DNA from: a virus
Length of the DNA stretch: 45,943 nucleotides
Strand: one strand, 5' to 3'
Virus record (IMG/VR): IMGVR_UViG_3300017730_001898
Coordinates: 1-45,943 of that record
Shown: one piece after another, positions 1 through 45,943 of the stretch
Numbering within the stretch: the first letter of the stretch is position 1
Layout: each line of letters begins with the position of its first letter
Notes under the pieces: generated by a model
Told to the model about the DNA's origin: nothing
The model's input: the letters and a program-made list of their open reading frames with translations, nothing else
Databases searched by the model: none
Program-made: the position numbers and the translations under genes

Positions 1-3
1 AAC

Positions 4-1107
4 ATGCAAAATACTTTTGACTTAACAAAGATCAGAACTGGACTGACAAAAAGCATAACCGGAATCAGTGCTGGTTTCCATGACCCTAGAGATTGGATTA
101 GTACTGGTAACAAAACACTTGATTATCTAATAAGTGGGGACTTCCAAGGAGGTATCCCACTAGGTAAAGTTAGTGTGTTTGCAGGTGAGTCAGGTTCTGG
201 TAAATCATTTATATGTTCTGGAAACATTGTAAAAAATGCACAAGATAAAGGATGTCAGGTAGTATTATTTGACTCTGAAAATGCATTGGACGAACAATGG
301 CTACAGGCATTAGATGTAGACACTTCTCCAGAAAAATTACTGAGAGTAAGTGTTTCAATGATTGATGACGTTGCCAAAGCAATATCTGAATTTATGAAAG
401 ACTATAAAGCAAATTATGGCGATCTGGAATATGATGAAATGCCAAAACTTGTTTTTGTTGTAGATAGTTTAGGAATGCTTTTAACTCCTACAGACGTTGA
501 TCAATTCAACAAAGGTGATATGAAAGGCGATATGGGTCGTAAACCAAAGGCATTAGCCTCCTTGGTTAGAAATACGGTAAACCAGATCGCCCCTTTCCCT
601 ATTGCCTTAGTGGCAACAAATCATACTTATGCATCACAAGACATGTTTGACCCTGACGATAAAATATCAGGCGGACAAGGTTTTATATATGCAAGTAGTA
701 TTGTAGTTGCAATTAAAAAACTAAAACTAAAAGAAGATGCTGACGGAAACAAAGTTTCTTCTGTGCAAGGCATTAGAGCGGCCTGTAAAGTTATGAAATC
801 TAGATATAGTAAACCTTTTGAAGGTGTACAAATTAAGATTCCATATGAAACTGGAATGGACCCATATAGTGGTATGTTAGAAATGTTAGAATCCAAAGGC
901 ATTGTGGAAAAAGTCGGAAATAAACTGTCTTACATATCTCCTATAACAGGTGAAGAAATAAAAGAGTTCAGAAAACAATGGACTAATGAAAGACTTCAAC
1001 TAATTATAGACGAATGGGGACAAAATCCTAAAGCACAACAAGAAGTTGAGGATATTGACCCTGAAGTATTAGAACCAGAAATGGAGGATTATACAGATGA
1101 GTCCTGA
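4..1107 (+). CDS. uvsX: UvsX, RecA-like recombinase
   Basis: Strand-exchange ATPase of T4-type phages. It forms filaments on single-stranded DNA and drives recombination-dependent replication and repair. The 367-residue protein is close to T4 UvsX (about 390). A Walker A motif GESGSGKS is at about residues 61-68. A hydrophobic Walker B strand ending in Asp (LVFVVDS) is near residue 150. The later stretch with SGGQGFIYASS fits the DNA-binding L2 region of RecA-fold proteins. The C-terminus is acidic, as is common in RecA/UvsX. The gene opens the window with an ATG at 4, so its own promoter is not visible. It overlaps the next gene by 11 nt, and a UvsY-like gene follows shortly after, which supports a recombination operon. 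Confidence 0.95.
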   Translation: MQNTFDLTKIRTGLTKSITGISAGFHDPRDWISTGNKTLDYLISGDFQGGIPLGKVSVFAGESGSGKSFICSGNIVKNAQDKGCQVVLFDSENALDEQWLQALDVDTSPEKLLRVSVSMIDDVAKAISEFMKDYKANYGDLEYDEMPKLVFVVDSLGMLLTPTDVDQFNKGDMKGDMGRKPKALASLVRNTVNQIAPFPIALVATNHTYASQDMFDPDDKISGGQGFIYASSIVVAIKKLKLKEDADGNKVSSVQGIRAACKVMKSRYSKPFEGVQIKIPYETGMDPYSGMLEMLESKGIVEKVGNKLSYISPITGEEIKEFRKQWTNERLQLIIDEWGQNPKAQQEVEDIDPEVLEPEMEDYTDES

Positions 1108-1327
1108 AGTAGCATTACTTTTAGATGTCTGGGACACGATCAAATCGCAGATTCCAGCAAAAGAAAGACTTCATGTAGCAGAAGACCTTGTTAGAACATT
1201 TGAAGACAATGTCAGTATTTCAGAAGCAGAAGATCATCTCAATGAGTTTGATACTGTTATGAAAGCGGCTATAGTAAGTCATTTTGATATCGGCCTTGAA
1301 GAGGACGATGAGGAGTGGGAATATTAA
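1097..1327 (+). CDS. Small acidic conserved phage protein
   Basis: A 76-residue acidic protein of unknown function. It starts inside the 3' end of uvsX (11 nt overlap), and its stop codon overlaps the ATG of the next gene (TAATG). This arrangement strongly suggests translational coupling with uvsX and the UvsY-like gene. It is predicted to be mostly helical, with an Asp/Glu-rich C-terminus (EEDDEEWEY). I recognise no enzymatic motif. From its position it may be an accessory to recombination, but that is an inference from neighbours only. Confidence 0.8.
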   Translation: MSPEVALLLDVWDTIKSQIPAKERLHVAEDLVRTFEDNVSISEAEDHLNEFDTVMKAAIVSHFDIGLEEDDEEWEY

Positions 1328-1788
1328 TGGCAACCCATTATAATAAAATTGTTGACGATCTAGGTAATATTGTAGATGCTATTGCATACTATGAGAAAGA
1401 ACTAGAAGATGCAAGATGGGAAGTCAGAATAAAAGGGAGTTTGGAGAAAGCCTCCTCCTCCCTTCCCGGTCTGACAGAGTTTCGCTTCAATCAACTCCAA
1501 GAGATTGAAGCAATACTCGAACATTTAAATATAGAACTTCGCAAAGAACGTTCTAAAATATTTCGTAAATACCTAGAAAACTATAATAGAACTTTAAGTA
1601 GCCGAGACGCAGATAAATTTGTTGACGGTGAACAAAGTGTTATAGATTTATCTCACTTAGTTAATCAATTCAGTCTTTTAAGAAATAAATACTTGGGCAT
1701 AATGAAAGGTCTTGATACAAAACAATGGCAAATTGGACACATTACAAGACTTAGAACTGCAGGTATGGAAGATATAGTAATTGATTAA
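1327..1788 (+). CDS. uvsY: UvsY-like recombination mediator
   Basis: Probable counterpart of T4 UvsY, which loads UvsX onto gp32-covered single-stranded DNA. The 153-residue helical protein is close to T4 UvsY in length (137). Its C-terminal half has the pattern seen in UvsY proteins: a basic helix with a Y-x-x-Y segment, then a region around ADKFVDGE, then a terminal helix ending in an I-x-x-LR-x-AG-type motif (HITRLRTAGMED). The ATG at 1327 was chosen over an in-frame GTG at 1315 because it overlaps the upstream stop as TAATG and has a GGAG upstream at 1312-1315. Position two genes after uvsX supports the call. Sequence similarity to UvsY is weak by eye, so this is a probable rather than certain assignment. 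Confidence 0.6.
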   Translation: MATHYNKIVDDLGNIVDAIAYYEKELEDARWEVRIKGSLEKASSSLPGLTEFRFNQLQEIEAILEHLNIELRKERSKIFRKYLENYNRTLSSRDADKFVDGEQSVIDLSHLVNQFSLLRNKYLGIMKGLDTKQWQIGHITRLRTAGMEDIVID

Positions 1789-2933
1789 TGATTAAAACAT
1801 TTGAATACGATTTACTACAATGCGAGGAAAGAACCTGGCATGATTGGGAAAATTTTACAGAAACAATAACAAAAAATTTCCAAAATTTTAGACTTCAAAA
1901 TCCTGACGAACAAGTAAAAATAAAATTTAATTATACTTGTGAAGGAACTGTTATACTTATAGATAACAAAATTTTTTATCAAAGGTTACACGAGTTTGGT
2001 AAAAAGTATAATGTAAAACTTTCTAACATTACCTTTAGAGGTAGTAACGAAAAGATACAGCAAAGTTATGATAAGTGGCACGAACTTTACTCAGACACAC
2101 CAGACAAAATAAATGTAGAGAGCGAATGTTTTGGATTATTTTTGTATAGAAAAAATAGTGGATATCATAAACATTTAATTTATACAAAAGAAGCACCTGA
2201 AGGAATAAGAAGTAAAAAATATAATTGTTTAAATGGAAACATGTTACCGCATAGGCTAATGTTTATGCTATCTATGTTTAAAGAAAATTTAGTTGATACA
2301 GAAAATACATTAACTAGTTTCCATGCATTTCCTGAATTGTTAAATCCTAGTCCAACAGATCCTGTACTAAAACATCAAAAATGGGTAGACTTACTAACAA
2401 ATGATATAAGAAACCAATTACCATTACAATTTGATATTACAGGTGACTGGCAACAAATATATGACAAAGTATTTGAACCTTATCCAGCAGTTAATAATTT
2501 AGACTGGAACAAAGTAGGTGATTTTAGAAACATTTATGAAAGCACATACTTTACAATTACAACAGAAGGTTCAGAATGCCAATCATTATGTGACTATCAT
2601 TGGGAAGATGAAATAAATGATTACTTTAAAAGTTTTCATACAGAAATGTTTATCACAGAAAAAACTACCAGACCCATACTAAATTTACATCCACAAATTA
2701 TTTACGGTGCAACAGGCACAATAGAACATTTAAAAAGTTTAGGATATAAAACTTTTAGTGATTATTGGAGCGAAGATTATGACAATGTTGATGGAGAGCA
2801 TAAACTAGAAGCAATAATGAATGTTATAAAACAAATGTCTGCAAAGTCATTAGAAGAGTTACACGAAATGTATTGGGATATGATGCCAATTCTTCAGCAT
2901 AATCAAGCAGTTCTGCTTGATACATCTATATAA
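1788..2933 (+). CDS. Hypothetical protein with glycosyltransferase-like C-terminus
   Basis: A 381-residue protein whose start overlaps the previous stop (TAATG). The C-terminal third contains FITEKTTRPILNLHPQIIYG followed by a conserved-looking segment (LKSLGYKTFSDYW). This resembles the donor-binding end of GT10/exostosin-like glycosyltransferases often seen in viruses, which read TEKT-x-x-P-h-x-x-x-x-P-h-h-h-G, then LGYKTF. The N-terminal part is not recognisable. If real, it would transfer a sugar from a nucleotide-sugar donor, perhaps onto DNA, virion or host surface. The family assignment rests on one motif. It closes the uvsX operon; a promoter for the next genes follows directly. Confidence 0.45.
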   Translation: MIKTFEYDLLQCEERTWHDWENFTETITKNFQNFRLQNPDEQVKIKFNYTCEGTVILIDNKIFYQRLHEFGKKYNVKLSNITFRGSNEKIQQSYDKWHELYSDTPDKINVESECFGLFLYRKNSGYHKHLIYTKEAPEGIRSKKYNCLNGNMLPHRLMFMLSMFKENLVDTENTLTSFHAFPELLNPSPTDPVLKHQKWVDLLTNDIRNQLPLQFDITGDWQQIYDKVFEPYPAVNNLDWNKVGDFRNIYESTYFTITTEGSECQSLCDYHWEDEINDYFKSFHTEMFITEKTTRPILNLHPQIIYGATGTIEHLKSLGYKTFSDYWSEDYDNVDGEHKLEAIMNVIKQMSAKSLEELHEMYWDMMPILQHNQAVLLDTSI

Positions 2934-2940
2934 AAAACAC

Positions 2941-2968
2941 TTGACAAATCACAGTTTTTTGCTATACT
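2941..2968 (+). promoter_or_regulatory. Sigma70-type promoter for small membrane gene
   Basis: TTGACA at 2941-2946, a 16-nt spacer and TATACT at 2963-2968, preceded by TGC (extended -10). Initiation near 2975 would leave a short leader carrying the AAGGAG ribosome-binding site at 2977-2982. The spacer tail TTTTTTGCTATA is shared with the next promoter at 3166. Confidence 0.8.
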
Positions 2969-2991
2969 AGTATAGTAAGGAGTTAAAAAAT

Positions 2992-3159
2992 ATGTCATTA
3001 ATATTACCAGGAATAGCAATTATAGGAATCATTTTATGGACTATAAATGGTATTTTTAAAGAAATTTTCGGAAATGCAGATAGTTTTATTGGCAACTTAA
3101 TATGTTTTATACTGTTTTGTTGGATAGTAAAGTCTACTTTTGTTTGGTTATTTCTTTAA
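2992..3159 (+). CDS. Small two-helix membrane protein
   Basis: A 55-residue protein. Its start is well supported by AAGGAG at 2977-2982, ten nt before the ATG, and by its own strong promoter. It has two hydrophobic segments, at about residues 3-17 and 33-54, separated by a short polar stretch with KEIFGNAD. It is therefore predicted to be an integral inner-membrane hairpin protein. Being expressed from a dedicated early-type promoter suggests a host-takeover or superinfection-exclusion role, but there is no sequence motif for this. T4 Imm and similar exclusion proteins are comparable small membrane proteins, though no homology is claimed. Confidence 0.7.
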   Translation: MSLILPGIAIIGIILWTINGIFKEIFGNADSFIGNLICFILFCWIVKSTFVWLFL

Positions 3160-3165
3160 AAGGTA

Positions 3166-3193
3166 TTGACAATACAGTATTTTTTGCTATAAT
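3166..3193 (+). promoter_or_regulatory. Consensus sigma70-type promoter for AAA ATPase gene
   Basis: TTGACA at 3166-3171, a 16-nt spacer and TATAAT at 3188-3193, with TGC just before the -10 box. Both hexamers are perfect. The leader holds GGGAGG about 6 nt before the ATG at 3229. Confidence 0.88.
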
Positions 3194-3228
3194 ATACTTA
3201 TATTTAACTAAAGCCGTGGGAGGCATAT

Positions 3229-4272
3229 ATGAAAAATAAAAGAGACTTTGTTAAGATCAGGAATGGCATACATAGAAGTAAGCCAGTCACAGACGCAGTA
3301 TTCCCTTTACTCAAAGGGGTAACATTTGGTAAACGTGGAGCATTTGTAACAGTTGATGCAACTGCTTTAATGGGAGCCGAGTTCACAAAAATCAGAGTAC
3401 TAGTTGATTCACCAAGTGAAGTTGTTCCAGCAACTGAGCAAGAGTATAACAACTTTATACCTGAAAACATGAAGCCTAAAGAGAAAAAGGAAACACCTAA
3501 ACAAGCAATGGATAGAATTGCAGAAAGGTTTAATATCCTTGACGAGATGACTGACGCAGTTGCTAACGGTGTTGTTAGAGGACTAATTGTAAGTGGTCCT
3601 CCAGGAGTAGGTAAAAGTTTTGGTGTTGAGACTATACTTGAAGAGTATGACGCAATGGCAAAAATTGGTGGAGCAGTAAAAACAGAAATTGTTAAAGGCT
3701 CAATGACACCGATTGGTTTATATCAAACACTATTTAATAATAGTGCGGCAGGTGACATACTTGTATTTGATGACTGTGATAGTGTACTATTTGATGAAGT
3801 TTGTCTTAATATGCTTAAAGCAGTTTTAGACTCAGGTAAGAAAAGAACTATTAGTTGGAAAGCAGAATCTTCCGCACTAAGAAGAGAAGGAATACCTGAC
3901 AGGTTTGACTTTAAAGGTGGAGTTATCTTTATTACTAATGTAAACTTTGAAAATGTCAGGAGTAAAAAGATACAGGATCATTTAGCCGCTCTTATGTCAA
4001 GATGTCACTACATTGATTTAGGAATGGATTCTATAGACGATAAGTTTATTAGAATTAACCAAATCATTAGAGATGGTATGCTTAAAGAGTATGGCTTTAG
4101 CAAGGAGTTTGAAAAGGAAATCGTTGACTTTATGCATGATAACGCAAAGAGGCTCAGAGAAATATCATTAAGAATGGTACTCAAGATAGCCGACTTGGCA
4201 AAAATGAACTTTGACAACTGGAAGGGGTTAGCAAGGTCAACATGTATGACTAGGTTCGATATCTATTCATAA
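3229..4272 (+). CDS. AAA-family ATPase
   Basis: A 347-residue ATPase. The Walker A motif GPPGVGKS is at about residues 123-130 and Walker B is ILVFDDCD near residues 177-184. A sensor-1-like ITN follows at the end of a hydrophobic strand, and a helical lid lies in the C-terminal third. The first 100 residues form a separate basic N-terminal domain. Proteins of this design are common in marine phages, but I do not know a proven role; remodelling of nucleoprotein complexes or loading of a helicase are typical AAA roles. It has its own consensus promoter and GGGAGG ribosome-binding site, and is followed by hairpins and a terminator, so it is transcribed as a single-gene unit or with read-through from 2941. 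Confidence 0.85.
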   Translation: MKNKRDFVKIRNGIHRSKPVTDAVFPLLKGVTFGKRGAFVTVDATALMGAEFTKIRVLVDSPSEVVPATEQEYNNFIPENMKPKEKKETPKQAMDRIAERFNILDEMTDAVANGVVRGLIVSGPPGVGKSFGVETILEEYDAMAKIGGAVKTEIVKGSMTPIGLYQTLFNNSAAGDILVFDDCDSVLFDEVCLNMLKAVLDSGKKRTISWKAESSALRREGIPDRFDFKGGVIFITNVNFENVRSKKIQDHLAALMSRCHYIDLGMDSIDDKFIRINQIIRDGMLKEYGFSKEFEKEIVDFMHDNAKRLREISLRMVLKIADLAKMNFDNWKGLARSTCMTRFDIYS

Positions 4273-4281
4273 AATCAAGAG

Positions 4282-4327
4282 CCCTTAATAAATATTTTTA
4301 AGGGTTCCCCCTAGTGTTCAGAACCCT
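4282..4327 (+). other. Two mutually exclusive hairpins
   Basis: CCCTTAA at 4282-4288 can pair with TTAAGGG at 4298-4304. AGGGTTC at 4301-4307 can instead pair with GAACCCT at 4321-4327. The bases AGGG (4301-4304) belong to both, so the two stems compete. Neither is followed by a T-tract. They lie between the AAA ATPase stop and a clear terminator. Confidence 0.6.
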
Positions 4328-4345
4328 CCCACTTTGGACACGATT

Positions 4346-4373
4346 AACCCCCAAATTTATTTGGGGGTTTCTT
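4346..4373 (+). terminator. Intrinsic terminator after AAA ATPase gene
   Basis: A perfect 10-bp stem, AACCCCCAAA at 4346-4355 and TTTGGGGGTT at 4360-4369, closes a TTTA tetraloop and is followed by TTCTT. It separates the ATPase unit from the TonB-receptor promoter that starts 12 nt later. As a near-symmetrical stem flanked by A and T runs it may act in both directions. Confidence 0.9.
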
Positions 4374-4384
4374 ATATAAACCTC

Positions 4385-4412
4385 TTGACAAATCCTAATA
4401 CCCATGTATAAT
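4385..4412 (+). promoter_or_regulatory. Consensus promoter for TonB-dependent receptor gene
   Basis: TTGACA at 4385-4390, a 16-nt spacer and TATAAT at 4407-4412. The spacing matches the promoters at 2941 and 3166. Initiation near 4419 gives a leader of about 44 nt with GGAG at 4450-4453 before the ATG at 4463. Confidence 0.88.
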
Positions 4413-4462
4413 TAAAAGTATTAAATTACGACTTTGATCAGTCACTACTGGAGAAATAGATC

Positions 4463-6148
4463 ATGGAAAAATTCCTATATGATAATATCATAAAAATTGC
4501 AATAGTTATTACTTTGCCTTTATGGACAGCCTTTGCACTTGCTGAAGACATAGAAGAGGTAATTGTTATTGCACAAGAAGTAAAACAAACAGAAACAGAT
4601 GCCCTTACAGACACTAAATTAATTAGTGGCATTATGCCAGAATTAACTTACATAGCAGGAGGCTATGGAGGTAATGTGCTATTCAGAGAGCGAGGCACAC
4701 AATCAGTACATACAGCAGTTTATAGAAATGGCATACCGCAAAATACACCTGGTTCAGGCTGGTATGATTTTGCACATGACATTGTATCAGGGGAAGATGT
4801 ATTAGTTATAAGTGGAGCCAATAGTGTAATGTATGGCTCAGGAAGTATTGGTGGTACAGTTTTAATAAAAGACTTAATTAAGAAAGGTGTAACTGGAAGA
4901 CTAGGAAACCAATCTCACAGATATATGTCAGTAGCACCTACAAACTGGCTACAAGTTACAGATTTTTCTGTAAAACAAAACGCAAGAAACGATAACGAAG
5001 AAAAAGATACTTATGAAAACACTAGTGCAAAAATTATAGCAGACGCAGGTGACTTTACACTATATGTAAATGCAACAGATTATGAATACGATTATGATAA
5101 TTGTTATACTGCTAGTTTTACACAGAGTAACGACTGCTTACAGGACGGAGAAAGATTTACAGTAAGCATTAGAAACGAATACTTTACAATAGGAAGATCA
5201 GAAGATAAGGCAGAATATTTTACTGAAGGTGTTAGTACATACCAAAATGAGAGTAGCAGAGACTTTTTTAGAGTAGGCGATACAGCAAAATTATCTAATT
5301 TATTAGATGTCACTTATGGTGTTGATGGTAGCAAAGATCAGTACATGGAACAAAAACAAGACAACTATGGTGCCTTTTTAAGTGTAAATGCCAAGTTTGC
5401 ATTAGAATATAACTTTGGTATTAGGTACGGAAACGAAGATCAAAATGCAGTAAGATTAGGTATCGCAAAAGATCAGTTCTTTTTTAATGTAGGAACTAGT
5501 TACAGAAGACCTAACTTATATGAACTTAATGGTGATGCCTTTGTAGATCCTAATGAAGAATTACTTCCTGAGGAAGGAGTTGGATATGAAATAGGTTTCG
5601 GTGCTATCAGTATTTTTAAATACGAATTTGAAGAAGCAATAGAATATACAGCATCATATTCAGAAACAGTATTGGTTGCACCTGCTACATATGATGCAGA
5701 AGGAAATCTTTTAACTGAGCAAGTAAATGAAACCATTTATTATAATGCAAAATATAATAATTCAGGTTCATACAATACACAGGGTATTAGATTTGCTAAT
5801 ACATTTGGTCCTTTTAGTATTAATTTAAAAGTTAATGATACAGACCAAACTAGAATACCAGAGTATGTTGGTGTTATTACATGGGAACAGATGTTTAAAG
5901 ATGTAAATTATAAAGTACAATACTCAGGACAGTTTGATAGAGAACCTGGACCTTATGATGTTCTTCCTGAAGGAAAAGAGTTCCTAGAAGATCTTACAAA
6001 ACTTAGTGTGTATATTACAAAAAGATTTACTAATGGAATGAATCTTAACTTTGCAATTGATAACATTACTGACGAGGAAGTTGAAGTATTACCATACTAC
6101 AACAACCAAGGCAGGCAAATTAACTTGACATTACAGTACAATTGGTAG
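4463..6148 (+). CDS. TonB-dependent outer-membrane receptor
   Basis: A 561-residue outer-membrane receptor, a rare cargo in a phage. Residues 1-27 form a signal peptide (hydrophobic core, ALA before EDIEE). A TonB-box-like EVIVIAQ is at about residues 32-38. The plug domain (about 45-140) has the family hallmarks VLFRERGTQ, VYRNGIPQ and, most telling, GANSVMYGSGSIGGTVLI. The remaining 420 residues alternate aromatic and polar residues like a beta-barrel and end in NLTLQYNW, with the C-terminal aromatic used for barrel assembly. The barrel is compact compared with typical 22-strand receptors. Family members import siderophores, cobalamin or glycans and serve as phage receptors; the substrate here is unknown. 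It sits between a strong promoter and uvsW, whose -35 box lies in its last codons, so it is an integrated part of the phage genome. Confidence 0.92.
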   Translation: MEKFLYDNIIKIAIVITLPLWTAFALAEDIEEVIVIAQEVKQTETDALTDTKLISGIMPELTYIAGGYGGNVLFRERGTQSVHTAVYRNGIPQNTPGSGWYDFAHDIVSGEDVLVISGANSVMYGSGSIGGTVLIKDLIKKGVTGRLGNQSHRYMSVAPTNWLQVTDFSVKQNARNDNEEKDTYENTSAKIIADAGDFTLYVNATDYEYDYDNCYTASFTQSNDCLQDGERFTVSIRNEYFTIGRSEDKAEYFTEGVSTYQNESSRDFFRVGDTAKLSNLLDVTYGVDGSKDQYMEQKQDNYGAFLSVNAKFALEYNFGIRYGNEDQNAVRLGIAKDQFFFNVGTSYRRPNLYELNGDAFVDPNEELLPEEGVGYEIGFGAISIFKYEFEEAIEYTASYSETVLVAPATYDAEGNLLTEQVNETIYYNAKYNNSGSYNTQGIRFANTFGPFSINLKVNDTDQTRIPEYVGVITWEQMFKDVNYKVQYSGQFDREPGPYDVLPEGKEFLEDLTKLSVYITKRFTNGMNLNFAIDNITDEEVEVLPYYNNQGRQINLTLQYNW

Positions 6149-6154
6149 TATAAT
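6125..6154 (+). promoter_or_regulatory. Promoter for uvsW, predicted leaderless
   Basis: TTGACA at 6125-6130 lies inside the last codons of the receptor gene. An 18-nt spacer and TATAAT at 6149-6154 follow. The -10 box ends five nt before the uvsW ATG at 6160, so initiation would fall at or next to the start codon, leaving no room for a ribosome-binding site. Confidence 0.75.
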
Positions 6155-6159
6155 AAACT

Positions 6160-7617
6160 ATGGCTAAATGTGTTTTAGAAATTAGAGACGAAGTAAACGT
6201 TCGTTTTAAAGGGCTTGATGTGAAAGCAAGACGAAAGATTTCTGATGCCTGTAAATACTTTTTACCACATGCCTACCATATGCCTGCATATAAATTAGGT
6301 AGATGGGACGGTTGTGTCAGGTACTGCGACATTGGTGGCAGAACATATTTTCATTTACTTGATAAATTAGTACCTATAATAACACAGGAAGGTTACGATA
6401 TAGAAATACAAGATAGCAGAAAGGCTTGGGATTTTAAATTTGAACCTGTAACACAAACAAGTTATGATAATGTAGCATGGCCTAAAAAACATCCAGCAGA
6501 AGGTGAGCCTATAATTTTAAGAGATTATCAAGTTGAGATAATTAATAAGTTTTTAGAAAATACACAATGCTTACAAGAGATTGCCACAGGTGCTGGTAAA
6601 ACACTAATAACTGCTGTATTAAGTCACAAATGTGAGGATTATGGCAGAACAATAGTAATAGTGCCTAATAAAGATTTAGTTGTACAAACAGAAAAAGACT
6701 ATAAGAATTTAGGATTAGATGTGGGTGTTTTATATGGAGACAGAAAAGAATATGATAAAACACATACAATTTGTACATGGCAAAGTTTAAGTATATTAGA
6801 AAAGAAAAGTAAAAACTATGAAGCAGATTTCCCTATAGATGAATTTTTAGAAGATGTTGCCTGTGTAATGGTGGACGAAGTTCACAAAGCCAAAGCAGAT
6901 GTTTTAAGAAATTTATTAAGTGGCGTGTTTGCAAATGTTCCTATTAGATGGGGACTTACAGGAACTATACCAAAAGAGGAGTATGACGCAGTTGGTTGTA
7001 CTTGTAGTTTAGGTCCTGTAGTAGGAAAAATGAGCAGTAAAGAATTACAGGACATGGGTGTACTTGCAGATTTAGATATTAATATTTTGCAATTACAAGA
7101 TGGAATGATACAATTTGGTAATTATGCTCAAGAGTTGAAATGGCTAGTAACTGACGAAAAAAGACTAAAAGAGATATCTGAGATAATAAAAGGTGTTGCA
7201 GTAAACGGAAATACTTTAGTTTTAATAGACAGAATAGCCACAGGAGAAAGATTAGAAGAGTTAAATTCTGATTGGGTGTTTGTTTCAGGTTCAATGAAAC
7301 AAGCAGACAGGCAGGAAAACTATGATGATGTATCTGAAATGGATAATAAAGTTATAGTTGCAACTTATGGTGTTGCGGCTGTAGGTATTAATATACCAAG
7401 AATATTTAACTTAGTTATGTTAGAACCAGGAAAAAGTTTTGTAAGAGTAATACAAAGTATAGGCAGAGGCATTAGAAAAGCCTCTGATAAAGACTATCTT
7501 AATGTATTAGATATTACTAGTAATTTAAAATATAGTAAAAGACATCTTACAAAGCGAAAGCAATTTTATAAAGAGCAAGGTTTTAGGTTTCAAGTAACAA
7601 AGGTTGATTACAAATAA
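6160..7617 (+). CDS. uvsW: UvsW, superfamily 2 DNA helicase
   Basis: Branch-migration and D-loop-unwinding helicase that in T4 shifts replication from origins to recombination. At 485 residues it is close to T4 UvsW (503). Motif I ATGAGKT is at about residues 142-148, and motif II is DEVH at about 239-242. GLTGT (motif III) follows, and motif VI QSIGRGIRKA lies near residue 433. The N-terminal 100 residues match the small double-stranded-DNA-binding domain of UvsW (RWDGCVRY). No ribosome-binding site precedes the ATG; the promoter at 6125 predicts a leaderless transcript. Confidence 0.95.
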   Translation: MAKCVLEIRDEVNVRFKGLDVKARRKISDACKYFLPHAYHMPAYKLGRWDGCVRYCDIGGRTYFHLLDKLVPIITQEGYDIEIQDSRKAWDFKFEPVTQTSYDNVAWPKKHPAEGEPIILRDYQVEIINKFLENTQCLQEIATGAGKTLITAVLSHKCEDYGRTIVIVPNKDLVVQTEKDYKNLGLDVGVLYGDRKEYDKTHTICTWQSLSILEKKSKNYEADFPIDEFLEDVACVMVDEVHKAKADVLRNLLSGVFANVPIRWGLTGTIPKEEYDAVGCTCSLGPVVGKMSSKELQDMGVLADLDINILQLQDGMIQFGNYAQELKWLVTDEKRLKEISEIIKGVAVNGNTLVLIDRIATGERLEELNSDWVFVSGSMKQADRQENYDDVSEMDNKVIVATYGVAAVGINIPRIFNLVMLEPGKSFVRVIQSIGRGIRKASDKDYLNVLDITSNLKYSKRHLTKRKQFYKEQGFRFQVTKVDYK

Positions 7618-7629
7618 AAAGGAAAAAAT

Positions 7630-8127
7630 ATGAAAATACTAACTGTAGAAAATGACACATACGATATAGATTGTGTACCCGATGAAATAGAAGATATAAG
7701 ATATTGTGTCTTAGATGGAGGCGATCCTGAGTATGTAGATTTTTATTTTTTACCTCTTATATTTTTAGAAAGTTTTCATGCTCCTGCAATATGTTTGCAA
7801 ATAGGAGAATACAATGTACAGATGCCAATGGATTGGAGTATATTGTTATGTGATGAAGATTTAGATGGTATAGAAGTATTACCATTAGCAAGTTTAAACA
7901 ATAGAGGCTTTAGAGTACTTGTGATGAATCCTTTAACAACTAGGATTCCACAAAGTCAGGAAATAGGAATTACCAATGTTTATCAAGACGTTAAATGGTA
8001 TTTTCCTAAATTAAAAAATGGTCATATGTTGGCGGTTCCATTAGAAGATGGACCTAATCCAAAATGTGCGTATTTTGTAAAAGAGGCAAATAAAGTTAAA
8101 GATGTTCAGATAGCAGATCTAGTGTAA
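7630..8127 (+). CDS. Conserved marine-phage hypothetical protein
   Basis: A 165-residue protein preceded by AAAAGGAAAA a few nt upstream of the ATG. The C-terminal half contains MDWSILLCDED and VKWYFPKLKNGHMLAVPLED. I recognise these as strongly conserved in T4-like marine phages, but no function is known to me. There are no membrane segments and no catalytic signature. It lies directly after uvsW, and its stop overlaps the next start (TAATG), so it is probably co-transcribed with uvsW and the two membrane genes that follow. Confidence 0.8.
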   Translation: MKILTVENDTYDIDCVPDEIEDIRYCVLDGGDPEYVDFYFLPLIFLESFHAPAICLQIGEYNVQMPMDWSILLCDEDLDGIEVLPLASLNNRGFRVLVMNPLTTRIPQSQEIGITNVYQDVKWYFPKLKNGHMLAVPLEDGPNPKCAYFVKEANKVKDVQIADLV

Positions 8128-8222
8128 TGTTAGAGTTGTTAATCTGGAGTTTAATAGTTATTACATGGGCATCATATGGTATGCATGTAATAAAAGAGTA
8201 TGTTAGAAACCATATAGAATAG
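8127..8222 (+). CDS. 31-residue single-pass membrane peptide
   Basis: A very short gene whose ATG overlaps the preceding stop (TAATG) and whose stop lies 9 nt before the next ATG. The product has one hydrophobic helix (about residues 3-16, LLIWSLIVITWASY) followed by a basic tail. Tight packing between two genes and the clear amphiphilic pattern support it being real; function is unknown. It may work with the two-helix membrane protein encoded directly downstream. Confidence 0.5.
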   Translation: MLELLIWSLIVITWASYGMHVIKEYVRNHIE

Positions 8223-8231
8223 GAGAATAAA

Positions 8232-8648
8232 ATGAGTAAAATTGAACCAATAATGAAAAAGCCAAGTTTGTTTAGAAGATCTGTAATGGGTCTTGTAAAT
8301 GGTTGGAGACGTGTAATGGATGTGAGATACAATCCGCTAAAGTATATTCCAGATCCTAGTTTGCAGACTTACTTTATGTTAGTGCTGTTTACAGTATGGA
8401 GTGTATTCTTTGGCTTCTTAGCCGCAAATTACTTAGGATTCTTTAACTATAATACAGTTGTAAGTATCTTTATACACGTTGCTATATTACTTCCTTTAGC
8501 ATTTACAAATGCAATTTTTGTTGATGCAGAACGTGATGGTCACAAATGGTTAAAGGAATGGAAAGAAGAACAAAATAGATATACTATTGTTGCTAACAGA
8601 CTCAAAAAAAGTAATTTAACAATTTGGAACCCAAATAAGGAGGCATAA
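8232..8648 (+). CDS. Small membrane protein with two transmembrane helices
   Basis: A 138-residue protein with GGAG upstream of its ATG. It has a basic N-terminal region (about 1-45) and two hydrophobic segments, at about residues 47-70 and 76-95. A charged C-terminal cytoplasmic tail (KWLKEWKEEQNRY) follows. It looks like an inner-membrane protein of the phage early/middle programme. There is no lysis-protein signature, and the position among replication and nucleotide genes argues against a holin. Function is unknown. Confidence 0.75.
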   Translation: MSKIEPIMKKPSLFRRSVMGLVNGWRRVMDVRYNPLKYIPDPSLQTYFMLVLFTVWSVFFGFLAANYLGFFNYNTVVSIFIHVAILLPLAFTNAIFVDAERDGHKWLKEWKEEQNRYTIVANRLKKSNLTIWNPNKEA

Positions 8649-8649
8649 A

Positions 8650-9420
8650 ATGGCAAAGAGAAGATTTAGAATAGAAGGCGGCAGATATGGAGGAGAACTT
8701 GTTTTAGGAGAAGTTAATCCTGCTTTTGCTAGTTACTATGCAGATAAACAAGATGAACTTGTTGATGCAGTTTTAGAAGCAGAAGATTGGGAACCAAAAG
8801 AGGATGAAGATAATGATACATTATTAGATCCAGAGGGATTACCACATCCTGCATTACCTGGTGAAGACTTTTATATGTGGGAAAATGATGGATTTGAACA
8901 TATCAATAGTGCCTATGCAGATGGTGGCTTTACAGTATATGAAGTTCCAGCAGATGGATCAGATGATTATGATCACGAGAAAGAAGTATATGAAGGAGAA
9001 GGGATTCATGTATATGGTAGAGAAGGTGGGTACTTTGGTACTGATGACGAACCAGAAGTTATTAACGAAGAAGACGAAAAAGGCAACAAGTATGTACCTG
9101 TTTTAGCATTTCATAGTTCAGAAAAAGGTGGATTTGGTGCCTGGTTTGTGGAAACAGACGGTGAAGACTTTGATGAATTTAAGTTAGGCTATGGTGTTGT
9201 AGAAACAAATTTAGCAGAATTTATTGATGCAGTTTTTTATGACAAAGTGGAATTAGATACTGATTATGATTACATGGACAGCACCGGTAAAAGTTACGAT
9301 GCCCAAGTAGGCTGGTTAAATATTAAGTGGCATGACAGTCAGGATAACATACACGAAAATATAGATGAATATTTTGAAGAGTTTGATGAAAACGCAGAAT
9401 GGGAAAGGGAAAATAGATGA
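8650..9420 (+). CDS. Highly acidic hypothetical protein
   Basis: A 256-residue soluble protein with about 70 Asp/Glu residues by manual count (roughly 28%) against about 20 Lys/Arg. It begins with a small basic patch (MAKRRFRIEGGRYGG). The rest contains acidic, Tyr/Gly-rich stretches and ends in acidic helices (EYFEEFDENAEW). I recognise no enzyme motif. Strongly acidic phage proteins can mimic DNA to block host nucleases or nucleoid proteins, but that is only a possibility here. GGAGG lies upstream of the ATG, and the stop overlaps the next gene start by 4 nt (ATGA). Confidence 0.75.
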   Translation: MAKRRFRIEGGRYGGELVLGEVNPAFASYYADKQDELVDAVLEAEDWEPKEDEDNDTLLDPEGLPHPALPGEDFYMWENDGFEHINSAYADGGFTVYEVPADGSDDYDHEKEVYEGEGIHVYGREGGYFGTDDEPEVINEEDEKGNKYVPVLAFHSSEKGGFGAWFVETDGEDFDEFKLGYGVVETNLAEFIDAVFYDKVELDTDYDYMDSTGKSYDAQVGWLNIKWHDSQDNIHENIDEYFEEFDENAEWERENR

Positions 9421-10214
9421 AGCGAATTTTAATTTGTGGCCTACCAGGCTCAGGTAAATCTACATTAGCAAGACGTTTGCAAGAAATACTTGGTAATGCT
9501 GTAGTAACAAATGCTGATGAGGTAAGAGAAAAATTTAAAGATTGGGATTTTTCATTAGAAGGCAGAGAGCGACAAATGAAACGTATGCAAGATTATGTTC
9601 GTAAAAGTGTTGCAAAAGGAAATTATGGTATTGCAGACTTTGTATGTCCTACTAATGAGCTCAGAGAAAAGTTTATGCCTGAGTATGTTGTCTGGATGAA
9701 TACTATAGAAGAAGGTAGATTTGAGGATACGAATAAACTGTTTGAAAATCCTACTAAAGATAAAATTAATCTTGAAGTCACTAAAGAGCAATGGTGGTCA
9801 GAAGAAGCAATAGATACAATAGCAAGATTACTAGCAGTTGATATAAAGGATTATGAATTTCAGCCTAAATTGCCTGTAACTCAAATGCTTGGAAGATTCC
9901 AACCTTGGCATGAAGGACACCAAAAATTGTTTGAAAGGGCATTAGCAAAACATGGGCAAGTAGCAGTTATGGTAAGAGATATGCCTTTAACAGAAGATAA
10001 TCCTTGGCAAGTAGACGAAATTTGTGAAAAAATAGAAATAGCACTAGCCGAATTTGCTGGAAAGTTTAGAGTTTATAGTGTACCTAATATAATGAATATT
10101 ACATATGGCAGAGGTGTAGGCTATAAGATTGAAGAAGAAGTTCTTGATGAAGAAACACAAAAAATAAGTGCAACAAAAATCAGAGAACAAATGAGAGATG
10201 ACGGAGAACTTTAA
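9417..10214 (+). CDS. Fusion of APS-kinase-like P-loop domain and NMN-adenylyltransferase-like domain
   Basis: A two-domain enzyme of 265 residues. The N-terminal domain has the P-loop GLPGSGKS at residues 8-15, then a NADEVR motif and the DWDFSLEGRERQ region typical of adenylylsulfate-kinase-like phage proteins. The C-terminal domain (from about residue 155) begins GRFQPWHEGH, an HxGH nucleotidyltransferase signature. It ends with ISATKIR, matching the IS-x-T-x-IR motif of NadM-type NMN adenylyltransferases. Expected chemistry is phosphorylation in the first domain and adenylyl transfer in the second. The real substrates are not shown by sequence, and NAD formation from NMN is the best guess for the second. 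Its ATG overlaps the previous stop, and the next gene overlaps its own end. Confidence 0.8.
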   Translation: MKRILICGLPGSGKSTLARRLQEILGNAVVTNADEVREKFKDWDFSLEGRERQMKRMQDYVRKSVAKGNYGIADFVCPTNELREKFMPEYVVWMNTIEEGRFEDTNKLFENPTKDKINLEVTKEQWWSEEAIDTIARLLAVDIKDYEFQPKLPVTQMLGRFQPWHEGHQKLFERALAKHGQVAVMVRDMPLTEDNPWQVDEICEKIEIALAEFAGKFRVYSVPNIMNITYGRGVGYKIEEEVLDEETQKISATKIREQMRDDGEL

Positions 10215-10630
10215 TGATAATTTTAGTTTACGGACTTCCAGGTTGTGGGAAAACTACTCTAGCAAAAAAATTAATTGCACATTCTAATGGAGATTGTGAC
10301 GTATATCATGCAGACGAAATAAGACAGAAGTTTAATAGAGGAGATCTTTCTATAAATGGTAAGATTAAATTTGCAAAACTTTTAAAAGAACTTGCAGACA
10401 GTAGTAATAAGTCTAATCAAATAATAGACTTTGTAGCACCTACAAAAAATATGAGAGAAGTAATTAATGCAGATTTAAATATATGGGTTAATACAAAGGA
10501 AATTAGTCCATATAAAAAAACAAATGAAATATTTGATATAGAAAAATATGGTAATGTATATGAATACAACGATCATGAAAGTGATCACATGTCAGATATT
10601 TTGCAAATTATACAAGGTTGGAGGTTATGA
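10214..10630 (+). CDS. APS-kinase-like P-loop kinase
   Basis: A 138-residue single-domain P-loop protein with Walker A GLPGCGKT at residues 7-14, an HADEIRQKF segment and an IIDFVAP stretch. These match the N-terminal domain of the preceding fusion protein, so the two genes are probably tandem paralogues. It is shorter than cellular APS kinases (about 200). It could phosphorylate a nucleotide or other small molecule; the annotation adenylylsulfate kinase is by family resemblance only. It sits in the chain of overlapping genes leading to metK. Confidence 0.75.
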   Translation: MIILVYGLPGCGKTTLAKKLIAHSNGDCDVYHADEIRQKFNRGDLSINGKIKFAKLLKELADSSNKSNQIIDFVAPTKNMREVINADLNIWVNTKEISPYKKTNEIFDIEKYGNVYEYNDHESDHMSDILQIIQGWRL

Positions 10631-10920
10631 ATACTGATGGTCATCCTGCTTATACGAGGTATCCACACTTGATGGGAAAAAATTATTATGGTGTTGCTGG
10701 AGATTATATTAACAGCGAAGATAATTTAAGATTTACACCATGGAAAAAAACATTTGCATTTACACCTAAAATTACTGTAAGTGGTAAAAAAGTTTGGTTT
10801 AAGAAAATATATAAAAGGAAAAGATGGCTTAATGTAGAACCACCACAATTTCCTGTAAACAGTTTCAATAAAACGGAATATGCAGAATGGGACGATATAT
10901 TAAATTTAAAAATGAGGTAA
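10627..10920 (+). CDS. Small basic hypothetical protein
   Basis: A 97-residue protein starting at the ATG that overlaps the previous stop (ATGA), with GGAGG at 10619-10624. It is rich in aromatic and Lys residues (KKVWFKKIYKRKRWL). No family is recognised. It ends 3 nt before metK and is therefore in the same operon. Confidence 0.6.
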   Translation: MNTDGHPAYTRYPHLMGKNYYGVAGDYINSEDNLRFTPWKKTFAFTPKITVSGKKVWFKKIYKRKRWLNVEPPQFPVNSFNKTEYAEWDDILNLKMR

Positions 10921-10923
10921 AAT

Positions 10924-12030
10924 ATGTACGAATTTACAAGTGAAAGTGTCAGTAGTGGGCACCCTGATAAAATAGCAGACAAAATATCTGATGCCGTAGC
11001 AACATATTTAATAGATAAAAATATTAATCACAGAGCGGCAGTAGAAACTTTGGTAACCACAAATATGGTTACACTTGCAGGAGAATATAAAAGCAATAAA
11101 TTTAATAAAGATGAAATTGAAGATATTGTTAGAGCAATAGTGCAAGATATAGGTTATGAGCAAGACGGATTTCATTGGGAAAGACTAAAAGTTTATAATG
11201 AACTACATGGGCAAAGTCCAGATATTGCATTAGGAACAGATGATTTTGGTGCAGGTGACCAAGGACTTATGTTTGGTTATGCATGTAACGAGACACCTAA
11301 CTACATGCCTAGTGCAATTTTTTATAGCCATGAGATACTTAAAGTATTAGAAGATGAAAGACGTAAAGGAGATACTTTACTTAACTCTTCATGGTTAGGA
11401 CCAGACAGTAAAGCACAGGTAACCTTTAATTACGACTCTGTTGGCAAACCTATTGATATTAAATCGATTGTTTGTAGTACTCAACATAGTGACGACCTAA
11501 GCATAGAAGAGGTCAGACAACGTGTAATAGACATTATATTGCCTGTAGTAATAGAAAAAATAAATCCAAATACTGTATGGCATATAAATCCAACTGGCAG
11601 ATTTGTAATAGGCGGACCAGATGGTGACACAGGATTGACTGGTAGAAAAATTATTGTTGATACTTATGGAGGTTACGCACCACATGGTGGCGGAGCATTT
11701 AGTGGTAAAGATTGTACAAAAGTAGATAGAAGTGCCGCCTACATGGCTAGATATCTAGCAAAAAATGTAGTTGCAAGTAGTAAAGCAGAAAACTGTACAA
11801 TACAGTTAAGTTATGCTATTGGTATAAAACAACCTACAAGTGTATATGTATATGCAGATGGAAAAGTAAGGCAGGATATTGCAGACGAAATTATTGCTAA
11901 AGTTGATCTTACACCTAAAGGTATTATAGATAAGTTCGATTTATTTAATTTAGACTTAACAGAAACAACAAATTATGGACATTTTGGTAAAGCAAGTATG
12001 CCATGGGAACAGATAGACTTATGGACATAA
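10924..12030 (+). CDS. metK: S-adenosylmethionine synthetase
   Basis: Makes S-adenosylmethionine from methionine and ATP in the cytoplasm. The 368-residue protein is slightly shorter than E. coli MetK (384) but keeps the signatures. The N-terminal ESVSSGHPDKIADKISDAV carries the ATP-binding and metal-binding residues. In the middle it has the GDTGLTGRK motif, and the GGGAFSGKDCTKVDRSAAY segment forms the active-site lysine/aspartate region. A phage-encoded copy would raise SAM supply for methylation or other SAM-dependent reactions, or compensate for a phage SAM-degrading enzyme (none is seen here). It overlaps the next gene, adenine phosphoribosyltransferase. Confidence 0.95.
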   Translation: MYEFTSESVSSGHPDKIADKISDAVATYLIDKNINHRAAVETLVTTNMVTLAGEYKSNKFNKDEIEDIVRAIVQDIGYEQDGFHWERLKVYNELHGQSPDIALGTDDFGAGDQGLMFGYACNETPNYMPSAIFYSHEILKVLEDERRKGDTLLNSSWLGPDSKAQVTFNYDSVGKPIDIKSIVCSTQHSDDLSIEEVRQRVIDIILPVVIEKINPNTVWHINPTGRFVIGGPDGDTGLTGRKIIVDTYGGYAPHGGGAFSGKDCTKVDRSAAYMARYLAKNVVASSKAENCTIQLSYAIGIKQPTSVYVYADGKVRQDIADEIIAKVDLTPKGIIDKFDLFNLDLTETTNYGHFGKASMPWEQIDLWT

Positions 12031-12560
12031 AAGATAGTATAAGAACAGTACCAGACTTTCCTGTAGAAGGAATACAGTTTAGAGACATCACAAGCATGTT
12101 AGAACGCCCAGAAGCGTTCAACAAAGCATTAATAAGTATGAGTAGTGCATGTATGTCCTTTAATGCTACTAAAATTGTTGCAATAGAAAGCAGAGGGTTT
12201 ATATTTGGTTCTCCTTTAGCAAGAGATATGGAATTACCGTTAATATTGGCAAGAAAGCCTGGTAAGTTACCTAACCCTACATATCAGAGAAGTTATGAAT
12301 TAGAATATGGCAAAGCAACGTTGCATATACAACAAAATACAAATTTACAACCTAGTGATAAAATAGTTATAGTTGATGACCTTATTGCTACAGGAGGAAC
12401 AGCAAGAGCATTAGCAAGTTTAATATCTCAATGTTGGAATATACCTAAAGAAAATATTTTAGTTTTGGCTGTGATAGACTTGCCCGATTTAGGTGGAAGT
12501 GCTATAATAAAGGAGCAAGGATTTAATGTGGAAACACTTGTAGAATTTCAAGGAGAATGA
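12021..12560 (+). CDS. apt: Adenine phosphoribosyltransferase
   Basis: Converts adenine and PRPP to AMP plus pyrophosphate (purine salvage). The 179-residue length is normal for Apt. Signatures are an N-terminal SIRTVPDFPVEGIQFRDITS, a KIVAIESRGFIFGSPLA segment, and the PRPP-binding loop IVIVDDLIATGGTA at about residues 114-127. The ATG at 12021 was preferred over the in-frame ATG at 12003 because Apt proteins usually start just before the xIRTxPDFP motif; the start lies within the last codons of metK. Beside metK it could recycle adenine released from SAM by-products, which is an inference. Confidence 0.92.
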   Translation: MDIKDSIRTVPDFPVEGIQFRDITSMLERPEAFNKALISMSSACMSFNATKIVAIESRGFIFGSPLARDMELPLILARKPGKLPNPTYQRSYELEYGKATLHIQQNTNLQPSDKIVIVDDLIATGGTARALASLISQCWNIPKENILVLAVIDLPDLGGSAIIKEQGFNVETLVEFQGE

Positions 12561-13108
12561 AAACTTTAATTATTGGAAATTTTAGAACAGGTAGTTGGTA
12601 CCTGCACAATAGATATGAGTCACAAGGATTTATGGGACTTGGCGAAATACTTTTTAATTTAGACAATAATGCAGAAGATAAAATAAATAAATTTAAGCAA
12701 AGATCAAACGTAGTAGCAAAATTACATCCTAGTCAGTTAGATACAGATAATTTGAATACTTATTATAGGATTTGTGAATTAGCAGATGAAATTATTTATT
12801 TACAAAGGCAAGACACAAGACAACAAGTAATCAGTTTTGCAGTAGCAAAAGAACAATTTAACAAAGATGATAAAACACCTTGGTTGAGAAATAGAAAAAT
12901 ATTTGAAAATAATTTATCAGATAAAATACTAGATGATGTATTTGAAAGATTGGATAAAAATAATAATTTGATACATAAAATATACGAAAAATTTCCTAGT
13001 AAAGTAATTACACTCGAAAAGGACTTGACCTATGAGCCATATCCTAATAAGTATAATTATAAAGGAAAATGGCAACCGCCTTATAATTTTAAAATGTTAG
13101 GACAATAA
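12557..13108 (+). CDS. Sulfotransferase-like protein
   Basis: A 183-residue protein. It begins IIGNFRTGSWYL, resembling the 5'-phosphosulfate-binding loop of sulfotransferases (R-S/T-GS-x-x-L). It later has a YLQRQDTRQQVISFAVAKEQ segment, like the R-x-D-x-x-x-Q-x-x-S 3'-phosphate-binding region. It is shorter than cellular sulfotransferases (250-300). If active it would use PAPS, the product of APS kinase, and APS-kinase-like genes lie 2 kb upstream. Its acceptor is unknown. The start overlaps the apt stop by 4 nt (ATGA) and is preceded by AAGGAGA. Confidence 0.65.
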   Translation: MKTLIIGNFRTGSWYLHNRYESQGFMGLGEILFNLDNNAEDKINKFKQRSNVVAKLHPSQLDTDNLNTYYRICELADEIIYLQRQDTRQQVISFAVAKEQFNKDDKTPWLRNRKIFENNLSDKILDDVFERLDKNNNLIHKIYEKFPSKVITLEKDLTYEPYPNKYNYKGKWQPPYNFKMLGQ

Positions 13109-13576
13109 ATGGCTAAAAAACCGCAAATACCATTAAAAGATATTATGTCAGCAATTGACAAAAAAGACAGAAAGTTTTATAATAACTTATCTGAGGAAGG
13201 TAAAAAAGCCTTTAGTGCCTGGATGATGATGCGATATTGCAGTAGTGTACAAGGCAGAAATGCGGCAGATTACATTTTTATGACAAATGAATGTGTAAAT
13301 TATCAGTTTAGTGAAGTAAGTAAACATCCAGAACTACAATGGTTATTATTAAGTGTTTGTGGTGTAGGTTCAGTACAATTTCATCCATATATAAAACCGC
13401 CTAACAGCAGAAAGAAAAAAAGTAAAGTATTTGATTTTATATATGAAACTTTTCCGCATATGAAAGCAGAAGATATAAACAACTTAATAGAAATAAACAG
13501 CAAAGAAGAATTAAAAGAATTAGCAAAGGCACACGGATACGATGACAAAACTATCAAAGACATCTTCGGAAAGTAA
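13109..13576 (+). CDS. Conserved phage protein, possibly clamp-loader related
   Basis: A 155-residue protein starting 1 nt after the previous stop. It contains DKKDRKFYNNLSEEGKKAF, HPELQWLLLSVCGVG and IKPPNSRKKKSK, which I recognise as conserved among T4-like marine phages. It is sometimes thought to correspond to the small clamp-loader subunit (gp62), but I cannot confirm that from the sequence, and gp44 and gp45 are not in this window. It overlaps the start of the zinc-finger gene. A perfect sigma70-type promoter sequence lies inside its 5' part. Confidence 0.6.
   Translation: MAKKPQIPLKDIMSAIDKKDRKFYNNLSEEGKKAFSAWMMMRYCSSVQGRNAADYIFMTNECVNYQFSEVSKHPELQWLLLSVCGVGSVQFHPYIKPPNSRKKKSKVFDFIYETFPHMKAEDINNLIEINSKEELKELAKAHGYDDKTIKDIFGK
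13155..13183 (+). promoter_or_regulatory. Internal consensus promoter candidate
   Basis: TTGACA at 13155-13160, a 17-nt spacer and TATAAT at 13178-13183, all perfect, inside the coding sequence starting at 13109. It could boost the downstream zinc-finger, MazG-like and DnaE-like genes. The same bases encode a conserved-looking protein segment, so it may be chance. Confidence 0.45.
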
Positions 13577-14243
13577 CACTTGTAAATGGTGTGGAAAAAC
13601 TTTCATGAGTGAAAGAACTTTAAGTGCTCATATGTGTGTAAAGAAAAAACGTTGGGCAGATAAAGACTTAACACACATAAGATTAGGCTACAGAGTGTTT
13701 CAAATGTTTTATGAACTTAATACTACAGCAAGTAAATCAAAGAGTATGGAAGATTTTATAAAAAGTCAATACTATGAAGGGTTTACAAAGTTTGGTAGAA
13801 GTTGTATTGTAAATGAATATTTACAGCCTGAGCAGTTTGCAGAATGGTTAATTAAAGAAGGTAAAAAATTAGCAGACTGGAGTAAGGATAAAATGTATGA
13901 TGAATACTTATTAACTTATGTAAAAAAAGAACCAGGACTTAAAGCATTAGAAAGAACTATAATTTATTTTAATGAATGGAGTGAAGAATCTGATAATGAT
14001 TGGCAGGATTATTTTAAAGTGGTTACTCCTGCAAGAGCAGTTCATGATATTAGAAGTGCAAAAGTAAGTCCTTGGGTATTGTATTTAAGTGAAACAGGTG
14101 GTGAATTGCTTACAAGATTTAACGATGAGCAGGTTAAAATGATTCAACATGTAATAGATACAACATTTTGGATGAAACATTTTGGACATAATAGAGAAGA
14201 AGTATTAGAAATAAAGGAAACATGCGAGGTAGCAGGAATATGA
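13542..14243 (+). CDS. Zinc-finger protein conserved in T4-like marine phages
   Basis: A 233-residue protein. A CxxC...H...C finger near the N-terminus (CKWCGKTF, then SAHMCVKK) is probably zinc-binding and may contact nucleic acid. The rest contains KFGRSCI, SPWVLYLSETGGELL and NDEQVKMI segments that I recognise as conserved in cyanophages and relatives. The function has not been established to my knowledge. It starts within the upstream gene (35-nt overlap) and overlaps the MazG-like gene. A DNA or RNA metabolism role fits the neighbourhood. Confidence 0.8.
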   Translation: MTKLSKTSSESNTCKWCGKTFMSERTLSAHMCVKKKRWADKDLTHIRLGYRVFQMFYELNTTASKSKSMEDFIKSQYYEGFTKFGRSCIVNEYLQPEQFAEWLIKEGKKLADWSKDKMYDEYLLTYVKKEPGLKALERTIIYFNEWSEESDNDWQDYFKVVTPARAVHDIRSAKVSPWVLYLSETGGELLTRFNDEQVKMIQHVIDTTFWMKHFGHNREEVLEIKETCEVAGI

Positions 14244-14530
14244 AAGAGTTAATTGAAAAAACGTCACAATGGCATCATGATAGAAACTTAATTGATGGTG
14301 CAACAAGTAAAGACCAGGTACTTAAATTGATACAAGAAGTTGGAGAACTTTCAGATAGTGTATGTAAAGGAGAAGATGTAAAAGATGATATAGGAGATTG
14401 TCTTGTTATTCTGATCAACATCGCAGAAAGGGAAGGCACAACTTTAGAAGAATGTCTAGCAGTAGCATATGAAGATATTAAAGATAGAAAAGGTCGTATG
14501 GTAGACGGAATATTTGTAAAAGAAGAATGA
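14240..14530 (+). CDS. MazG-like nucleotide pyrophosphohydrolase
   Basis: A 96-residue all-alpha NTP pyrophosphohydrolase. The metal-binding pattern is visible as IQEVGELSD and, one helix later, DDIGDCLVILIN. Family members hydrolyse (d)NTPs to NMPs and pyrophosphate. In phages they are thought to adjust nucleotide pools or alarmone levels. The ATG at 14240 overlaps the upstream stop (ATGA); an in-frame ATG at 14222, with AAGGAA 4 nt before it, is an alternative. A second MazG-like gene follows with a 4-nt overlap. Confidence 0.85.
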   Translation: MKELIEKTSQWHHDRNLIDGATSKDQVLKLIQEVGELSDSVCKGEDVKDDIGDCLVILINIAEREGTTLEECLAVAYEDIKDRKGRMVDGIFVKEE

Positions 14531-14787
14531 ATAAGAAACAAGAATTACTTACAATAACAATGGAAGAGTGCGGAGAACTGGTACAGGCATGTAGTAAACT
14601 AATCCGTTTTGAAGACGACAGATGTCCTGAAGATTTAAAAAATTTACAAGATGAAGTTGGTGATTTAATATGTATGATTGAATTATTAAAAAGAGATGGA
14701 TTTGTAACAGAAGAACAAATACAAGATAGAAAGTTATTAAAGGAACAAAAATTAATGAAGTGGAGTAAGTTATTCAATGAAGTTTGA
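14527..14787 (+). CDS. Second MazG-like pyrophosphohydrolase
   Basis: An 86-residue single-domain protein with TMEECGELVQA and LQDEVGDLICMI, the paired EExxE / ExxD metal-binding helices of the MazG/dUTPase-like all-alpha superfamily. It differs from the preceding copy in sequence and may act on another nucleotide. It overlaps both neighbours by a few nt, giving a coupled pair. Confidence 0.82.
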   Translation: MNKKQELLTITMEECGELVQACSKLIRFEDDRCPEDLKNLQDEVGDLICMIELLKRDGFVTEEQIQDRKLLKEQKLMKWSKLFNEV

Positions 14788-15346
14788 TTTTGATGTAGAC
14801 ATAGATATGGCAAACAGAGATGACTTTCTTAAGTTAGTTAATCACACACCTGCAAGTATTGAAAAAGACGGTAACTTTACTAAACATAATACTGGTGTGT
14901 ATTTTCAGAATGCTCCAAAGTTTCCTCTACAAGGATACAGCACAGTAGATCATAAAGAAGCAGAGAAAGAAGGTTGGTTTAAAGTAGACTTTTTAAACAA
15001 CCACATATACACAGGTATTAAAGATGAGGTACATTTAGATAAACTTATTGCAACAGAACCTATGTGGGAACTATTCGAACATAAAGAAGTTGTAGGGCAA
15101 TTATTTCATATCAGTAATCATTATGATATTATTAAACAACATCCTCCTACAAGTTTAGAACAGTTAGCAATGATACTTGCTATAATAAGACCTGGCAAAA
15201 GGCATCTTATTGGTAAAAGTTGGGAGCAAATAGAAGCAGATGTTTGGGTCAAGCCTAATGATAACAGTTACTTCTTTAAAAAGAGCCACAGTTATGGCTA
15301 TGCTCTAGCAATTATTGTACAATTAAATTTAATTTGCGAAGGTTAA
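14777..15346 (+). CDS. DnaE-fragment-like conserved phage protein
   Basis: A 189-residue protein. SLEQLAMILAIIRPGKRHL recalls the LxALxALIRPGP motif of bacterial DNA polymerase III alpha. YFFKKSHSYGYALAI recalls the F-x-KSHAxxYA motif further along in DnaE. The catalytic PDxDxD palm residues are absent and the protein is about one-sixth the length of DnaE, so it cannot be a polymerase. Similar short proteins occur in other marine phages. It might compete with, or bind to, host polymerase partners. It ends a run of overlapping + genes and converges on the minus-strand gene (4-nt tail overlap). Confidence 0.6.
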   Translation: MKFDFDVDIDMANRDDFLKLVNHTPASIEKDGNFTKHNTGVYFQNAPKFPLQGYSTVDHKEAEKEGWFKVDFLNNHIYTGIKDEVHLDKLIATEPMWELFEHKEVVGQLFHISNHYDIIKQHPPTSLEQLAMILAIIRPGKRHLIGKSWEQIEADVWVKPNDNSYFFKKSHSYGYALAIIVQLNLICEG

Positions 15347-15723
15347 TCAGTTTTACGAACTAGTTGAACACCACGTCTTTTAATTCTTTTTCTAATTAAA
15401 TTCTGCAACGACGTCATAGGTCCAAATAAAACTTCTACATCTTTCATTACAAATGTAGATAAGAATGGAATAAATTCTTTCATTTCATGGTTTAAGAAAA
15501 TATCTATAGGCAGTTGTCTATTACTTTCCCACCACCACATATCACCATATTCTAAAAATTTCTTTTTAACTTCTAATGATGGCATTTTACTTATATCATA
15601 AAAAGTACATATAGAATTGTCGTGATTAACTACTATTCCAACATATTCATTACCTGCGTAGGTAATACCTGTAAGGAATGGGTAACGTTCTTCTGCCTCT
15701 GATATAAGTTTTTCTTTCTCCAC
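15343..15723 (-). CDS. Conserved T4-like phage protein, only minus-strand gene
   Basis: A 126-residue protein read leftward, starting with GTG at 15723. It contains ERYPFLTGITYAGNEYVGIV, EYGDMWWWESNRQLPI and a basic tail IRKRIKRRGVQLVRKT. I recognise this as conserved in T4-like cyanophages and relatives, but the function is unknown. A CATAAATA box on the minus strand ends only 5 nt before the GTG, so late and leaderless expression is possible. It converges with the upstream operon, and its 3' end overlaps that operon's last gene. Confidence 0.8.
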   Translation of the reverse strand: MEKEKLISEAEERYPFLTGITYAGNEYVGIVVNHDNSICTFYDISKMPSLEVKKKFLEYGDMWWWESNRQLPIDIFLNHEMKEFIPFLSTFVMKDVEVLFGPMTSLQNLIRKRIKRRGVQLVRKTD

Positions 15724-15728
15724 AACTT

Positions 15729-15736
15729 TATTTATG
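15729..15736 (-). promoter_or_regulatory. Minus-strand late-type promoter box
   Basis: Reads CATAAATA on the minus strand, one base from the T4 late consensus TATAAATA. It is directly upstream of the GTG-started minus-strand gene. Confidence 0.45.
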
Positions 15737-15745
15737 TTTCATAAT

Positions 15746-15753
15746 GATAAATA
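15746..15753 (+). promoter_or_regulatory. Late promoter box before virion-type gene
   Basis: GATAAATA in the context AATGATAAATA, 25 nt before the ATG at 15779. The same context precedes most other late genes in the window. Confidence 0.7.
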
Positions 15754-15778
15754 CTACAATATAAAGAGTTAAAAACTT

Positions 15779-16585
15779 ATGAGTTACGGAGATCACAAAT
15801 TATTTTTATACGACGAGGTAGTTGATCTTGTGATCGACTCGGACAGTTTATATGTGGATAACAGACCTATGAATAATAAAAGACTAACAGCACATAAAGG
15901 ATTATCTAATGAGTTAATCTTTAATATAAGAAATAAAGACAGAAAATTACAAAATGTAAATTCAGATGTTTTAAGAGGAACTATGTTTCATCCTTCTACT
16001 GGAAAAAGAATATTTTCCAGAGTATTAGAGCATACAGGAAGTGTAGGGCAAGTAAAACTTAATATGGCAGAAGGAGATTTAACAAATCTAGAACAAGGGC
16101 TATACCAATTATATATTTCTAGAGAAACTTCAGAAAACATTCAGTTACCTGTATTTGCAGATCAAAATAATAATATTAAATTTGATATACAAGTTTTAGA
16201 TCAAACAATGAAAACACCAGTAGATACTCAGACATCAAATGTAAGTCAGTTTATGCAAGTTACAAATACAAACAATGGTGATGAAGGAAATGTATTTGTT
16301 ACATCAGCATTAAAAGGTAACCAAGCAAGGAACTTTAGTTCTTGTTTACATAGTATTGCGATACATCCTAATGCATACACAGGAACTATTAATATCCAGG
16401 CAAGTTGTGTAGAAAATACACCTGATACTGCAAATAATAGTACTGATTGGTTTGAGGTAAGTAATATTTCATTAACATCTAACTCAACAATTTACCATAA
16501 TACATTCCAAGTAAATGCTAATTATATCAGAGTAATGAGCGAACCAACAGCAGGAAATATTTCTTTAGTGCAACTAAGAAACTAA
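15779..16585 (+). CDS. Putative virion structural protein
   Basis: A 268-residue protein driven by a late-type box. It is rich in Asn, Thr and Ser, with beta-strand-like periodicity in the second half. It has no signal peptide, membrane segment or enzyme motif. The composition and late promoter fit a baseplate, neck or fibre-associated virion protein. I recognise similar N-termini in marine T4-like phages, but no specific T4 gene assignment can be given. It is followed by the primase promoter. Confidence 0.6.
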   Translation: MSYGDHKLFLYDEVVDLVIDSDSLYVDNRPMNNKRLTAHKGLSNELIFNIRNKDRKLQNVNSDVLRGTMFHPSTGKRIFSRVLEHTGSVGQVKLNMAEGDLTNLEQGLYQLYISRETSENIQLPVFADQNNNIKFDIQVLDQTMKTPVDTQTSNVSQFMQVTNTNNGDEGNVFVTSALKGNQARNFSSCLHSIAIHPNAYTGTINIQASCVENTPDTANNSTDWFEVSNISLTSNSTIYHNTFQVNANYIRVMSEPTAGNISLVQLRN

Positions 16586-16614
16586 TTGACTTTTTTACAT
16601 ATATCGTGTATAAT
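16586..16614 (+). promoter_or_regulatory. Promoter for primase gene, predicted leaderless
   Basis: TTGACT at 16586-16591, a 17-nt spacer and TATAAT at 16609-16614. The -10 box ends 6 nt before the primase ATG at 16621, so transcription should start at or beside the ATG. Confidence 0.78.
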
Positions 16615-16620
16615 TAATGC

Positions 16621-17598
16621 ATGGATATAGACTTTTTAGTAGAAAAGGTGCATCGTCTCCTTTTGGATAATCTTCCAATACGAACTAATAAAACTCCTAG
16701 TGGCTGGAACACTATGGATTGTCCTATGTGTTCTGATAAAAGGAAACGTGGAGGATTAATTACTACAGGTGCAAAAATATCCTATAACTGCTTTAACTGT
16801 GGATTTACAACTGGGTGGGAGCCTAATCCTACATTAGGTAAAAAATATAAAGATCTAGCAACAACTTTAGGTGCAGATCAACAAGACATTCACAAAGTAA
16901 CAATAGAGTTACTGAAATATGCTGAAGAATTAGAAACAGAGAGTACTAACGATTATGTTTATAATTTACAAAAGTTTAATAAAATAGAATTACCAGATAA
17001 TGTTATGGCAGTAGATGATTTAGAAGAGTCACATGCTGTTAAACAGTATGCGAAACAAAGAGGACTACTTGGTCTATATCCACTGCTATACTTTAATGAC
17101 AGGTTATACAAGCAGAGATTAGTGGTCCCCTTTACCTATAATAGTGAGCTTGTAGGCTGGACTGGAAGGCATATAAGCCCTCCTAACAAACAAACGCCCA
17201 AGTACTTACATAATATGCAACCTGGATATGTTTTTAACATTGATAGATTTGCAGATAGCAAAAGAGAAATTGTTATTGTTACTGAAGGTGTTTTTGATGC
17301 AATATTAATTGATGGTATTGCAATACAAGGTAATAGTGTAGGTCCTGAACAAGCACATTTAATTGAAAAACTAGGTAAAAGAATTATTGTGTGCCCAGAT
17401 AAAGATGAAGCAGGTATAGAACTAATGTTGCAGGCCGCTGAACTAGGGTGGGAAGTAAGTTTCCCGCCTTGGCATGTTGATTGTAAAGATGCCGCAGACG
17501 CTGTACAACGTTATGGTAGAATGGCAACTGTAAGCAGTATTATAAAACATGCAACAAACAATAAACTTAAAATAGAAGTAAAGGCAAAGATGATATGA
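16621..17598 (+). CDS. DNA primase, T4 gp61-like
   Basis: Synthesises RNA primers for lagging-strand replication together with the helicase encoded 0.7 kb downstream. The 325-residue length is close to T4 gp61 (342). An N-terminal zinc ribbon has Cys at about 34, 37, 57 and 60 (CPMC and CFNC). A TOPRIM domain shows IVTEGVFDAIL with the catalytic Glu, then VCPDKDEAG with the metal-binding DxD-like acids. No ribosome-binding site precedes the ATG, in line with the predicted leaderless start. Confidence 0.93.
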   Translation: MDIDFLVEKVHRLLLDNLPIRTNKTPSGWNTMDCPMCSDKRKRGGLITTGAKISYNCFNCGFTTGWEPNPTLGKKYKDLATTLGADQQDIHKVTIELLKYAEELETESTNDYVYNLQKFNKIELPDNVMAVDDLEESHAVKQYAKQRGLLGLYPLLYFNDRLYKQRLVVPFTYNSELVGWTGRHISPPNKQTPKYLHNMQPGYVFNIDRFADSKREIVIVTEGVFDAILIDGIAIQGNSVGPEQAHLIEKLGKRIIVCPDKDEAGIELMLQAAELGWEVSFPPWHVDCKDAADAVQRYGRMATVSSIIKHATNNKLKIEVKAKMI

Positions 17599-18320
17599 AA
17601 ATATATGTAAATGGTTGCAGTTTTAGTCATGGACATAAAGACTTTGTTATAAAAAATGGAAAGTCAGACATATCGCCAGATTGGGTGTGGCCAATGCTTT
17701 TAAAAAACAACTTTCAAGATGTTGTATCAGAAGCATACAGAGGTTCTAGCAATCATAGAATAATAAGGCGTAGTATGGAATATTTAGAAAATATAAATGA
17801 TCCAGAAAATTGGACTGTTATTATACAATTTGCCAGTTTAGAAAGGCAAGAATATTATGATGAGGATTTACAATGTTGGATAGGACTTGTTGCAGACAGT
17901 CCTTGTATAGATGATATGTCCCCCAGAATAGGTAATGAATTTTTAGATGATAAAACGTCATACAAGGCTTTTAAAAGTAATTGTGGATTAGTAAATAATA
18001 ATATTAGTATAATGACAGATCTAATATTACAAATTTTAGCATTTCAAAATTTTTGCAATACAAAAGGATTTAAAAATGTTTACTATACAGGTCAAAGCAA
18101 AACAACTTTGATTAGTCATTATTTACAGCACAAGACATGGTTAGATGAATTTATGAATTTAAAAAAACTTGCATGTAATATAGATACATCAAATTTTTTA
18201 TTACCTGTATCACATATTGCTGTAGGACATGAGGAAGGTCCAGATGATGGCCATCCAAACGAAGTAGGACATCAGTTGTTCGCAAGATATATATTAAATG
18301 AGATAGAAAATTATGAGTGA
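17595..18320 (+). CDS. SGNH/GDSL-type hydrolase
   Basis: A 241-residue protein starting with the block I GCSFSHG (nucleophile Ser in GCS). Near the C-terminus it has DDGHPNEVGHQLFARYI, which supplies the Asp-x-x-His pair of the SGNH triad. Family members are esterases or lipases acting on acyl or acetyl groups, including cell-envelope sugars. Its position between primase and helicase (overlaps of 4 and 8 nt) is odd for a lysis or entry function and suggests early or middle expression. The substrate is unknown. A second member of the family is at 34497. Confidence 0.75.
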   Translation: MKIYVNGCSFSHGHKDFVIKNGKSDISPDWVWPMLLKNNFQDVVSEAYRGSSNHRIIRRSMEYLENINDPENWTVIIQFASLERQEYYDEDLQCWIGLVADSPCIDDMSPRIGNEFLDDKTSYKAFKSNCGLVNNNISIMTDLILQILAFQNFCNTKGFKNVYYTGQSKTTLISHYLQHKTWLDEFMNLKKLACNIDTSNFLLPVSHIAVGHEEGPDDGHPNEVGHQLFARYILNEIENYE

Positions 18321-19695
18321 TTTACAAAATTACAACGAAGAAACACAAGAACTGTTTTTAAAGTTTTTGTTAAGTGATAATGATTTGTTTGCTAGATGCC
18401 AAAACATTGTGAAGCCTGAATATTTTAATATGAAATACAGGGCTGTGGTAAAATTATTTCAAAGTCATGCAACAGATTTTAATAGTATTCCTACGCCTGA
18501 GCAAGTAAGTGCGGCGTCTGGTATAGCATTAGAACCTATTCCAAATGTAACTGCAGACCATCATGAATGGTTTTTAAAAGAGTTTGAAGTATTTTGCAGA
18601 CATAAAGCATTGGAAATGGCCATAATTGAAAGTACTGATTTATTAGAAAAGCAAGAGTATGGTATTGTTGAAAATAAAATTAAAGATGCAAGTCAGGTTG
18701 GACTTGTAAAGGATTTAGGATTAGATTACTTTGAAAATCCTAAAGAAAGATTACAATGGATAAAAGATCAATCTGGAGCAGTAAGTACAGGCTGGAAAGG
18801 AATAGATCACAAACTGTATGGCGGTATGAACAGAGGTGAAATGACAATTTTTGCTGGTGGTTCTGGTGCAGGTAAAAGTTTATTTTTACAAAACTTTGCA
18901 GTTAATTGGGCATTAGCAGGATTTAATGTTGTTTATATTAGTTTAGAGTTGAGTGAACAATTGATTAGTATGCGACTTGATAGCATGGTTAGTGGCTATG
19001 GCACAAAAGAGATAATGAAAAACATGGAAGATGTAGATTTAAAAGTGCGTATGAAATCCAAAGGTGCTGGTAGACTTAGAGTAAAAGCGATGCCTAATGG
19101 TGTTAATGTAAATGACATAAGAGTATTTTTAAGAGAATATGAAATATCTTGTGGTGAAAAGGTTGATTGTTTGCTGGTAGATTATTTGGATTTAATGATG
19201 CCTATTAGTGCAAAAGTAAGTGGCAGTGATTTGTTTATTAAAGACAAATATGTATCTGAAGAGTTGCGTAATTTAGCAGTAGAAAGAGACTTATTATTTG
19301 TTACTGCATCGCAGTTAAACAGAGGTGCTGTAGAGGAAATAGAGTTTGATCATCATCACATAGCAGGTGGTATTAGTAAAGTACAAACAGCAGATAATGT
19401 TGTGGGTATTTTTACAAGTAATGCTATGCGAGAAAAAGGCAGATATCAAATACAGTTTATGAAAACACGTTCTAGTAGTGGTGTAGGTACAAAAGTAGAT
19501 TTAAGATTTGATCCTGATACATTAAGGATAGAAGACTTACAAGATGGCGATGAAGATGCAATGACAATGACTACAAGTAGTTTAGTTGATCAACTTAAAC
19601 GCAATAACAGTATAAAAGCAGAAGAGCCTGAAGCACAAGATGTTATCTCAGGTGCAATGAATATGAGAGAGTTCTTTAAAAAGAATGATCAATAA
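18313..19695 (+). CDS. Replicative DNA helicase, T4 gp41/DnaB-like
   Basis: A hexameric 5'-3' helicase driving the replication fork with the primase. The 460-residue length is close to T4 gp41 (475). An N-terminal helical DnaB domain covers about the first 130 residues. The RecA-like motor has Walker A GGSGAGKS at about residues 181-188. A Walker B strand VDCLLVDYLDL is near residue 290, followed by a TASQLNRG (motif 3) segment. The acidic C-terminal tail may contact primase or loader. Its start overlaps the SGNH gene by 8 nt, so it is transcribed from the primase promoter. Confidence 0.93.
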   Translation: MSDLQNYNEETQELFLKFLLSDNDLFARCQNIVKPEYFNMKYRAVVKLFQSHATDFNSIPTPEQVSAASGIALEPIPNVTADHHEWFLKEFEVFCRHKALEMAIIESTDLLEKQEYGIVENKIKDASQVGLVKDLGLDYFENPKERLQWIKDQSGAVSTGWKGIDHKLYGGMNRGEMTIFAGGSGAGKSLFLQNFAVNWALAGFNVVYISLELSEQLISMRLDSMVSGYGTKEIMKNMEDVDLKVRMKSKGAGRLRVKAMPNGVNVNDIRVFLREYEISCGEKVDCLLVDYLDLMMPISAKVSGSDLFIKDKYVSEELRNLAVERDLLFVTASQLNRGAVEEIEFDHHHIAGGISKVQTADNVVGIFTSNAMREKGRYQIQFMKTRSSSGVGTKVDLRFDPDTLRIEDLQDGDEDAMTMTTSSLVDQLKRNNSIKAEEPEAQDVISGAMNMREFFKKNDQ

Positions 19696-19698
19696 AAT

Positions 19699-19706
19699 GA
19701 TAAATA
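19699..19706 (+). promoter_or_regulatory. Late promoter box before late operon
   Basis: GATAAATA in AAAATGATAAATA, just after the helicase stop and 28 nt before the GTG start at 19734. Confidence 0.75.
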
Positions 19707-19733
19707 GCATTATATATTTTTATTGGAGACATT

Positions 19734-20003
19734 GTGCGTAAAACACGAAGTATATTAGAAGAACTAAATCAAATATCTGTAGACAGAGACAGAGATCATG
19801 TTGTATCTAATAGAGGTGAGCATGTTATTGCAAGTGCAATCAGTTTATTGGAACAAATAGACAGTAATTATGATCCTGCTACTGCTAAAGATCTACAAAA
19901 TAGATTAGTTAATAGTATAAAAAGCAGAGATGGTAAAAAGTTCTCCAGAGGTATTGGTAAAATAATCAAAGAAGCCCAAAAAGAGAACAAAAATGCTGAT
20001 TGA
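19734..20003 (+). CDS. Small conserved late protein
   Basis: An 89-residue helical basic protein starting with GTG (TTGGAGACATT just upstream provides the ribosome-binding site). N-terminal TRSILEELNQI and later NRLVNSIKSRDGKKFSRGI are, as I recognise them, conserved in T4-like cyanophages. It is first in a late transcript leading into the predicted capsid-cargo genes. Function is unknown; it may belong to the head core or be a packaged protein. Confidence 0.75.
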   Translation: MRKTRSILEELNQISVDRDRDHVVSNRGEHVIASAISLLEQIDSNYDPATAKDLQNRLVNSIKSRDGKKFSRGIGKIIKEAQKENKNAD

Positions 20004-20946
20004 AGAAGTAGTAGAACTTAAAGAGTGGAGTACATACGATCCATCTAAAGTCAAATCTGTAAAATATAATGGCGTAGACTATGACTGGAATGCAACCAGC
20101 AAAACTTTCACGAATAAAAACACAGGTCAAACTGTACCCAAAACAGATATATTATTTAAACGACTTATAGATGATACTGTAAACAAAGTTGCAATACCAA
20201 AAAGAGCAGGTATTGGAACAAAAATAGGTAAAGCACTTGGAATGACAGGTGTGGGACAAAGTGTCAGAGGCGGACAGCCTGGTGGTGTTGCCAAAAAAAC
20301 TTTAGGTATGACTGGCTCAATTGTAGGTAGAGCGATGGACAATGTTGCAAACACAGTTGCTGGTGGTATTCAAAACTTTAGAAAAGGCCGTAAAGATCAA
20401 CAGGATAAAAACAGACGTGATGCTGAAGCACCTGAAAATAACATTGATGCATTTAATTTTACACAACAAACAAGATTAAAAAAAGGTGATAAAGATCCAA
20501 GAGAATTTACCAGAGACCCCTCTCCTACACAATTAACAAAAGATAAAAGATTTAAAAATCCTAATTTTAATAAAACAGTTGGAGTAGATGCTGTCGCTTT
20601 AGATTGGGAAAGTGTACGTGATGGAAAAACTAAAACTGTACAACCTAAAAAACCTGCAACAGTAATAGCACCTAATAACTATATGATGGGAGTACCTAGT
20701 TTTCAGTTTACTCCTACTAATCCTCAAGACCAAAATAAAAATAATCCTGAAGACGATTATGAGAACTTGAAAAAAAGAGTACAAGCAGGTAACTTAACTT
20801 CAGATGAAGCAAACCAAATTGTACAAATTGCAAACGACGGAAGAATGCATCTTAATAAAGCATTTAGAATCTGGCAACAACAAAAAATTCAGCCTGATAT
20901 AGACAAAGCAAGAAATCAAAAACAGCCAATTAGAACTAATGCCTAA
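19993..20946 (+). CDS. Putative packaged late protein with glycine-rich middle
   Basis: A 317-residue protein. It begins MLIEEVVELKEW, matching the short N-terminal pattern shared by many late proteins here, although without a perfect protease site. Residues about 70-130 contain small-residue repeats (GIGTKIGKALGMTGVGQS, GMTGSIVGRAM, NTVAGGI), like a glycine zipper that could insert into membrane. The C-terminal half is polar, Lys/Gln/Asn-rich and probably disordered. No enzyme motif is seen. It overlaps the 19734 gene and is followed 5 nt later by the KxDG protein. Confidence 0.65.
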   Translation: MLIEEVVELKEWSTYDPSKVKSVKYNGVDYDWNATSKTFTNKNTGQTVPKTDILFKRLIDDTVNKVAIPKRAGIGTKIGKALGMTGVGQSVRGGQPGGVAKKTLGMTGSIVGRAMDNVANTVAGGIQNFRKGRKDQQDKNRRDAEAPENNIDAFNFTQQTRLKKGDKDPREFTRDPSPTQLTKDKRFKNPNFNKTVGVDAVALDWESVRDGKTKTVQPKKPATVIAPNNYMMGVPSFQFTPTNPQDQNKNNPEDDYENLKKRVQAGNLTSDEANQIVQIANDGRMHLNKAFRIWQQQKIQPDIDKARNQKQPIRTNA

Positions 20947-20951
20947 CCATT

Positions 20952-22208
20952 ATGAGATATGCAGATTTATCAGAAAGTTTTTTAAGGCAAATAATACTTG
21001 AAGCAGAAGGTAAAAATACTCACCTTGAACATTTAGAGGATAATATTTTTAATAAAGGCTTTCAGGGAGCCAAAGATGCAGTAAACTATCTATACAGTTT
21101 ACACGAAATGCTGGAAGGAAATACAAAAACACCAATAAGCATGACAACAAAATGGGACGGTGCACCAGCCGTTGTGGCAGGTAAAGATCCAGAAACAGGT
21201 AAATTTTTTGTAGGAACTAAAGGTGTATTTGCACAAAAGCCTAAAATAAATTTTACAGATAAGGATATAGAAGAAAATCATCCATCAGAAGGATTGCAAG
21301 AAAAATTAAAAACTGCATTGAGAAATTTAAGGAAACTTAATTGGAATACAGTTGCACAAGGTGATATGCTTTATAGTAAAAGCGATTTAGAAACAAAAAC
21401 TATTAATGGAGAGGAAGTATTAATTTTTAAGCCTAATACAATAGTTTATGCAGTACCAACAGATAGTGATTTAGCAAAACAAATTAGCAGTTCTGATATG
21501 GGTATTGTTTGGCATACAGAGTATGTAGGTGGACCTACATTAGCAGATACCCAAGCAAAGTTTGGATTTAATAGCAGTGAACTAGGAAGTACTCCTAGTG
21601 TATGGCACAGAGACGCAATAATAAAAGATTTTAGTGGTACTGTTACATTTACACAAGAAGAAAGTGATAATGTAATGAGTGCTATTAGTGAAGCAGATAA
21701 CTATTTAAAAAGTATTGATTCTGAAACATTTGGTTGGCTAGAAAAAGGAAACGATCTAATAGGTAAAGACTTTTTACAACAATTAAAGGCTCATGTAAAT
21801 AATAACATCAGAGCAGGAGCATTTGACGAGCCTACGAAATTTGCACAAGGGTTTGTACAAAAGTATATAGATTTCATGCAAAAGAAAATAGACGGTTATA
21901 AGACAGAAAAGAAACAAGAAGAAATGACTGAAAAATTAGTACAGGGTGTTAAGTTTATTAAAGAACATGTTCCTGGTATTGTTGCTGTTTATGATTTGTA
22001 TTTAAAACTTATTGAAGCAAAGATAAGGATAGTTAAAAAGTTAGAAACAATTAGACAGTTACCTACATTTAAAGAAACAGACAACGGTTATGAAGTGACA
22101 GGCGAAGAAGGATTTGTTGCTGTAGACAGAATGGGTAATGCATTAAAACTAGTAGATAGACTGGAGTTTAGCAGACTAAACTTTGGAACAGGAATACCAG
22201 GCAAATAA
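20952..22208 (+). CDS. KxDG nucleotidyltransferase-like protein with capsid-targeting-like N-terminus
   Basis: A 418-residue protein. TTKWDGAPAVV at about residues 65-75 carries K-x-D-G, the motif I lysine signature of covalent nucleotidyltransferases (DNA/RNA ligases). It is followed by FFVGTKGVF, an AQGDMLYS motif-III-like strand and a VLIFKPNTIVYAVP segment. I recognise this as a conserved cyanophage family (I believe DUF6267), with no demonstrated activity known to me. The N-terminus MRYADLSESFLRQIILEA contains I-L-E|A, a good prohead-protease site, suggesting packaging in the head. The C-terminal third is helical and basic. It belongs to the late operon from 19699. Confidence 0.7.
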   Translation: MRYADLSESFLRQIILEAEGKNTHLEHLEDNIFNKGFQGAKDAVNYLYSLHEMLEGNTKTPISMTTKWDGAPAVVAGKDPETGKFFVGTKGVFAQKPKINFTDKDIEENHPSEGLQEKLKTALRNLRKLNWNTVAQGDMLYSKSDLETKTINGEEVLIFKPNTIVYAVPTDSDLAKQISSSDMGIVWHTEYVGGPTLADTQAKFGFNSSELGSTPSVWHRDAIIKDFSGTVTFTQEESDNVMSAISEADNYLKSIDSETFGWLEKGNDLIGKDFLQQLKAHVNNNIRAGAFDEPTKFAQGFVQKYIDFMQKKIDGYKTEKKQEEMTEKLVQGVKFIKEHVPGIVAVYDLYLKLIEAKIRIVKKLETIRQLPTFKETDNGYEVTGEEGFVAVDRMGNALKLVDRLEFSRLNFGTGIPGK

Positions 22209-22209
22209 A

Positions 22210-23007
22210 ATGGACTTTAAATTAATAGATAAAGAAATATCAGAAGCAAGGTTGTATAGAACTACATCAGGCTTCAATCAACTTACTGGTGAGTCTGTAG
22301 CAGAATTATTATATTTAAATACTCTAATAACTTTTTTAATGTATAAAGATGATAAACAACATGATTTTGCAAAGTCTTATGCAAAACAAAGCACACAATA
22401 TGGAAAATATACACTATTTAGAAGTCATGCAACAGATTTATATTTGTTAGCATATTTGGTATCTAATCCTGACAGCAAAAGTATTAAACTAAGAAATAAA
22501 CTCAGCAGTAAAAAACATTTAGATAGCCTTAAGTTTGATAAGAAAACACATTGGCAATTTATGTTTAAGTTAGCAAATGATAGAATAACAGATACTGTGG
22601 CAAGTCCATATCTGTTTAGATTGGAAAGCCAACTAAAGATTAAAAAATCCATGTACAAGCAATGGCGTAGATTAATAATGGATTGGGAAAATTTAAGATA
22701 TATACAAAGGCAGAGCGTTACAACCAGAATAGTACAGGAGTTAAGACGTTTAGGCAGAGGCAGTGAGTTAATGACACCTATGACTAGTATGCTTAAATAC
22801 AAAAAATACAGAGTAAGAGACAAGGTTACTAAAACAGATCCAATGAAGAGATTGGGTGGTACTGTGGCAGGAGCAGTTGCAGGTCGTTATGCGGGTAAAA
22901 AGATTGCACAAAAACTAAATAAGAATGTAGATAAATATAAGAAAGCAGGAACAGGACTTGGCGCAATAGCAGGTTATTGGGCAAGTGGAAGGCAAAGACA
23001 AAAATGA
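22210..23007 (+). CDS. Putative packaged protein with glycine zipper
   Basis: A 265-residue basic protein. The ATG at 22210 is 1 nt after the previous stop; an in-frame TTG at 22183 is less likely. The N-terminus MDFKLIDKEISEARLY contains I-S-E|A, a match to the T4 prohead-protease consensus. The middle is helical and basic. The C-terminus has LGGTVAGAVAGRYAGKKIA and GTGLGAIAGYWASG, paired glycine-zipper helices like those of membrane-inserting or channel-forming peptides. It may be an ejected protein that acts at the host membrane. No enzyme motif is seen. Its stop overlaps the next ATG. Confidence 0.65.
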   Translation: MDFKLIDKEISEARLYRTTSGFNQLTGESVAELLYLNTLITFLMYKDDKQHDFAKSYAKQSTQYGKYTLFRSHATDLYLLAYLVSNPDSKSIKLRNKLSSKKHLDSLKFDKKTHWQFMFKLANDRITDTVASPYLFRLESQLKIKKSMYKQWRRLIMDWENLRYIQRQSVTTRIVQELRRLGRGSELMTPMTSMLKYKKYRVRDKVTKTDPMKRLGGTVAGAVAGRYAGKKIAQKLNKNVDKYKKAGTGLGAIAGYWASGRQRQK

Positions 23008-23576
23008 AAATAAACGACATATTAAGTGAAGCACCAGCAGTAGGATCAGGTCCTAGTGCCGCAATGGCACGAGGTTCAGAAGAAGTTAGAGCTGACTTAG
23101 AATTTGCTACACTTAAAAAGTTTAGTCCAAAATTTGCAAATGAATTTAAACAAAAGTTCCAATTATTAGGTAAATCCAGTGTTGATGCGGCTTATCAGGC
23201 GGCGGCTGAATCAAACCCTGCTTTTGGTTTGTCAGTTGCAGATGCAAAAGGAATAGCCAGTGCAGAACATGGCTCCGCAGATTATAATTCCAAGATGAAT
23301 GCATTTATATCTGCTATGCCAGACAAATATAAAAGTGTTAAAAAACAATTTAGAAAAATAGATACACCAGCATTATCCAAAGCGGCGGCTGGCCAAAGAG
23401 GCTGGAGCGATGAAACACATGGCCATTTAAGAAAGGGTACACAAGACTTCTTAAAGAAAATGAAGGTGGCTGGGCAAGACAAAATGGCAGATATCAAAGG
23501 CGGTTGGGATATTGGTGCTAAATTAGGTACTTTCTTAAGCAAACCTGTTGGTGTTAGCAGAGTCAAACGTAATTAA
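23004..23576 (+). CDS. Putative packaged internal head protein
   Basis: A 190-residue Ala/Lys/Ser-rich helical protein. The ATG at 23004 overlaps the upstream stop (ATGA); a TTG at 22977 is a weaker alternative. The N-terminus MKINDILSEAPAVGSG matches both the form and the cleavage site (L-S-E|A) of T4 capsid-targeting sequences. No domain is recognised. It is last in the late operon from 19699 and is followed by the late box of the small-protein array. Confidence 0.65.
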   Translation: MKINDILSEAPAVGSGPSAAMARGSEEVRADLEFATLKKFSPKFANEFKQKFQLLGKSSVDAAYQAAAESNPAFGLSVADAKGIASAEHGSADYNSKMNAFISAMPDKYKSVKKQFRKIDTPALSKAAAGQRGWSDETHGHLRKGTQDFLKKMKVAGQDKMADIKGGWDIGAKLGTFLSKPVGVSRVKRN

Positions 23577-23608
23577 CGCCATTCACTAGAAAAAAATATT
23601 CCAAATCA

Positions 23609-23616
23609 GATAAATA
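23609..23616 (+). promoter_or_regulatory. Late promoter box, array gene 1
   Basis: GATAAATA 46 nt before the ATG at 23663. A 5' stem-loop follows at 23625-23640 and an AGGAGA ribosome-binding site lies before the ATG. Confidence 0.75.
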
Positions 23617-23624
23617 ATGGTAAC

Positions 23625-23640
23625 GCATAGATTTCTATGC
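23625..23640 (+). promoter_or_regulatory. 5'-UTR stem-loop, array gene 1
   Basis: GCATAG at 23625-23630 pairs with CTATGC at 23635-23640 around an ATTT loop. It lies a few nt after the expected late start site, so it would sit at the mRNA 5' end. Confidence 0.6.
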
Positions 23641-23662
23641 ATAACAATTTAGGAGAAACCAA

Positions 23663-24007
23663 ATGGCACAAACAAAAGGAAACGGAGCCGGTGTTGCTGA
23701 ATTTGTAACAGGAAGTCTTATTTCAAGACACAACCTAGCGGCAATTTTAGTTGATACGGGTGCAGATTTAAGAACAGAAGATGATGCAACTGGTGAAGCA
23801 GTTGAAAAAGCATTACAAATGATTCAACCATTAATGTACGAAGTAACAGACGACAACAGTGGTAAAATTCATTGTATCGTTGACGGAAGTCAGTTAGATG
23901 CGGCATCTTTACAAATCCAACTAAGAGCAATTGGCACATCAGCAGTTAATAGTTATAACTTTGCAACAGCAACAGTAACTTTAGGTACTGGTATGGTAGT
24001 TAGTTAA
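23663..24007 (+). CDS. Small virion-type protein, array member 1
   Basis: A 114-residue protein starting MAQTKGNGAG. It has a helix-strand-strand pattern with IHCIVDGSQLDA, and ends ATATVTLGTGMVV. It resembles array members 2 and 3 in start, length and the h-h-V-x-G segment, and shares the closing A-T/S-x-T pattern with member 3. It has no enzymatic motif. It is a complete single-gene late cassette (late box, 5' stem-loop, strong ribosome-binding site, terminator), which predicts very high late expression. This is typical of a capsid-decoration, tail or other abundant virion protein. Confidence 0.75.
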   Translation: MAQTKGNGAGVAEFVTGSLISRHNLAAILVDTGADLRTEDDATGEAVEKALQMIQPLMYEVTDDNSGKIHCIVDGSQLDAASLQIQLRAIGTSAVNSYNFATATVTLGTGMVVS

Positions 24008-24025
24008 GTTTAAACTTAATATAAA

Positions 24026-24051
24026 GAAGGGCATTTTACATGCCCTTTTTT
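24026..24051 (+). terminator. Intrinsic terminator, array gene 1
   Basis: AAGGGCAT at 24026-24033 pairs with ATGCCCTT at 24039-24046 around TTTAC and is followed by a T-tract. Confidence 0.92.
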
Positions 24052-24062
24052 TATGGAAAAAT

Positions 24063-24070
24063 GATAAATA
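24063..24070 (+). promoter_or_regulatory. Late promoter box, array gene 2
   Basis: GATAAATA in AAAAATGATAAATA, just after the first array terminator and 46 nt before the ATG at 24117. Confidence 0.78.
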
Positions 24071-24078
24071 AAGTTAAA

Positions 24079-24096
24079 GCAGTAATTAATTACTGC
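24079..24096 (+). promoter_or_regulatory. 5'-UTR palindrome, array gene 2
   Basis: An 18-nt perfect palindrome, GCAGTAATT then AATTACTGC. It begins 8 nt after the late box, so it would form a stem at the mRNA 5' end. Confidence 0.65.
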
Positions 24097-24116
24097 AAAA
24101 ATTTAGGAGAATTACA

Positions 24117-24386
24117 ATGGCACAAACGGATAGAAGAGCAGTAGCGGCAGGTGAGTTTATTGGTAAAGATGTATTCCTTAAGAGTTTTACTCAACAATCA
24201 GGTAACATTTCACAGACTCAACTAGACGCACTAGTTAGCTCAGTAACAAATTTAAATCTAACAGTTTTAAAAATTGGTGATATCACTATAGGTGGTCAAG
24301 CAGTTGTTAGAATGATAGTAGAAGGTGCGGATAACCTAGCAAACGGTGACATAGCAGGTCACGTTATTGCAGACGTCACATTCTAA
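24117..24386 (+). CDS. Small virion-type protein, array member 2
   Basis: An 89-residue protein starting MAQTDRRAV, the shortest array member. It contains TQLDALVSSVTNLNLTVLKI and VVRMIVEGADNLA, a helix-strand-strand pattern like members 1 and 3. It has its own late box, 5' palindrome, TTAGGAGA ribosome-binding site and terminator. Function is unknown; it is probably an abundant virion component. Confidence 0.72.
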   Translation: MAQTDRRAVAAGEFIGKDVFLKSFTQQSGNISQTQLDALVSSVTNLNLTVLKIGDITIGGQAVVRMIVEGADNLANGDIAGHVIADVTF

Positions 24387-24405
24387 GTTAATTTAAACTT
24401 ATTTA

Positions 24406-24434
24406 AAAATCCTCACTAGTTGGGGATTTTTTTT
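24406..24434 (+). terminator. Intrinsic terminator, array gene 2
   Basis: AAATCCTC pairs with GGGGATTT (one G-T pair) around ACTAGTT, and is followed by an eight-T run. Confidence 0.85.
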
Positions 24435-24446
24435 GGCTGAAAAAAA

Positions 24447-24454
24447 GATAAATA
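24447..24454 (+). promoter_or_regulatory. Late promoter box, array gene 3
   Basis: GATAAATA 47 nt before the ATG at 24502, directly after the second array terminator. Confidence 0.75.
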
Positions 24455-24463
24455 CATGTAAGA

Positions 24464-24482
24464 CTACTGCAATAAGCAGTAG
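24464..24482 (+). promoter_or_regulatory. 5'-UTR stem-loop, array gene 3
   Basis: CTACTGC at 24464-24470 pairs with GCAGTAG at 24476-24482 around AATAA, close to the expected late start site. The stem shares the bases CAGTA/TACTG with the palindrome of array gene 2. Confidence 0.65.
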
Positions 24483-24501
24483 AGTAACATAGGAGAATAA
24501 C

Positions 24502-24873
24502 ATGGCACAAACTAAAGTAAATCCTGTATATGTAAATGAAGAAAAGTTTTTTATAGGTTTAAAGCCAACATTTTTTGAAGTAACATTTGGAGCGGCCGTA
24601 AACGCAAAAACTGGACCTTCAAGTACAATACAAACAGTTATACATGCTATTTTAAATGAAAATCTTTCAATCCTAGGCATGAGTGCATTGTATGACACAA
24701 ATCAAACAATAGCATTTATGGTTGACGGTGAGAAAGGTACTGACACATATGACGGATCAAACAGTGAAACCTTAGCGGCTCACTTAGAAGACGTTATTAT
24801 AGCATTAGGCACAGTTGATGGAATCAACTTAGCAAGTGCTACATGTACAGCAAAAACATTTGCATTAGCATAA
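24502..24873 (+). CDS. Small virion-type protein, array member 3
   Basis: A 123-residue protein starting MAQTKVNP. It contains TIQTVIHAILNENLSILGM, TIAFMVDGEKGTD, and a closing VIIALGTVDGINLASATCTA. The last two align by eye with IHCIVDGSQLDA and LRAIGTSAVN...FATATVT of member 1, so the two are probably paralogues. It has its own late box, 5' stem-loop, TAGGAGA ribosome-binding site and terminator. It is likely an abundant virion protein. Confidence 0.72.
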   Translation: MAQTKVNPVYVNEEKFFIGLKPTFFEVTFGAAVNAKTGPSSTIQTVIHAILNENLSILGMSALYDTNQTIAFMVDGEKGTDTYDGSNSETLAAHLEDVIIALGTVDGINLASATCTAKTFALA

Positions 24874-24892
24874 ACTTATCTTAGTTGAAAAG

Positions 24893-24914
24893 ACCACCCT
24901 AGGGTGGTTTTTTC
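24893..24914 (+). terminator. Intrinsic terminator, array gene 3
   Basis: ACCACC pairs with GGTGGT around CTAG (24893-24908) and is followed by a T-rich tract TTTTC. Confidence 0.88.
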
Positions 24915-24950
24915 TTGAGTACAATTTCTGACGATCATTTTAACAAAGTC

Positions 24951-24958
24951 GATAAATA
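24951..24958 (+). promoter_or_regulatory. Late promoter box, array gene 4
   Basis: GATAAATA 30 nt before the ATG at 24989. Confidence 0.72.
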
Positions 24959-24974
24959 GTAGATACAGACACAG

Positions 24975-24988
24975 AATATGGAGATATT
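24975..24988 (+). promoter_or_regulatory. Stem-loop presenting the ribosome-binding site, array gene 4
   Basis: AATAT at 24975-24979 can pair with ATATT at 24984-24988, leaving GGAG as a four-base loop directly before the ATG. The stem is weak (five A-T pairs). Confidence 0.35.
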
Positions 24989-25396
24989 ATGGTAACAGGA
25001 GAAAGAAGTGGAGCAATGGGAAGTTCGGAAGTTGTTTCCGGCAATATAGAATTTTATACTTTGTTTACCACTATTAACATTACAAGCACAGGAGATTTTT
25101 CAGATAATACACAGAAAGACTTTGAAAGTGTAGTACAAGTGATAGGGTTAAGAGCACAACCAGTTGTTATGAATAATCCAGTTTCACTAAATGGAGTAGG
25201 AGCTCAGGTACTAGAAAATTATGGTGCACCAACACTAACAGGAGCAGGTTATATTTTTAAATTTGCTTTTGAAAGAGAAGGAGTCCATTCCATAGATACA
25301 CTTAAAAATGAATTAAATGGAATAGTACTTAACGGTGGTACAATAGATACTACAAGTACAGTAAATATGGAATTTAGTAAACAAGATTTATTATAG
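24989..25396 (+). CDS. Small virion-type protein, array member 4
   Basis: A 135-residue protein, more diverged than the first three. The helix FESVVQVIGLRAQPVVM, the strand YIFKFAFEREG and the helix SIDTLKNELNGIVL give the same helix-strand-helix order. It has its own late box but no terminator after it, so transcription can run on into the following membrane protein and cargo genes. Function is unknown; it is probably virion-related. Confidence 0.68.
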   Translation: MVTGERSGAMGSSEVVSGNIEFYTLFTTINITSTGDFSDNTQKDFESVVQVIGLRAQPVVMNNPVSLNGVGAQVLENYGAPTLTGAGYIFKFAFEREGVHSIDTLKNELNGIVLNGGTIDTTSTVNMEFSKQDLL

Positions 25397-25404
25397 AGTA
25401 AAAC

Positions 25405-25644
25405 ATGCCTAAAAAGAACGAACCAGAATTAACACCTAAGCCTTATGTAGAAAGTGGTAATATAGAAGCACATATAATTGCAGACATGCTTCGTATAGAA
25501 TCAATATCATCAGAATTAAAAGAATTTAAAGAAGTTACAAAAGAAAGATTAAACAAACTAGAGAGTTGGATAATTGCTATTGTAGGATTAACCTTTACGA
25601 CATTGGTTACTACAGTAGTTGGATTATTAATGAAAATGCTATGA
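25405..25644 (+). CDS. XhlA-like small membrane protein, possible holin partner
   Basis: A 79-residue protein with a polar N-terminus and an amphipathic coiled-coil-like helix (about 30-52, ISSELKEFKEVTKERLNKLE). One C-terminal transmembrane helix follows (about 53-77, WIIAIVGLTFTTLVTTVVGLLM). This layout matches haemolysin XhlA-type proteins, which assist holin-mediated lysis in some phages. It is late, between virion genes and cargo genes. No endolysin is seen in the window, so the lysis role is tentative. Its stop overlaps the next ATG. Confidence 0.6.
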   Translation: MPKKNEPELTPKPYVESGNIEAHIIADMLRIESISSELKEFKEVTKERLNKLESWIIAIVGLTFTTLVTTVVGLLMKML

Positions 25645-25925
25645 GATTAGAAGAATTTACAGATGAGCCTATTATAGAAGCCAGAATGGTTTGGCGTAAA
25701 ATGGGTAACACAGTAAAACGTGCTATCAGATGTACAAGTGGTAGACGCAAAGGTAGAGTAGTGAGTAATCCTAGTCAATGCAATAAGCCTATAGATTTTA
25801 GAAAACGTTTAACAATGAAGAAAACAAAAGCAAGATTGGGTGCAAGAATGTCTAGACGAGCACAAAGAACTAAACGTTTTAATATACAAAGCAAAAGAGT
25901 AAAAGCACTTAATAAGAGAAGATAA
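25641..25925 (+). CDS. Very basic small late protein with prohead-protease-like site
   Basis: A 94-residue protein whose ATG at 25641 overlaps the preceding stop (ATGA). The N-terminus MRLEEFTDEPIIEARM contains I-I-E|A, a match to the prohead-protease consensus. The remaining 80 residues are extremely rich in Arg and Lys (CTSGRRKGRVVS, MSRRAQRTKRF) and have a Cys pair. This composition fits a DNA-binding protein packaged with the genome, like the basic T4 internal proteins. Similar basic proteins (SGRRKGR motif) are familiar from marine T4-like phages, without known function. Its stop overlaps the giant gene start. Confidence 0.7.
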   Translation: MRLEEFTDEPIIEARMVWRKMGNTVKRAIRCTSGRRKGRVVSNPSQCNKPIDFRKRLTMKKTKARLGARMSRRAQRTKRFNIQSKRVKALNKRR

Positions 25926-28900
25926 TGAAGTTTAAAGATGTTAAAACTTTAGAACATTTATTAAAAGAGTATGGTGCATCTTCAGGTGGAGGTGCAGTAG
26001 GTGGTGGTGGACACGGTGCTAGTGCAAAAGCAAATAAGTCTAAAAAATCTATAGCAAGTGGACCAGATGTTAGTACTGCATCTCCAACTGTAACAGGACA
26101 ACCTGCACAAAAACCTCAACAAGCAAAGCCAAGTACTAATCAAGTAAAAGCAAAAGATTTACAAGACGGCGATATGGTTGTCAGCAAAGATGGTAAAACG
26201 GCAGAAGTATATTCTAAAGTAGGGCAAGGAAACAATCCTAGTGCATTAATTACAAAAGACAAACAAGGCAATCTAGCAGAAATACCAAAAGACGAAACAG
26301 TAGATGCTATACAACCAAATAAACCAGGAGAGTTAGATACCATACCTGATGAAAAAGAAAGAACAAGTTTCAAAGATAGAATTAAGCAAGGAATGGCATT
26401 AGGAAATAAAATTGCTGGTGTAGATGAAGGTAAGTTAGGTAAACTTGCTAAAGGCAAAGGTAGAAAATTACAAATTAGAAAATTAAAAGGTAAAATTAAA
26501 AGACTTGCTAAATCAAAATTAAAAGAAGCAAATCCAAAATTATTTGAAATAAACTTTAACAGAAAAAGTGTAGCAAGAGAAGCCTTAGATACTCCAGTAA
26601 AATGTGGTTTTGAAGCAGAAACATTTTTCTATAATGTTGAAGGTGGCAATAGTTCTCATGTTGATGATATGAGTATCGGAGACATTGAGTACGAATACGG
26701 TGACTTACCAGATAGTGCATATGAAGATTATAGATCATGGTTATATGATAAAGGACAAGAAGATTATTTAGACGACCTAGTAGCAGATAAAATTCAGGAA
26801 GTTAAAGAAGATGAAGACTGGCTAGATGAGTTTATAGATAGTAGCTCAGGTCCAAGTTCAGAAGCAATAGAAAGATATAAAGACGATTTCCAAGACGCCG
26901 ATCCCAAAGAATACGAAAACCGTGAAGAAGATGGTTGGACTTATATAAACTGGGTAAGAGAATATGTTGAAGAAGAATACGAAGATGAATACCATGAATG
27001 GTTAGATGGTGCGGTTAGAGAAGATTACAATTTAGATGATGAAGCCACAGAGGCCGCTGAACAAGACTACAGTATGGACGATTGGGTATATGACAACTAT
27101 AGTTATATGAGTGATTTCCTAAATGATTATGGTTATGAATATAGTGATGGAGGCGGAGATGTTGAACAAGTTGCCTCAGAATTACATACTTGGGCTGAGA
27201 ACAACAGTAAATTTACGGACTTTCCGGAATCAGGGGATTACGGTGATACTTATACCACAACTGCTTGGGCTGTGGAAAAAGATAGCAGTATCGAACCTGA
27301 TGAAGGTACTGGTGCAGAACTTATATCACCGGTATTTGATAGTCCCAGAAAAATGCTTTCTGAAATGAAAAGTTTATTTGACTGGAGTGAAGAAAACTTT
27401 GGAACAAATAATTCAACAGGACTTCACGTTACTATGAGTTGGAACGGTGAACCAGATGCACCTGTGGATGAGAACGGTAGAAGGGAAGGCCAAGAACTTA
27501 ACAAATTAAAAATGGCATTACTGTTAGGTGACCCGTACTTACTAGCAGAATTTGGTAGACTTAGAAACAGTTATACAAAAAGCCAATATAATAATATATT
27601 AAAATATGCCGAAGGTATGAAACGTGGAGATGCTAACAGTTTGGAAGAGTTTGAAAAAATGTTATCAAAAGGAATAGATACAGGTAAATTTAATACTATC
27701 CACTTTAAGGATGATAAGGACAGAGACTCAAATAATAAACTTATAGAGTTTAGAATAGCCGGTGGTGCAGATTACAATGAAATGTATGAAAAAGTTGTAA
27801 AAGCAGTTGTGCGATATGCTACTGTGATGAAAGCAGGATATGATAAAAATGCATACAGAGATGATTATGTTAATGCAGTATTTAGGTTATTGCGTAAATC
27901 ACAGGAAATAGATCCTAAAAAATTAAAAGATTTAGAAGTTGTTAATCATCCTATAATAGATTCAGCAAAAGAAATAGTTGGTAAAAAGGATTACTTTGAT
28001 GTTGTAAGGTATTTAAGTAATAGTGTGGAATACTATAACGAGTATAAAAACTTATCTGATCCAGATGCAGATAAAAAATGGAAACAAAGTATAAAAGATT
28101 ATAAAAAAGGCACTGGCAGAGATCCAAGTTGGGTGGGCGAAGCAGAAGAAGGCGAATCAATAACTGGTTACATAGAGCCAAGTAGCATGCCACCAAGTAA
28201 GAGGGCAGAAGGCAGATTCCAAAAATCACAAGAGAGTTTTATTAATGCTGTTGTAATTTTGTCTAGAGATATAGCAGATGGTATTACTAGAGGCTCTGTA
28301 AGAGCTAAAGACATTAGTATATTTAGAGATTATTCCAAACAATTAGAATTAGACGATAAAAAATTACAAGGATTGGCCTTAAGGCAATTAAACGACCAAA
28401 ACTACAACGGTACAGATAAAGAAAATATAGCAAGACTTAAAAAAGGAATAGATACTTTATTTAAAAGGGATATAATACAAGAGCCAGGATTTATGTCCCA
28501 TCAGGATGTAGATGTAATATTAAAACAATTATGGCAATTCTTCCAAACAGATGATAGTGATGATTATCATAAAAGAGTTGAATTAGCAGATTTGCTAATA
28601 GGTGCAAATCCAAATATGGCAGGTCTTGGAAACAATAAAGATGATGATGAAAAGCATGGCCTAGTAATGGATTTTTTACAAGAAATTTCTCATACAAGAC
28701 AATTAAATACTTTTGTTGCTAAACTCAGAGGATCAGGTTACGGTAATTATATTACACCAATTGAATCTGGTAAAATGACAAATCAAGATGAAGTAGAAAG
28801 TCTTAAGAAATTTTTAGAGCCTTATGGAGGATATGATCATCCTACAAGTAAGGATCATCATATAAACATCAAAAGTGATGACAAGTATGAAGATGTAGCA

Positions 28901-31900
28901 AAAAGTTCTCTAATACAAAAATGTAGAACTAGATTAGACTATATAAAAGATCTACAAAACAGTGAACCAGAAAAGTATCAAAAAATTAAAACTAAACTAA
29001 TAAAAATAGGTGAGACTCTTGTAGATACTATAGTTGCACCTGAAGATGGAGAAGGCATAGAAGGTGCTGATATTACTGATAAAGATGGAACAAATATAAG
29101 TGGATTTATAAAAGATCAATATAATAGGCAAGATAGTTGGTGTCTTAATTTACATCGTAGGGATTGGAATAATACAAAGGATTTTCTAGCCAAATCAGGA
29201 GATAAAGACGACGACACATATAATTTTACTTCAGCATATGACGATTATGTTGTAAGAAATCCATTTAGTATGGTTTTAGATTATTATAAAAGTAAAAGTG
29301 ACTTCGCTAATATACATAAAAATTCAGAAGTTAAAAAGATTGTTAAAAATAACTTTGCAGGCTTTAAAAAGTTTTTTAATGAGTTTGATAAAATATTTAC
29401 ATCAGAAGGATTTACAGATCTTAAAGCAGAGATATCAGATAAAGACAGATACGATAAACGTAACAAAGACTTTGAAAAAAATGTTAGAGATAATGCTAAA
29501 GCCAAGTTAAATATTCCTAGTCATAGTTTTATATATTTCGATAAAGATTTTTGGGAAACACTCACAGACAATAGTTATGCTGACAGAGGGCCATGGCTAG
29601 ATAATAATTTAGATCATTTTGGAGATGACCTTAACAAAGAAGGTAAAATTTATGTTATACCTTCAGCACATTGGTCACAGGCCGACGATGCATTTAATGG
29701 TTTGGATCTTATAAAGAATTTTGAAAATGCTAAAAATTATTTTCATACATGGCGTAGAATAGGATATAATAAAATACTCAGCAAGTTCATGGCCAAATAT
29801 AATGTATCTTTTGAAAATCTTACAGATAGACAAGGTAAGTATATGTCTCAACCTGATAATATGGAATCAACTTTAAGTGATTTTGCTATTGAGGTTACAC
29901 ATAAAGGTGATAGCAGATCCGGTGCGCCTGGGCAAGAAGATTTAGTTCCAACAGAAGATTTAGAAAATCCAAACAGTGGTGAGCCAATTAATAGAGGTTC
30001 TGCAATGATGTGGGATCAGAGTACAGACGATGCAGAGAAAAAACGTTTTGATGCATTTGATTGGGGATTGTATCCAACAAAAATGAAAGATGTTGTTGCT
30101 AAAGAAATGGAAAACGAATCTAGTTTCCAACTGGCATTACAAAATGTACTACAGAAAGTTCTTGATAATAAAGTAGATATAGATCAAAATGATTTAGGCT
30201 TGCCTGATGAAAAAATTATGTATGCGGCTGGTGTAGATGGTAGCGAGTTAGAAGGTAAAGCATCAAATACTATATCACAGAAAGCAAATTGGACTAACCT
30301 AGCAGATTATTTAAAATTAGAACGTGGTGTAAATGATCAGGGTGTAAACTTACTTAAAAAAGTACACAGTCAGTATGACAGTGACGGCCAAAAATATAGA
30401 ACAAAAGACGATAATATTACTGTGGGAATGGAAAGATGGCTATTGGCTGTAAAAGATGCTATTAAATATATAGAAACAAATTATAAAGTTAGTGGCGGTA
30501 ACTATTTTAGAGATGGCGATGATGTAAGTGATGTACATAGTTCAACAACAGACCACGAAAGCGGAGTTGCAATAGAAGATTACGATGAAATGCGTAGTAA
30601 ATATTTTAATTTTAATGCTATGATGATGAATGGTATGCAAAATTATTTAGTACAAACAGATGTAAACAGACTGGTAGGATTCCTTAAAAATCCAGACAAT
30701 GATGAAGAATTTAAAAAGGATGTTTTACAAAGCATGATGAGAGAAAGAGAATTAGGAATGGAACCAAATGACTTCCAAGGTGCATTAGCCAGGGGTAGAA
30801 TGTATTCTCAACGTCAAAGAGAAAGTGTGTTTAATAGATTTGAAAATTTGCCTTTAGAGGAACAATTAACAATTATATCTAAATCTAAAGTATTAGAAAA
30901 TTTAAGTAAAAAAAGCGAAGGTCCATCTAGTGATGCTTTGCCAGACAATAGTATTCCTTATCTGCTTAATAAACTACTTGCTGAGCCTATGAAGGCAGGA
31001 GATCTTAGAAAGCAAATGGATGCATATTGGGCCTTACCAGTACCTCAAATGCTATCAGATTTTAGAGCCGTAAGAGCACAAGGCGGCAAAGAAGCAGATT
31101 GCAGAAATATTTTGAAGCAGTATATTAATTCACAACTAGATCCACAAATTAAAAAGCATGTAAAACTTGTAGAAAATAAAGATGATGTAATTGATAGAAT
31201 AAAAGGACTACCAGATGAAGATAAGCAAACAGACAAAGTAGTTCAATATATAGAACAATTATTAGATGATATGGGAGTAGGTGGTAGATTAGCCAGTTTG
31301 ACATCTAATTTAGAAGATATAGATGACGAGGAAGTTAAAAAATCTAATGTAAAACTTGCTAAAATAATTTCAAGTATAGAAATGACACCATTAGAAAGAG
31401 CACAACTGTTTGCAAGTTGGAAACAAGATAAATTAATAGATGTTAAAAAATTACTTTCAGGTAATGGGCAAACATTTAGTGAAGTATTTAAAGGGTATGG
31501 AGACGAAATTTATATGACAGAACTTATAGACGATTTAGCGGATGTAGATTCATATGGTATAGGTGCAGGAGAGTTTTTACTTGCAGTATTAAGTCAGAAA
31601 ATAAAAGGTATTGGTTCAACAGGCGGTTCAGGAGATTTACTAATAGATGGTAGAAATGTAGAAGTAAAAACAAAAACAAGCCGAAATGCTCGTTTTAAAG
31701 ACTGGCATGTACAACCTGACCAAACATGGGCAAGTAAAGTAGAAAAATTTAAACAAGACTTTGCAGACATAGATGAGGTTTCAGGTGCGGCAACAACAGG
31801 AATGAACTCTACGCAATTAAGTGCTATGTTAAAAAATCCTGTATTGCAACAAAATCCTGAAAGGAAGAAACAAGCATTATTAAGTATTATGGCTATATTT

Positions 31901-32197
31901 AAAGCAACTAATACTAACTTATCGTCAGCACAATATAAAGAATTAGTAAATTTATTAGATGCAGGAGATGACTCAGCATTTAAACAAAAATATGGTGCAT
32001 ATAATATACTTAACTATTTAAATATTAAACGTAGTGATGGGGAATTAGAGGGTATATTATTCATGAATAAGAAAACTAAAACAGTTCATTATGTTAAAGA
32101 TTTAAATGACATACAAAATTTAGCATTAGAGGTAGGAACAATTTATCCTATTAGTACAAATAGTATATATCCTTATCCTCAAATAGGAGTCAAATAA
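25925..32197 (+). CDS. Giant polyvalent protein with amidoligase-like and PD-(D/E)XK nuclease-like domains
   Basis: A 2090-residue protein, the largest in the window. The N-terminus MKFKDVKTLEHLLKEYGA has the cargo-type start, followed by a Gly/Lys/Pro-rich linker to about residue 120. An amidoligase-like domain spans about residues 225-700. It shows CGFEAETFF near 227 (GxExE type), GTGAELISPVF near 461, and STGLHVTMSW near 497, the motifs of glutamine-synthetase-fold amidoligases. A long, highly charged helical middle follows. Near the C-terminus GAGEFLL (about 1880) and GDLLIDGRNVEVKTK (about 1902-1916) give the E, D and ExK residues of a PD-(D/E)XK nuclease. Multi-domain giants of this kind are known as phage polyvalent proteins, thought to be delivered with the DNA. 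Domain calls are by motif only. Confidence 0.7.
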   Translation: MKFKDVKTLEHLLKEYGASSGGGAVGGGGHGASAKANKSKKSIASGPDVSTASPTVTGQPAQKPQQAKPSTNQVKAKDLQDGDMVVSKDGKTAEVYSKVGQGNNPSALITKDKQGNLAEIPKDETVDAIQPNKPGELDTIPDEKERTSFKDRIKQGMALGNKIAGVDEGKLGKLAKGKGRKLQIRKLKGKIKRLAKSKLKEANPKLFEINFNRKSVAREALDTPVKCGFEAETFFYNVEGGNSSHVDDMSIGDIEYEYGDLPDSAYEDYRSWLYDKGQEDYLDDLVADKIQEVKEDEDWLDEFIDSSSGPSSEAIERYKDDFQDADPKEYENREEDGWTYINWVREYVEEEYEDEYHEWLDGAVREDYNLDDEATEAAEQDYSMDDWVYDNYSYMSDFLNDYGYEYSDGGGDVEQVASELHTWAENNSKFTDFPESGDYGDTYTTTAWAVEKDSSIEPDEGTGAELISPVFDSPRKMLSEMKSLFDWSEENFGTNNSTGLHVTMSWNGEPDAPVDENGRREGQELNKLKMALLLGDPYLLAEFGRLRNSYTKSQYNNILKYAEGMKRGDANSLEEFEKMLSKGIDTGKFNTIHFKDDKDRDSNNKLIEFRIAGGADYNEMYEKVVKAVVRYATVMKAGYDKNAYRDDYVNAVFRLLRKSQEIDPKKLKDLEVVNHPIIDSAKEIVGKKDYFDVVRYLSNSVEYYNEYKNLSDPDADKKWKQSIKDYKKGTGRDPSWVGEAEEGESITGYIEPSSMPPSKRAEGRFQKSQESFINAVVILSRDIADGITRGSVRAKDISIFRDYSKQLELDDKKLQGLALRQLNDQNYNGTDKENIARLKKGIDTLFKRDIIQEPGFMSHQDVDVILKQLWQFFQTDDSDDYHKRVELADLLIGANPNMAGLGNNKDDDEKHGLVMDFLQEISHTRQLNTFVAKLRGSGYGNYITPIESGKMTNQDEVESLKKFLEPYGGYDHPTSKDHHINIKSDDKYEDVAKSSLIQKCRTRLDYIKDLQNSEPEKYQKIKTKLIKIGETLVDTIVAPEDGEGIEGADITDKDGTNISGFIKDQYNRQDSWCLNLHRRDWNNTKDFLAKSGDKDDDTYNFTSAYDDYVVRNPFSMVLDYYKSKSDFANIHKNSEVKKIVKNNFAGFKKFFNEFDKIFTSEGFTDLKAEISDKDRYDKRNKDFEKNVRDNAKAKLNIPSHSFIYFDKDFWETLTDNSYADRGPWLDNNLDHFGDDLNKEGKIYVIPSAHWSQADDAFNGLDLIKNFENAKNYFHTWRRIGYNKILSKFMAKYNVSFENLTDRQGKYMSQPDNMESTLSDFAIEVTHKGDSRSGAPGQEDLVPTEDLENPNSGEPINRGSAMMWDQSTDDAEKKRFDAFDWGLYPTKMKDVVAKEMENESSFQLALQNVLQKVLDNKVDIDQNDLGLPDEKIMYAAGVDGSELEGKASNTISQKANWTNLADYLKLERGVNDQGVNLLKKVHSQYDSDGQKYRTKDDNITVGMERWLLAVKDAIKYIETNYKVSGGNYFRDGDDVSDVHSSTTDHESGVAIEDYDEMRSKYFNFNAMMMNGMQNYLVQTDVNRLVGFLKNPDNDEEFKKDVLQSMMRERELGMEPNDFQGALARGRMYSQRQRESVFNRFENLPLEEQLTIISKSKVLENLSKKSEGPSSDALPDNSIPYLLNKLLAEPMKAGDLRKQMDAYWALPVPQMLSDFRAVRAQGGKEADCRNILKQYINSQLDPQIKKHVKLVENKDDVIDRIKGLPDEDKQTDKVVQYIEQLLDDMGVGGRLASLTSNLEDIDDEEVKKSNVKLAKIISSIEMTPLERAQLFASWKQDKLIDVKKLLSGNGQTFSEVFKGYGDEIYMTELIDDLADVDSYGIGAGEFLLAVLSQKIKGIGSTGGSGDLLIDGRNVEVKTKTSRNARFKDWHVQPDQTWASKVEKFKQDFADIDEVSGAATTGMNSTQLSAMLKNPVLQQNPERKKQALLSIMAIFKATNTNLSSAQYKELVNLLDAGDDSAFKQKYGAYNILNYLNIKRSDGELEGILFMNKKTKTVHYVKDLNDIQNLALEVGTIYPISTNSIYPYPQIGVK

Positions 32198-32718
32198 TGC
32201 ATATTAGAGAAGTTTTCGATAACATGGACAGAAATACAAAATTAATGAGAGACCTTGAACAACAGGAAATCGATAAGAAAAATTTAAAAACACCAGAAGA
32301 GATTAAAAAATATATTATAGGCCTCAAACTTGCAGGTTTAGTTCAATACAAAGAAGATATTATTACATTATTTAAATATTTTGGATTACCAATCAAATTG
32401 AATGCAGAAGCCGGTGGCGGTGGCGGTGGCGGTGCCGGAGGTGGTGCTGGTGGCGGTGCTGGTGGCTCAGGAGGAGCCGGTGCTGGTGCAGGAGCAAGTT
32501 CAGGCGGTGACGGTGGTTCAGCAAGTTCAAGTGGAGACAGCGGGTCTGCAGATGGTGGTAGTTCAGGAGATAGTTCTACTTCATCATCCGCTGATTCCAC
32601 ACCTACACCTGTAAGCAGAGGGTATGCATTTTTAGGAAGTATGTCGCCTTACAAAAAGAAAAAGAAGAAAAAGAAAAAAAGTAAGAAAAACTTTGATTTC
32701 GGTAAAGGCGTCTACTAA
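32197..32718 (+). CDS. Gly/Ser-rich low-complexity late protein with poly-Lys tail
   Basis: A 173-residue protein in three parts. A helical N-terminal 70 residues begins MHIREVF, the cargo-type start. A Gly/Ala run then shades into Gly/Ser (about 70-135). The tail has nine consecutive lysines plus KSKKNFDFGKGVY. No enzyme motif is seen. The low-complexity part is encoded by GGT/GGC-rich repeats that stand out in GC content from the AT-rich genome. It may be a flexible linker or a DNA-binding packaged protein. Its start overlaps the giant gene stop (TAATG). Confidence 0.6.
   Translation: MHIREVFDNMDRNTKLMRDLEQQEIDKKNLKTPEEIKKYIIGLKLAGLVQYKEDIITLFKYFGLPIKLNAEAGGGGGGGAGGGAGGGAGGSGGAGAGAGASSGGDGGSASSSGDSGSADGGSSGDSSTSSSADSTPTPVSRGYAFLGSMSPYKKKKKKKKKSKKNFDFGKGVY
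32412..32500 (+). repeat. GGT/GGC-rich low-complexity tract
   Basis: A run of short, imperfect GGTGGC, GGTGCC and GGTGCT units encoding the Gly/Ala run of the protein at 32197. It is locally very GC-rich compared with the rest of the window and prone to replication slippage. Confidence 0.7.
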
Positions 32719-32720
32719 AA

Positions 32721-34484
32721 ATGAAATTATTTGAACTGGAAGACAGACCTGAATTGGATAAAGTGTTTCCCAGAAGCATAATGCCACAAGTCAGAAAAAA
32801 TAACCTTGAAGATTCTGGTTATGAGTTTGAAAAGAAAAAAATAAAATTAAGTAAAATTAAACCTGTACAAGATCAAAGAGTACAGGGTATGCATGATAGA
32901 GCATTAAAAGGATTTCAAGACGGCAGTATTAGGCCTATAATTATAGACAAACATAATTATATTGTTAATGGGCATCACAGATACGATGTTGCCAGAAGTT
33001 TAGATTTAGATAAAGTAAAAGTTCTTAAAGTAGATGCAACAATAGAAGAACTAATAGATCATTATAGTGATAAAACTAGTGATGCTCCCACAATAGAACA
33101 ACAACTTAAATCAAAGTTACAGCAAAAACTTAAAGAAATTCATAGTGCTAAACCATATGATAATATGGACGACAATGGATTAATAAAATTTAGATATGAA
33201 GATGCAACATCTGATCCACAGCCATTTGGAGAAGATGCACATTTAAAATTAGCACCTATACCAGGAATATCCAGAAATGAAGTATATGATAATGGAGTTT
33301 CTAGACATATATTCCTTATGAATAATAAAGAACCTATATTTTTACTTACTATAAAAAAACAATTGGACGGTTGGGTTACAACAAATGTAGTTACTCACAG
33401 TAATTACAGAGGAAAAGGATTTGCTGTGCCTGTTTACTTAGCAGTTAGTAAAGCATATGGAGAACCACTTTATAGTTTTGGAACACAGAGTCCTGGAGGA
33501 CATAAAATTTGGCAAAATCTTGCAAAACAACATCCAAAAAGAGTAACTGGATATGATACAGTATCTAAACAAGAGGTTCCATTCGCTGATGTTTTTGATG
33601 GAAAGGTAGCCACTAGAGCAAAACTACTACCAGAAAGTATTCAACGAAGAGATTGCTATGAGGCGGCAGTAAAACAAATGTTAGAGTATGCTAAAGAAAA
33701 TCCTGCTATGGTAAACTCATTAAGCCTTGTTCATGGATATGTAACCGGCCAAGCCAGTTATGTAAAAGACCAACGTTATGGACACGGTTGGTTAGAAATA
33801 GGCGATGTAGTACAAGATTGTACTAATAATGCTGTAATGAGGAAAGAACAATATTATAAATTAGGAAATATCAATCCTGATGAATTAAAAAAATATTCGT
33901 ATAAAGATGTTTTACAAAAAATATCTACTACTAAACATTATGGGCCTTGGGATTTAGAAAAAACAGAATTTGAAAAAGGCATTGAAGAAGATGTTGTGGG
34001 TATGAATCCAAGTGCCAAGAAGCCTTACTTTTCACCACAAGAAGCAGACAGAGCCAATAATGAATGGGTAAACCAAGCACAGGTAGATCAAGGAGACGGT
34101 GTTATAATAAAAGCCACAGACGGCAAACAATATCGTATAATGACCAGTTATGGCAATCAACATTTTGAGGATGGTGAAGTTTACTTAGATGGCATTACTG
34201 ATGCTGGATTTATAGACCCAGAAGGCTACCCGGATGCCGCAGAACTGTTATACTATCATAGTGCTACAGGACATTATCCTGATGATGAGGAATATGAAGT
34301 ACAAGAAAACTTTAAAGACGGTAAAAAGAAAGGTAAAAGTCGTCCAGGCAGAGTAAAGAAAGCAGGTGCCAGTTGCAATGGCTCAGTTACAAGTCTACGC
34401 AAAAAAGCAAAAAACAGCAGTGGTGAGAAGTCCAAAATGTATCACTGGTGTGCCAACATGAAGGCTGGCAGAAAGAAAAAATAA
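32721..34484 (+). CDS. Multi-domain cargo protein: ParB-like, GNAT-like and papain-like
   Basis: A 587-residue protein with the cargo-type start MKLFELEDRPEL. A ParB/sulfiredoxin-like domain (about 38-105) has IRPIIIDKHNYIVNGHHRYD. A GNAT-like segment (about 190-270) has THSNYRGKGFAVPVYLAVSK, close to the acetyl-CoA-binding motif A. A possible papain-like or transglutaminase-like domain follows, with RRDCYEAA near 311 and YGHGWLEIGDVVQD near 354-367 supplying Cys, His and Asp. The C-terminal 60 residues are basic with two Cys (KKAGASCNGSVTSLRKK, MYHWCANMKAG), a tail I recognise from other marine myoviruses. Each domain call is by motif, but the combination again fits a polyvalent injected protein. 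Confidence 0.65.
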   Translation: MKLFELEDRPELDKVFPRSIMPQVRKNNLEDSGYEFEKKKIKLSKIKPVQDQRVQGMHDRALKGFQDGSIRPIIIDKHNYIVNGHHRYDVARSLDLDKVKVLKVDATIEELIDHYSDKTSDAPTIEQQLKSKLQQKLKEIHSAKPYDNMDDNGLIKFRYEDATSDPQPFGEDAHLKLAPIPGISRNEVYDNGVSRHIFLMNNKEPIFLLTIKKQLDGWVTTNVVTHSNYRGKGFAVPVYLAVSKAYGEPLYSFGTQSPGGHKIWQNLAKQHPKRVTGYDTVSKQEVPFADVFDGKVATRAKLLPESIQRRDCYEAAVKQMLEYAKENPAMVNSLSLVHGYVTGQASYVKDQRYGHGWLEIGDVVQDCTNNAVMRKEQYYKLGNINPDELKKYSYKDVLQKISTTKHYGPWDLEKTEFEKGIEEDVVGMNPSAKKPYFSPQEADRANNEWVNQAQVDQGDGVIIKATDGKQYRIMTSYGNQHFEDGEVYLDGITDAGFIDPEGYPDAAELLYYHSATGHYPDDEEYEVQENFKDGKKKGKSRPGRVKKAGASCNGSVTSLRKKAKNSSGEKSKMYHWCANMKAGRKKK

Positions 34485-34496
34485 CTAAATAATTGC

Positions 34497-35645
34497 ATGT
34501 CCAAATACGGTAAAAAACCACTTTCATCTACACAACAACGATTAAAAGATTATCAATTAGGAATTTATCATAATGCAAATGCCAAATGGGCAAACGAACT
34601 AAGAGTATTAGGTAAAAATCCACAAGACGATAACAAATACGATATTGATTTAGACTTAATGAAGGAAACAATCATTAAAGATTGTGCAAACTATCTTCCT
34701 TTAGAAGACCATGGCGGAAAAGAATTGCAGAATAGTGATTACTCAGTATCTTGCCAATGGTATCCAAGTGATACAAAACATCTTTTTGAAAGTAATATGG
34801 CAGATCCAACTACAAAATCACTTATGAATAAAATAGGGTGGTGCGACGAAAATAATAATCCAACACAGGTAATTTATAATTTAGATAAAAATGGTTTTAG
34901 GTGTAAAGATTTTAAGCAGGAGAGAGGGAAAGGAATATTATTTTTAGGATGTAGTCATACATTTGGAGTAGGTTTAAATCAACAAGATACATTTGCTTTT
35001 AAAGTAGCAAACCACTTTGACAAGGAATGTTTTAATTATGGTATGCCAGGAAAAGGATTAGATACTGCGGCTTTATATACATCTTTATATTTGCAAGATG
35101 ACATTGATGTAGGCTACATAGATGCAGTTGTAGTTTACTGCCCGCCACCAGGAAGGGTTAGTTATTTTAGTTATAATACTGAATATGATATGGGTAGAGG
35201 GTACAATGAATTGGAGTTTCTCCAACTTCAAAATGATTATTTATTGCTAACTGACTATTATGATGACTCATATCTAGATAATGTACCATATGATGAAATG
35301 GCAGATATTGAAGAATTGTTTAATCTTAAAAATGCAAAAAGTAAATACGAAGTAAAAAAATTTTTAAAAGCAGGATTAGATCAACATGTTTATAAACATA
35401 GATCTGCTATGTGGGAACATTTTATGTTTACAAAAGAAAATAATTTTTACCGAGGACTACTTGCAGTAAACAGTATTAAAAGTTTTTGCTTGGAGAATAA
35501 TATTCCATTAGTATTAACAGAAGGGTCACCAACGATTTCTACTAAACATGATTGGGCAAGGGACTTAGGACACTTTGGACCACAAACCCATAACAATATA
35601 GCACAAGAAATTATTTCTAAGTTAGAGATATATCTAGATAAATAG
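34497..35645 (+). CDS. SGNH/GDSL-type hydrolase, larger form
   Basis: A 382-residue protein. GILFLGCSHTFGVG at about residues 146-159 carries the nucleophile Ser. CFNYGMPGKGLDT gives the block II Gly and a nearby Asn. Near the C-terminus DWARDLGHFGPQTHN could supply Asp and His. It shares the GCS-x-x-x-G opening with the 241-residue protein at 17595 but has a long N-terminal extension. It is probably an esterase-like enzyme; late context would fit a role at the cell surface or in the virion. The substrate is unknown. A poor late-type box (CTAAATAA) lies just upstream. Confidence 0.68.
   Translation: MSKYGKKPLSSTQQRLKDYQLGIYHNANAKWANELRVLGKNPQDDNKYDIDLDLMKETIIKDCANYLPLEDHGGKELQNSDYSVSCQWYPSDTKHLFESNMADPTTKSLMNKIGWCDENNNPTQVIYNLDKNGFRCKDFKQERGKGILFLGCSHTFGVGLNQQDTFAFKVANHFDKECFNYGMPGKGLDTAALYTSLYLQDDIDVGYIDAVVVYCPPPGRVSYFSYNTEYDMGRGYNELEFLQLQNDYLLLTDYYDDSYLDNVPYDEMADIEELFNLKNAKSKYEVKKFLKAGLDQHVYKHRSAMWEHFMFTKENNFYRGLLAVNSIKSFCLENNIPLVLTEGSPTISTKHDWARDLGHFGPQTHNNIAQEIISKLEIYLDK
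35637..35644 (+). promoter_or_regulatory. Late-type box overlapping the upstream stop
   Basis: GATAAATA formed by the last codons of the SGNH gene, 5 nt before the ATG at 35650. It may be functional or a by-product of coding. Confidence 0.4.
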
Positions 35646-35649
35646 TATT

Positions 35650-35997
35650 ATGCTTATTAAGGACATAATTAACGAAACAACCAGTAGTGGCGGTATAGCC
35701 AGTGTGGCAGTACCAATGAATAGTGATATTATAAAACGACCTGGTCCCGTAGTTAAAAAGAAAAAGAAGAAAACAACAGAAGATCAAGTTCCATATTTGC
35801 AGAGACCCAACTCACCATATGAATTAGGAAAGCAAGAATACCTACGTAAGAATCCAGGCAAAACAGAAGAAGATTTCAAAGAGTTATTGCCCAATCAACA
35901 AAACAAATACTTGGACAAGTATGTTGAAGGAAAATCTCCACACAAAAAAGGCACCAAAAAATATAAAAAACACATGGCGGCCATGCACGCCGGTTAA
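35650..35997 (+). CDS. Small basic late protein with capsid-targeting-like N-terminus
   Basis: A 115-residue protein starting MLIKDIINETTSSGG. The I-N-E|T site is close to the prohead-protease consensus, and the start matches the cargo-type pattern. The rest is rich in Lys and Pro (VVKKKKKKTTED, SPHKKGTKKYKKHM) and is probably DNA-binding or disordered. Function is unknown. It is followed 1 nt later by the next small gene. Confidence 0.6.
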   Translation: MLIKDIINETTSSGGIASVAVPMNSDIIKRPGPVVKKKKKKTTEDQVPYLQRPNSPYELGKQEYLRKNPGKTEEDFKELLPNQQNKYLDKYVEGKSPHKKGTKKYKKHMAAMHAG

Positions 35998-35998
35998 T

Positions 35999-36220
35999 AT
36001 GAGAGCAGTCAAAGACAAAAACAAATATCTTAATTTAATCAGTAGTACTGAGGCAAGACTGTTCAATAAAGTTGATTTATCGGGCTTTGTTAGTGTAAAT
36101 AGTTTAGACGAAAGAGAACAATATATTGCAGAAGAACTTTATAAAAAAGACGTACTGCAAAAAATACAGAAAGGTGAACAAGTTGGTTACAAAATCTACC
36201 CGCAAAAGGAAAAACTATAA
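35999..36220 (+). CDS. Small hypothetical protein
   Basis: A 73-residue charged, helical protein. It starts at the ATG at 35999, one nt after the previous stop; an upstream in-frame start would lie inside the preceding gene. It contains EREQYIAEELYKKDVLQKI. No family is recognised. It overlaps the next gene. Confidence 0.6.
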   Translation: MRAVKDKNKYLNLISSTEARLFNKVDLSGFVSVNSLDEREQYIAEELYKKDVLQKIQKGEQVGYKIYPQKEKL

Positions 36221-36596
36221 TAAAAAATTTCTTGCGAAGAGGTTAGACGGTCTAGCAAAAAAAGTTGCTAAACGCAACGTATATGTAATAGAAAAAACCG
36301 ATCCAGGTTATAATATTATTAATTATTTAGACAAGTCTGTTTTTATAGAAAATGTTCCTTTTTTAAATTTAGCACAAAGAGCCTGCAAAAGTTTTAACAA
36401 ATCTAAAGAAGAAGTTAATCCAATGCACATGCAAAGACATATAGACAAGTACTTTAAACACTATATGGACTTACAATTCTATAAACATACTATACAAACC
36501 AGTGAAGACAAAGTAAAAGTTTTTACAGCAGGTGTTAGAATGCAAGATAGTTTAGATATGATCAAAGAAGCCAAGGTACATCTAGCAACTTTTTAG
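36183..36596 (+). CDS. Basic hypothetical protein, TTG start likely
   Basis: The reading frame has no ATG near its 5' end. A TTG at 36183 preceded by AAAGG is the best start, giving 137 residues; TTG at 36126 is a longer option. The N-terminus is very basic (TKSTRKRKNYNKKFLAKR). The middle holds GYNIINYLDKSVFIENVPF and the end is helical. No family is recognised. It ends just before a late box. Confidence 0.55.
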   Translation: MVTKSTRKRKNYNKKFLAKRLDGLAKKVAKRNVYVIEKTDPGYNIINYLDKSVFIENVPFLNLAQRACKSFNKSKEEVNPMHMQRHIDKYFKHYMDLQFYKHTIQTSEDKVKVFTAGVRMQDSLDMIKEAKVHLATF

Positions 36597-36616
36597 ACCA
36601 AAAATTACATTTAAAT

Positions 36617-36624
36617 GATAAATA
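36617..36624 (+). promoter_or_regulatory. Late promoter box before 433-residue acidic gene
   Basis: GATAAATA in TTAAATGATAAATA, 33 nt before the ATG at 36658 and followed by a perfect stem-loop. Confidence 0.78.
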
Positions 36625-36626
36625 AG

Positions 36627-36645
36627 AAGTATATTACATATACTT
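36627..36645 (+). promoter_or_regulatory. 5'-UTR stem-loop before 433-residue gene
   Basis: AAGTATAT at 36627-36634 pairs perfectly with ATATACTT at 36638-36645 around TAC, directly downstream of the late box. AGGAAGA follows as ribosome-binding site. Confidence 0.6.
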
Positions 36646-36657
36646 TAGGAAGAAACT

Positions 36658-37959
36658 ATGTTTATTAGAGATTTTAATCAGCAAGGACAAAATAAAATAA
36701 CAAAAATTAACAAACTGTTAAGCGAAGAGTTTGGCATGAGTATCAAGTCATCTTATCCTAAAAAGGAAAAGTTACAGACTATACTCGAGATGTCAGATAA
36801 GGCTATAATTAAATTGAAAGATACTACAAAAAACTTTCAGTTAGAGCCTGAATATGCAAAATATCTTGGTATTAAAGATGTTATGAAAACTATGATTAGT
36901 GAAGGCATGTATGCTGAATCACCAGCATACGTGGAAATGAAAGAAAAACTTTGTGCAGAAGTTCAAAACTTAATGGATTCAGGTTGTACTGAATCTGAAG
37001 CAGTAAGCCAATGCATGAACACATTCAGAAAAAATCCTAATTACTGCCACGATGATGAACACATACTTCCTATTGTTATGATGGCGGCTAAAGATTACAT
37101 GGAAGGTGGTTGTGGTACACATGAATCACTAGAAGAGATTGCAACAGAAGGTCCAGATTCAGAATTAAACGAAAAACTTTTAAGTGAACTTGCTAAAGAG
37201 ATAGGTATAGAATTATCAAATCATGACAGTATGAGTGCAATAGAAGAAAAACTTAATATGTTTGCAGAAGTTACAGGCAAGAGCAGAGATTCAGTTGTTG
37301 GATTTTTGAATGGACTTGAAGAAGATGCAGTAGTACAAGGTATTAAGTTCTTTGGTGCTAAAGTTAGAGAATCAAATGCATTTGTAGATGCTAGAAGAGA
37401 AGCAATTAAAAATGACGAAGATGAGTTTACAGTAGGTGGAAAAACTTACAAAGTTACAGGCGATACATCAGACGAAAAGAAAAACGAAAGTATGTTTGAC
37501 AGTATTATAGACGAAATGCTTTCAGAAGAAGTTGAGTCAGTTGAAGAAGCAGAAGTTGTAATGGCTGTTAGAGCATTAGCAGACGATATTCAAGATCATG
37601 TAGAAAGACTAGGCAGAATGGTAAACGAAGATTTACCTGCAATAGCAGACCAAATGGTAAATGAATTTGGTGCTGATAAGGCCGCTTCATTTAAAAGCGA
37701 AGCAGAGGGTGTTTTATCAGGAGCATTAGAAAGTGCCAAACAGGCAAAAGATGGTGTTAATGGTCTAGTTGGAAGTATTACTGGTGAAGATATGGGTCTA
37801 GGCGGAGACGACATGGGTAGCATAGAAGATCCATTAGGTGCAGACAGTCCAATAGATGACATGGAAGAATTACCAGCAGAACCTGAAATGGATGTAAACG
37901 AACCAGCGGCGGCAGGACCAGAAGAAGAGCCACTAGGTAGAGCACCTGTAGAGGTGTAA
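36658..37959 (+). CDS. Acidic late protein, putative virion or head protein
   Basis: A 433-residue, mainly helical and acidic protein. Residues about 95-155 contain four or five Cys in short spacing (MDSGCTESEAVSQCMNTFRK, NYCHDDEH, GGCGTHE), possibly metal-binding. The last 60 residues are Asp/Glu/Pro/Gly-rich and probably disordered. I recognise similar proteins from marine T4-like phages without assigned function. The late box and 5' stem-loop suggest strong late expression. The start MFIRDF resembles the cargo-type N-terminus but has no clear protease site. It is followed 2 nt later by the next gene. Confidence 0.65.
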   Translation: MFIRDFNQQGQNKITKINKLLSEEFGMSIKSSYPKKEKLQTILEMSDKAIIKLKDTTKNFQLEPEYAKYLGIKDVMKTMISEGMYAESPAYVEMKEKLCAEVQNLMDSGCTESEAVSQCMNTFRKNPNYCHDDEHILPIVMMAAKDYMEGGCGTHESLEEIATEGPDSELNEKLLSELAKEIGIELSNHDSMSAIEEKLNMFAEVTGKSRDSVVGFLNGLEEDAVVQGIKFFGAKVRESNAFVDARREAIKNDEDEFTVGGKTYKVTGDTSDEKKNESMFDSIIDEMLSEEVESVEEAEVVMAVRALADDIQDHVERLGRMVNEDLPAIADQMVNEFGADKAASFKSEAEGVLSGALESAKQAKDGVNGLVGSITGEDMGLGGDDMGSIEDPLGADSPIDDMEELPAEPEMDVNEPAAAGPEEEPLGRAPVEV

Positions 37960-37961
37960 AA

Positions 37962-38312
37962 ATGCTCATTAATGAGGTTATAGCAGTACAGGAAAAAGAT
38001 CAGGATTTTGCGGCAGGGTTGTTAGCAAAAGTACAAGATATCCTTACAGTTGCTATGTCCAGAGATATTAAAAAAATATCTACAAAAAAATTCCTTAAAA
38101 TTTTAGACGTAAATGGTTATACAGATTTAACTATGGACCAACTAAAGTTAGCAGTCAATACATCTGGATTTGCTAACAGTATAGATGATGAAACTATTGT
38201 ACCTAAAGATGAGTTAGGTGCAGATATAGATACTGATGTTGAAGATCCATCAGTAGATGTAGGGGCAATGGCAGGTGATCAGGCCCTAGCAGATATTAAG
38301 GCGGAACTATAA
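37962..38312 (+). CDS. Small acidic late protein
   Basis: A 116-residue protein starting MLINEVIAVQEKDQ, with a cargo-like start but a poor cleavage site. The helical core is FLKILDVNGYTDLTMDQLKLAV and the C-terminus is acidic (DIDTDVEDPSVDV). It is probably co-expressed with the 433-residue gene before it and overlaps the next start by 1 nt (TAATG). Function is unknown. Confidence 0.6.
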   Translation: MLINEVIAVQEKDQDFAAGLLAKVQDILTVAMSRDIKKISTKKFLKILDVNGYTDLTMDQLKLAVNTSGFANSIDDETIVPKDELGADIDTDVEDPSVDVGAMAGDQALADIKAEL

Positions 38313-38632
38313 TGGCTAATATTTTTGTAAATGCCACACAGGCAAGAGCGGATAGCAGGAATAACGTAGTTATTCATGGTGAAATTAAAACTATCGAATC
38401 AGAGGTCTTCTCTAATATAGATTCAGGCATACTATATGCAAATATAGTATCCAGTTCAACTATGACAAACAGTAATGTCTATTACTATGTTTGGAATGGT
38501 ACAACAACAGATCCCACAAAACTAGATCAAATAAATTATGTTAAAAAATACTTCACAGACTTAGGTTATGGAGTAAACATAAAAACAAATACTAGTTCAA
38601 ATAATACTATTACTTGGAACGTTTCCTGGTAA
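38312..38632 (+). CDS. Conserved small virion-type protein
   Basis: A 106-residue protein starting MANIFVNATQARADSRNNVV, which I recognise as conserved in cyanophages and related phages. It is beta-rich, ends in TITWNVSW, and has no enzyme motif. It is probably a structural or assembly protein. It is the last gene of the late unit from 36617. Confidence 0.68.
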   Translation: MANIFVNATQARADSRNNVVIHGEIKTIESEVFSNIDSGILYANIVSSSTMTNSNVYYYVWNGTTTDPTKLDQINYVKKYFTDLGYGVNIKTNTSSNNTITWNVSW

Positions 38633-38664
38633 ATAGTATTAACAAATAACTTAAAACAATTTTA

Positions 38665-39342
38665 ATGCTAAAAAACAAATTCGAATACCCTGCTCTGCGA
38701 AGAGAAACCCAAGCAAATGGAAAAAGACAATACGTTGGTGACGACAGTATTCCTGTTCCTAGTGTAACTACAGTACTAAGCGAAACCGGAGATAAAACAG
38801 CTCTACTTAACTGGCGTAAACGTGTAGGTGACGCAGAAGCAAATCGTATAAGTCAGGAGGCGGCAGGTTTAGGTACTAAAGTACACAATGCAATAGAAAA
38901 ATATGTATTAAGTGAAGAGTACGAAATAAAAGGTAATAATCATATAAGCATAATGGCTAAAAATATGCTACAAGAAATGATAGACCAAGGCCTAAGTAAA
39001 GTGGACGAATTATGGGGTGTTGAAGTAGGTTTAATTGCCGCAGGATTATATGCAGGTACATCAGATGCTATTGGCATATACGAAGGCGAAGATGCTATTA
39101 TAGATTTTAAAACAGCCAAGAAGATTAAAAAACGTGAGTGGATAGAAGATTACTTTATGCAAGGTTGTGCTTATGCATTAGCACATAACGAAATGATGGG
39201 AACGGAAATTAGTAAAGTTGTAATACTAATGGTAGACCGAGAAGGCAAGTTTGCAGAGTTCTCTATTAAAGATCAAGAATTTGAGGAATATTGCGATAAA
39301 TGGTCAAATAGACTAGCAGATTATTATTCCAAAATTAAATAA
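38665..39342 (+). CDS. RecB-like PD-(D/E)XK exonuclease
   Basis: A 225-residue nuclease of the RecB/Cas4-like type. GLGTKVHNAIEKYV near residue 75 is the conserved G-x-x-x-H motif. GTSDAIGIYEGEDAIIDFKT near residues 132-151 supplies the D and D-x-K metal-binding residues. WIEDYFMQGCAYALA is the QxxxY motif. Such enzymes degrade or process DNA ends in recombination; marine T4-like phages commonly carry one. A weak late-type box (GGTAAATA) lies 30 nt upstream. Confidence 0.88.
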   Translation: MLKNKFEYPALRRETQANGKRQYVGDDSIPVPSVTTVLSETGDKTALLNWRKRVGDAEANRISQEAAGLGTKVHNAIEKYVLSEEYEIKGNNHISIMAKNMLQEMIDQGLSKVDELWGVEVGLIAAGLYAGTSDAIGIYEGEDAIIDFKTAKKIKKREWIEDYFMQGCAYALAHNEMMGTEISKVVILMVDREGKFAEFSIKDQEFEEYCDKWSNRLADYYSKIK

Positions 39343-39354
39343 AGGCCAAAAAAT

Positions 39355-39362
39355 GATAAATA
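39355..39362 (+). promoter_or_regulatory. Late promoter box before tail-fibre-like gene
   Basis: GATAAATA in AAAATGATAAATA, 23 nt before the ATG at 39386, with AGGAGA between. Confidence 0.75.
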
Positions 39363-39385
39363 CTACTTAATAGGAGACGTATTTA

Positions 39386-41515
39386 ATGGCAACAAGTAAC
39401 AATACAGTAGTAGTATCAAGAATACAAAACCGTAGAGGTTTAAAGCAAGACCTACCTCAGCCACTTCGTTCTGGTGAAATTGGTTTATCAACCGATAGCA
39501 GACAAGTTTTTATTGGTGGTGGTGAAATTGACTCTACAGAAAATAAAGTATTGATATTTGAAAATACTGATAACGCAAGACAAATTGTGGACAGTATTGC
39601 CAAAAATCAAATTATAAGTTTTACAGTACCACATAGACGTTATAACACCAGTTTAGATGGATTAAATGGAACAGCAAAAGCCTTTACATATACTGGTGGT
39701 TCAGATGTTAGTGACACAAACAGTTCAAGAGATGTATTTAGAAGTTCAGTAGGAGCAGGAAATCTTGTTAGTATAGAAACAGGTTCGGCTTTTGATGCCG
39801 ACGATTTAAGTGTAGTAAAAAACGGTATAGCACTTATAGGAAACAATATAGCAAGTATTGGTAACTTAACTACTGAGGACTATATTTTCTCATCAGGTAC
39901 AAGTTTAGGTAATGATCATACTATAACTTTTAAATCTATTCCATTAACAAGTGATGATATAGGTATTACTTACTATGGTAATTCCGCAATTAGCAGAGTA
40001 TTAAGTGGTGCACCAAGTGGTGATGCTAATATTAAACCAGGATATAGTGCATTAACAAATTTTTATGCTAGAGATAGTGTACCTACATTTTTGCAAATAC
40101 CTGAAGACTTAATTATTGTTAATTCGACTACAGGTTCAGGATATATAGGATTTCAGCATAAACATATAGCAGTTACGGCCCTAAGTACTTCAGATGTAAG
40201 TACTTTAACGTTTACAAATTTCTTAGTAAGTAAAGATAGCGAATTAATTGATAATATAACATTTGCAGAATCTTCAGATACGTTTACAGTACCTTATGCT
40301 CATGCAAATCAAAAGTATGTTCCAACTTCAACAGCAAATAATTTTAACCGTGTTCATATATCAAATTGTAGTGTTTCAGCAGTAAACGGTGTTCACAATA
40401 TTACTGCCGCAAATGCCACACATTTCCAGTTTGCAATTAGTGGATATAGTGGTGCTACAAGTGGTACACTAGCTCACACAAGAGTTTTACAGTATGATAT
40501 ATCTGGTGCACCTAGTAGTGGCGATATTACTACTTCTTTAAATACTATTTCAGGAATTATTAATAATAGAGGAAACATTACAACAGGTTCTAACGTAACG
40601 CAATCATGGGGTAGTTTAAATGTTACACCAGAGTTTGATTCAGCAACAGGTAGTGCATTAGCATCAAAGCAAGTGTATTTTACTCATAAGTCTACTCAAA
40701 ATAGTAACCCAGCAGACTTTACATTACACGAAAGTGGTAGCACATTAACAAATTTAAAACTTACACCACAAAATTATAATAGATCAACTAATACTATAAG
40801 AGCTCAATTAGAGCAGTTTTTAGTAGAAGCAATGGAAAATGTAAACCTTAATGTATTTAATAATATTCAAGTAAATCAAAGATATAAGGCTAATTCTACT
40901 TTAGATGCAAAAATTAATTCATATAATTTAAATACAAATACAGAAGGCACAGAAATTACATTTGATACTAATGAAGAAGCCAGAAACTTCTCAACATTAG
41001 TAAACAACTTATATTTTGAATACAGTATTTACAATACTCCAGGTGCAGGTGGTTTAGGAAGTTTAACAGTCAATTCACGTGGACTTACTAACATAAAAAA
41101 TAATATACAATTACAAACTGCCGAGGGTGCCTCAAGTGGATTACCTGATGTAGGATATGACTCAACAGAAACAGCAAGTGTACCAGCAGAAGCAAATACT
41201 AACATTAAAACATTTGATATGACTGCTTTTGATACTTTCGTAATAGATTACAGTTTAGACTTTAGAAATGGTGCAGACTTATACAGAAAAGTTGGATTAC
41301 TTCAATTGTCCAGTTATGATTATGGATCAGGAAATCCTGCAGATGTAGTCATACAGGATTATGGTACTGACAAAGCACTTGGTAGTGTAACAGGAAATGT
41401 ACAGTTCACAGCAAATGTGGCTAGTAGTGTATTAACTCTCACAGCAATAAGTAGTGTAAACCAATCTTGTGCCATGAAATACATTGTTAGAAAATGGAAC
41501 GCACCTTCAACATAA
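39386..41515 (+). CDS. Tail-fibre-like virion protein
   Basis: A 709-residue protein. The N-terminus RIQNRRGLKQDLPQPLRSGE followed by IGLSTDSRQVFIGGG matches the fibre-attachment domain found at the start of many phage fibre and tropism proteins (Mtd-N-like: Q-x-RRG...L-x-x-GEIG). The rest is Ser/Thr/Asn/Gly-rich and beta-repetitive, with no enzyme motif, as expected for a trimeric fibre or a baseplate-attached protein. I recognise this N-terminus from marine T4-like phages. It has its own late box and AGGAGA ribosome-binding site. It may determine host range. Confidence 0.78.
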   Translation: MATSNNTVVVSRIQNRRGLKQDLPQPLRSGEIGLSTDSRQVFIGGGEIDSTENKVLIFENTDNARQIVDSIAKNQIISFTVPHRRYNTSLDGLNGTAKAFTYTGGSDVSDTNSSRDVFRSSVGAGNLVSIETGSAFDADDLSVVKNGIALIGNNIASIGNLTTEDYIFSSGTSLGNDHTITFKSIPLTSDDIGITYYGNSAISRVLSGAPSGDANIKPGYSALTNFYARDSVPTFLQIPEDLIIVNSTTGSGYIGFQHKHIAVTALSTSDVSTLTFTNFLVSKDSELIDNITFAESSDTFTVPYAHANQKYVPTSTANNFNRVHISNCSVSAVNGVHNITAANATHFQFAISGYSGATSGTLAHTRVLQYDISGAPSSGDITTSLNTISGIINNRGNITTGSNVTQSWGSLNVTPEFDSATGSALASKQVYFTHKSTQNSNPADFTLHESGSTLTNLKLTPQNYNRSTNTIRAQLEQFLVEAMENVNLNVFNNIQVNQRYKANSTLDAKINSYNLNTNTEGTEITFDTNEEARNFSTLVNNLYFEYSIYNTPGAGGLGSLTVNSRGLTNIKNNIQLQTAEGASSGLPDVGYDSTETASVPAEANTNIKTFDMTAFDTFVIDYSLDFRNGADLYRKVGLLQLSSYDYGSGNPADVVIQDYGTDKALGSVTGNVQFTANVASSVLTLTAISSVNQSCAMKYIVRKWNAPST

Positions 41516-41521
41516 TGATTG

Positions 41522-41953
41522 ATGTTCCTAAAAACGCATAGTCCCACAGAAAGATTAAGAATTTGGAGAGAGATAAGACAAAAAGATTATCTGTCTGCAG
41601 AAGACCTTGTAAAAGAATTTTCAGATATTAAAATACTTTCACGTTACTTAGATTACTATACTCCTAAAAGTTGGCCTGATCCTTTTGAAATTGTTAGCGA
41701 AGGATATTTTTGTCAAACAGGCGTAACAATATTACTAACTGCTACACTAATAAATAAAAATTTCATTACTAGCGACGAGTTATGCTTTCCAGTGATAAGT
41801 AATAACATAAACGGAGACTCTGGAATAGTTCTTTTAGATGATAACAACGTTTATAATTTTACTTCAGGTAAGATTGAAAGTTGGGAGTTTGTACAGGATA
41901 ATGCAACTGTATTTCAAACCCACAGATTAGATAAAAAGAAACTTTCATATTGA
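41522..41953 (+). CDS. Conserved marine-phage hypothetical protein upstream of nrdA
   Basis: A 143-residue protein starting at the ATG at 41522 (an adjacent TTG at 41519 is in frame). FLKTHSPTERLRIWREIRQ and YYTPKSWPDPFEIVSEGYFC are, as I recognise them, conserved in T4-like marine phages; no function is known to me. It has no strong ribosome-binding site and may be translated by coupling to the fibre gene, which ends 6 nt earlier. The nrdA promoter lies right after it. Confidence 0.72.
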   Translation: MFLKTHSPTERLRIWREIRQKDYLSAEDLVKEFSDIKILSRYLDYYTPKSWPDPFEIVSEGYFCQTGVTILLTATLINKNFITSDELCFPVISNNINGDSGIVLLDDNNVYNFTSGKIESWEFVQDNATVFQTHRLDKKKLSY

Positions 41954-41978
41954 CTTTTGTACAGTTATATAGTAGAAT
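41950..41978 (+). promoter_or_regulatory. Early/middle-type promoter for nrdA
   Basis: TTGACT at 41950-41955, a 17-nt spacer and TAGAAT at 41973-41978, followed by a leader of about 45 nt. Confidence 0.62.
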
Positions 41979-41986
41979 AATTCTGC

Positions 41987-41994
41987 GATAAATA
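41987..41994 (+). promoter_or_regulatory. Late-type box in nrdA leader
   Basis: GATAAATA in TGCGATAAATATTAC, 36 nt before the nrdA ATG. With the promoter just upstream it may allow expression in both phases. Confidence 0.5.
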
Positions 41995-42030
41995 TTACTT
42001 TACAATACAGAAATTAGGGATAATACACAC

Positions 42031-44319
42031 ATGCAAGTTAAAAAACGAGACGGCACACTAGAAGATTTAAACATAGACAAGTTACACAAAGTAGTTATGT
42101 ATGCATGTGAAGACATCTCAGGTGTTAGTGCATCAGAAGTAGAGATAAACTCCAAAATTCAGTTCTTTGAATCAATAGCAACAGAAGATATTCAAGAGAC
42201 ACTTATTAAAAGTGCCGCAGATTTAATCACTGAAGAAGCACCAAACTATCAATATGTAGCAGGTAGACTTATTAACTATCATTTGCGTAAAATGGTATAT
42301 GGTGAATTTGAGCCTCCTTGCTTATGTGATATAATACAAAAAAATATTGATCTAGGTTTTTATGATTCTGAGTTTACTGATTTATATACAAAAGAAGAAA
42401 TAAATCAATTACAAGAATATATAGATCATAACAGAGATGAAGTTTTAACCTATGCGGCTATGGAACAATTCCGTGGTAAGTATCTAGTACAAAACAGAGC
42501 AAGTGGTGAAATATTTGAAACACCACAAGTAGCATACATGATGATTGCGGCCACATTGTTTAGTAACTATCCAATAGAAAACAGAATGAGCTATGTAAAA
42601 GCCTATTATGATGCTATTAGCACATTTAAAATTTCCTTGCCTACGCCAGTTATGGCAGGTGTTAGGACGCCACAAAGACAATTTAGTTCATGTGTACTAA
42701 TTGAAACAGATGACAGTTTAGATAGCATTAATGCAACAAGTAGCAGTATTGTAAAGTATGTAAGTCAGAAAGCAGGTATCGGCATTGGTGCTGGTAGTAT
42801 TAGAGCCGTAGGCTCCAAAATTAGGAGTGGAGATGCAACTCATACAGGAGTTATTCCATTCTATAAAATGTTTCAGTCAGCAGTTAAGAGTTGTAGCCAA
42901 GGTGGAGTAAGAGGCGGAGCCGCTACATTATACTACCCTATTTGGCATTTGGAAGTTGAGGACTTATTAGTATTAAAGAACAATAAGGGCACAGAGGACA
43001 ACAGAGTGCGTCACATGGACTATGGTGTACAGTTTAATAAACTAATGTATGAAAGATTAATTACTGGCGGTAATATTACTTTGTTTAGTCCACAAGATGT
43101 GCCAGGATTATATGACTGCTTCTTTAATGATCAAGACAAATTTAAAGAGTTATACGAAAAAGCAGAACGTATGACAAGTATTAGAAAAAAATCTATACCA
43201 GCATTAGAACTGTTTAGTAATTTTGTTACAGAAAGAAAAGACACAGGTAGAATATACTTAATGAATGTTGATCATGCAAATGATCATGGTGCATTTATAT
43301 CTGATATAGCACCTGTAAAACAAAGTAATCTTTGCTGTGAAATAGATTTACCCACAAAGCCCTTAACAGACATTAACGATCCTGAAGGCGAAATAAGTTT
43401 ATGTACATTAAGTGCTGTAAATTGGGGTGTTGTAAAAGATACAACAGAAATACAAAAAGTATGTAATTTGGCAGTAAGAGGATTAGATGAGTTACTAGAT
43501 TATCAAGAGTATCCTGTTTTAGCGGCACAATATAGCACTATGAACAGACGCCCACTAGGAGTTGGTATAATTAATTTCGCATATTGGTTAGCAAAAAATG
43601 ATACCACTTATCAGGAGCCTAACTTAGATTTAGTAGATGAATGGGCAGAAGCCTGGAGTTATGGTCTTATAAAAGCAAGTGCCGACTTGGCAGTAGAGAA
43701 AGGTGCATGTCCTAAAAATATGGAAACAAAATATGGGCACGGTATTACTCCTAACCAAACATATAAAGAAGATGTAGATGATTTAGTAAAGCATAAAGAA
43801 AGGCAAGATTGGAAAGGATTAAGAAAACAATTAAAAGAAACAGGAATCAGAAATAGTACACTAATGGCATTAATGCCTGCAGAAACATCTGCACAAATTA
43901 GTAATAGTACAAATGGTATTGAACCTCCACGAAGTTATGTAAGTATCAAGCAAAGTAAACATGGAGTATTAAAGCAGGTAGTACCAGGATATCCTTATTA
44001 TAAAAACAAATATGATTTATTATGGGAACAGAAGTCTCCACAGGGTTACTTAAAAATTATGGCAGTATTACAAAAGTATATTGATCAAGGTATTAGTGTA
44101 AACACTAGTTATAACCCTGAACATTACGAAGATGAGAAGGTTCCAATGAGTGTTTTAATACAAGATATACTGATGTTTTATAAATACGGTGGCAAACAAT
44201 TATACTATAATAATACCTACGATGGTCAGGGCGAAATTGATATACATAAAGATGACGCTCAAGAAGACCTCGCCATCACTGAAATAGATGATGAAGATTG
44301 TGAGAGTTGTAAGATATGA
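42031..44319 (+). CDS. nrdA: Ribonucleotide reductase class Ia, large subunit
   Basis: Reduces ribonucleoside diphosphates to deoxyribonucleotides for phage DNA synthesis. The 762-residue length is close to T4 NrdA (754). An N-terminal ATP-cone begins VKKRDGTLEDLNIDKL. SSCVLIETDDSLDSI holds the first redox Cys, SNLCCEIDLPT the active-site N-x-C-x-E, and ISLCTLSAVN the partner Cys. The C-terminus ends CESCKI, the Cys pair that is re-reduced by thioredoxin or glutaredoxin. It overlaps the GIY-YIG gene by 4 nt and forms an operon with nrdB. Confidence 0.97.
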   Translation: MQVKKRDGTLEDLNIDKLHKVVMYACEDISGVSASEVEINSKIQFFESIATEDIQETLIKSAADLITEEAPNYQYVAGRLINYHLRKMVYGEFEPPCLCDIIQKNIDLGFYDSEFTDLYTKEEINQLQEYIDHNRDEVLTYAAMEQFRGKYLVQNRASGEIFETPQVAYMMIAATLFSNYPIENRMSYVKAYYDAISTFKISLPTPVMAGVRTPQRQFSSCVLIETDDSLDSINATSSSIVKYVSQKAGIGIGAGSIRAVGSKIRSGDATHTGVIPFYKMFQSAVKSCSQGGVRGGAATLYYPIWHLEVEDLLVLKNNKGTEDNRVRHMDYGVQFNKLMYERLITGGNITLFSPQDVPGLYDCFFNDQDKFKELYEKAERMTSIRKKSIPALELFSNFVTERKDTGRIYLMNVDHANDHGAFISDIAPVKQSNLCCEIDLPTKPLTDINDPEGEISLCTLSAVNWGVVKDTTEIQKVCNLAVRGLDELLDYQEYPVLAAQYSTMNRRPLGVGIINFAYWLAKNDTTYQEPNLDLVDEWAEAWSYGLIKASADLAVEKGACPKNMETKYGHGITPNQTYKEDVDDLVKHKERQDWKGLRKQLKETGIRNSTLMALMPAETSAQISNSTNGIEPPRSYVSIKQSKHGVLKQVVPGYPYYKNKYDLLWEQKSPQGYLKIMAVLQKYIDQGISVNTSYNPEHYEDEKVPMSVLIQDILMFYKYGGKQLYYNNTYDGQGEIDIHKDDAQEDLAITEIDDEDCESCKI

Positions 44320-44801
44320 ACAGTAATGAATTAAAACAATTAGGTTTTACCAAGGCAGGTGATGTTGATGTAGTTATCAGAAATGATGTACCAGACTTAA
44401 ATGCTACACATACACCATTTGCAAGTGAAGTAAAGTCAGGGGTATATTGTTGGGTACTTGTAAACGATACTAATAAAAAAGAAGAAGTAATTTATATAGG
44501 TAAATATGGAAAGTCTATAAAAAAGAGATGGGGAGAACACAGGCAAGGTTTCAGAGGTGGTAGTGGTACAGGTATCAAAAATGCAGAATACATTATACAG
44601 CAATTAGCAGAAACTGATATCAGAATGGAATTATGGGGTAAGCAGAGTCATATTGAAGAATTTTCTTATACTAATATTGTAGGCACAGAAATAACAAAAA
44701 CTTTTTCTACCTATAGTGTAGATGAAGAAGATTTAATAGCATTCTATATGCAAAAGAACGGAAAAAGACCAGCACTTAATAGGACAAAAGGCGGAAATTA
44801 A
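44316..44801 (+). CDS. GIY-YIG nuclease-like protein between nrdA and nrdB
   Basis: A 161-residue protein. GVYCWVLV followed by VIYIGKYGKSIKKRWGEHRQ fits the GIY-YIG nuclease fold: GVY for GIY, YIG, and then a basic helix with Arg and His. A later VDEEDLIAFYM could provide the metal-binding Glu, and the C-terminus ends PALNRTKGGN, typical of the fold (LN near the end). Phage members are mostly homing endonucleases, but there is no separate DNA-binding domain here. The gene is stitched seamlessly between nrdA (ATGA overlap) and nrdB (3-nt gap). Confidence 0.68.
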   Translation: MNSNELKQLGFTKAGDVDVVIRNDVPDLNATHTPFASEVKSGVYCWVLVNDTNKKEEVIYIGKYGKSIKKRWGEHRQGFRGGSGTGIKNAEYIIQQLAETDIRMELWGKQSHIEEFSYTNIVGTEITKTFSTYSVDEEDLIAFYMQKNGKRPALNRTKGGN

Positions 44802-44804
44802 AAA

Positions 44805-45902
44805 ATGACAGTATTAGATACAAAAAATAAGAAACATCATACTAAAGCAAAGATGTTTTTAGATCCATCAGGCGGTCCTGTTGTACAAAGGTATGAAACA
44901 CTAAAGTATAAACAGTTTGATAAACTAACTGATAAACAGTTGGGCTTCTTTTGGAGACCAGAGGAAGTTGATATCCTTAAAGACGCAACCGACTTTAAAA
45001 ATCTTACAGACTTTGAACAGCATATTTTTACAAGTAATTTAAAGCGACAAATCATACTTGATAGTGTACAAGGTCGCTCACCTAATCTGGCTTTTCTGCC
45101 TATAGTAAGTCTACCAGAATTAGAAACCTGGATAGAAACTTGGGCATTTAGTGAAACTATACACAGTAGAAGTTATACACATATTATTAGAAACGTCTAT
45201 CCTGACCCAAGCAAAGTTTTTGATACTATGTTAGACATACAAGAAATATGTGATTGTGCAGATAGTATTACAGAAAATTATAACAAACTAATTGAATATA
45301 ATCTTTTAAGAGACAAAGGTTATAAAACATATGATGAATATGAACATAAGAAAAGAATATGGTTAGCATTAATGAGTGTAAACATATTAGAAGGTGTACG
45401 TTTTTATGTTAGTTTCGCATGTAGTTGGGCTTTTGCAGAACTTAAAAGAATGGAAGGTAACGCAAAAATAATTAAACTTATTGCCAGAGACGAAAATGTA
45501 CACTTAGCAAGTACACAACAGATGCTAAAATTTTTACCAAAAGACGATCCAGACTTTGAGAAAATAAGAAAAGAAACTTATGAAGAATGTACACAAATGT
45601 TTGTAGATGCAGTAGAGCAGGAAAAAACATGGGCAGAATATTTGTTTAAAGACGGAAGTATTATAGGCCTTAATGCAGAACTATTAAAGCAATATGTAGA
45701 GTTTATCGCGGCCAAACGAATGCATGCCGTGGGTCAGGAGAAGATATATAATAGTGGTACCAATCCATTACCTTGGACTCAAGCATGGATTACAGGTGGA
45801 TCAGTACAAGTTGCTCCACAAGAGACAGAAATATCATCATACGTTATAGGTGGTACCAAACAAGACGTTGATGGAGACACATTTAAAGGTTTTAGTTTAT
45901 AA
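44805..45902 (+). CDS. nrdB: Ribonucleotide reductase class Ia, small subunit
   Basis: Carries the di-iron/tyrosyl-radical cofactor for NrdA. The 365-residue protein is close to E. coli NrdB (376). LDSVQGR gives the first iron-ligand Asp. AFSETIHSRSYTHI gives Glu, His and the radical Tyr in the same spacing as E. coli E115, H118 and Y122. LEGVRFYVSF gives the next Glu, and RDENVHLA gives the final Glu and His. All ligands are intact, so the enzyme should be active. The stop overlaps the start of the next, truncated gene. Confidence 0.97.
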   Translation: MTVLDTKNKKHHTKAKMFLDPSGGPVVQRYETLKYKQFDKLTDKQLGFFWRPEEVDILKDATDFKNLTDFEQHIFTSNLKRQIILDSVQGRSPNLAFLPIVSLPELETWIETWAFSETIHSRSYTHIIRNVYPDPSKVFDTMLDIQEICDCADSITENYNKLIEYNLLRDKGYKTYDEYEHKKRIWLALMSVNILEGVRFYVSFACSWAFAELKRMEGNAKIIKLIARDENVHLASTQQMLKFLPKDDPDFEKIRKETYEECTQMFVDAVEQEKTWAEYLFKDGSIIGLNAELLKQYVEFIAAKRMHAVGQEKIYNSGTNPLPWTQAWITGGSVQVAPQETEISSYVIGGTKQDVDGDTFKGFSL

Positions 45903-45943
45903 TGTACGAAAACATATTAAAAGCAAATTTAGGTAAAGTAGTT
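45902..45943 (+). CDS. Start of a gene truncated by the window end
   Basis: An ATG at 45902 overlaps the nrdB stop (TAATG) and the frame stays open for 14 codons (MYENILKANLGKVV) to the window edge. The tight overlap matches other real junctions in this genome. The product is unknown. Confidence 0.55.
   Translation, partial: MYENILKANLGKVV

Follow-up and report, generated by a model that had tools for sequence, protein, structure and literature searches.

The window analysed here is a 45,943-nt stretch of viral DNA (IMG/VR record IMGVR_UViG_3300017730_001898, positions 1 to 45,943). Among its recombination genes lies an ORF that reads as a TonB-dependent outer-membrane receptor (TBDR). Does this gene belong to the phage, what kind of receptor would it encode, and what could such a protein do during infection?

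The receptor gene and its predicted product

The region comprises the following features.

4-1107: UvsX
3229..4272, + strand: AAA ATPase of phrog_1250 (E 3e-86), the conserved 5′ neighbour
4346..4369, + strand: terminator-like hairpin, 10 pairs with a 4-nt loop
4385..4412, + strand: consensus sigma-70 promoter of the receptor gene, TTGACA-16-TATAAT (12/12 match)
4463-6148, + strand: receptor ORF, ATG start, 561 aa without internal stop; predicted BtuB-like TonB-dependent outer-membrane receptor
4463..4543, + strand: signal peptide, residues 1-27
4544..4576, + strand: TonB box region EDIEEVIVIAQ, residues 28-38, aligned with BtuB DTLVVTA
4598..4873, + strand: plug domain (Pfam Plug), residues 46-137, more conserved than any other structural class in the receptor
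4886..6145, + strand: predicted 22-strand beta-barrel (AF2 model), residues 142-561
6125..6154, + strand: consensus uvsW promoter, TTGACA-18-TATAAT (perfect match), beginning within the final codons of the receptor gene
6160..7617, + strand: UvsW-like helicase (phrog_16, E 1.6e-73), the conserved 3′ neighbour
10924..12030, + strand: MetK, S-adenosylmethionine synthetase (TIGR01034, 430 bits, above cut-off)

The original prediction described a full receptor with signal peptide, TonB box, plug and C-terminal aromatic residue, and each of these elements was recovered. Pfam Plug (PF07715) matches residues 47-132 above its gathering score (E 6e-9) and is detected in 35/35 aligned family members (E <= 0.1); no barrel-domain match was obtained for the receptor as a single sequence. 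The TonB-box-like stretch DIEEVIVIA occupies residues 29-37, with E31 and V35 invariant in the 35 phage proteins (family form EDIEEVxVxA), and the C-terminal aromatic is W561. The signal segment, judged by eye, is a low-confidence helix in the model with a drop at residues 17-31, and the N-terminus is hydrophobic in all relatives. An AF2 model built with alignment A1 (35 phage relatives) has a mean pLDDT of 84.8 and a pTM of 0.82, and displays the expected fold, an N-terminal plug with 22 barrel strands (counted manually from DSSP). As judged from this model and the sequence features, the ORF is confirmed as an intact TonB-dependent receptor with signal peptide, TonB box, Plug and predicted barrel.

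Both promoters lie where they had been placed by the original prediction, that of the receptor just 3′ of the terminator stem and that of uvsW in the last codons of the receptor. Among relatives, the receptor promoter matches the consensus fully in 28 rows and with one mismatch in 12, and the uvsW promoter does so fully in 42; the window and its own copy, L001, are counted in both cases.

Three other ORFs of the window were noted in passing. The 381-aa ORF at 1788-2933 has no family match, and its counterparts at the same place in relatives are 26-100% identical or missing, making this a variable spot within the recombination module. A GIY-YIG-like ORF (44316-44801; Pfam match slightly under cut-off) sits between nrdA (42031-44319) and nrdB (44805-45902), and positions 25925-32197 hold an ORF of 2090 aa.

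Spread and conservation among large phages

Searching IMG/VR with the single receptor protein returned 92 relatives, 78 loci of which were kept (32-97% identical), and the order AAA ATPase-receptor-UvsW was found in most relatives of the window. Starting instead from UvsW, we found the receptor directly upstream of this gene in 71 of its 80 closest IMG/VR relatives; eight had a clean gap of 110-504 bp and one was cut. All complete receptor copies are open (61/61), and comparison with ten close relatives gives dN/dS values of 0.09-0.19. The receptor is thus under strong purifying selection, and it is a nearly fixed gene of a lineage of large uncultured phages.

Because TBDR genes occur mostly in bacteria and a single window was at hand, we also weighed contamination by bacterial DNA, a chimeric assembly and a recently acquired passenger without function. 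A chimera at this locus is refuted because the same gene order recurs across dozens of independent contigs. The synteny in 71/80 relatives, the dN/dS values below 0.2 and the uninterrupted copies likewise indicate that the gene is no passenger, in agreement with the earlier view of it as a stable part of the phage. The bacterial matches, moreover, are no closer than distant BtuBs. We regard any explanation of this type as extremely improbable.

The earlier assignment to a T4-like phage was not borne out. The UvsW of the window is at best 55% identical to that of PA5oct-type phages, and single receptor copies occur in relatives whose records reach 340, 250 and 217 kb; the lineage is therefore jumbo-phage-like and not that of a small T4-like phage. 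No receptor homologue was detected by tblastn in 50,697 phage records, and no Plug protein was present in six cultured jumbo phages with related UvsW. For a close bacterial donor, two scans of bacterial genome contigs and a Bacteroidota survey returned distant TBDRs only.

Receptor alleles appear, from sequence comparison, to have been swapped between phages. In L075, UvsX, the AAA ATPase and UvsW are 93-96% identical to those of the window and the receptor is 47% identical; in L012, the receptor is 94% and the AAA ATPase 75% identical.

Several loci differ in their arrangement. An empty AAA ATPase-UvsW site of 110 bp (504 bp in two) occurs in L253, L259, L261, L267, L269, L273, L281 and L283, which makes these relatives natural controls. 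In L020-L024 and L055 the cassette is locally rearranged to receptor-AAA-UvsW. In L011:7448-9683, L013:7448-9695 and L014:7447-9695, receptor alleles with 69-71% identity to that of the window lie in a tail/baseplate-like region away from UvsW, directly behind a SAH/MTA-nucleosidase-like gene. Two receptors, L075:7944-9944 (667 aa) and L071:7992-10019 (676 aa), carry long insertions in two extracellular regions.

Relationship to BtuB and the predicted cobalamin site

The comparison with BtuB, FhuA and siderophore receptors that had been proposed put BtuB first. The top Foldseek match of the AF2 model is E. coli BtuB, which is also the best VIA-align match (2gsk, Z 37.2 over 499 residues, 2.5 A). 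Bacteroides B12 receptors follow at Z 32-34, with the haem and zinc receptors ChuA/ShuA and ZnuD at about 31, FhuA at 29 and siderophore receptors within Z 28-31, clearly lower. Searched against the PDB, the A1 phage profile matched BtuB at 5.6e-23 and the next family at 1e-3. The two B12-receptor models of NCBIfam were the best matches for all four phage members tested, below cut-off. The window receptor scored 26.9 bits against TIGR01779, for which the equivalog cut-off is 599.7, and for this reason we do not file it as an equivalog; seven riboswitch-linked bacterial BtuBs also fell under this cut-off (157-344 bits).

Kinship was assessed blind to gene names. We took the best 30 matches with loci from 385 genomes of a gammaproteobacterial class (that of genome G420), scanned their DNA with Rfam, and used as controls 20 receptors, each the best barrel-family match of its genome. 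A cobalamin riboswitch preceded 29 of the 30 best matches (27 RF00174 and two AdoCbl-II) and 5 of 20 control TBDRs (Fisher p 1e-7); it was also present at the three best matches among 398 genomes of the phylum. Riboswitch-linked controls scored 43-66 bits with the phage profile, and controls scanned without a riboswitch scored <= 15. Aligning the phage proteins to the riboswitch-linked BtuBs with hidden Markov models gave E 1e-71, a value that the global mode inflates and that is not comparable with a search. In the tree, the phage proteins form one monophyletic clade on a long branch (1.56), which may lie either beside BtuB or inside it.

Two approaches were set aside. A bacterial BtuB HMM did not discriminate as a classifier (phage proteins 67-122 bits, other bacterial TBDRs up to 166), and a grouping of the phage clade with L160/L162/L165 was flagged as a long-branch join and dropped once those sequences were removed.

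The extracellular features of the receptor are as follows.

4979..5008, + strand: loop L2, residues 173-182; E180 and D182 fall on BtuB D193 and D195 (conservation 0.77)
5081..5137, + strand: loop L3, YxYDYDNC...C, residues 207-225; Y211-D212 fall on BtuB Y229-D230 (conservation 0.78)
5651..5746, + strand: hypervariable loop L8, residues 397-428, of 1-69 residues across the family
5852..5854, + strand: R464, aligned with BtuB R497; R in 35/35 phages and 24/32 bacterial BtuBs

In BtuB, five aspartates next to the B12 pocket form a cage around two calcium ions, and loops L2-L5 matter for binding, with L3 residues including Y229 and D230 contacting cobalamin (PMC7360065). Phage residues were mapped onto BtuB by profile alignment at low identity, not by superposed coordinates. 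We take the calcium aspartates to be residues 193, 195, 230, 179 and 241, and R497 to be a cobalamin contact. With this mapping, E180, D182, Y211-D212 and R464 are invariant in 35/35 phage proteins; the BtuB set has E/D at 193 and D at 195. The combination [DE]193, D195 and D230 occurs in 35/35 phages by column, 35/39 bacterial BtuBs and 1/22 other TBDRs, and with R497 added the counts are 35/35, 28/39 and 0/22. Other positions diverge: D179 of BtuB aligns with S/N/H in the phages and D241 with D in only 17/35, in loops where the register is unsure, and the BtuB contacts Y573 and Y577 are changed to V and P.

These four lines (structure, profile, riboswitch kinship and site residues) place the receptor with BtuB, and by sequence and predicted structure it is BtuB-like. 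We describe it as BtuB-like and working like BtuB, and not as a TIGR01779 member, because the cut-off was missed, the BtuB HMM was unselective and the phage branch is long. It shares with E. coli BtuB (PDB 2GSK, 1NQH) the Plug and 22-strand barrel (predicted for the phage), the TonB box, the C-terminal aromatic, the acidic L2/L3 cage residues (193, 195 and 230) and R497. It differs in its low identity (18%), shorter precursor (561 aa vs 614), extra L3 cysteine pair, hypervariable L8 and own sigma-70 promoter, with no riboswitch found.

On a BtuB-like scaffold the protein might import another substrate, such as an iron-siderophore, haem, zinc or another corrinoid or tetrapyrrole. TBDR folds are shared, and ChuA/ShuA, ZnuD and siderophore receptors match the model at Z 28-31; the invariant L3 cysteines C214 and C225 are specific to the phages, with no such pair in BtuB. 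Against this, B12 receptors rank first in the structure, PDB sequence and NCBIfam searches, nearly all of the nearest bacterial genes are cobalamin-riboswitch genes, and the BtuB calcium-site residues are invariant. We consider a different substrate quite unlikely.

A second alternative is superinfection exclusion or receptor swap, with the protein acting as a decoy, as a competitor for the assembly machinery or as a replacement of a host BtuB that serves as receptor, and with uptake incidental. Phages and colicins are well known to use host BtuB and other TBDRs as receptors, and the early consensus promoter, the apparent allele swaps (L075 and L012) and the variable length of L8 would all suit such a role. 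Phage-encoded proteins that act in this way at the outer membrane include the small lipoproteins Llp of T5 and Cor of N15, which occlude FhuA and block superinfection; these, however, are not 22-strand transporters. A decoy could do without an invariant TonB box, plug or calcium/B12 site, yet it is these features that never vary here; among the extracellular loops, L2 and L3 show the highest conservation, and purifying selection is strong. Exclusion as the main function therefore seems unlikely to us. The protein may act at the cell surface in addition to importing its ligand, because allele exchange and the range of L8 fit phage or bacteriocin pressure or host switching. Among the roles initially offered, import of cobalamin is thus favoured by the BtuB match, the site, the TonB box and the riboswitch-linked kin; iron or siderophore uptake ranks lower, and the surface role is a weaker rival.

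Proposed cobalamin import and its possible use during infection

No cobalamin riboswitch of the phage receptor gene was found in the window and 17 relatives; weak matches at 4264-4374 were far under the family thresholds and were rejected. Our preferred reading, to which we give a probability of about 0.7, is that the gene encodes a phage BtuB. The receptor would be made early from the host-type sigma-70 promoter and exported to the host outer membrane, where cobalamin (or another corrinoid) would bind at a calcium-organised extracellular site. Import would proceed through the plug, with the TonB box docked on host TonB. Because no cobalamin riboswitch was found at the phage gene, its expression should escape the B12 feedback that governs its bacterial kin. 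The early promoter, the lack of a detected riboswitch, the conserved TonB box and the conserved calcium/B12 site together suggest unregulated B12 import during infection. Insertion into the outer membrane, binding of cobalamin and its transport by way of TonB, as well as timing, benefit and host, are inferred. With less certainty, the imported cobalamin would most likely supply methyl-group chemistry, through a phage radical-SAM enzyme and/or host MetH feeding the phage MetK.

Candidate users of B12 are encoded by some of the larger relatives.

L102:58-1908, L103:1375-3231 and L104:1-1899: B12-binding radical-SAM proteins, KedN5-like where scanned

Such proteins occur in the 340-kb record, its 217-kb near-twin and the 250-kb record. 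A further copy is on a 53-kb contig that carries a receptor of 93% identity, and the copies of the 250-kb record and this contig each share 34-35% identity with the 340-kb one. The best NCBIfam match of the two scanned proteins is a KedN5-type methylcobalamin-dependent methyltransferase, below cut-off (E 5e-67 for the copy of the 340-kb genome and 4e-64). The radical-SAM protein of G012 is under the B12-binding Pfam cut-off. The 46-kb window has no B12-binding radical-SAM gene and its RNR is class Ia, which is B12-independent. No B12-binding domain was detected in six cultured jumbo relatives, the B12-binding domain of the radical-SAM proteins gave one weak tblastn match in 50,697 phages, and no methionine synthase (MetH) domain PF02965 was detected in 12 phage records.

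MetK is close to the receptor in most relatives whose sequence extends far enough to cover it, and a SAH/MTA-nucleosidase-like gene occurs in several, including the three loci (L011, L013 and L014) where it directly precedes the receptor. SAM synthesis needs no B12, so MetK alone is only suggestive of B12 use. A link between the receptor and methyl/B12 metabolism is a hypothesis, as the large genomes are few and gene sharing by descent could yield the same pattern. A more ambitious scheme, which we think possible but rather doubtful, is that this jumbo-phage lineage takes over B12 acquisition: a riboswitch-free, near-core BtuB would feed methylcobalamin-dependent radical-SAM chemistry together with MetK and the SAH/MTA nucleosidase, with B12 limiting for virus production.

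The original prediction knew of no characterised example of such a receptor in a T4-like phage. That statement needs amending in one respect: a putative SusC-type TonB-dependent receptor, with a proposed carbohydrate role in nutrient uptake, was reported from the marine megaphage Mar_Mega_1 and one relative (PMC9723777). Like the present gene it is a TBDR in a large marine phage, but it is of the SusC class. The only TBDR-named match in BFVD was likewise a SusC-type protein of an uncultured marine phage (805 aa, TM 0.57, 12% identity). In the open-access full-text literature we found no report of a phage-encoded BtuB. B12-linked phage genes described previously are cyanophage cobS (PMC9301287) and the cobalamin-dependent RNR of cobaviruses (PMC6775973). 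These concern the synthesis of B12 or its use by intracellular enzymes, whereas the present gene is predicted to encode an outer-membrane uptake receptor.

B12 is scarce in water and is exchanged between microbes. Our results suggest that these phages make infected cells import B12. If this is true, the lineage has kept an outer-membrane nutrient receptor as a near-fixed gene and preserved its functional site, and an altered cell surface could change which other phages and bacteriocins bind. Overriding the riboswitch would turn infected cells into a sink for B12 and would tie virus production to vitamin supply.

Follow-up and report, generated by a model that had tools for sequence, protein, structure and literature searches.

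Hairpins at the 5' end of an mRNA hinder both RppH and RNase E, and the bacterial mRNAs stabilized in this way combine such a hairpin with a free ribosome-binding site (PMC3997798). Among late virion genes, the accessory proteins Soc and Hoc of phage T4, present at 810 and 155 copies per head, respectively (PMC9026906), which decorate the capsid, offer a likeness to the proteins described here, Soc being small as well; the soc mRNA, however, sequesters its own start site (PMC3014915).

The window, 45,943 nt of the IMG/VR virus record IMGVR_UViG_3300017730_001898, contains an array of four small genes that bears on both systems. The leaders of its first three genes resemble those of the stabilized bacterial mRNAs in pairing a 5'-terminal hairpin with a free ribosome-binding site, but here the hairpin is the repeated, standard leader of phage late virion genes, and its effect is predicted. 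The free ribosome-binding sites also set the array apart from soc, and no sequence link to Soc or Hoc was found in PHROG, Pfam or NCBIfam, families of this kind being fast to diverge. We consider it probable that the four genes belong to a marine phage of the T4-like (jumbo) type and specify small, paralogous virion proteins, for which an accessory role on the head surface is the likeliest, and that these are expressed from insulated late units.

Anatomy of the array

The four genes (F1 to F4) lie on the plus strand and encode proteins of 114, 89, 123 and 135 aa, in agreement with the 89-135 residues given by a sequence-only reading of this DNA, which had also assigned a late box to each gene, and a 5' stem-loop, a strong ribosome-binding site and an intrinsic terminator to the first three. 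All of these elements were found. The box of gene 1, an exact GATAAATA (23609-23616), is followed by the hairpin GCATAG-ATTT-CTATGC (23625-23640), about 3 nt from the transcript start expected from T4, by the ORF (23663-24007) and by a terminator, AAGGGCAT-TTTAC-ATGCCCTT with a T run (24027-24053), which was detected in our own scan and also listed as an inverted repeat. Gene 2 repeats this layout with an exact box (24063-24070), the hairpin GCAGTAA-TTAA-TTACTGC (24079-24096), the ORF (24117-24386) and, in our own scan, the terminator AAATCCTC...GGGGATTT with a T run (24406-24435), and so does gene 3 (exact box, 24447-24454; hairpin CTACTGC-AATAA-GCAGTAG, 24464-24482; ORF, 24502-24873; terminator ACCACCCTAGGGTGGT with a T run, again from our own scan, 24891-24914). 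The ribosome-binding sites of these three genes are of the GGAG type. Gene 4 (24989-25396), the last member, has an exact box as well (24951-24958) and has neither a 5' hairpin nor a terminator; the next ORF, a 79-aa gene whose family adjoins gene 4 in relatives too, starts 8 nt later (25405-25644). Genes 1-3 are thus self-contained monocistronic units and an operon begins with gene 4, so that the earlier proposal of separate transcription units stands for the first three genes but not for the fourth.

Across the window, the exact GATAAATA occurs 11 times on the plus strand, 4 of these in the array, and 0 times on the minus strand; the reversed pattern, taken as a control, occurs 3 times. The box is of the T4 late type, (T/N)ATAAATA, supporting the late expression proposed before, and it precedes all four genes here and the corresponding genes in nearly all relatives. 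Its position -13 varies among T4-like phages (PMC1524935).

Upstream of the array lies a 190-aa gene (23004-23576) whose N-terminus resembles the capsid-targeting propeptides described in T4 (PMC9026906), a similarity that we treat as a lead only. Similar N-termini, each followed by a protease site as in MKINDILSE|AP and MLIKDIINE|TT, were also seen in the genes at 20952-22208, 22210-23007, 25641-25925 and 35650-35997. All five genes fall within 21-36 kb of the window, and they possibly encode packaged or ejected proteins.

Conservation and apparent exchange of the cassettes

Relatives were drawn from IMG/VR with genes 1, 2 and 3 and an alignment of gene 4, giving 88 distinct arrays; a relative of gene 4 was encoded on 281 stretches in one IMG/VR scan. 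Because a standard terminator scan listed only minus-strand readings at the array, we used our own scan and compared it with shuffled sequences. Terminator-like sites were present 3' of every distinct relative of F1 (16/16), F2 (58/58) and F3 (19/19), as well as of the families c1 (95% of 40), c7 (7/7) and c9 (2/2) from sister arrays, and in 1% of the 77 gene 4 units, as compared with 0-5% in dinucleotide shuffles. The units counted include related phages and are not independent, and these percentages therefore measure conservation rather than independent events.

The 5' untranslated regions of the units other than gene 4 fold more stably than their shuffles (mean z of -2.2 to -3.8), with a mean z of -0.2 for gene 4. 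Hairpins with 5 bp or more occurred in 91 of 126 distinct leaders, and these 91 had 57 different 5' arms, indicating that the pairing is kept while the sequence changes. The ribosome-binding site was unpaired in 117/126 leaders. Across the distinct leaders the stem begins a median of 8 nt 3' of the late box; as this box spans -13 to -6 in T4 (PMC1524935), the inferred 5' end would lie about 3 nt before the hairpin. A reading of the hairpins as small RNAs was dropped because they sit within the leaders of conserved ORFs; an Rfam search at a relaxed threshold gave matches only far under the gathering scores.

In a relative of 250,519 bp (G001), the combination of hairpin and terminator is largely confined to the array. 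Of the late boxes in this genome, 44 stand 5' of ORFs that have a ribosome-binding site, and a hairpin (z <= -2 and <= -4 kcal/mol) and a terminator occurred together in 3/3 upstream array genes and in 1/41 other late-box genes (Fisher p about 3e-4), the exception being a 1063-aa fibre-like gene. The major capsid gene of this genome does not have the format, there being no late box directly 5' of it. Codon usage, compared with that of the major capsid and sheath genes in G001, placed the array at ranks 30-81 of 227, values that are uninformative on expression and lend nothing to the earlier conjecture of precise, very high dosing.

From this anatomy a course of expression can be proposed. The box predicts that a gp55-type late RNA polymerase would initiate some 6 nt 3' of each GATAAATA, and the transcripts of genes 1-3 would then begin about 3 nt before the hairpin, leaving the ribosome-binding site free. 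The hairpin should block the entry of RppH and RNase E, and the strong terminators would end these transcripts, yielding short, stable mRNAs dosed independently of their neighbours. Overall, genes 1-3 very likely form insulated, stable late units, and we infer that the products of the array are abundant accessory proteins on the particle.

Copy number, which the earlier reading had suggested comparing in related phages, does vary. Gene 4 closed the array in 85/85 cases for which the upstream sequence sufficed; 55 of these arrays had two genes before it, 21 had three, 5 had a single one and 4 had no gene there. The upstream genes occur in diverse orders (F2-c1, c1-F2, F1-F2, F3-c7, F1-F2-F3 as here, F2-F1-F3, c1-F2-F2 and others), and in three of the four arrays with none (L114, L115 and L116) a 353-aa gene, located around 4854-5915, takes the place of the cassettes, with the upstream gene on one side and gene 4 on the other. 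Several families have terminator types in common, and some types are bound to a slot: the AGCACTC and AGCACAC terminators were found solely directly 5' of gene 4, on F2, c7, c9 or F1. Permutation tests on 28 de-duplicated patterns showed terminator type to vary with the slot when families were taken one at a time (p 0.002), and with the family when slots were (p 0.005). That the GCACwC terminator stays before gene 4 while the family changes (F2, c7, c9) suggests exchange at short shared flanks, and slot-bound terminators fit an exchange of ORFs relative to terminators, a pattern that shared ancestry can inflate.

We picture gene 4 as the conserved member and operon head, 5' of which cassettes would be gained, lost and reordered, and some fitted anew to terminators already in place, as the pattern across arrays indicates. 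That the format is kept while genes are swapped, added and reordered suggests an adjustable, abundant part of the particle. A more specific and rather doubtful version is that the locus consists of fixed late expression slots, in which virion-protein ORFs are swapped between phages to give each phage its own combination of surface proteins.

Two fragments without gene 4 carry a gene-1 cassette elsewhere (L030:5001-5345 and L032:5001-5348), with its own late box, between the genes for head closure and the terminase large subunit. The second of these has a further late-box gene 5' of the cassette, encoding 147 aa, with no family match.

Kinship of the proteins and cultured relatives

Profile comparison links the four proteins and the three sister-array families into one superfamily. 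F1 and F3 are connected via intermediates in BLAST linkage and by HHalign of enlarged alignments (92%), bearing out the likeness of members 1 and 3 noticed by eye, and the relation of member 2 is supported by the F2-F3 match (77%). Further links by the same comparison were F1-c7 (95%), c1-c9 (85%), F2-c1 (65%), c7-F4 (61%) and c7 to EST35_0233 of phage PA5oct (79%), and nothing above 15% was obtained between the array families and seven neighbouring control families. HHalign was rerun without the first 16 residues, taking out the shared MAQT start: F1-c7 (87%), c7-EST35_0233 (81%), F1-F3 (80%) and F2-F3 (55%) were retained, and F2-c1 and c7-F4 both fell below the 15% report line. The loss of c7-F4 on trimming implies that the link of gene 4 leans on the N-terminal arm together with structure.

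Modelled with AlphaFold2, gene 1 (pLDDT 73, pTM 0.65) and gene 4 (pLDDT 69, pTM 0.63) have in common a beta-alpha-beta-beta-alpha-beta order. The best structural matches were HMA domains for gene 1 (Z 7.7, rmsd 2.3, 74 aligned) and RRM, ribosomal protein S6 and ACT-type domains for gene 4 (Z 7.1-6.2). Z-scores under 8 can mean a common arrangement only, and with moderate confidence we assign genes 1 and 4 a shared ferredoxin-like order. The products of the array may accordingly be imagined as an N-terminal arm joined to a ferredoxin-like alpha/beta domain, assembling on the particle, a picture with moderate support. In a review of decoration proteins there is no mention of a ferredoxin fold (PMC7602432).

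Small accessory phage virion proteins are usually unrecognisable by sequence, and Pfam, PHROG and NCBIfam scans of the four proteins gave nothing usable. A sequence search of the PDB returned no useful match for genes 1 and 4 and two weak, unrelated rows for gene 2; among cultured phages, a DNA search found no match, and tblastn found none for gene 1 and only E 0.4 for gene 3. In a library of viral models, gene 4 matched its homologue in Agrobacterium phage Atu_ph07 and a few uncharacterised phage proteins.

Gene 4 is the member that leads to cultured phages, with homologues in PA5oct (EST35_0234; 44% identity over 79% of the query, E 2e-18), in Salicola phage SCTP-2 (41% identity) and in Atu_ph07 (33%). 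PA5oct has a two-gene array with late boxes, a hairpin and a terminator on the first gene and the gene 4 homologue second; it differs in its host and in having one c7-type upstream cassette in place of F1, F2 and F3. This first gene, EST35_0233, is the only match to the c7 profile in the 287-kb PA5oct genome (E 5e-4; E 2.5e-7 when the locus proteins alone are searched), and it carries GATAAATA, GGAG and the 5' hairpin TACAAAG-GAAA-CTTTGTA, with a terminator, GAAAGGGCTT...AAGCCCTTTC, standing 5' of the gene 4 homologue. The order DnaB helicase, small conserved gene, array, w36658-like virion protein, exonuclease, virion structural gene and nrdA is also common to both phages. Callisto, a close relative of PA5oct, groups with T4-like viruses (PMC11079468). 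The resemblance is less complete in the other two phages, which have only one or two members (gp13-gp14 in SCTP-2): gp14 fits the gene 4 profile (E 3e-6) and T4-type boxes precede both gp14 and the Atu_ph07 gene, but gp14 is without a clear hairpin-terminator format.

The adjacent EST35_0233 and EST35_0234 are both annotated 'structural protein, ESI-MS/MS' in the PA5oct record. By homology and through this annotation, the array products are very probably virion proteins, as the sequence-only reading had held. That reading had named unrelated predicted folds and absence from virions as refuting outcomes; as far as this test went, the opposite was seen, with linked profiles, similar models for genes 1 and 4 and the PA5oct virion annotation. 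Accessory late virion proteins are themselves already known; the format of these small virion-protein genes is real, conserved and unnamed in the libraries searched. This DNA format (late box, 5' hairpin and terminator) marks such proteins in uncultivated, widespread T4-like phages and can serve as a search rule, with PA5oct as a tractable cultured model and the array as a testable case of dose-insulated genes reshuffled on the virion.

Location in the particle

The likeliest site for these proteins is the outer head, as decoration, rather than the tail or the interior, a placement that we make tentatively. It is preferred because of the head and packaging neighbours, because the small, multi-copy Soc is a known analogue in T4, and because every member lacks the capsid-targeting-like N-terminus that five neighbouring genes have. 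Two downstream genes match 'head and packaging' virion families, PHROG labels that are broad.

It is unlikely, in our estimate, that the products are associated with the tail, neck or fibres (for example, as sheath decorations or whiskers) and expressed in the same way. Detection in PA5oct virions cannot tell head from tail, the gene-1 cassette of L030 has tail tube genes only a few genes away as well, and the only other gene with hairpin and terminator in G001 is the fibre-like one; however, most of the array's neighbours in the window are something other than tail genes, two of them having the head-type matches above, and Pfam, PHROG and NCBIfam scans revealed no similarity to tail families. 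The members' small size, single-domain build and head-type gene neighbours disfavour the fibre tips proposed earlier.

Packaging inside the head followed by ejection, as for the T4 internal proteins, appears more improbable still. The T4 internal proteins are likewise small and multiple (PMC9026906), and the five genes with propeptide-like N-termini and cleavage sites surround the array, but such an N-terminus (pattern [LIV]xE[AGST]) is absent in 4/4 array proteins, which start with MAQT-like sequences or with MV/MS and keep the arm. Least probable are non-structural late RRM/ferredoxin-like proteins that bind their own mRNA hairpins and contaminate virions, since, although the fold class includes many RNA-binding domains and T4 autoregulators such as that of gene 43 bind leader hairpins (PMC3014915), the hairpin sequence is unconserved here (57 arms/91), the ribosome-binding site stays unpaired, a hairpin is missing from gene 4 and two adjacent members were detected in PA5oct particles.

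Several other ORFs in the window are of note in their own right. Directly 3' of the array operon lies a gene for a 2090-aa protein (25925-32197), which starts MKFKDVKTLEHLLKEYG and has no PHROG match. A 561-aa ORF (4463-6148) reads like a TonB-dependent outer-membrane receptor with plug and barrel, unusual for a phage, and has only a weak PHROG match of unknown function (E 8e-6). The region 9417-12560 appears metabolic by eye, with ORFs resembling nucleotide kinases/nucleotidyltransferases, one ORF (10924-12030) resembling S-adenosylmethionine synthetase and another (12003-12560) resembling adenine phosphoribosyltransferase.

Follow-up and report, generated by a model that had tools for sequence, protein, structure and literature searches.

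A mosaic late protein of a T4-like marine phage, probably carried in the capsid as protease-trimmed cargo

Phage T4 offers a precedent for proteins that are targeted to the head, cleaved, packaged and injected (PMC9026906, PMC5694885, PMC3012670, PMC7411985 and PMC9958956). Two of these sources report that foreign proteins are packaged when they carry the T4 CTS and that gp21 trims Alt at its two ends (PMC9026906, PMC5694885), and LIE is cited as conforming to the gp21 logo (PMC9026906). T4 ipII and ipIII start MKTYQEFIAE/A (NC_000866); here and below a slash separates P1 from P1'. Propeptides of the phiKZ and SPN3US head ejection proteins are removed after Glu by a gp21-related protease, but the motif is Ala/Ser-x-Glu, the propeptides are often long, and the accessible text reports no shared C-terminal module (PMC9026906, PMC5694885, PMC10052503). 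Polyvalent proteins (Iyer et al. 2017, PMC5512222) place disparate domains, ParB-like and GNAT among them, in one late polypeptide that is predicted to be injected. The word "papain" is absent from that text, "prohead protease" stands in its reference list only, and constant cleavable ends are not described in the part accessible.

We analyzed a virus record of 45,943 bases (IMGVR_UViG_3300017730_001898; the window), which carries T4-like replication genes (UvsX-like, UvsW-like helicase, DnaB-like helicase and primase) and ribonucleotide reductase. For two genes of this group the nearest cultured matches are large phages, at 55-61% identity. By eye, 10924-12030 is S-adenosylmethionine synthetase-like (phrog_1569, function unassigned in PHROGs, E 2.8e-115) and 12003-12560 is adenine phosphoribosyltransferase-like. 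The ORF at 32721..34484 on the + strand begins with ATG, encodes 587 amino acids and contains the sequence strings quoted in a preliminary description. It lies in a late virion-gene context, in which the proteins of 36658-37959 and 39386-41515 match virion structural PHROGs (2.3e-11 and 3.6e-5). An AlphaFold2 model of residues 1-532, built on 69 aligned sequences (mean pLDDT 82.6), predicts three different folds in one polypeptide, a trait of the polyvalent type. The features of the protein are:

32721..32744, + strand: leader MKLFELED, CTS-like, of the form M-[KR]-x-x-E-L (PSSM score 7.9)
32811..33113, + strand: ParB/sulfiredoxin-fold domain, residues 31-131, motif VNGHHRY at 82-88 (PHROGs, fold match, conservation)
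33246..33614, + strand: GNAT-fold domain, residues 176-298, motif YRGKGFA (fold match, conservation)
33630..33965, + strand: papain-like/NTAQ1-like domain, residues 304-415, with C312, H355, D366, a conserved H338 and an HxGPW motif
34017..34304, + strand: fourth shared domain, residues 433-528 (family comparison and model)
34305..34310, + strand: predicted prohead-protease site V-Q-E529/N530-F at the cargo/tail junction (family-wide pattern)
34308..34481, + strand: hyperconserved basic C-terminal module (the tail), residues 530-587, charge +17.8, pI 10.8, three predicted helices

The preliminary description had assigned ParB-like, GNAT-like and papain-like folds to this protein. These assignments hold on the model, the fold matches and residue conservation, the papain-like one tentatively as regards its fold, and neither the GHHRY motif nor the C/H/D residues are lost among homologues; the C-terminal module and the fourth shared domain were absent from that description. 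PHROGs ParB-like families match residues 66-143 (phrog_620, E 1.3e-8; phrog_8071, 2.5e-7) and phrog_2859 matches residues 17-167 (6.5e-12); Pfam ParB_N gives E 0.19, under the cut-off. The model matches pNOB8 ParB-N (Z 9.4, 4.4 Å, 101 aligned) and Arabidopsis sulfiredoxin (Z 8.3, 3.1 Å, 81 aligned), and distinct homologues retain G84, H86 and R87 without exception (45/45 each) and H85 in 39/45. For residues 176-298 the matches are to HAT1 and NatD (Z 6.1-6.9) and, by Foldseek, to RimI-type enzymes, while residues 304-415 best match human NTAQ1 (4w79; a middling Z of 7.9, 3.9 Å, 111 aligned), scores of 6-8 being in a range where common arrangements occur too. The acetyl-CoA loop of GNAT enzymes has the motif Q/R-x-x-G-x-G/A, and distinct homologues keep the Q/R in 13/15, G231 in 15/15, G233 in 14/15 and A235 in 13/15. 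Structurally, then, the third domain comes closest to an amidohydrolase that acts on N-terminal glutamine, not to a protease. The predicted domain resembles NTAQ1 in its modeled fold, with a conserved Cys at a helix start and His and Asp on strands; it differs in its sequence (7-8% identity) and in an added conserved His and the HxGPW motif. Its residues are nearly constant in distinct homologues (C312 and H338, 68/69 each; H355, 69/69; D366, 66/69). The papain-like domain belongs to a broad family, for which 122 stretches of IMG/VR fitted a search pattern, 83 of these were confirmed and 80 loci kept. Pfam Transglut_core3 was weakly matched in 6 of 34 relatives, and PDB sequence searches returned no match. 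In the window protein, Pfam named none of the three domains with confidence and gave no match to the GNAT region. All three domains also occur together in a 1414-aa protein (L082) of G002, the nearest long relative (250 kb, 69% identical), and, without the tail, in L210/L211.

What most of the relatives share with the window protein is its end. Among the best 79 loci, most match mainly at the last ~60 residues, many of them 80-90% identical and in uncultured phages; at least 595 of 599 stretches were confirmed as relatives. The tail (+17.8) is attached to a remainder of charge -12 and is modeled as three helices with local pLDDT of about 75-85; a fold search with residues 433-587, in which the tail portion was barely covered, gave nothing notable (best Z 3.7). 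In 58 distinct tail cores, 20 of 55 columns are invariant and most others nearly so. The invariance of MYHWCANM is biased, because recovery of tails partly required an exact match to it; the GNAT scan led to a less biased set of tails, in which conservation is almost as high, with L200 as a divergent exception. One tail each was found in 17 of 20 large records and none in the three reached via the papain-like domain. L225 has two copies within one ORF, and in 15 ORFs, several of them copies of each other, further sequence follows, so the tail is not always terminal. Two GTDB contigs also carry it. Searches of 50,697 phage records by tblastn (whole protein, tail, 35-aa tail core and two papain-like proteins) and by blastn of a tail gave no convincing match, the unmasked tail queries, run with a positive control, producing at most three unconvincing ones (E 0.8-10). 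The strings MYHWCANM, KSRPGRVK and GKSRPGR occur in no paper of the literature searched, which held few subscription papers, and listings from it showed no paper describing such tails. A zinc-binding tail using two Cys and one His was considered, an idea weakened by the divergent tail of L200, where neither Cys remains.

The tail is joined to differing middle domains: ParB-like, GNAT, NT5C nucleotidase and Cu/Zn superoxide dismutase. A Pfam scan of 56 proteins (52 with a tail), which yields domain counts only, matched NT5C in 16/56, Cu/Zn superoxide dismutase in 8/56 and ParB_N in 8/56, and, in one protein each, pterin-4a-carbinolamine dehydratase, a zeta-toxin-like kinase and cytidylyltransferase. 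By eye, the tail-bearing L013, L014, L031 and L280 (the last outside the Pfam scan) are akin to the Cu/Zn superoxide dismutase-like set.

Just before the tail, nearly every protein has the form hydrophobic-x-Glu/Asn-Phe. Across 65 distinct sequences upstream of the tail (one further row was dropped as too short on that side), P1 is Glu and P1' is Asn in 65/65, and P3 is one of LIVFMY in 55/65 against a background of 28% (p 2e-21). P2 and P4-P13 are near background, with weak deviations at P12 (p 0.01) and P8 (p 0.04). Held-out junctions, taken from loci of a DNA-pattern scan and omitting rows with <16 upstream residues or identical to the first set, have Glu in 50/51, the sole exception (L249) being a register error, and hydrophobic residues in 45/51 at P3 and 2/51 at P2. 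Rows with a Glu-Asn junction and at least 30 upstream residues, grouped by the similarity of their upstream sequence, fell into 48 unrelated clusters, of which 43 have a hydrophobic P3. We read the junction, from its sequence pattern, as a predicted site with the hydrophobic-x-Glu motif of the T4 gp21 kind.

The constraint on P3, Glu and Asn-Phe could instead belong to the fold of the tail. The protein would then be packaged and injected with its tail uncut, P3 onward being the start of that fold and the tail a permanent DNA- or scaffold-binding domain. The Asn-Phe after the Glu is as constant as the tail itself, and the charge of +17.8, the helices and the 15 ORFs with a non-terminal tail fit such a domain. 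Upstream of Asn-Phe, only P3 and P1 are clearly constrained, which argues against a fold boundary, as do minimal proteins (L033, L053, L058, L264, L273, L274, L275, L277, L244 and L255) that consist of a leader and a tail meeting at one shared site, so that the leader's own site is the junction. Examples are MRIFEVVE/NFADG in L033, MKIVEITE/NF in L273 and MNSFIQFFSE/NY in L244. The same rule also precedes a second module, in a 115-aa neighbor (35650-35997) with leader MLIKDIINE:

35929..35994, + strand: second basic module GKSPHKKGTKKYKKHMAAMHAG, preceded by Y-V-E/G and unrelated to the first tail, at the C-terminal end of the 115-aa neighbor

This module is hyperconserved and recurs on proteins that differ in all else, in 53 ORFs and 25 distinct contexts, including papain-like proteins that lack the first tail (L083, L086 and L136). 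Its 25 contexts have Glu at P1 in 25/25 and a hydrophobic P3 in 20/25 (p 1e-8), of which only P3 is a test, Glu and Gly having been part of the pattern that located the core. At their N-termini, 12 of 24 such proteins match a leader pattern. Since two unrelated basic modules follow one rule, hydrophobic-x-Glu/Gly here and hydrophobic-x-Glu/Asn there, a protease site is favored over a fold constraint, and we judge an uncut tail unlikely. The tail is probably a cleavable peptide that serves as a second targeting signal or binds DNA or scaffold.

The N-terminal end bears marks of head loading as well. The pattern M-[KR]-x-x-[DEQ]-[LIVF]-x-E starts 28 of 50 tail proteins and 2 of 403 internal methionines; it was devised after the first set had been seen and is counted on the same proteins. 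A PSSM trained on that set scores >5 at 23/43 held-out N-termini versus 1/382 internal methionines (held-out denotes only this test and the second junction set). By either count about half of the tail proteins fall outside the leader form (22/50 by the pattern, 20/43 by the PSSM at 5), and all of these counts depend on start choice, the first Met being taken and ORFs cut at contig ends dropped. The closest homologues of the window protein begin MRLFELGK, MKLFELKY and MKLFELQD. Its own leader is the first half of such a leader only, with no clear hydrophobic-x-Glu cleavage site at residues 8-10. In G002 the tail protein is among the top PSSM scores, as are members of its late cluster and a small gene adjacent to the protease, but so are two genes elsewhere. 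Stand-alone papain-like proteins have leaders of T4 form in 7/86 ORFs (two pairs are duplicates) against 0/299 internal methionines, as in L151, L120, L133/L134, L130/L131 and L163; L151 begins MKSFNEHIAE/A, to be compared with MKTYQEFIAE/A of T4 ipIII. Leaders are also found on other late genes of the window:

20952..22208, + strand: DUF6267 protein (Pfam E 2e-103), leader ending ILE/A
23004..23576, + strand: late gene, leader MKINDILSE/A, start re-chosen at an internal ATG
25641..25925, + strand: late gene, leader MRLEEFTDEPIIE/A, start re-chosen; its G002 homologue has the same start
25925..32197, + strand: 2090-aa neighbor, leader MKFKDVKTLEHLLKE; a 48%-identical G002 homologue lies beside the tail protein

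The G001 homologue of the DUF6267 protein begins MRFSEFRPILTE/A. A short leader ending in a site of the form [LIVF]xE[AG] is present in 4/20 late genes of the window and 0/32 others (nominal p 0.018), three of the four having starts re-chosen by hand (22210, 23004 and 25641), and in G002 in 5/19 versus 11/231 (nominal p 0.004); G002 homologues with automatically chosen starts agree with the re-chosen ones.

Several other proteins were also inspected by eye. The 2090-aa protein has an amidoligase-like GFEAE...TGLHVTMSW...EFRIAGG and a PD-(D/E)XK nuclease-like GDLLIDGRNVEVKTK; Pfam found nothing on four pieces of it. A 173-aa protein (32197-32718) is half glycine/serine-rich with a lysine run near its end. 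The products of 34497-35645 and 17595-18320 have SGNH-hydrolase-like starts (GCSHTFG and GCSFSHG), the former with no Pfam match over the cut-off.

The head machinery that such ends would call for is present in G002, which has a T4-type capsid protein gp23 and an S77 prohead protease, adjoining scaffold-like and portal-like genes in ORFs read by eye; its gp23 carries HLSE/AAT. Among the records searched, most of them fragments, the PF03420 protease occurs in 2/18 (G002 and G003) and gp23 in 3/19 (G002, G003 and G021). The window fragment has no match to protease or capsid families. In G001, a 275-kb record with a tail (pieces L336-L349), gp23, S77 protease, portal and scaffold were not detected; it has 97 of 250 G002 proteins in common, none from the G002 head module, which may reflect incompleteness or divergence.

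Set beside T4 IPI-III and Alt, the family shows a similar short leader in many members, the hydrophobic-x-Glu motif and unrelated cargo behind a conserved tag, and the 69%-identical relative encodes a protease and a capsid protein of T4 type. The family differs in that the T4 IPs are small, whereas these proteins are mosaic and multidomain with a hyperconserved 58-residue basic C-terminal module, one per phage record, and in its cargo of ParB/Srx, GNAT, NTAQ1-like, NT5C and Cu/Zn SOD domains. The system is best read as a variation on the capsid cargo of T4, not as a separate kind altogether. The window protein is probably capsid cargo of a T4-like marine phage, with ends trimmed by the protease, and injected with the DNA. 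The short leader would steer it into the prohead scaffold, and the predicted ParB/sulfiredoxin-fold, GNAT and NTAQ1/papain-like domains, with their conserved residues, would be packaged. A T4-type prohead protease would cut after Glu529, at the cargo/tail boundary marked by the family-wide pattern, and in many relatives after the leader as well. The freed cargo would enter with the DNA and modify host components. From one phage to another it is the middle that changes, between constant ends.

The preliminary description had proposed a delivered toolkit of nucleic-acid and protein modifiers. With its observation confirmed, the toolkit is strengthened by the CTS-like leaders, the prohead-protease-type site and the T4-form leaders of papain-like relatives; delivery itself is something we still infer, and "nucleic-acid and protein modifiers" is a guess. 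Both ends of the family bear marks of head loading or trimming, so it is probable that these enzyme-like domains enter the host together with the phage DNA. Packaged cargo could also provide metabolic or stress relief to the incoming genome rather than attack host machinery or defenses, as the NT5C (16/56), Cu/Zn superoxide dismutase (8/56), pterin-4a-carbinolamine dehydratase (1/56) and cytidylyltransferase (1/56) relatives suggest. For the window protein we give this a low probability, its ParB/Srx, GNAT and NTAQ1-like domains looking more like macromolecule modifiers; it is compatible with the capsid-cargo reading and differs from it in purpose only. An ordinary polyvalent effector made in the cell, with no T4-type loading and a coincidental likeness of leader and junction, would fit the mosaic multidomain architecture near late genes that is typical of polyvalent proteins in the accessible part of PMC5512222, but the held-out leader and junction statistics and the T4-form leaders on papain-like relatives make it improbable. 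A plasmid-type partition ParB, to which the weak ParB_N and PHROG ParB-like matches might point, is very improbable: Pfam, PHROGs and fold matches found only the N-domain fold, and this domain of about 100 residues, followed by a GNAT domain in a multidomain late protein, is shuffled among cargo, which fits the earlier view that it is unlikely to serve partition.

More broadly, marine T4-like phages may possess a general capsid-cargo platform, a proposal we advance tentatively, in which protease-removable ends, namely a capsid-targeting leader and one of at least two unrelated, hyperconserved basic modules, flank exchangeable enzyme cassettes, the prohead protease splits the cargo from the basic peptides as the head matures, and these peptides act as a second signal for loading, at the C-terminal end. 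If this is true, the combination of leader, hydrophobic-x-Glu site and basic tail would reveal the head-carried, injected enzymes of uncultured ocean phages with no need of cultivation, and the internal-protein strategy of T4 would be widened from small proteins to mosaic multidomain enzymes, among them superoxide dismutase, nucleotidase, ParB-like and NTAQ1-like ones. It would also supply two natural cargo tags, and proteomics aimed at a defined peptide could then test what phages inject.
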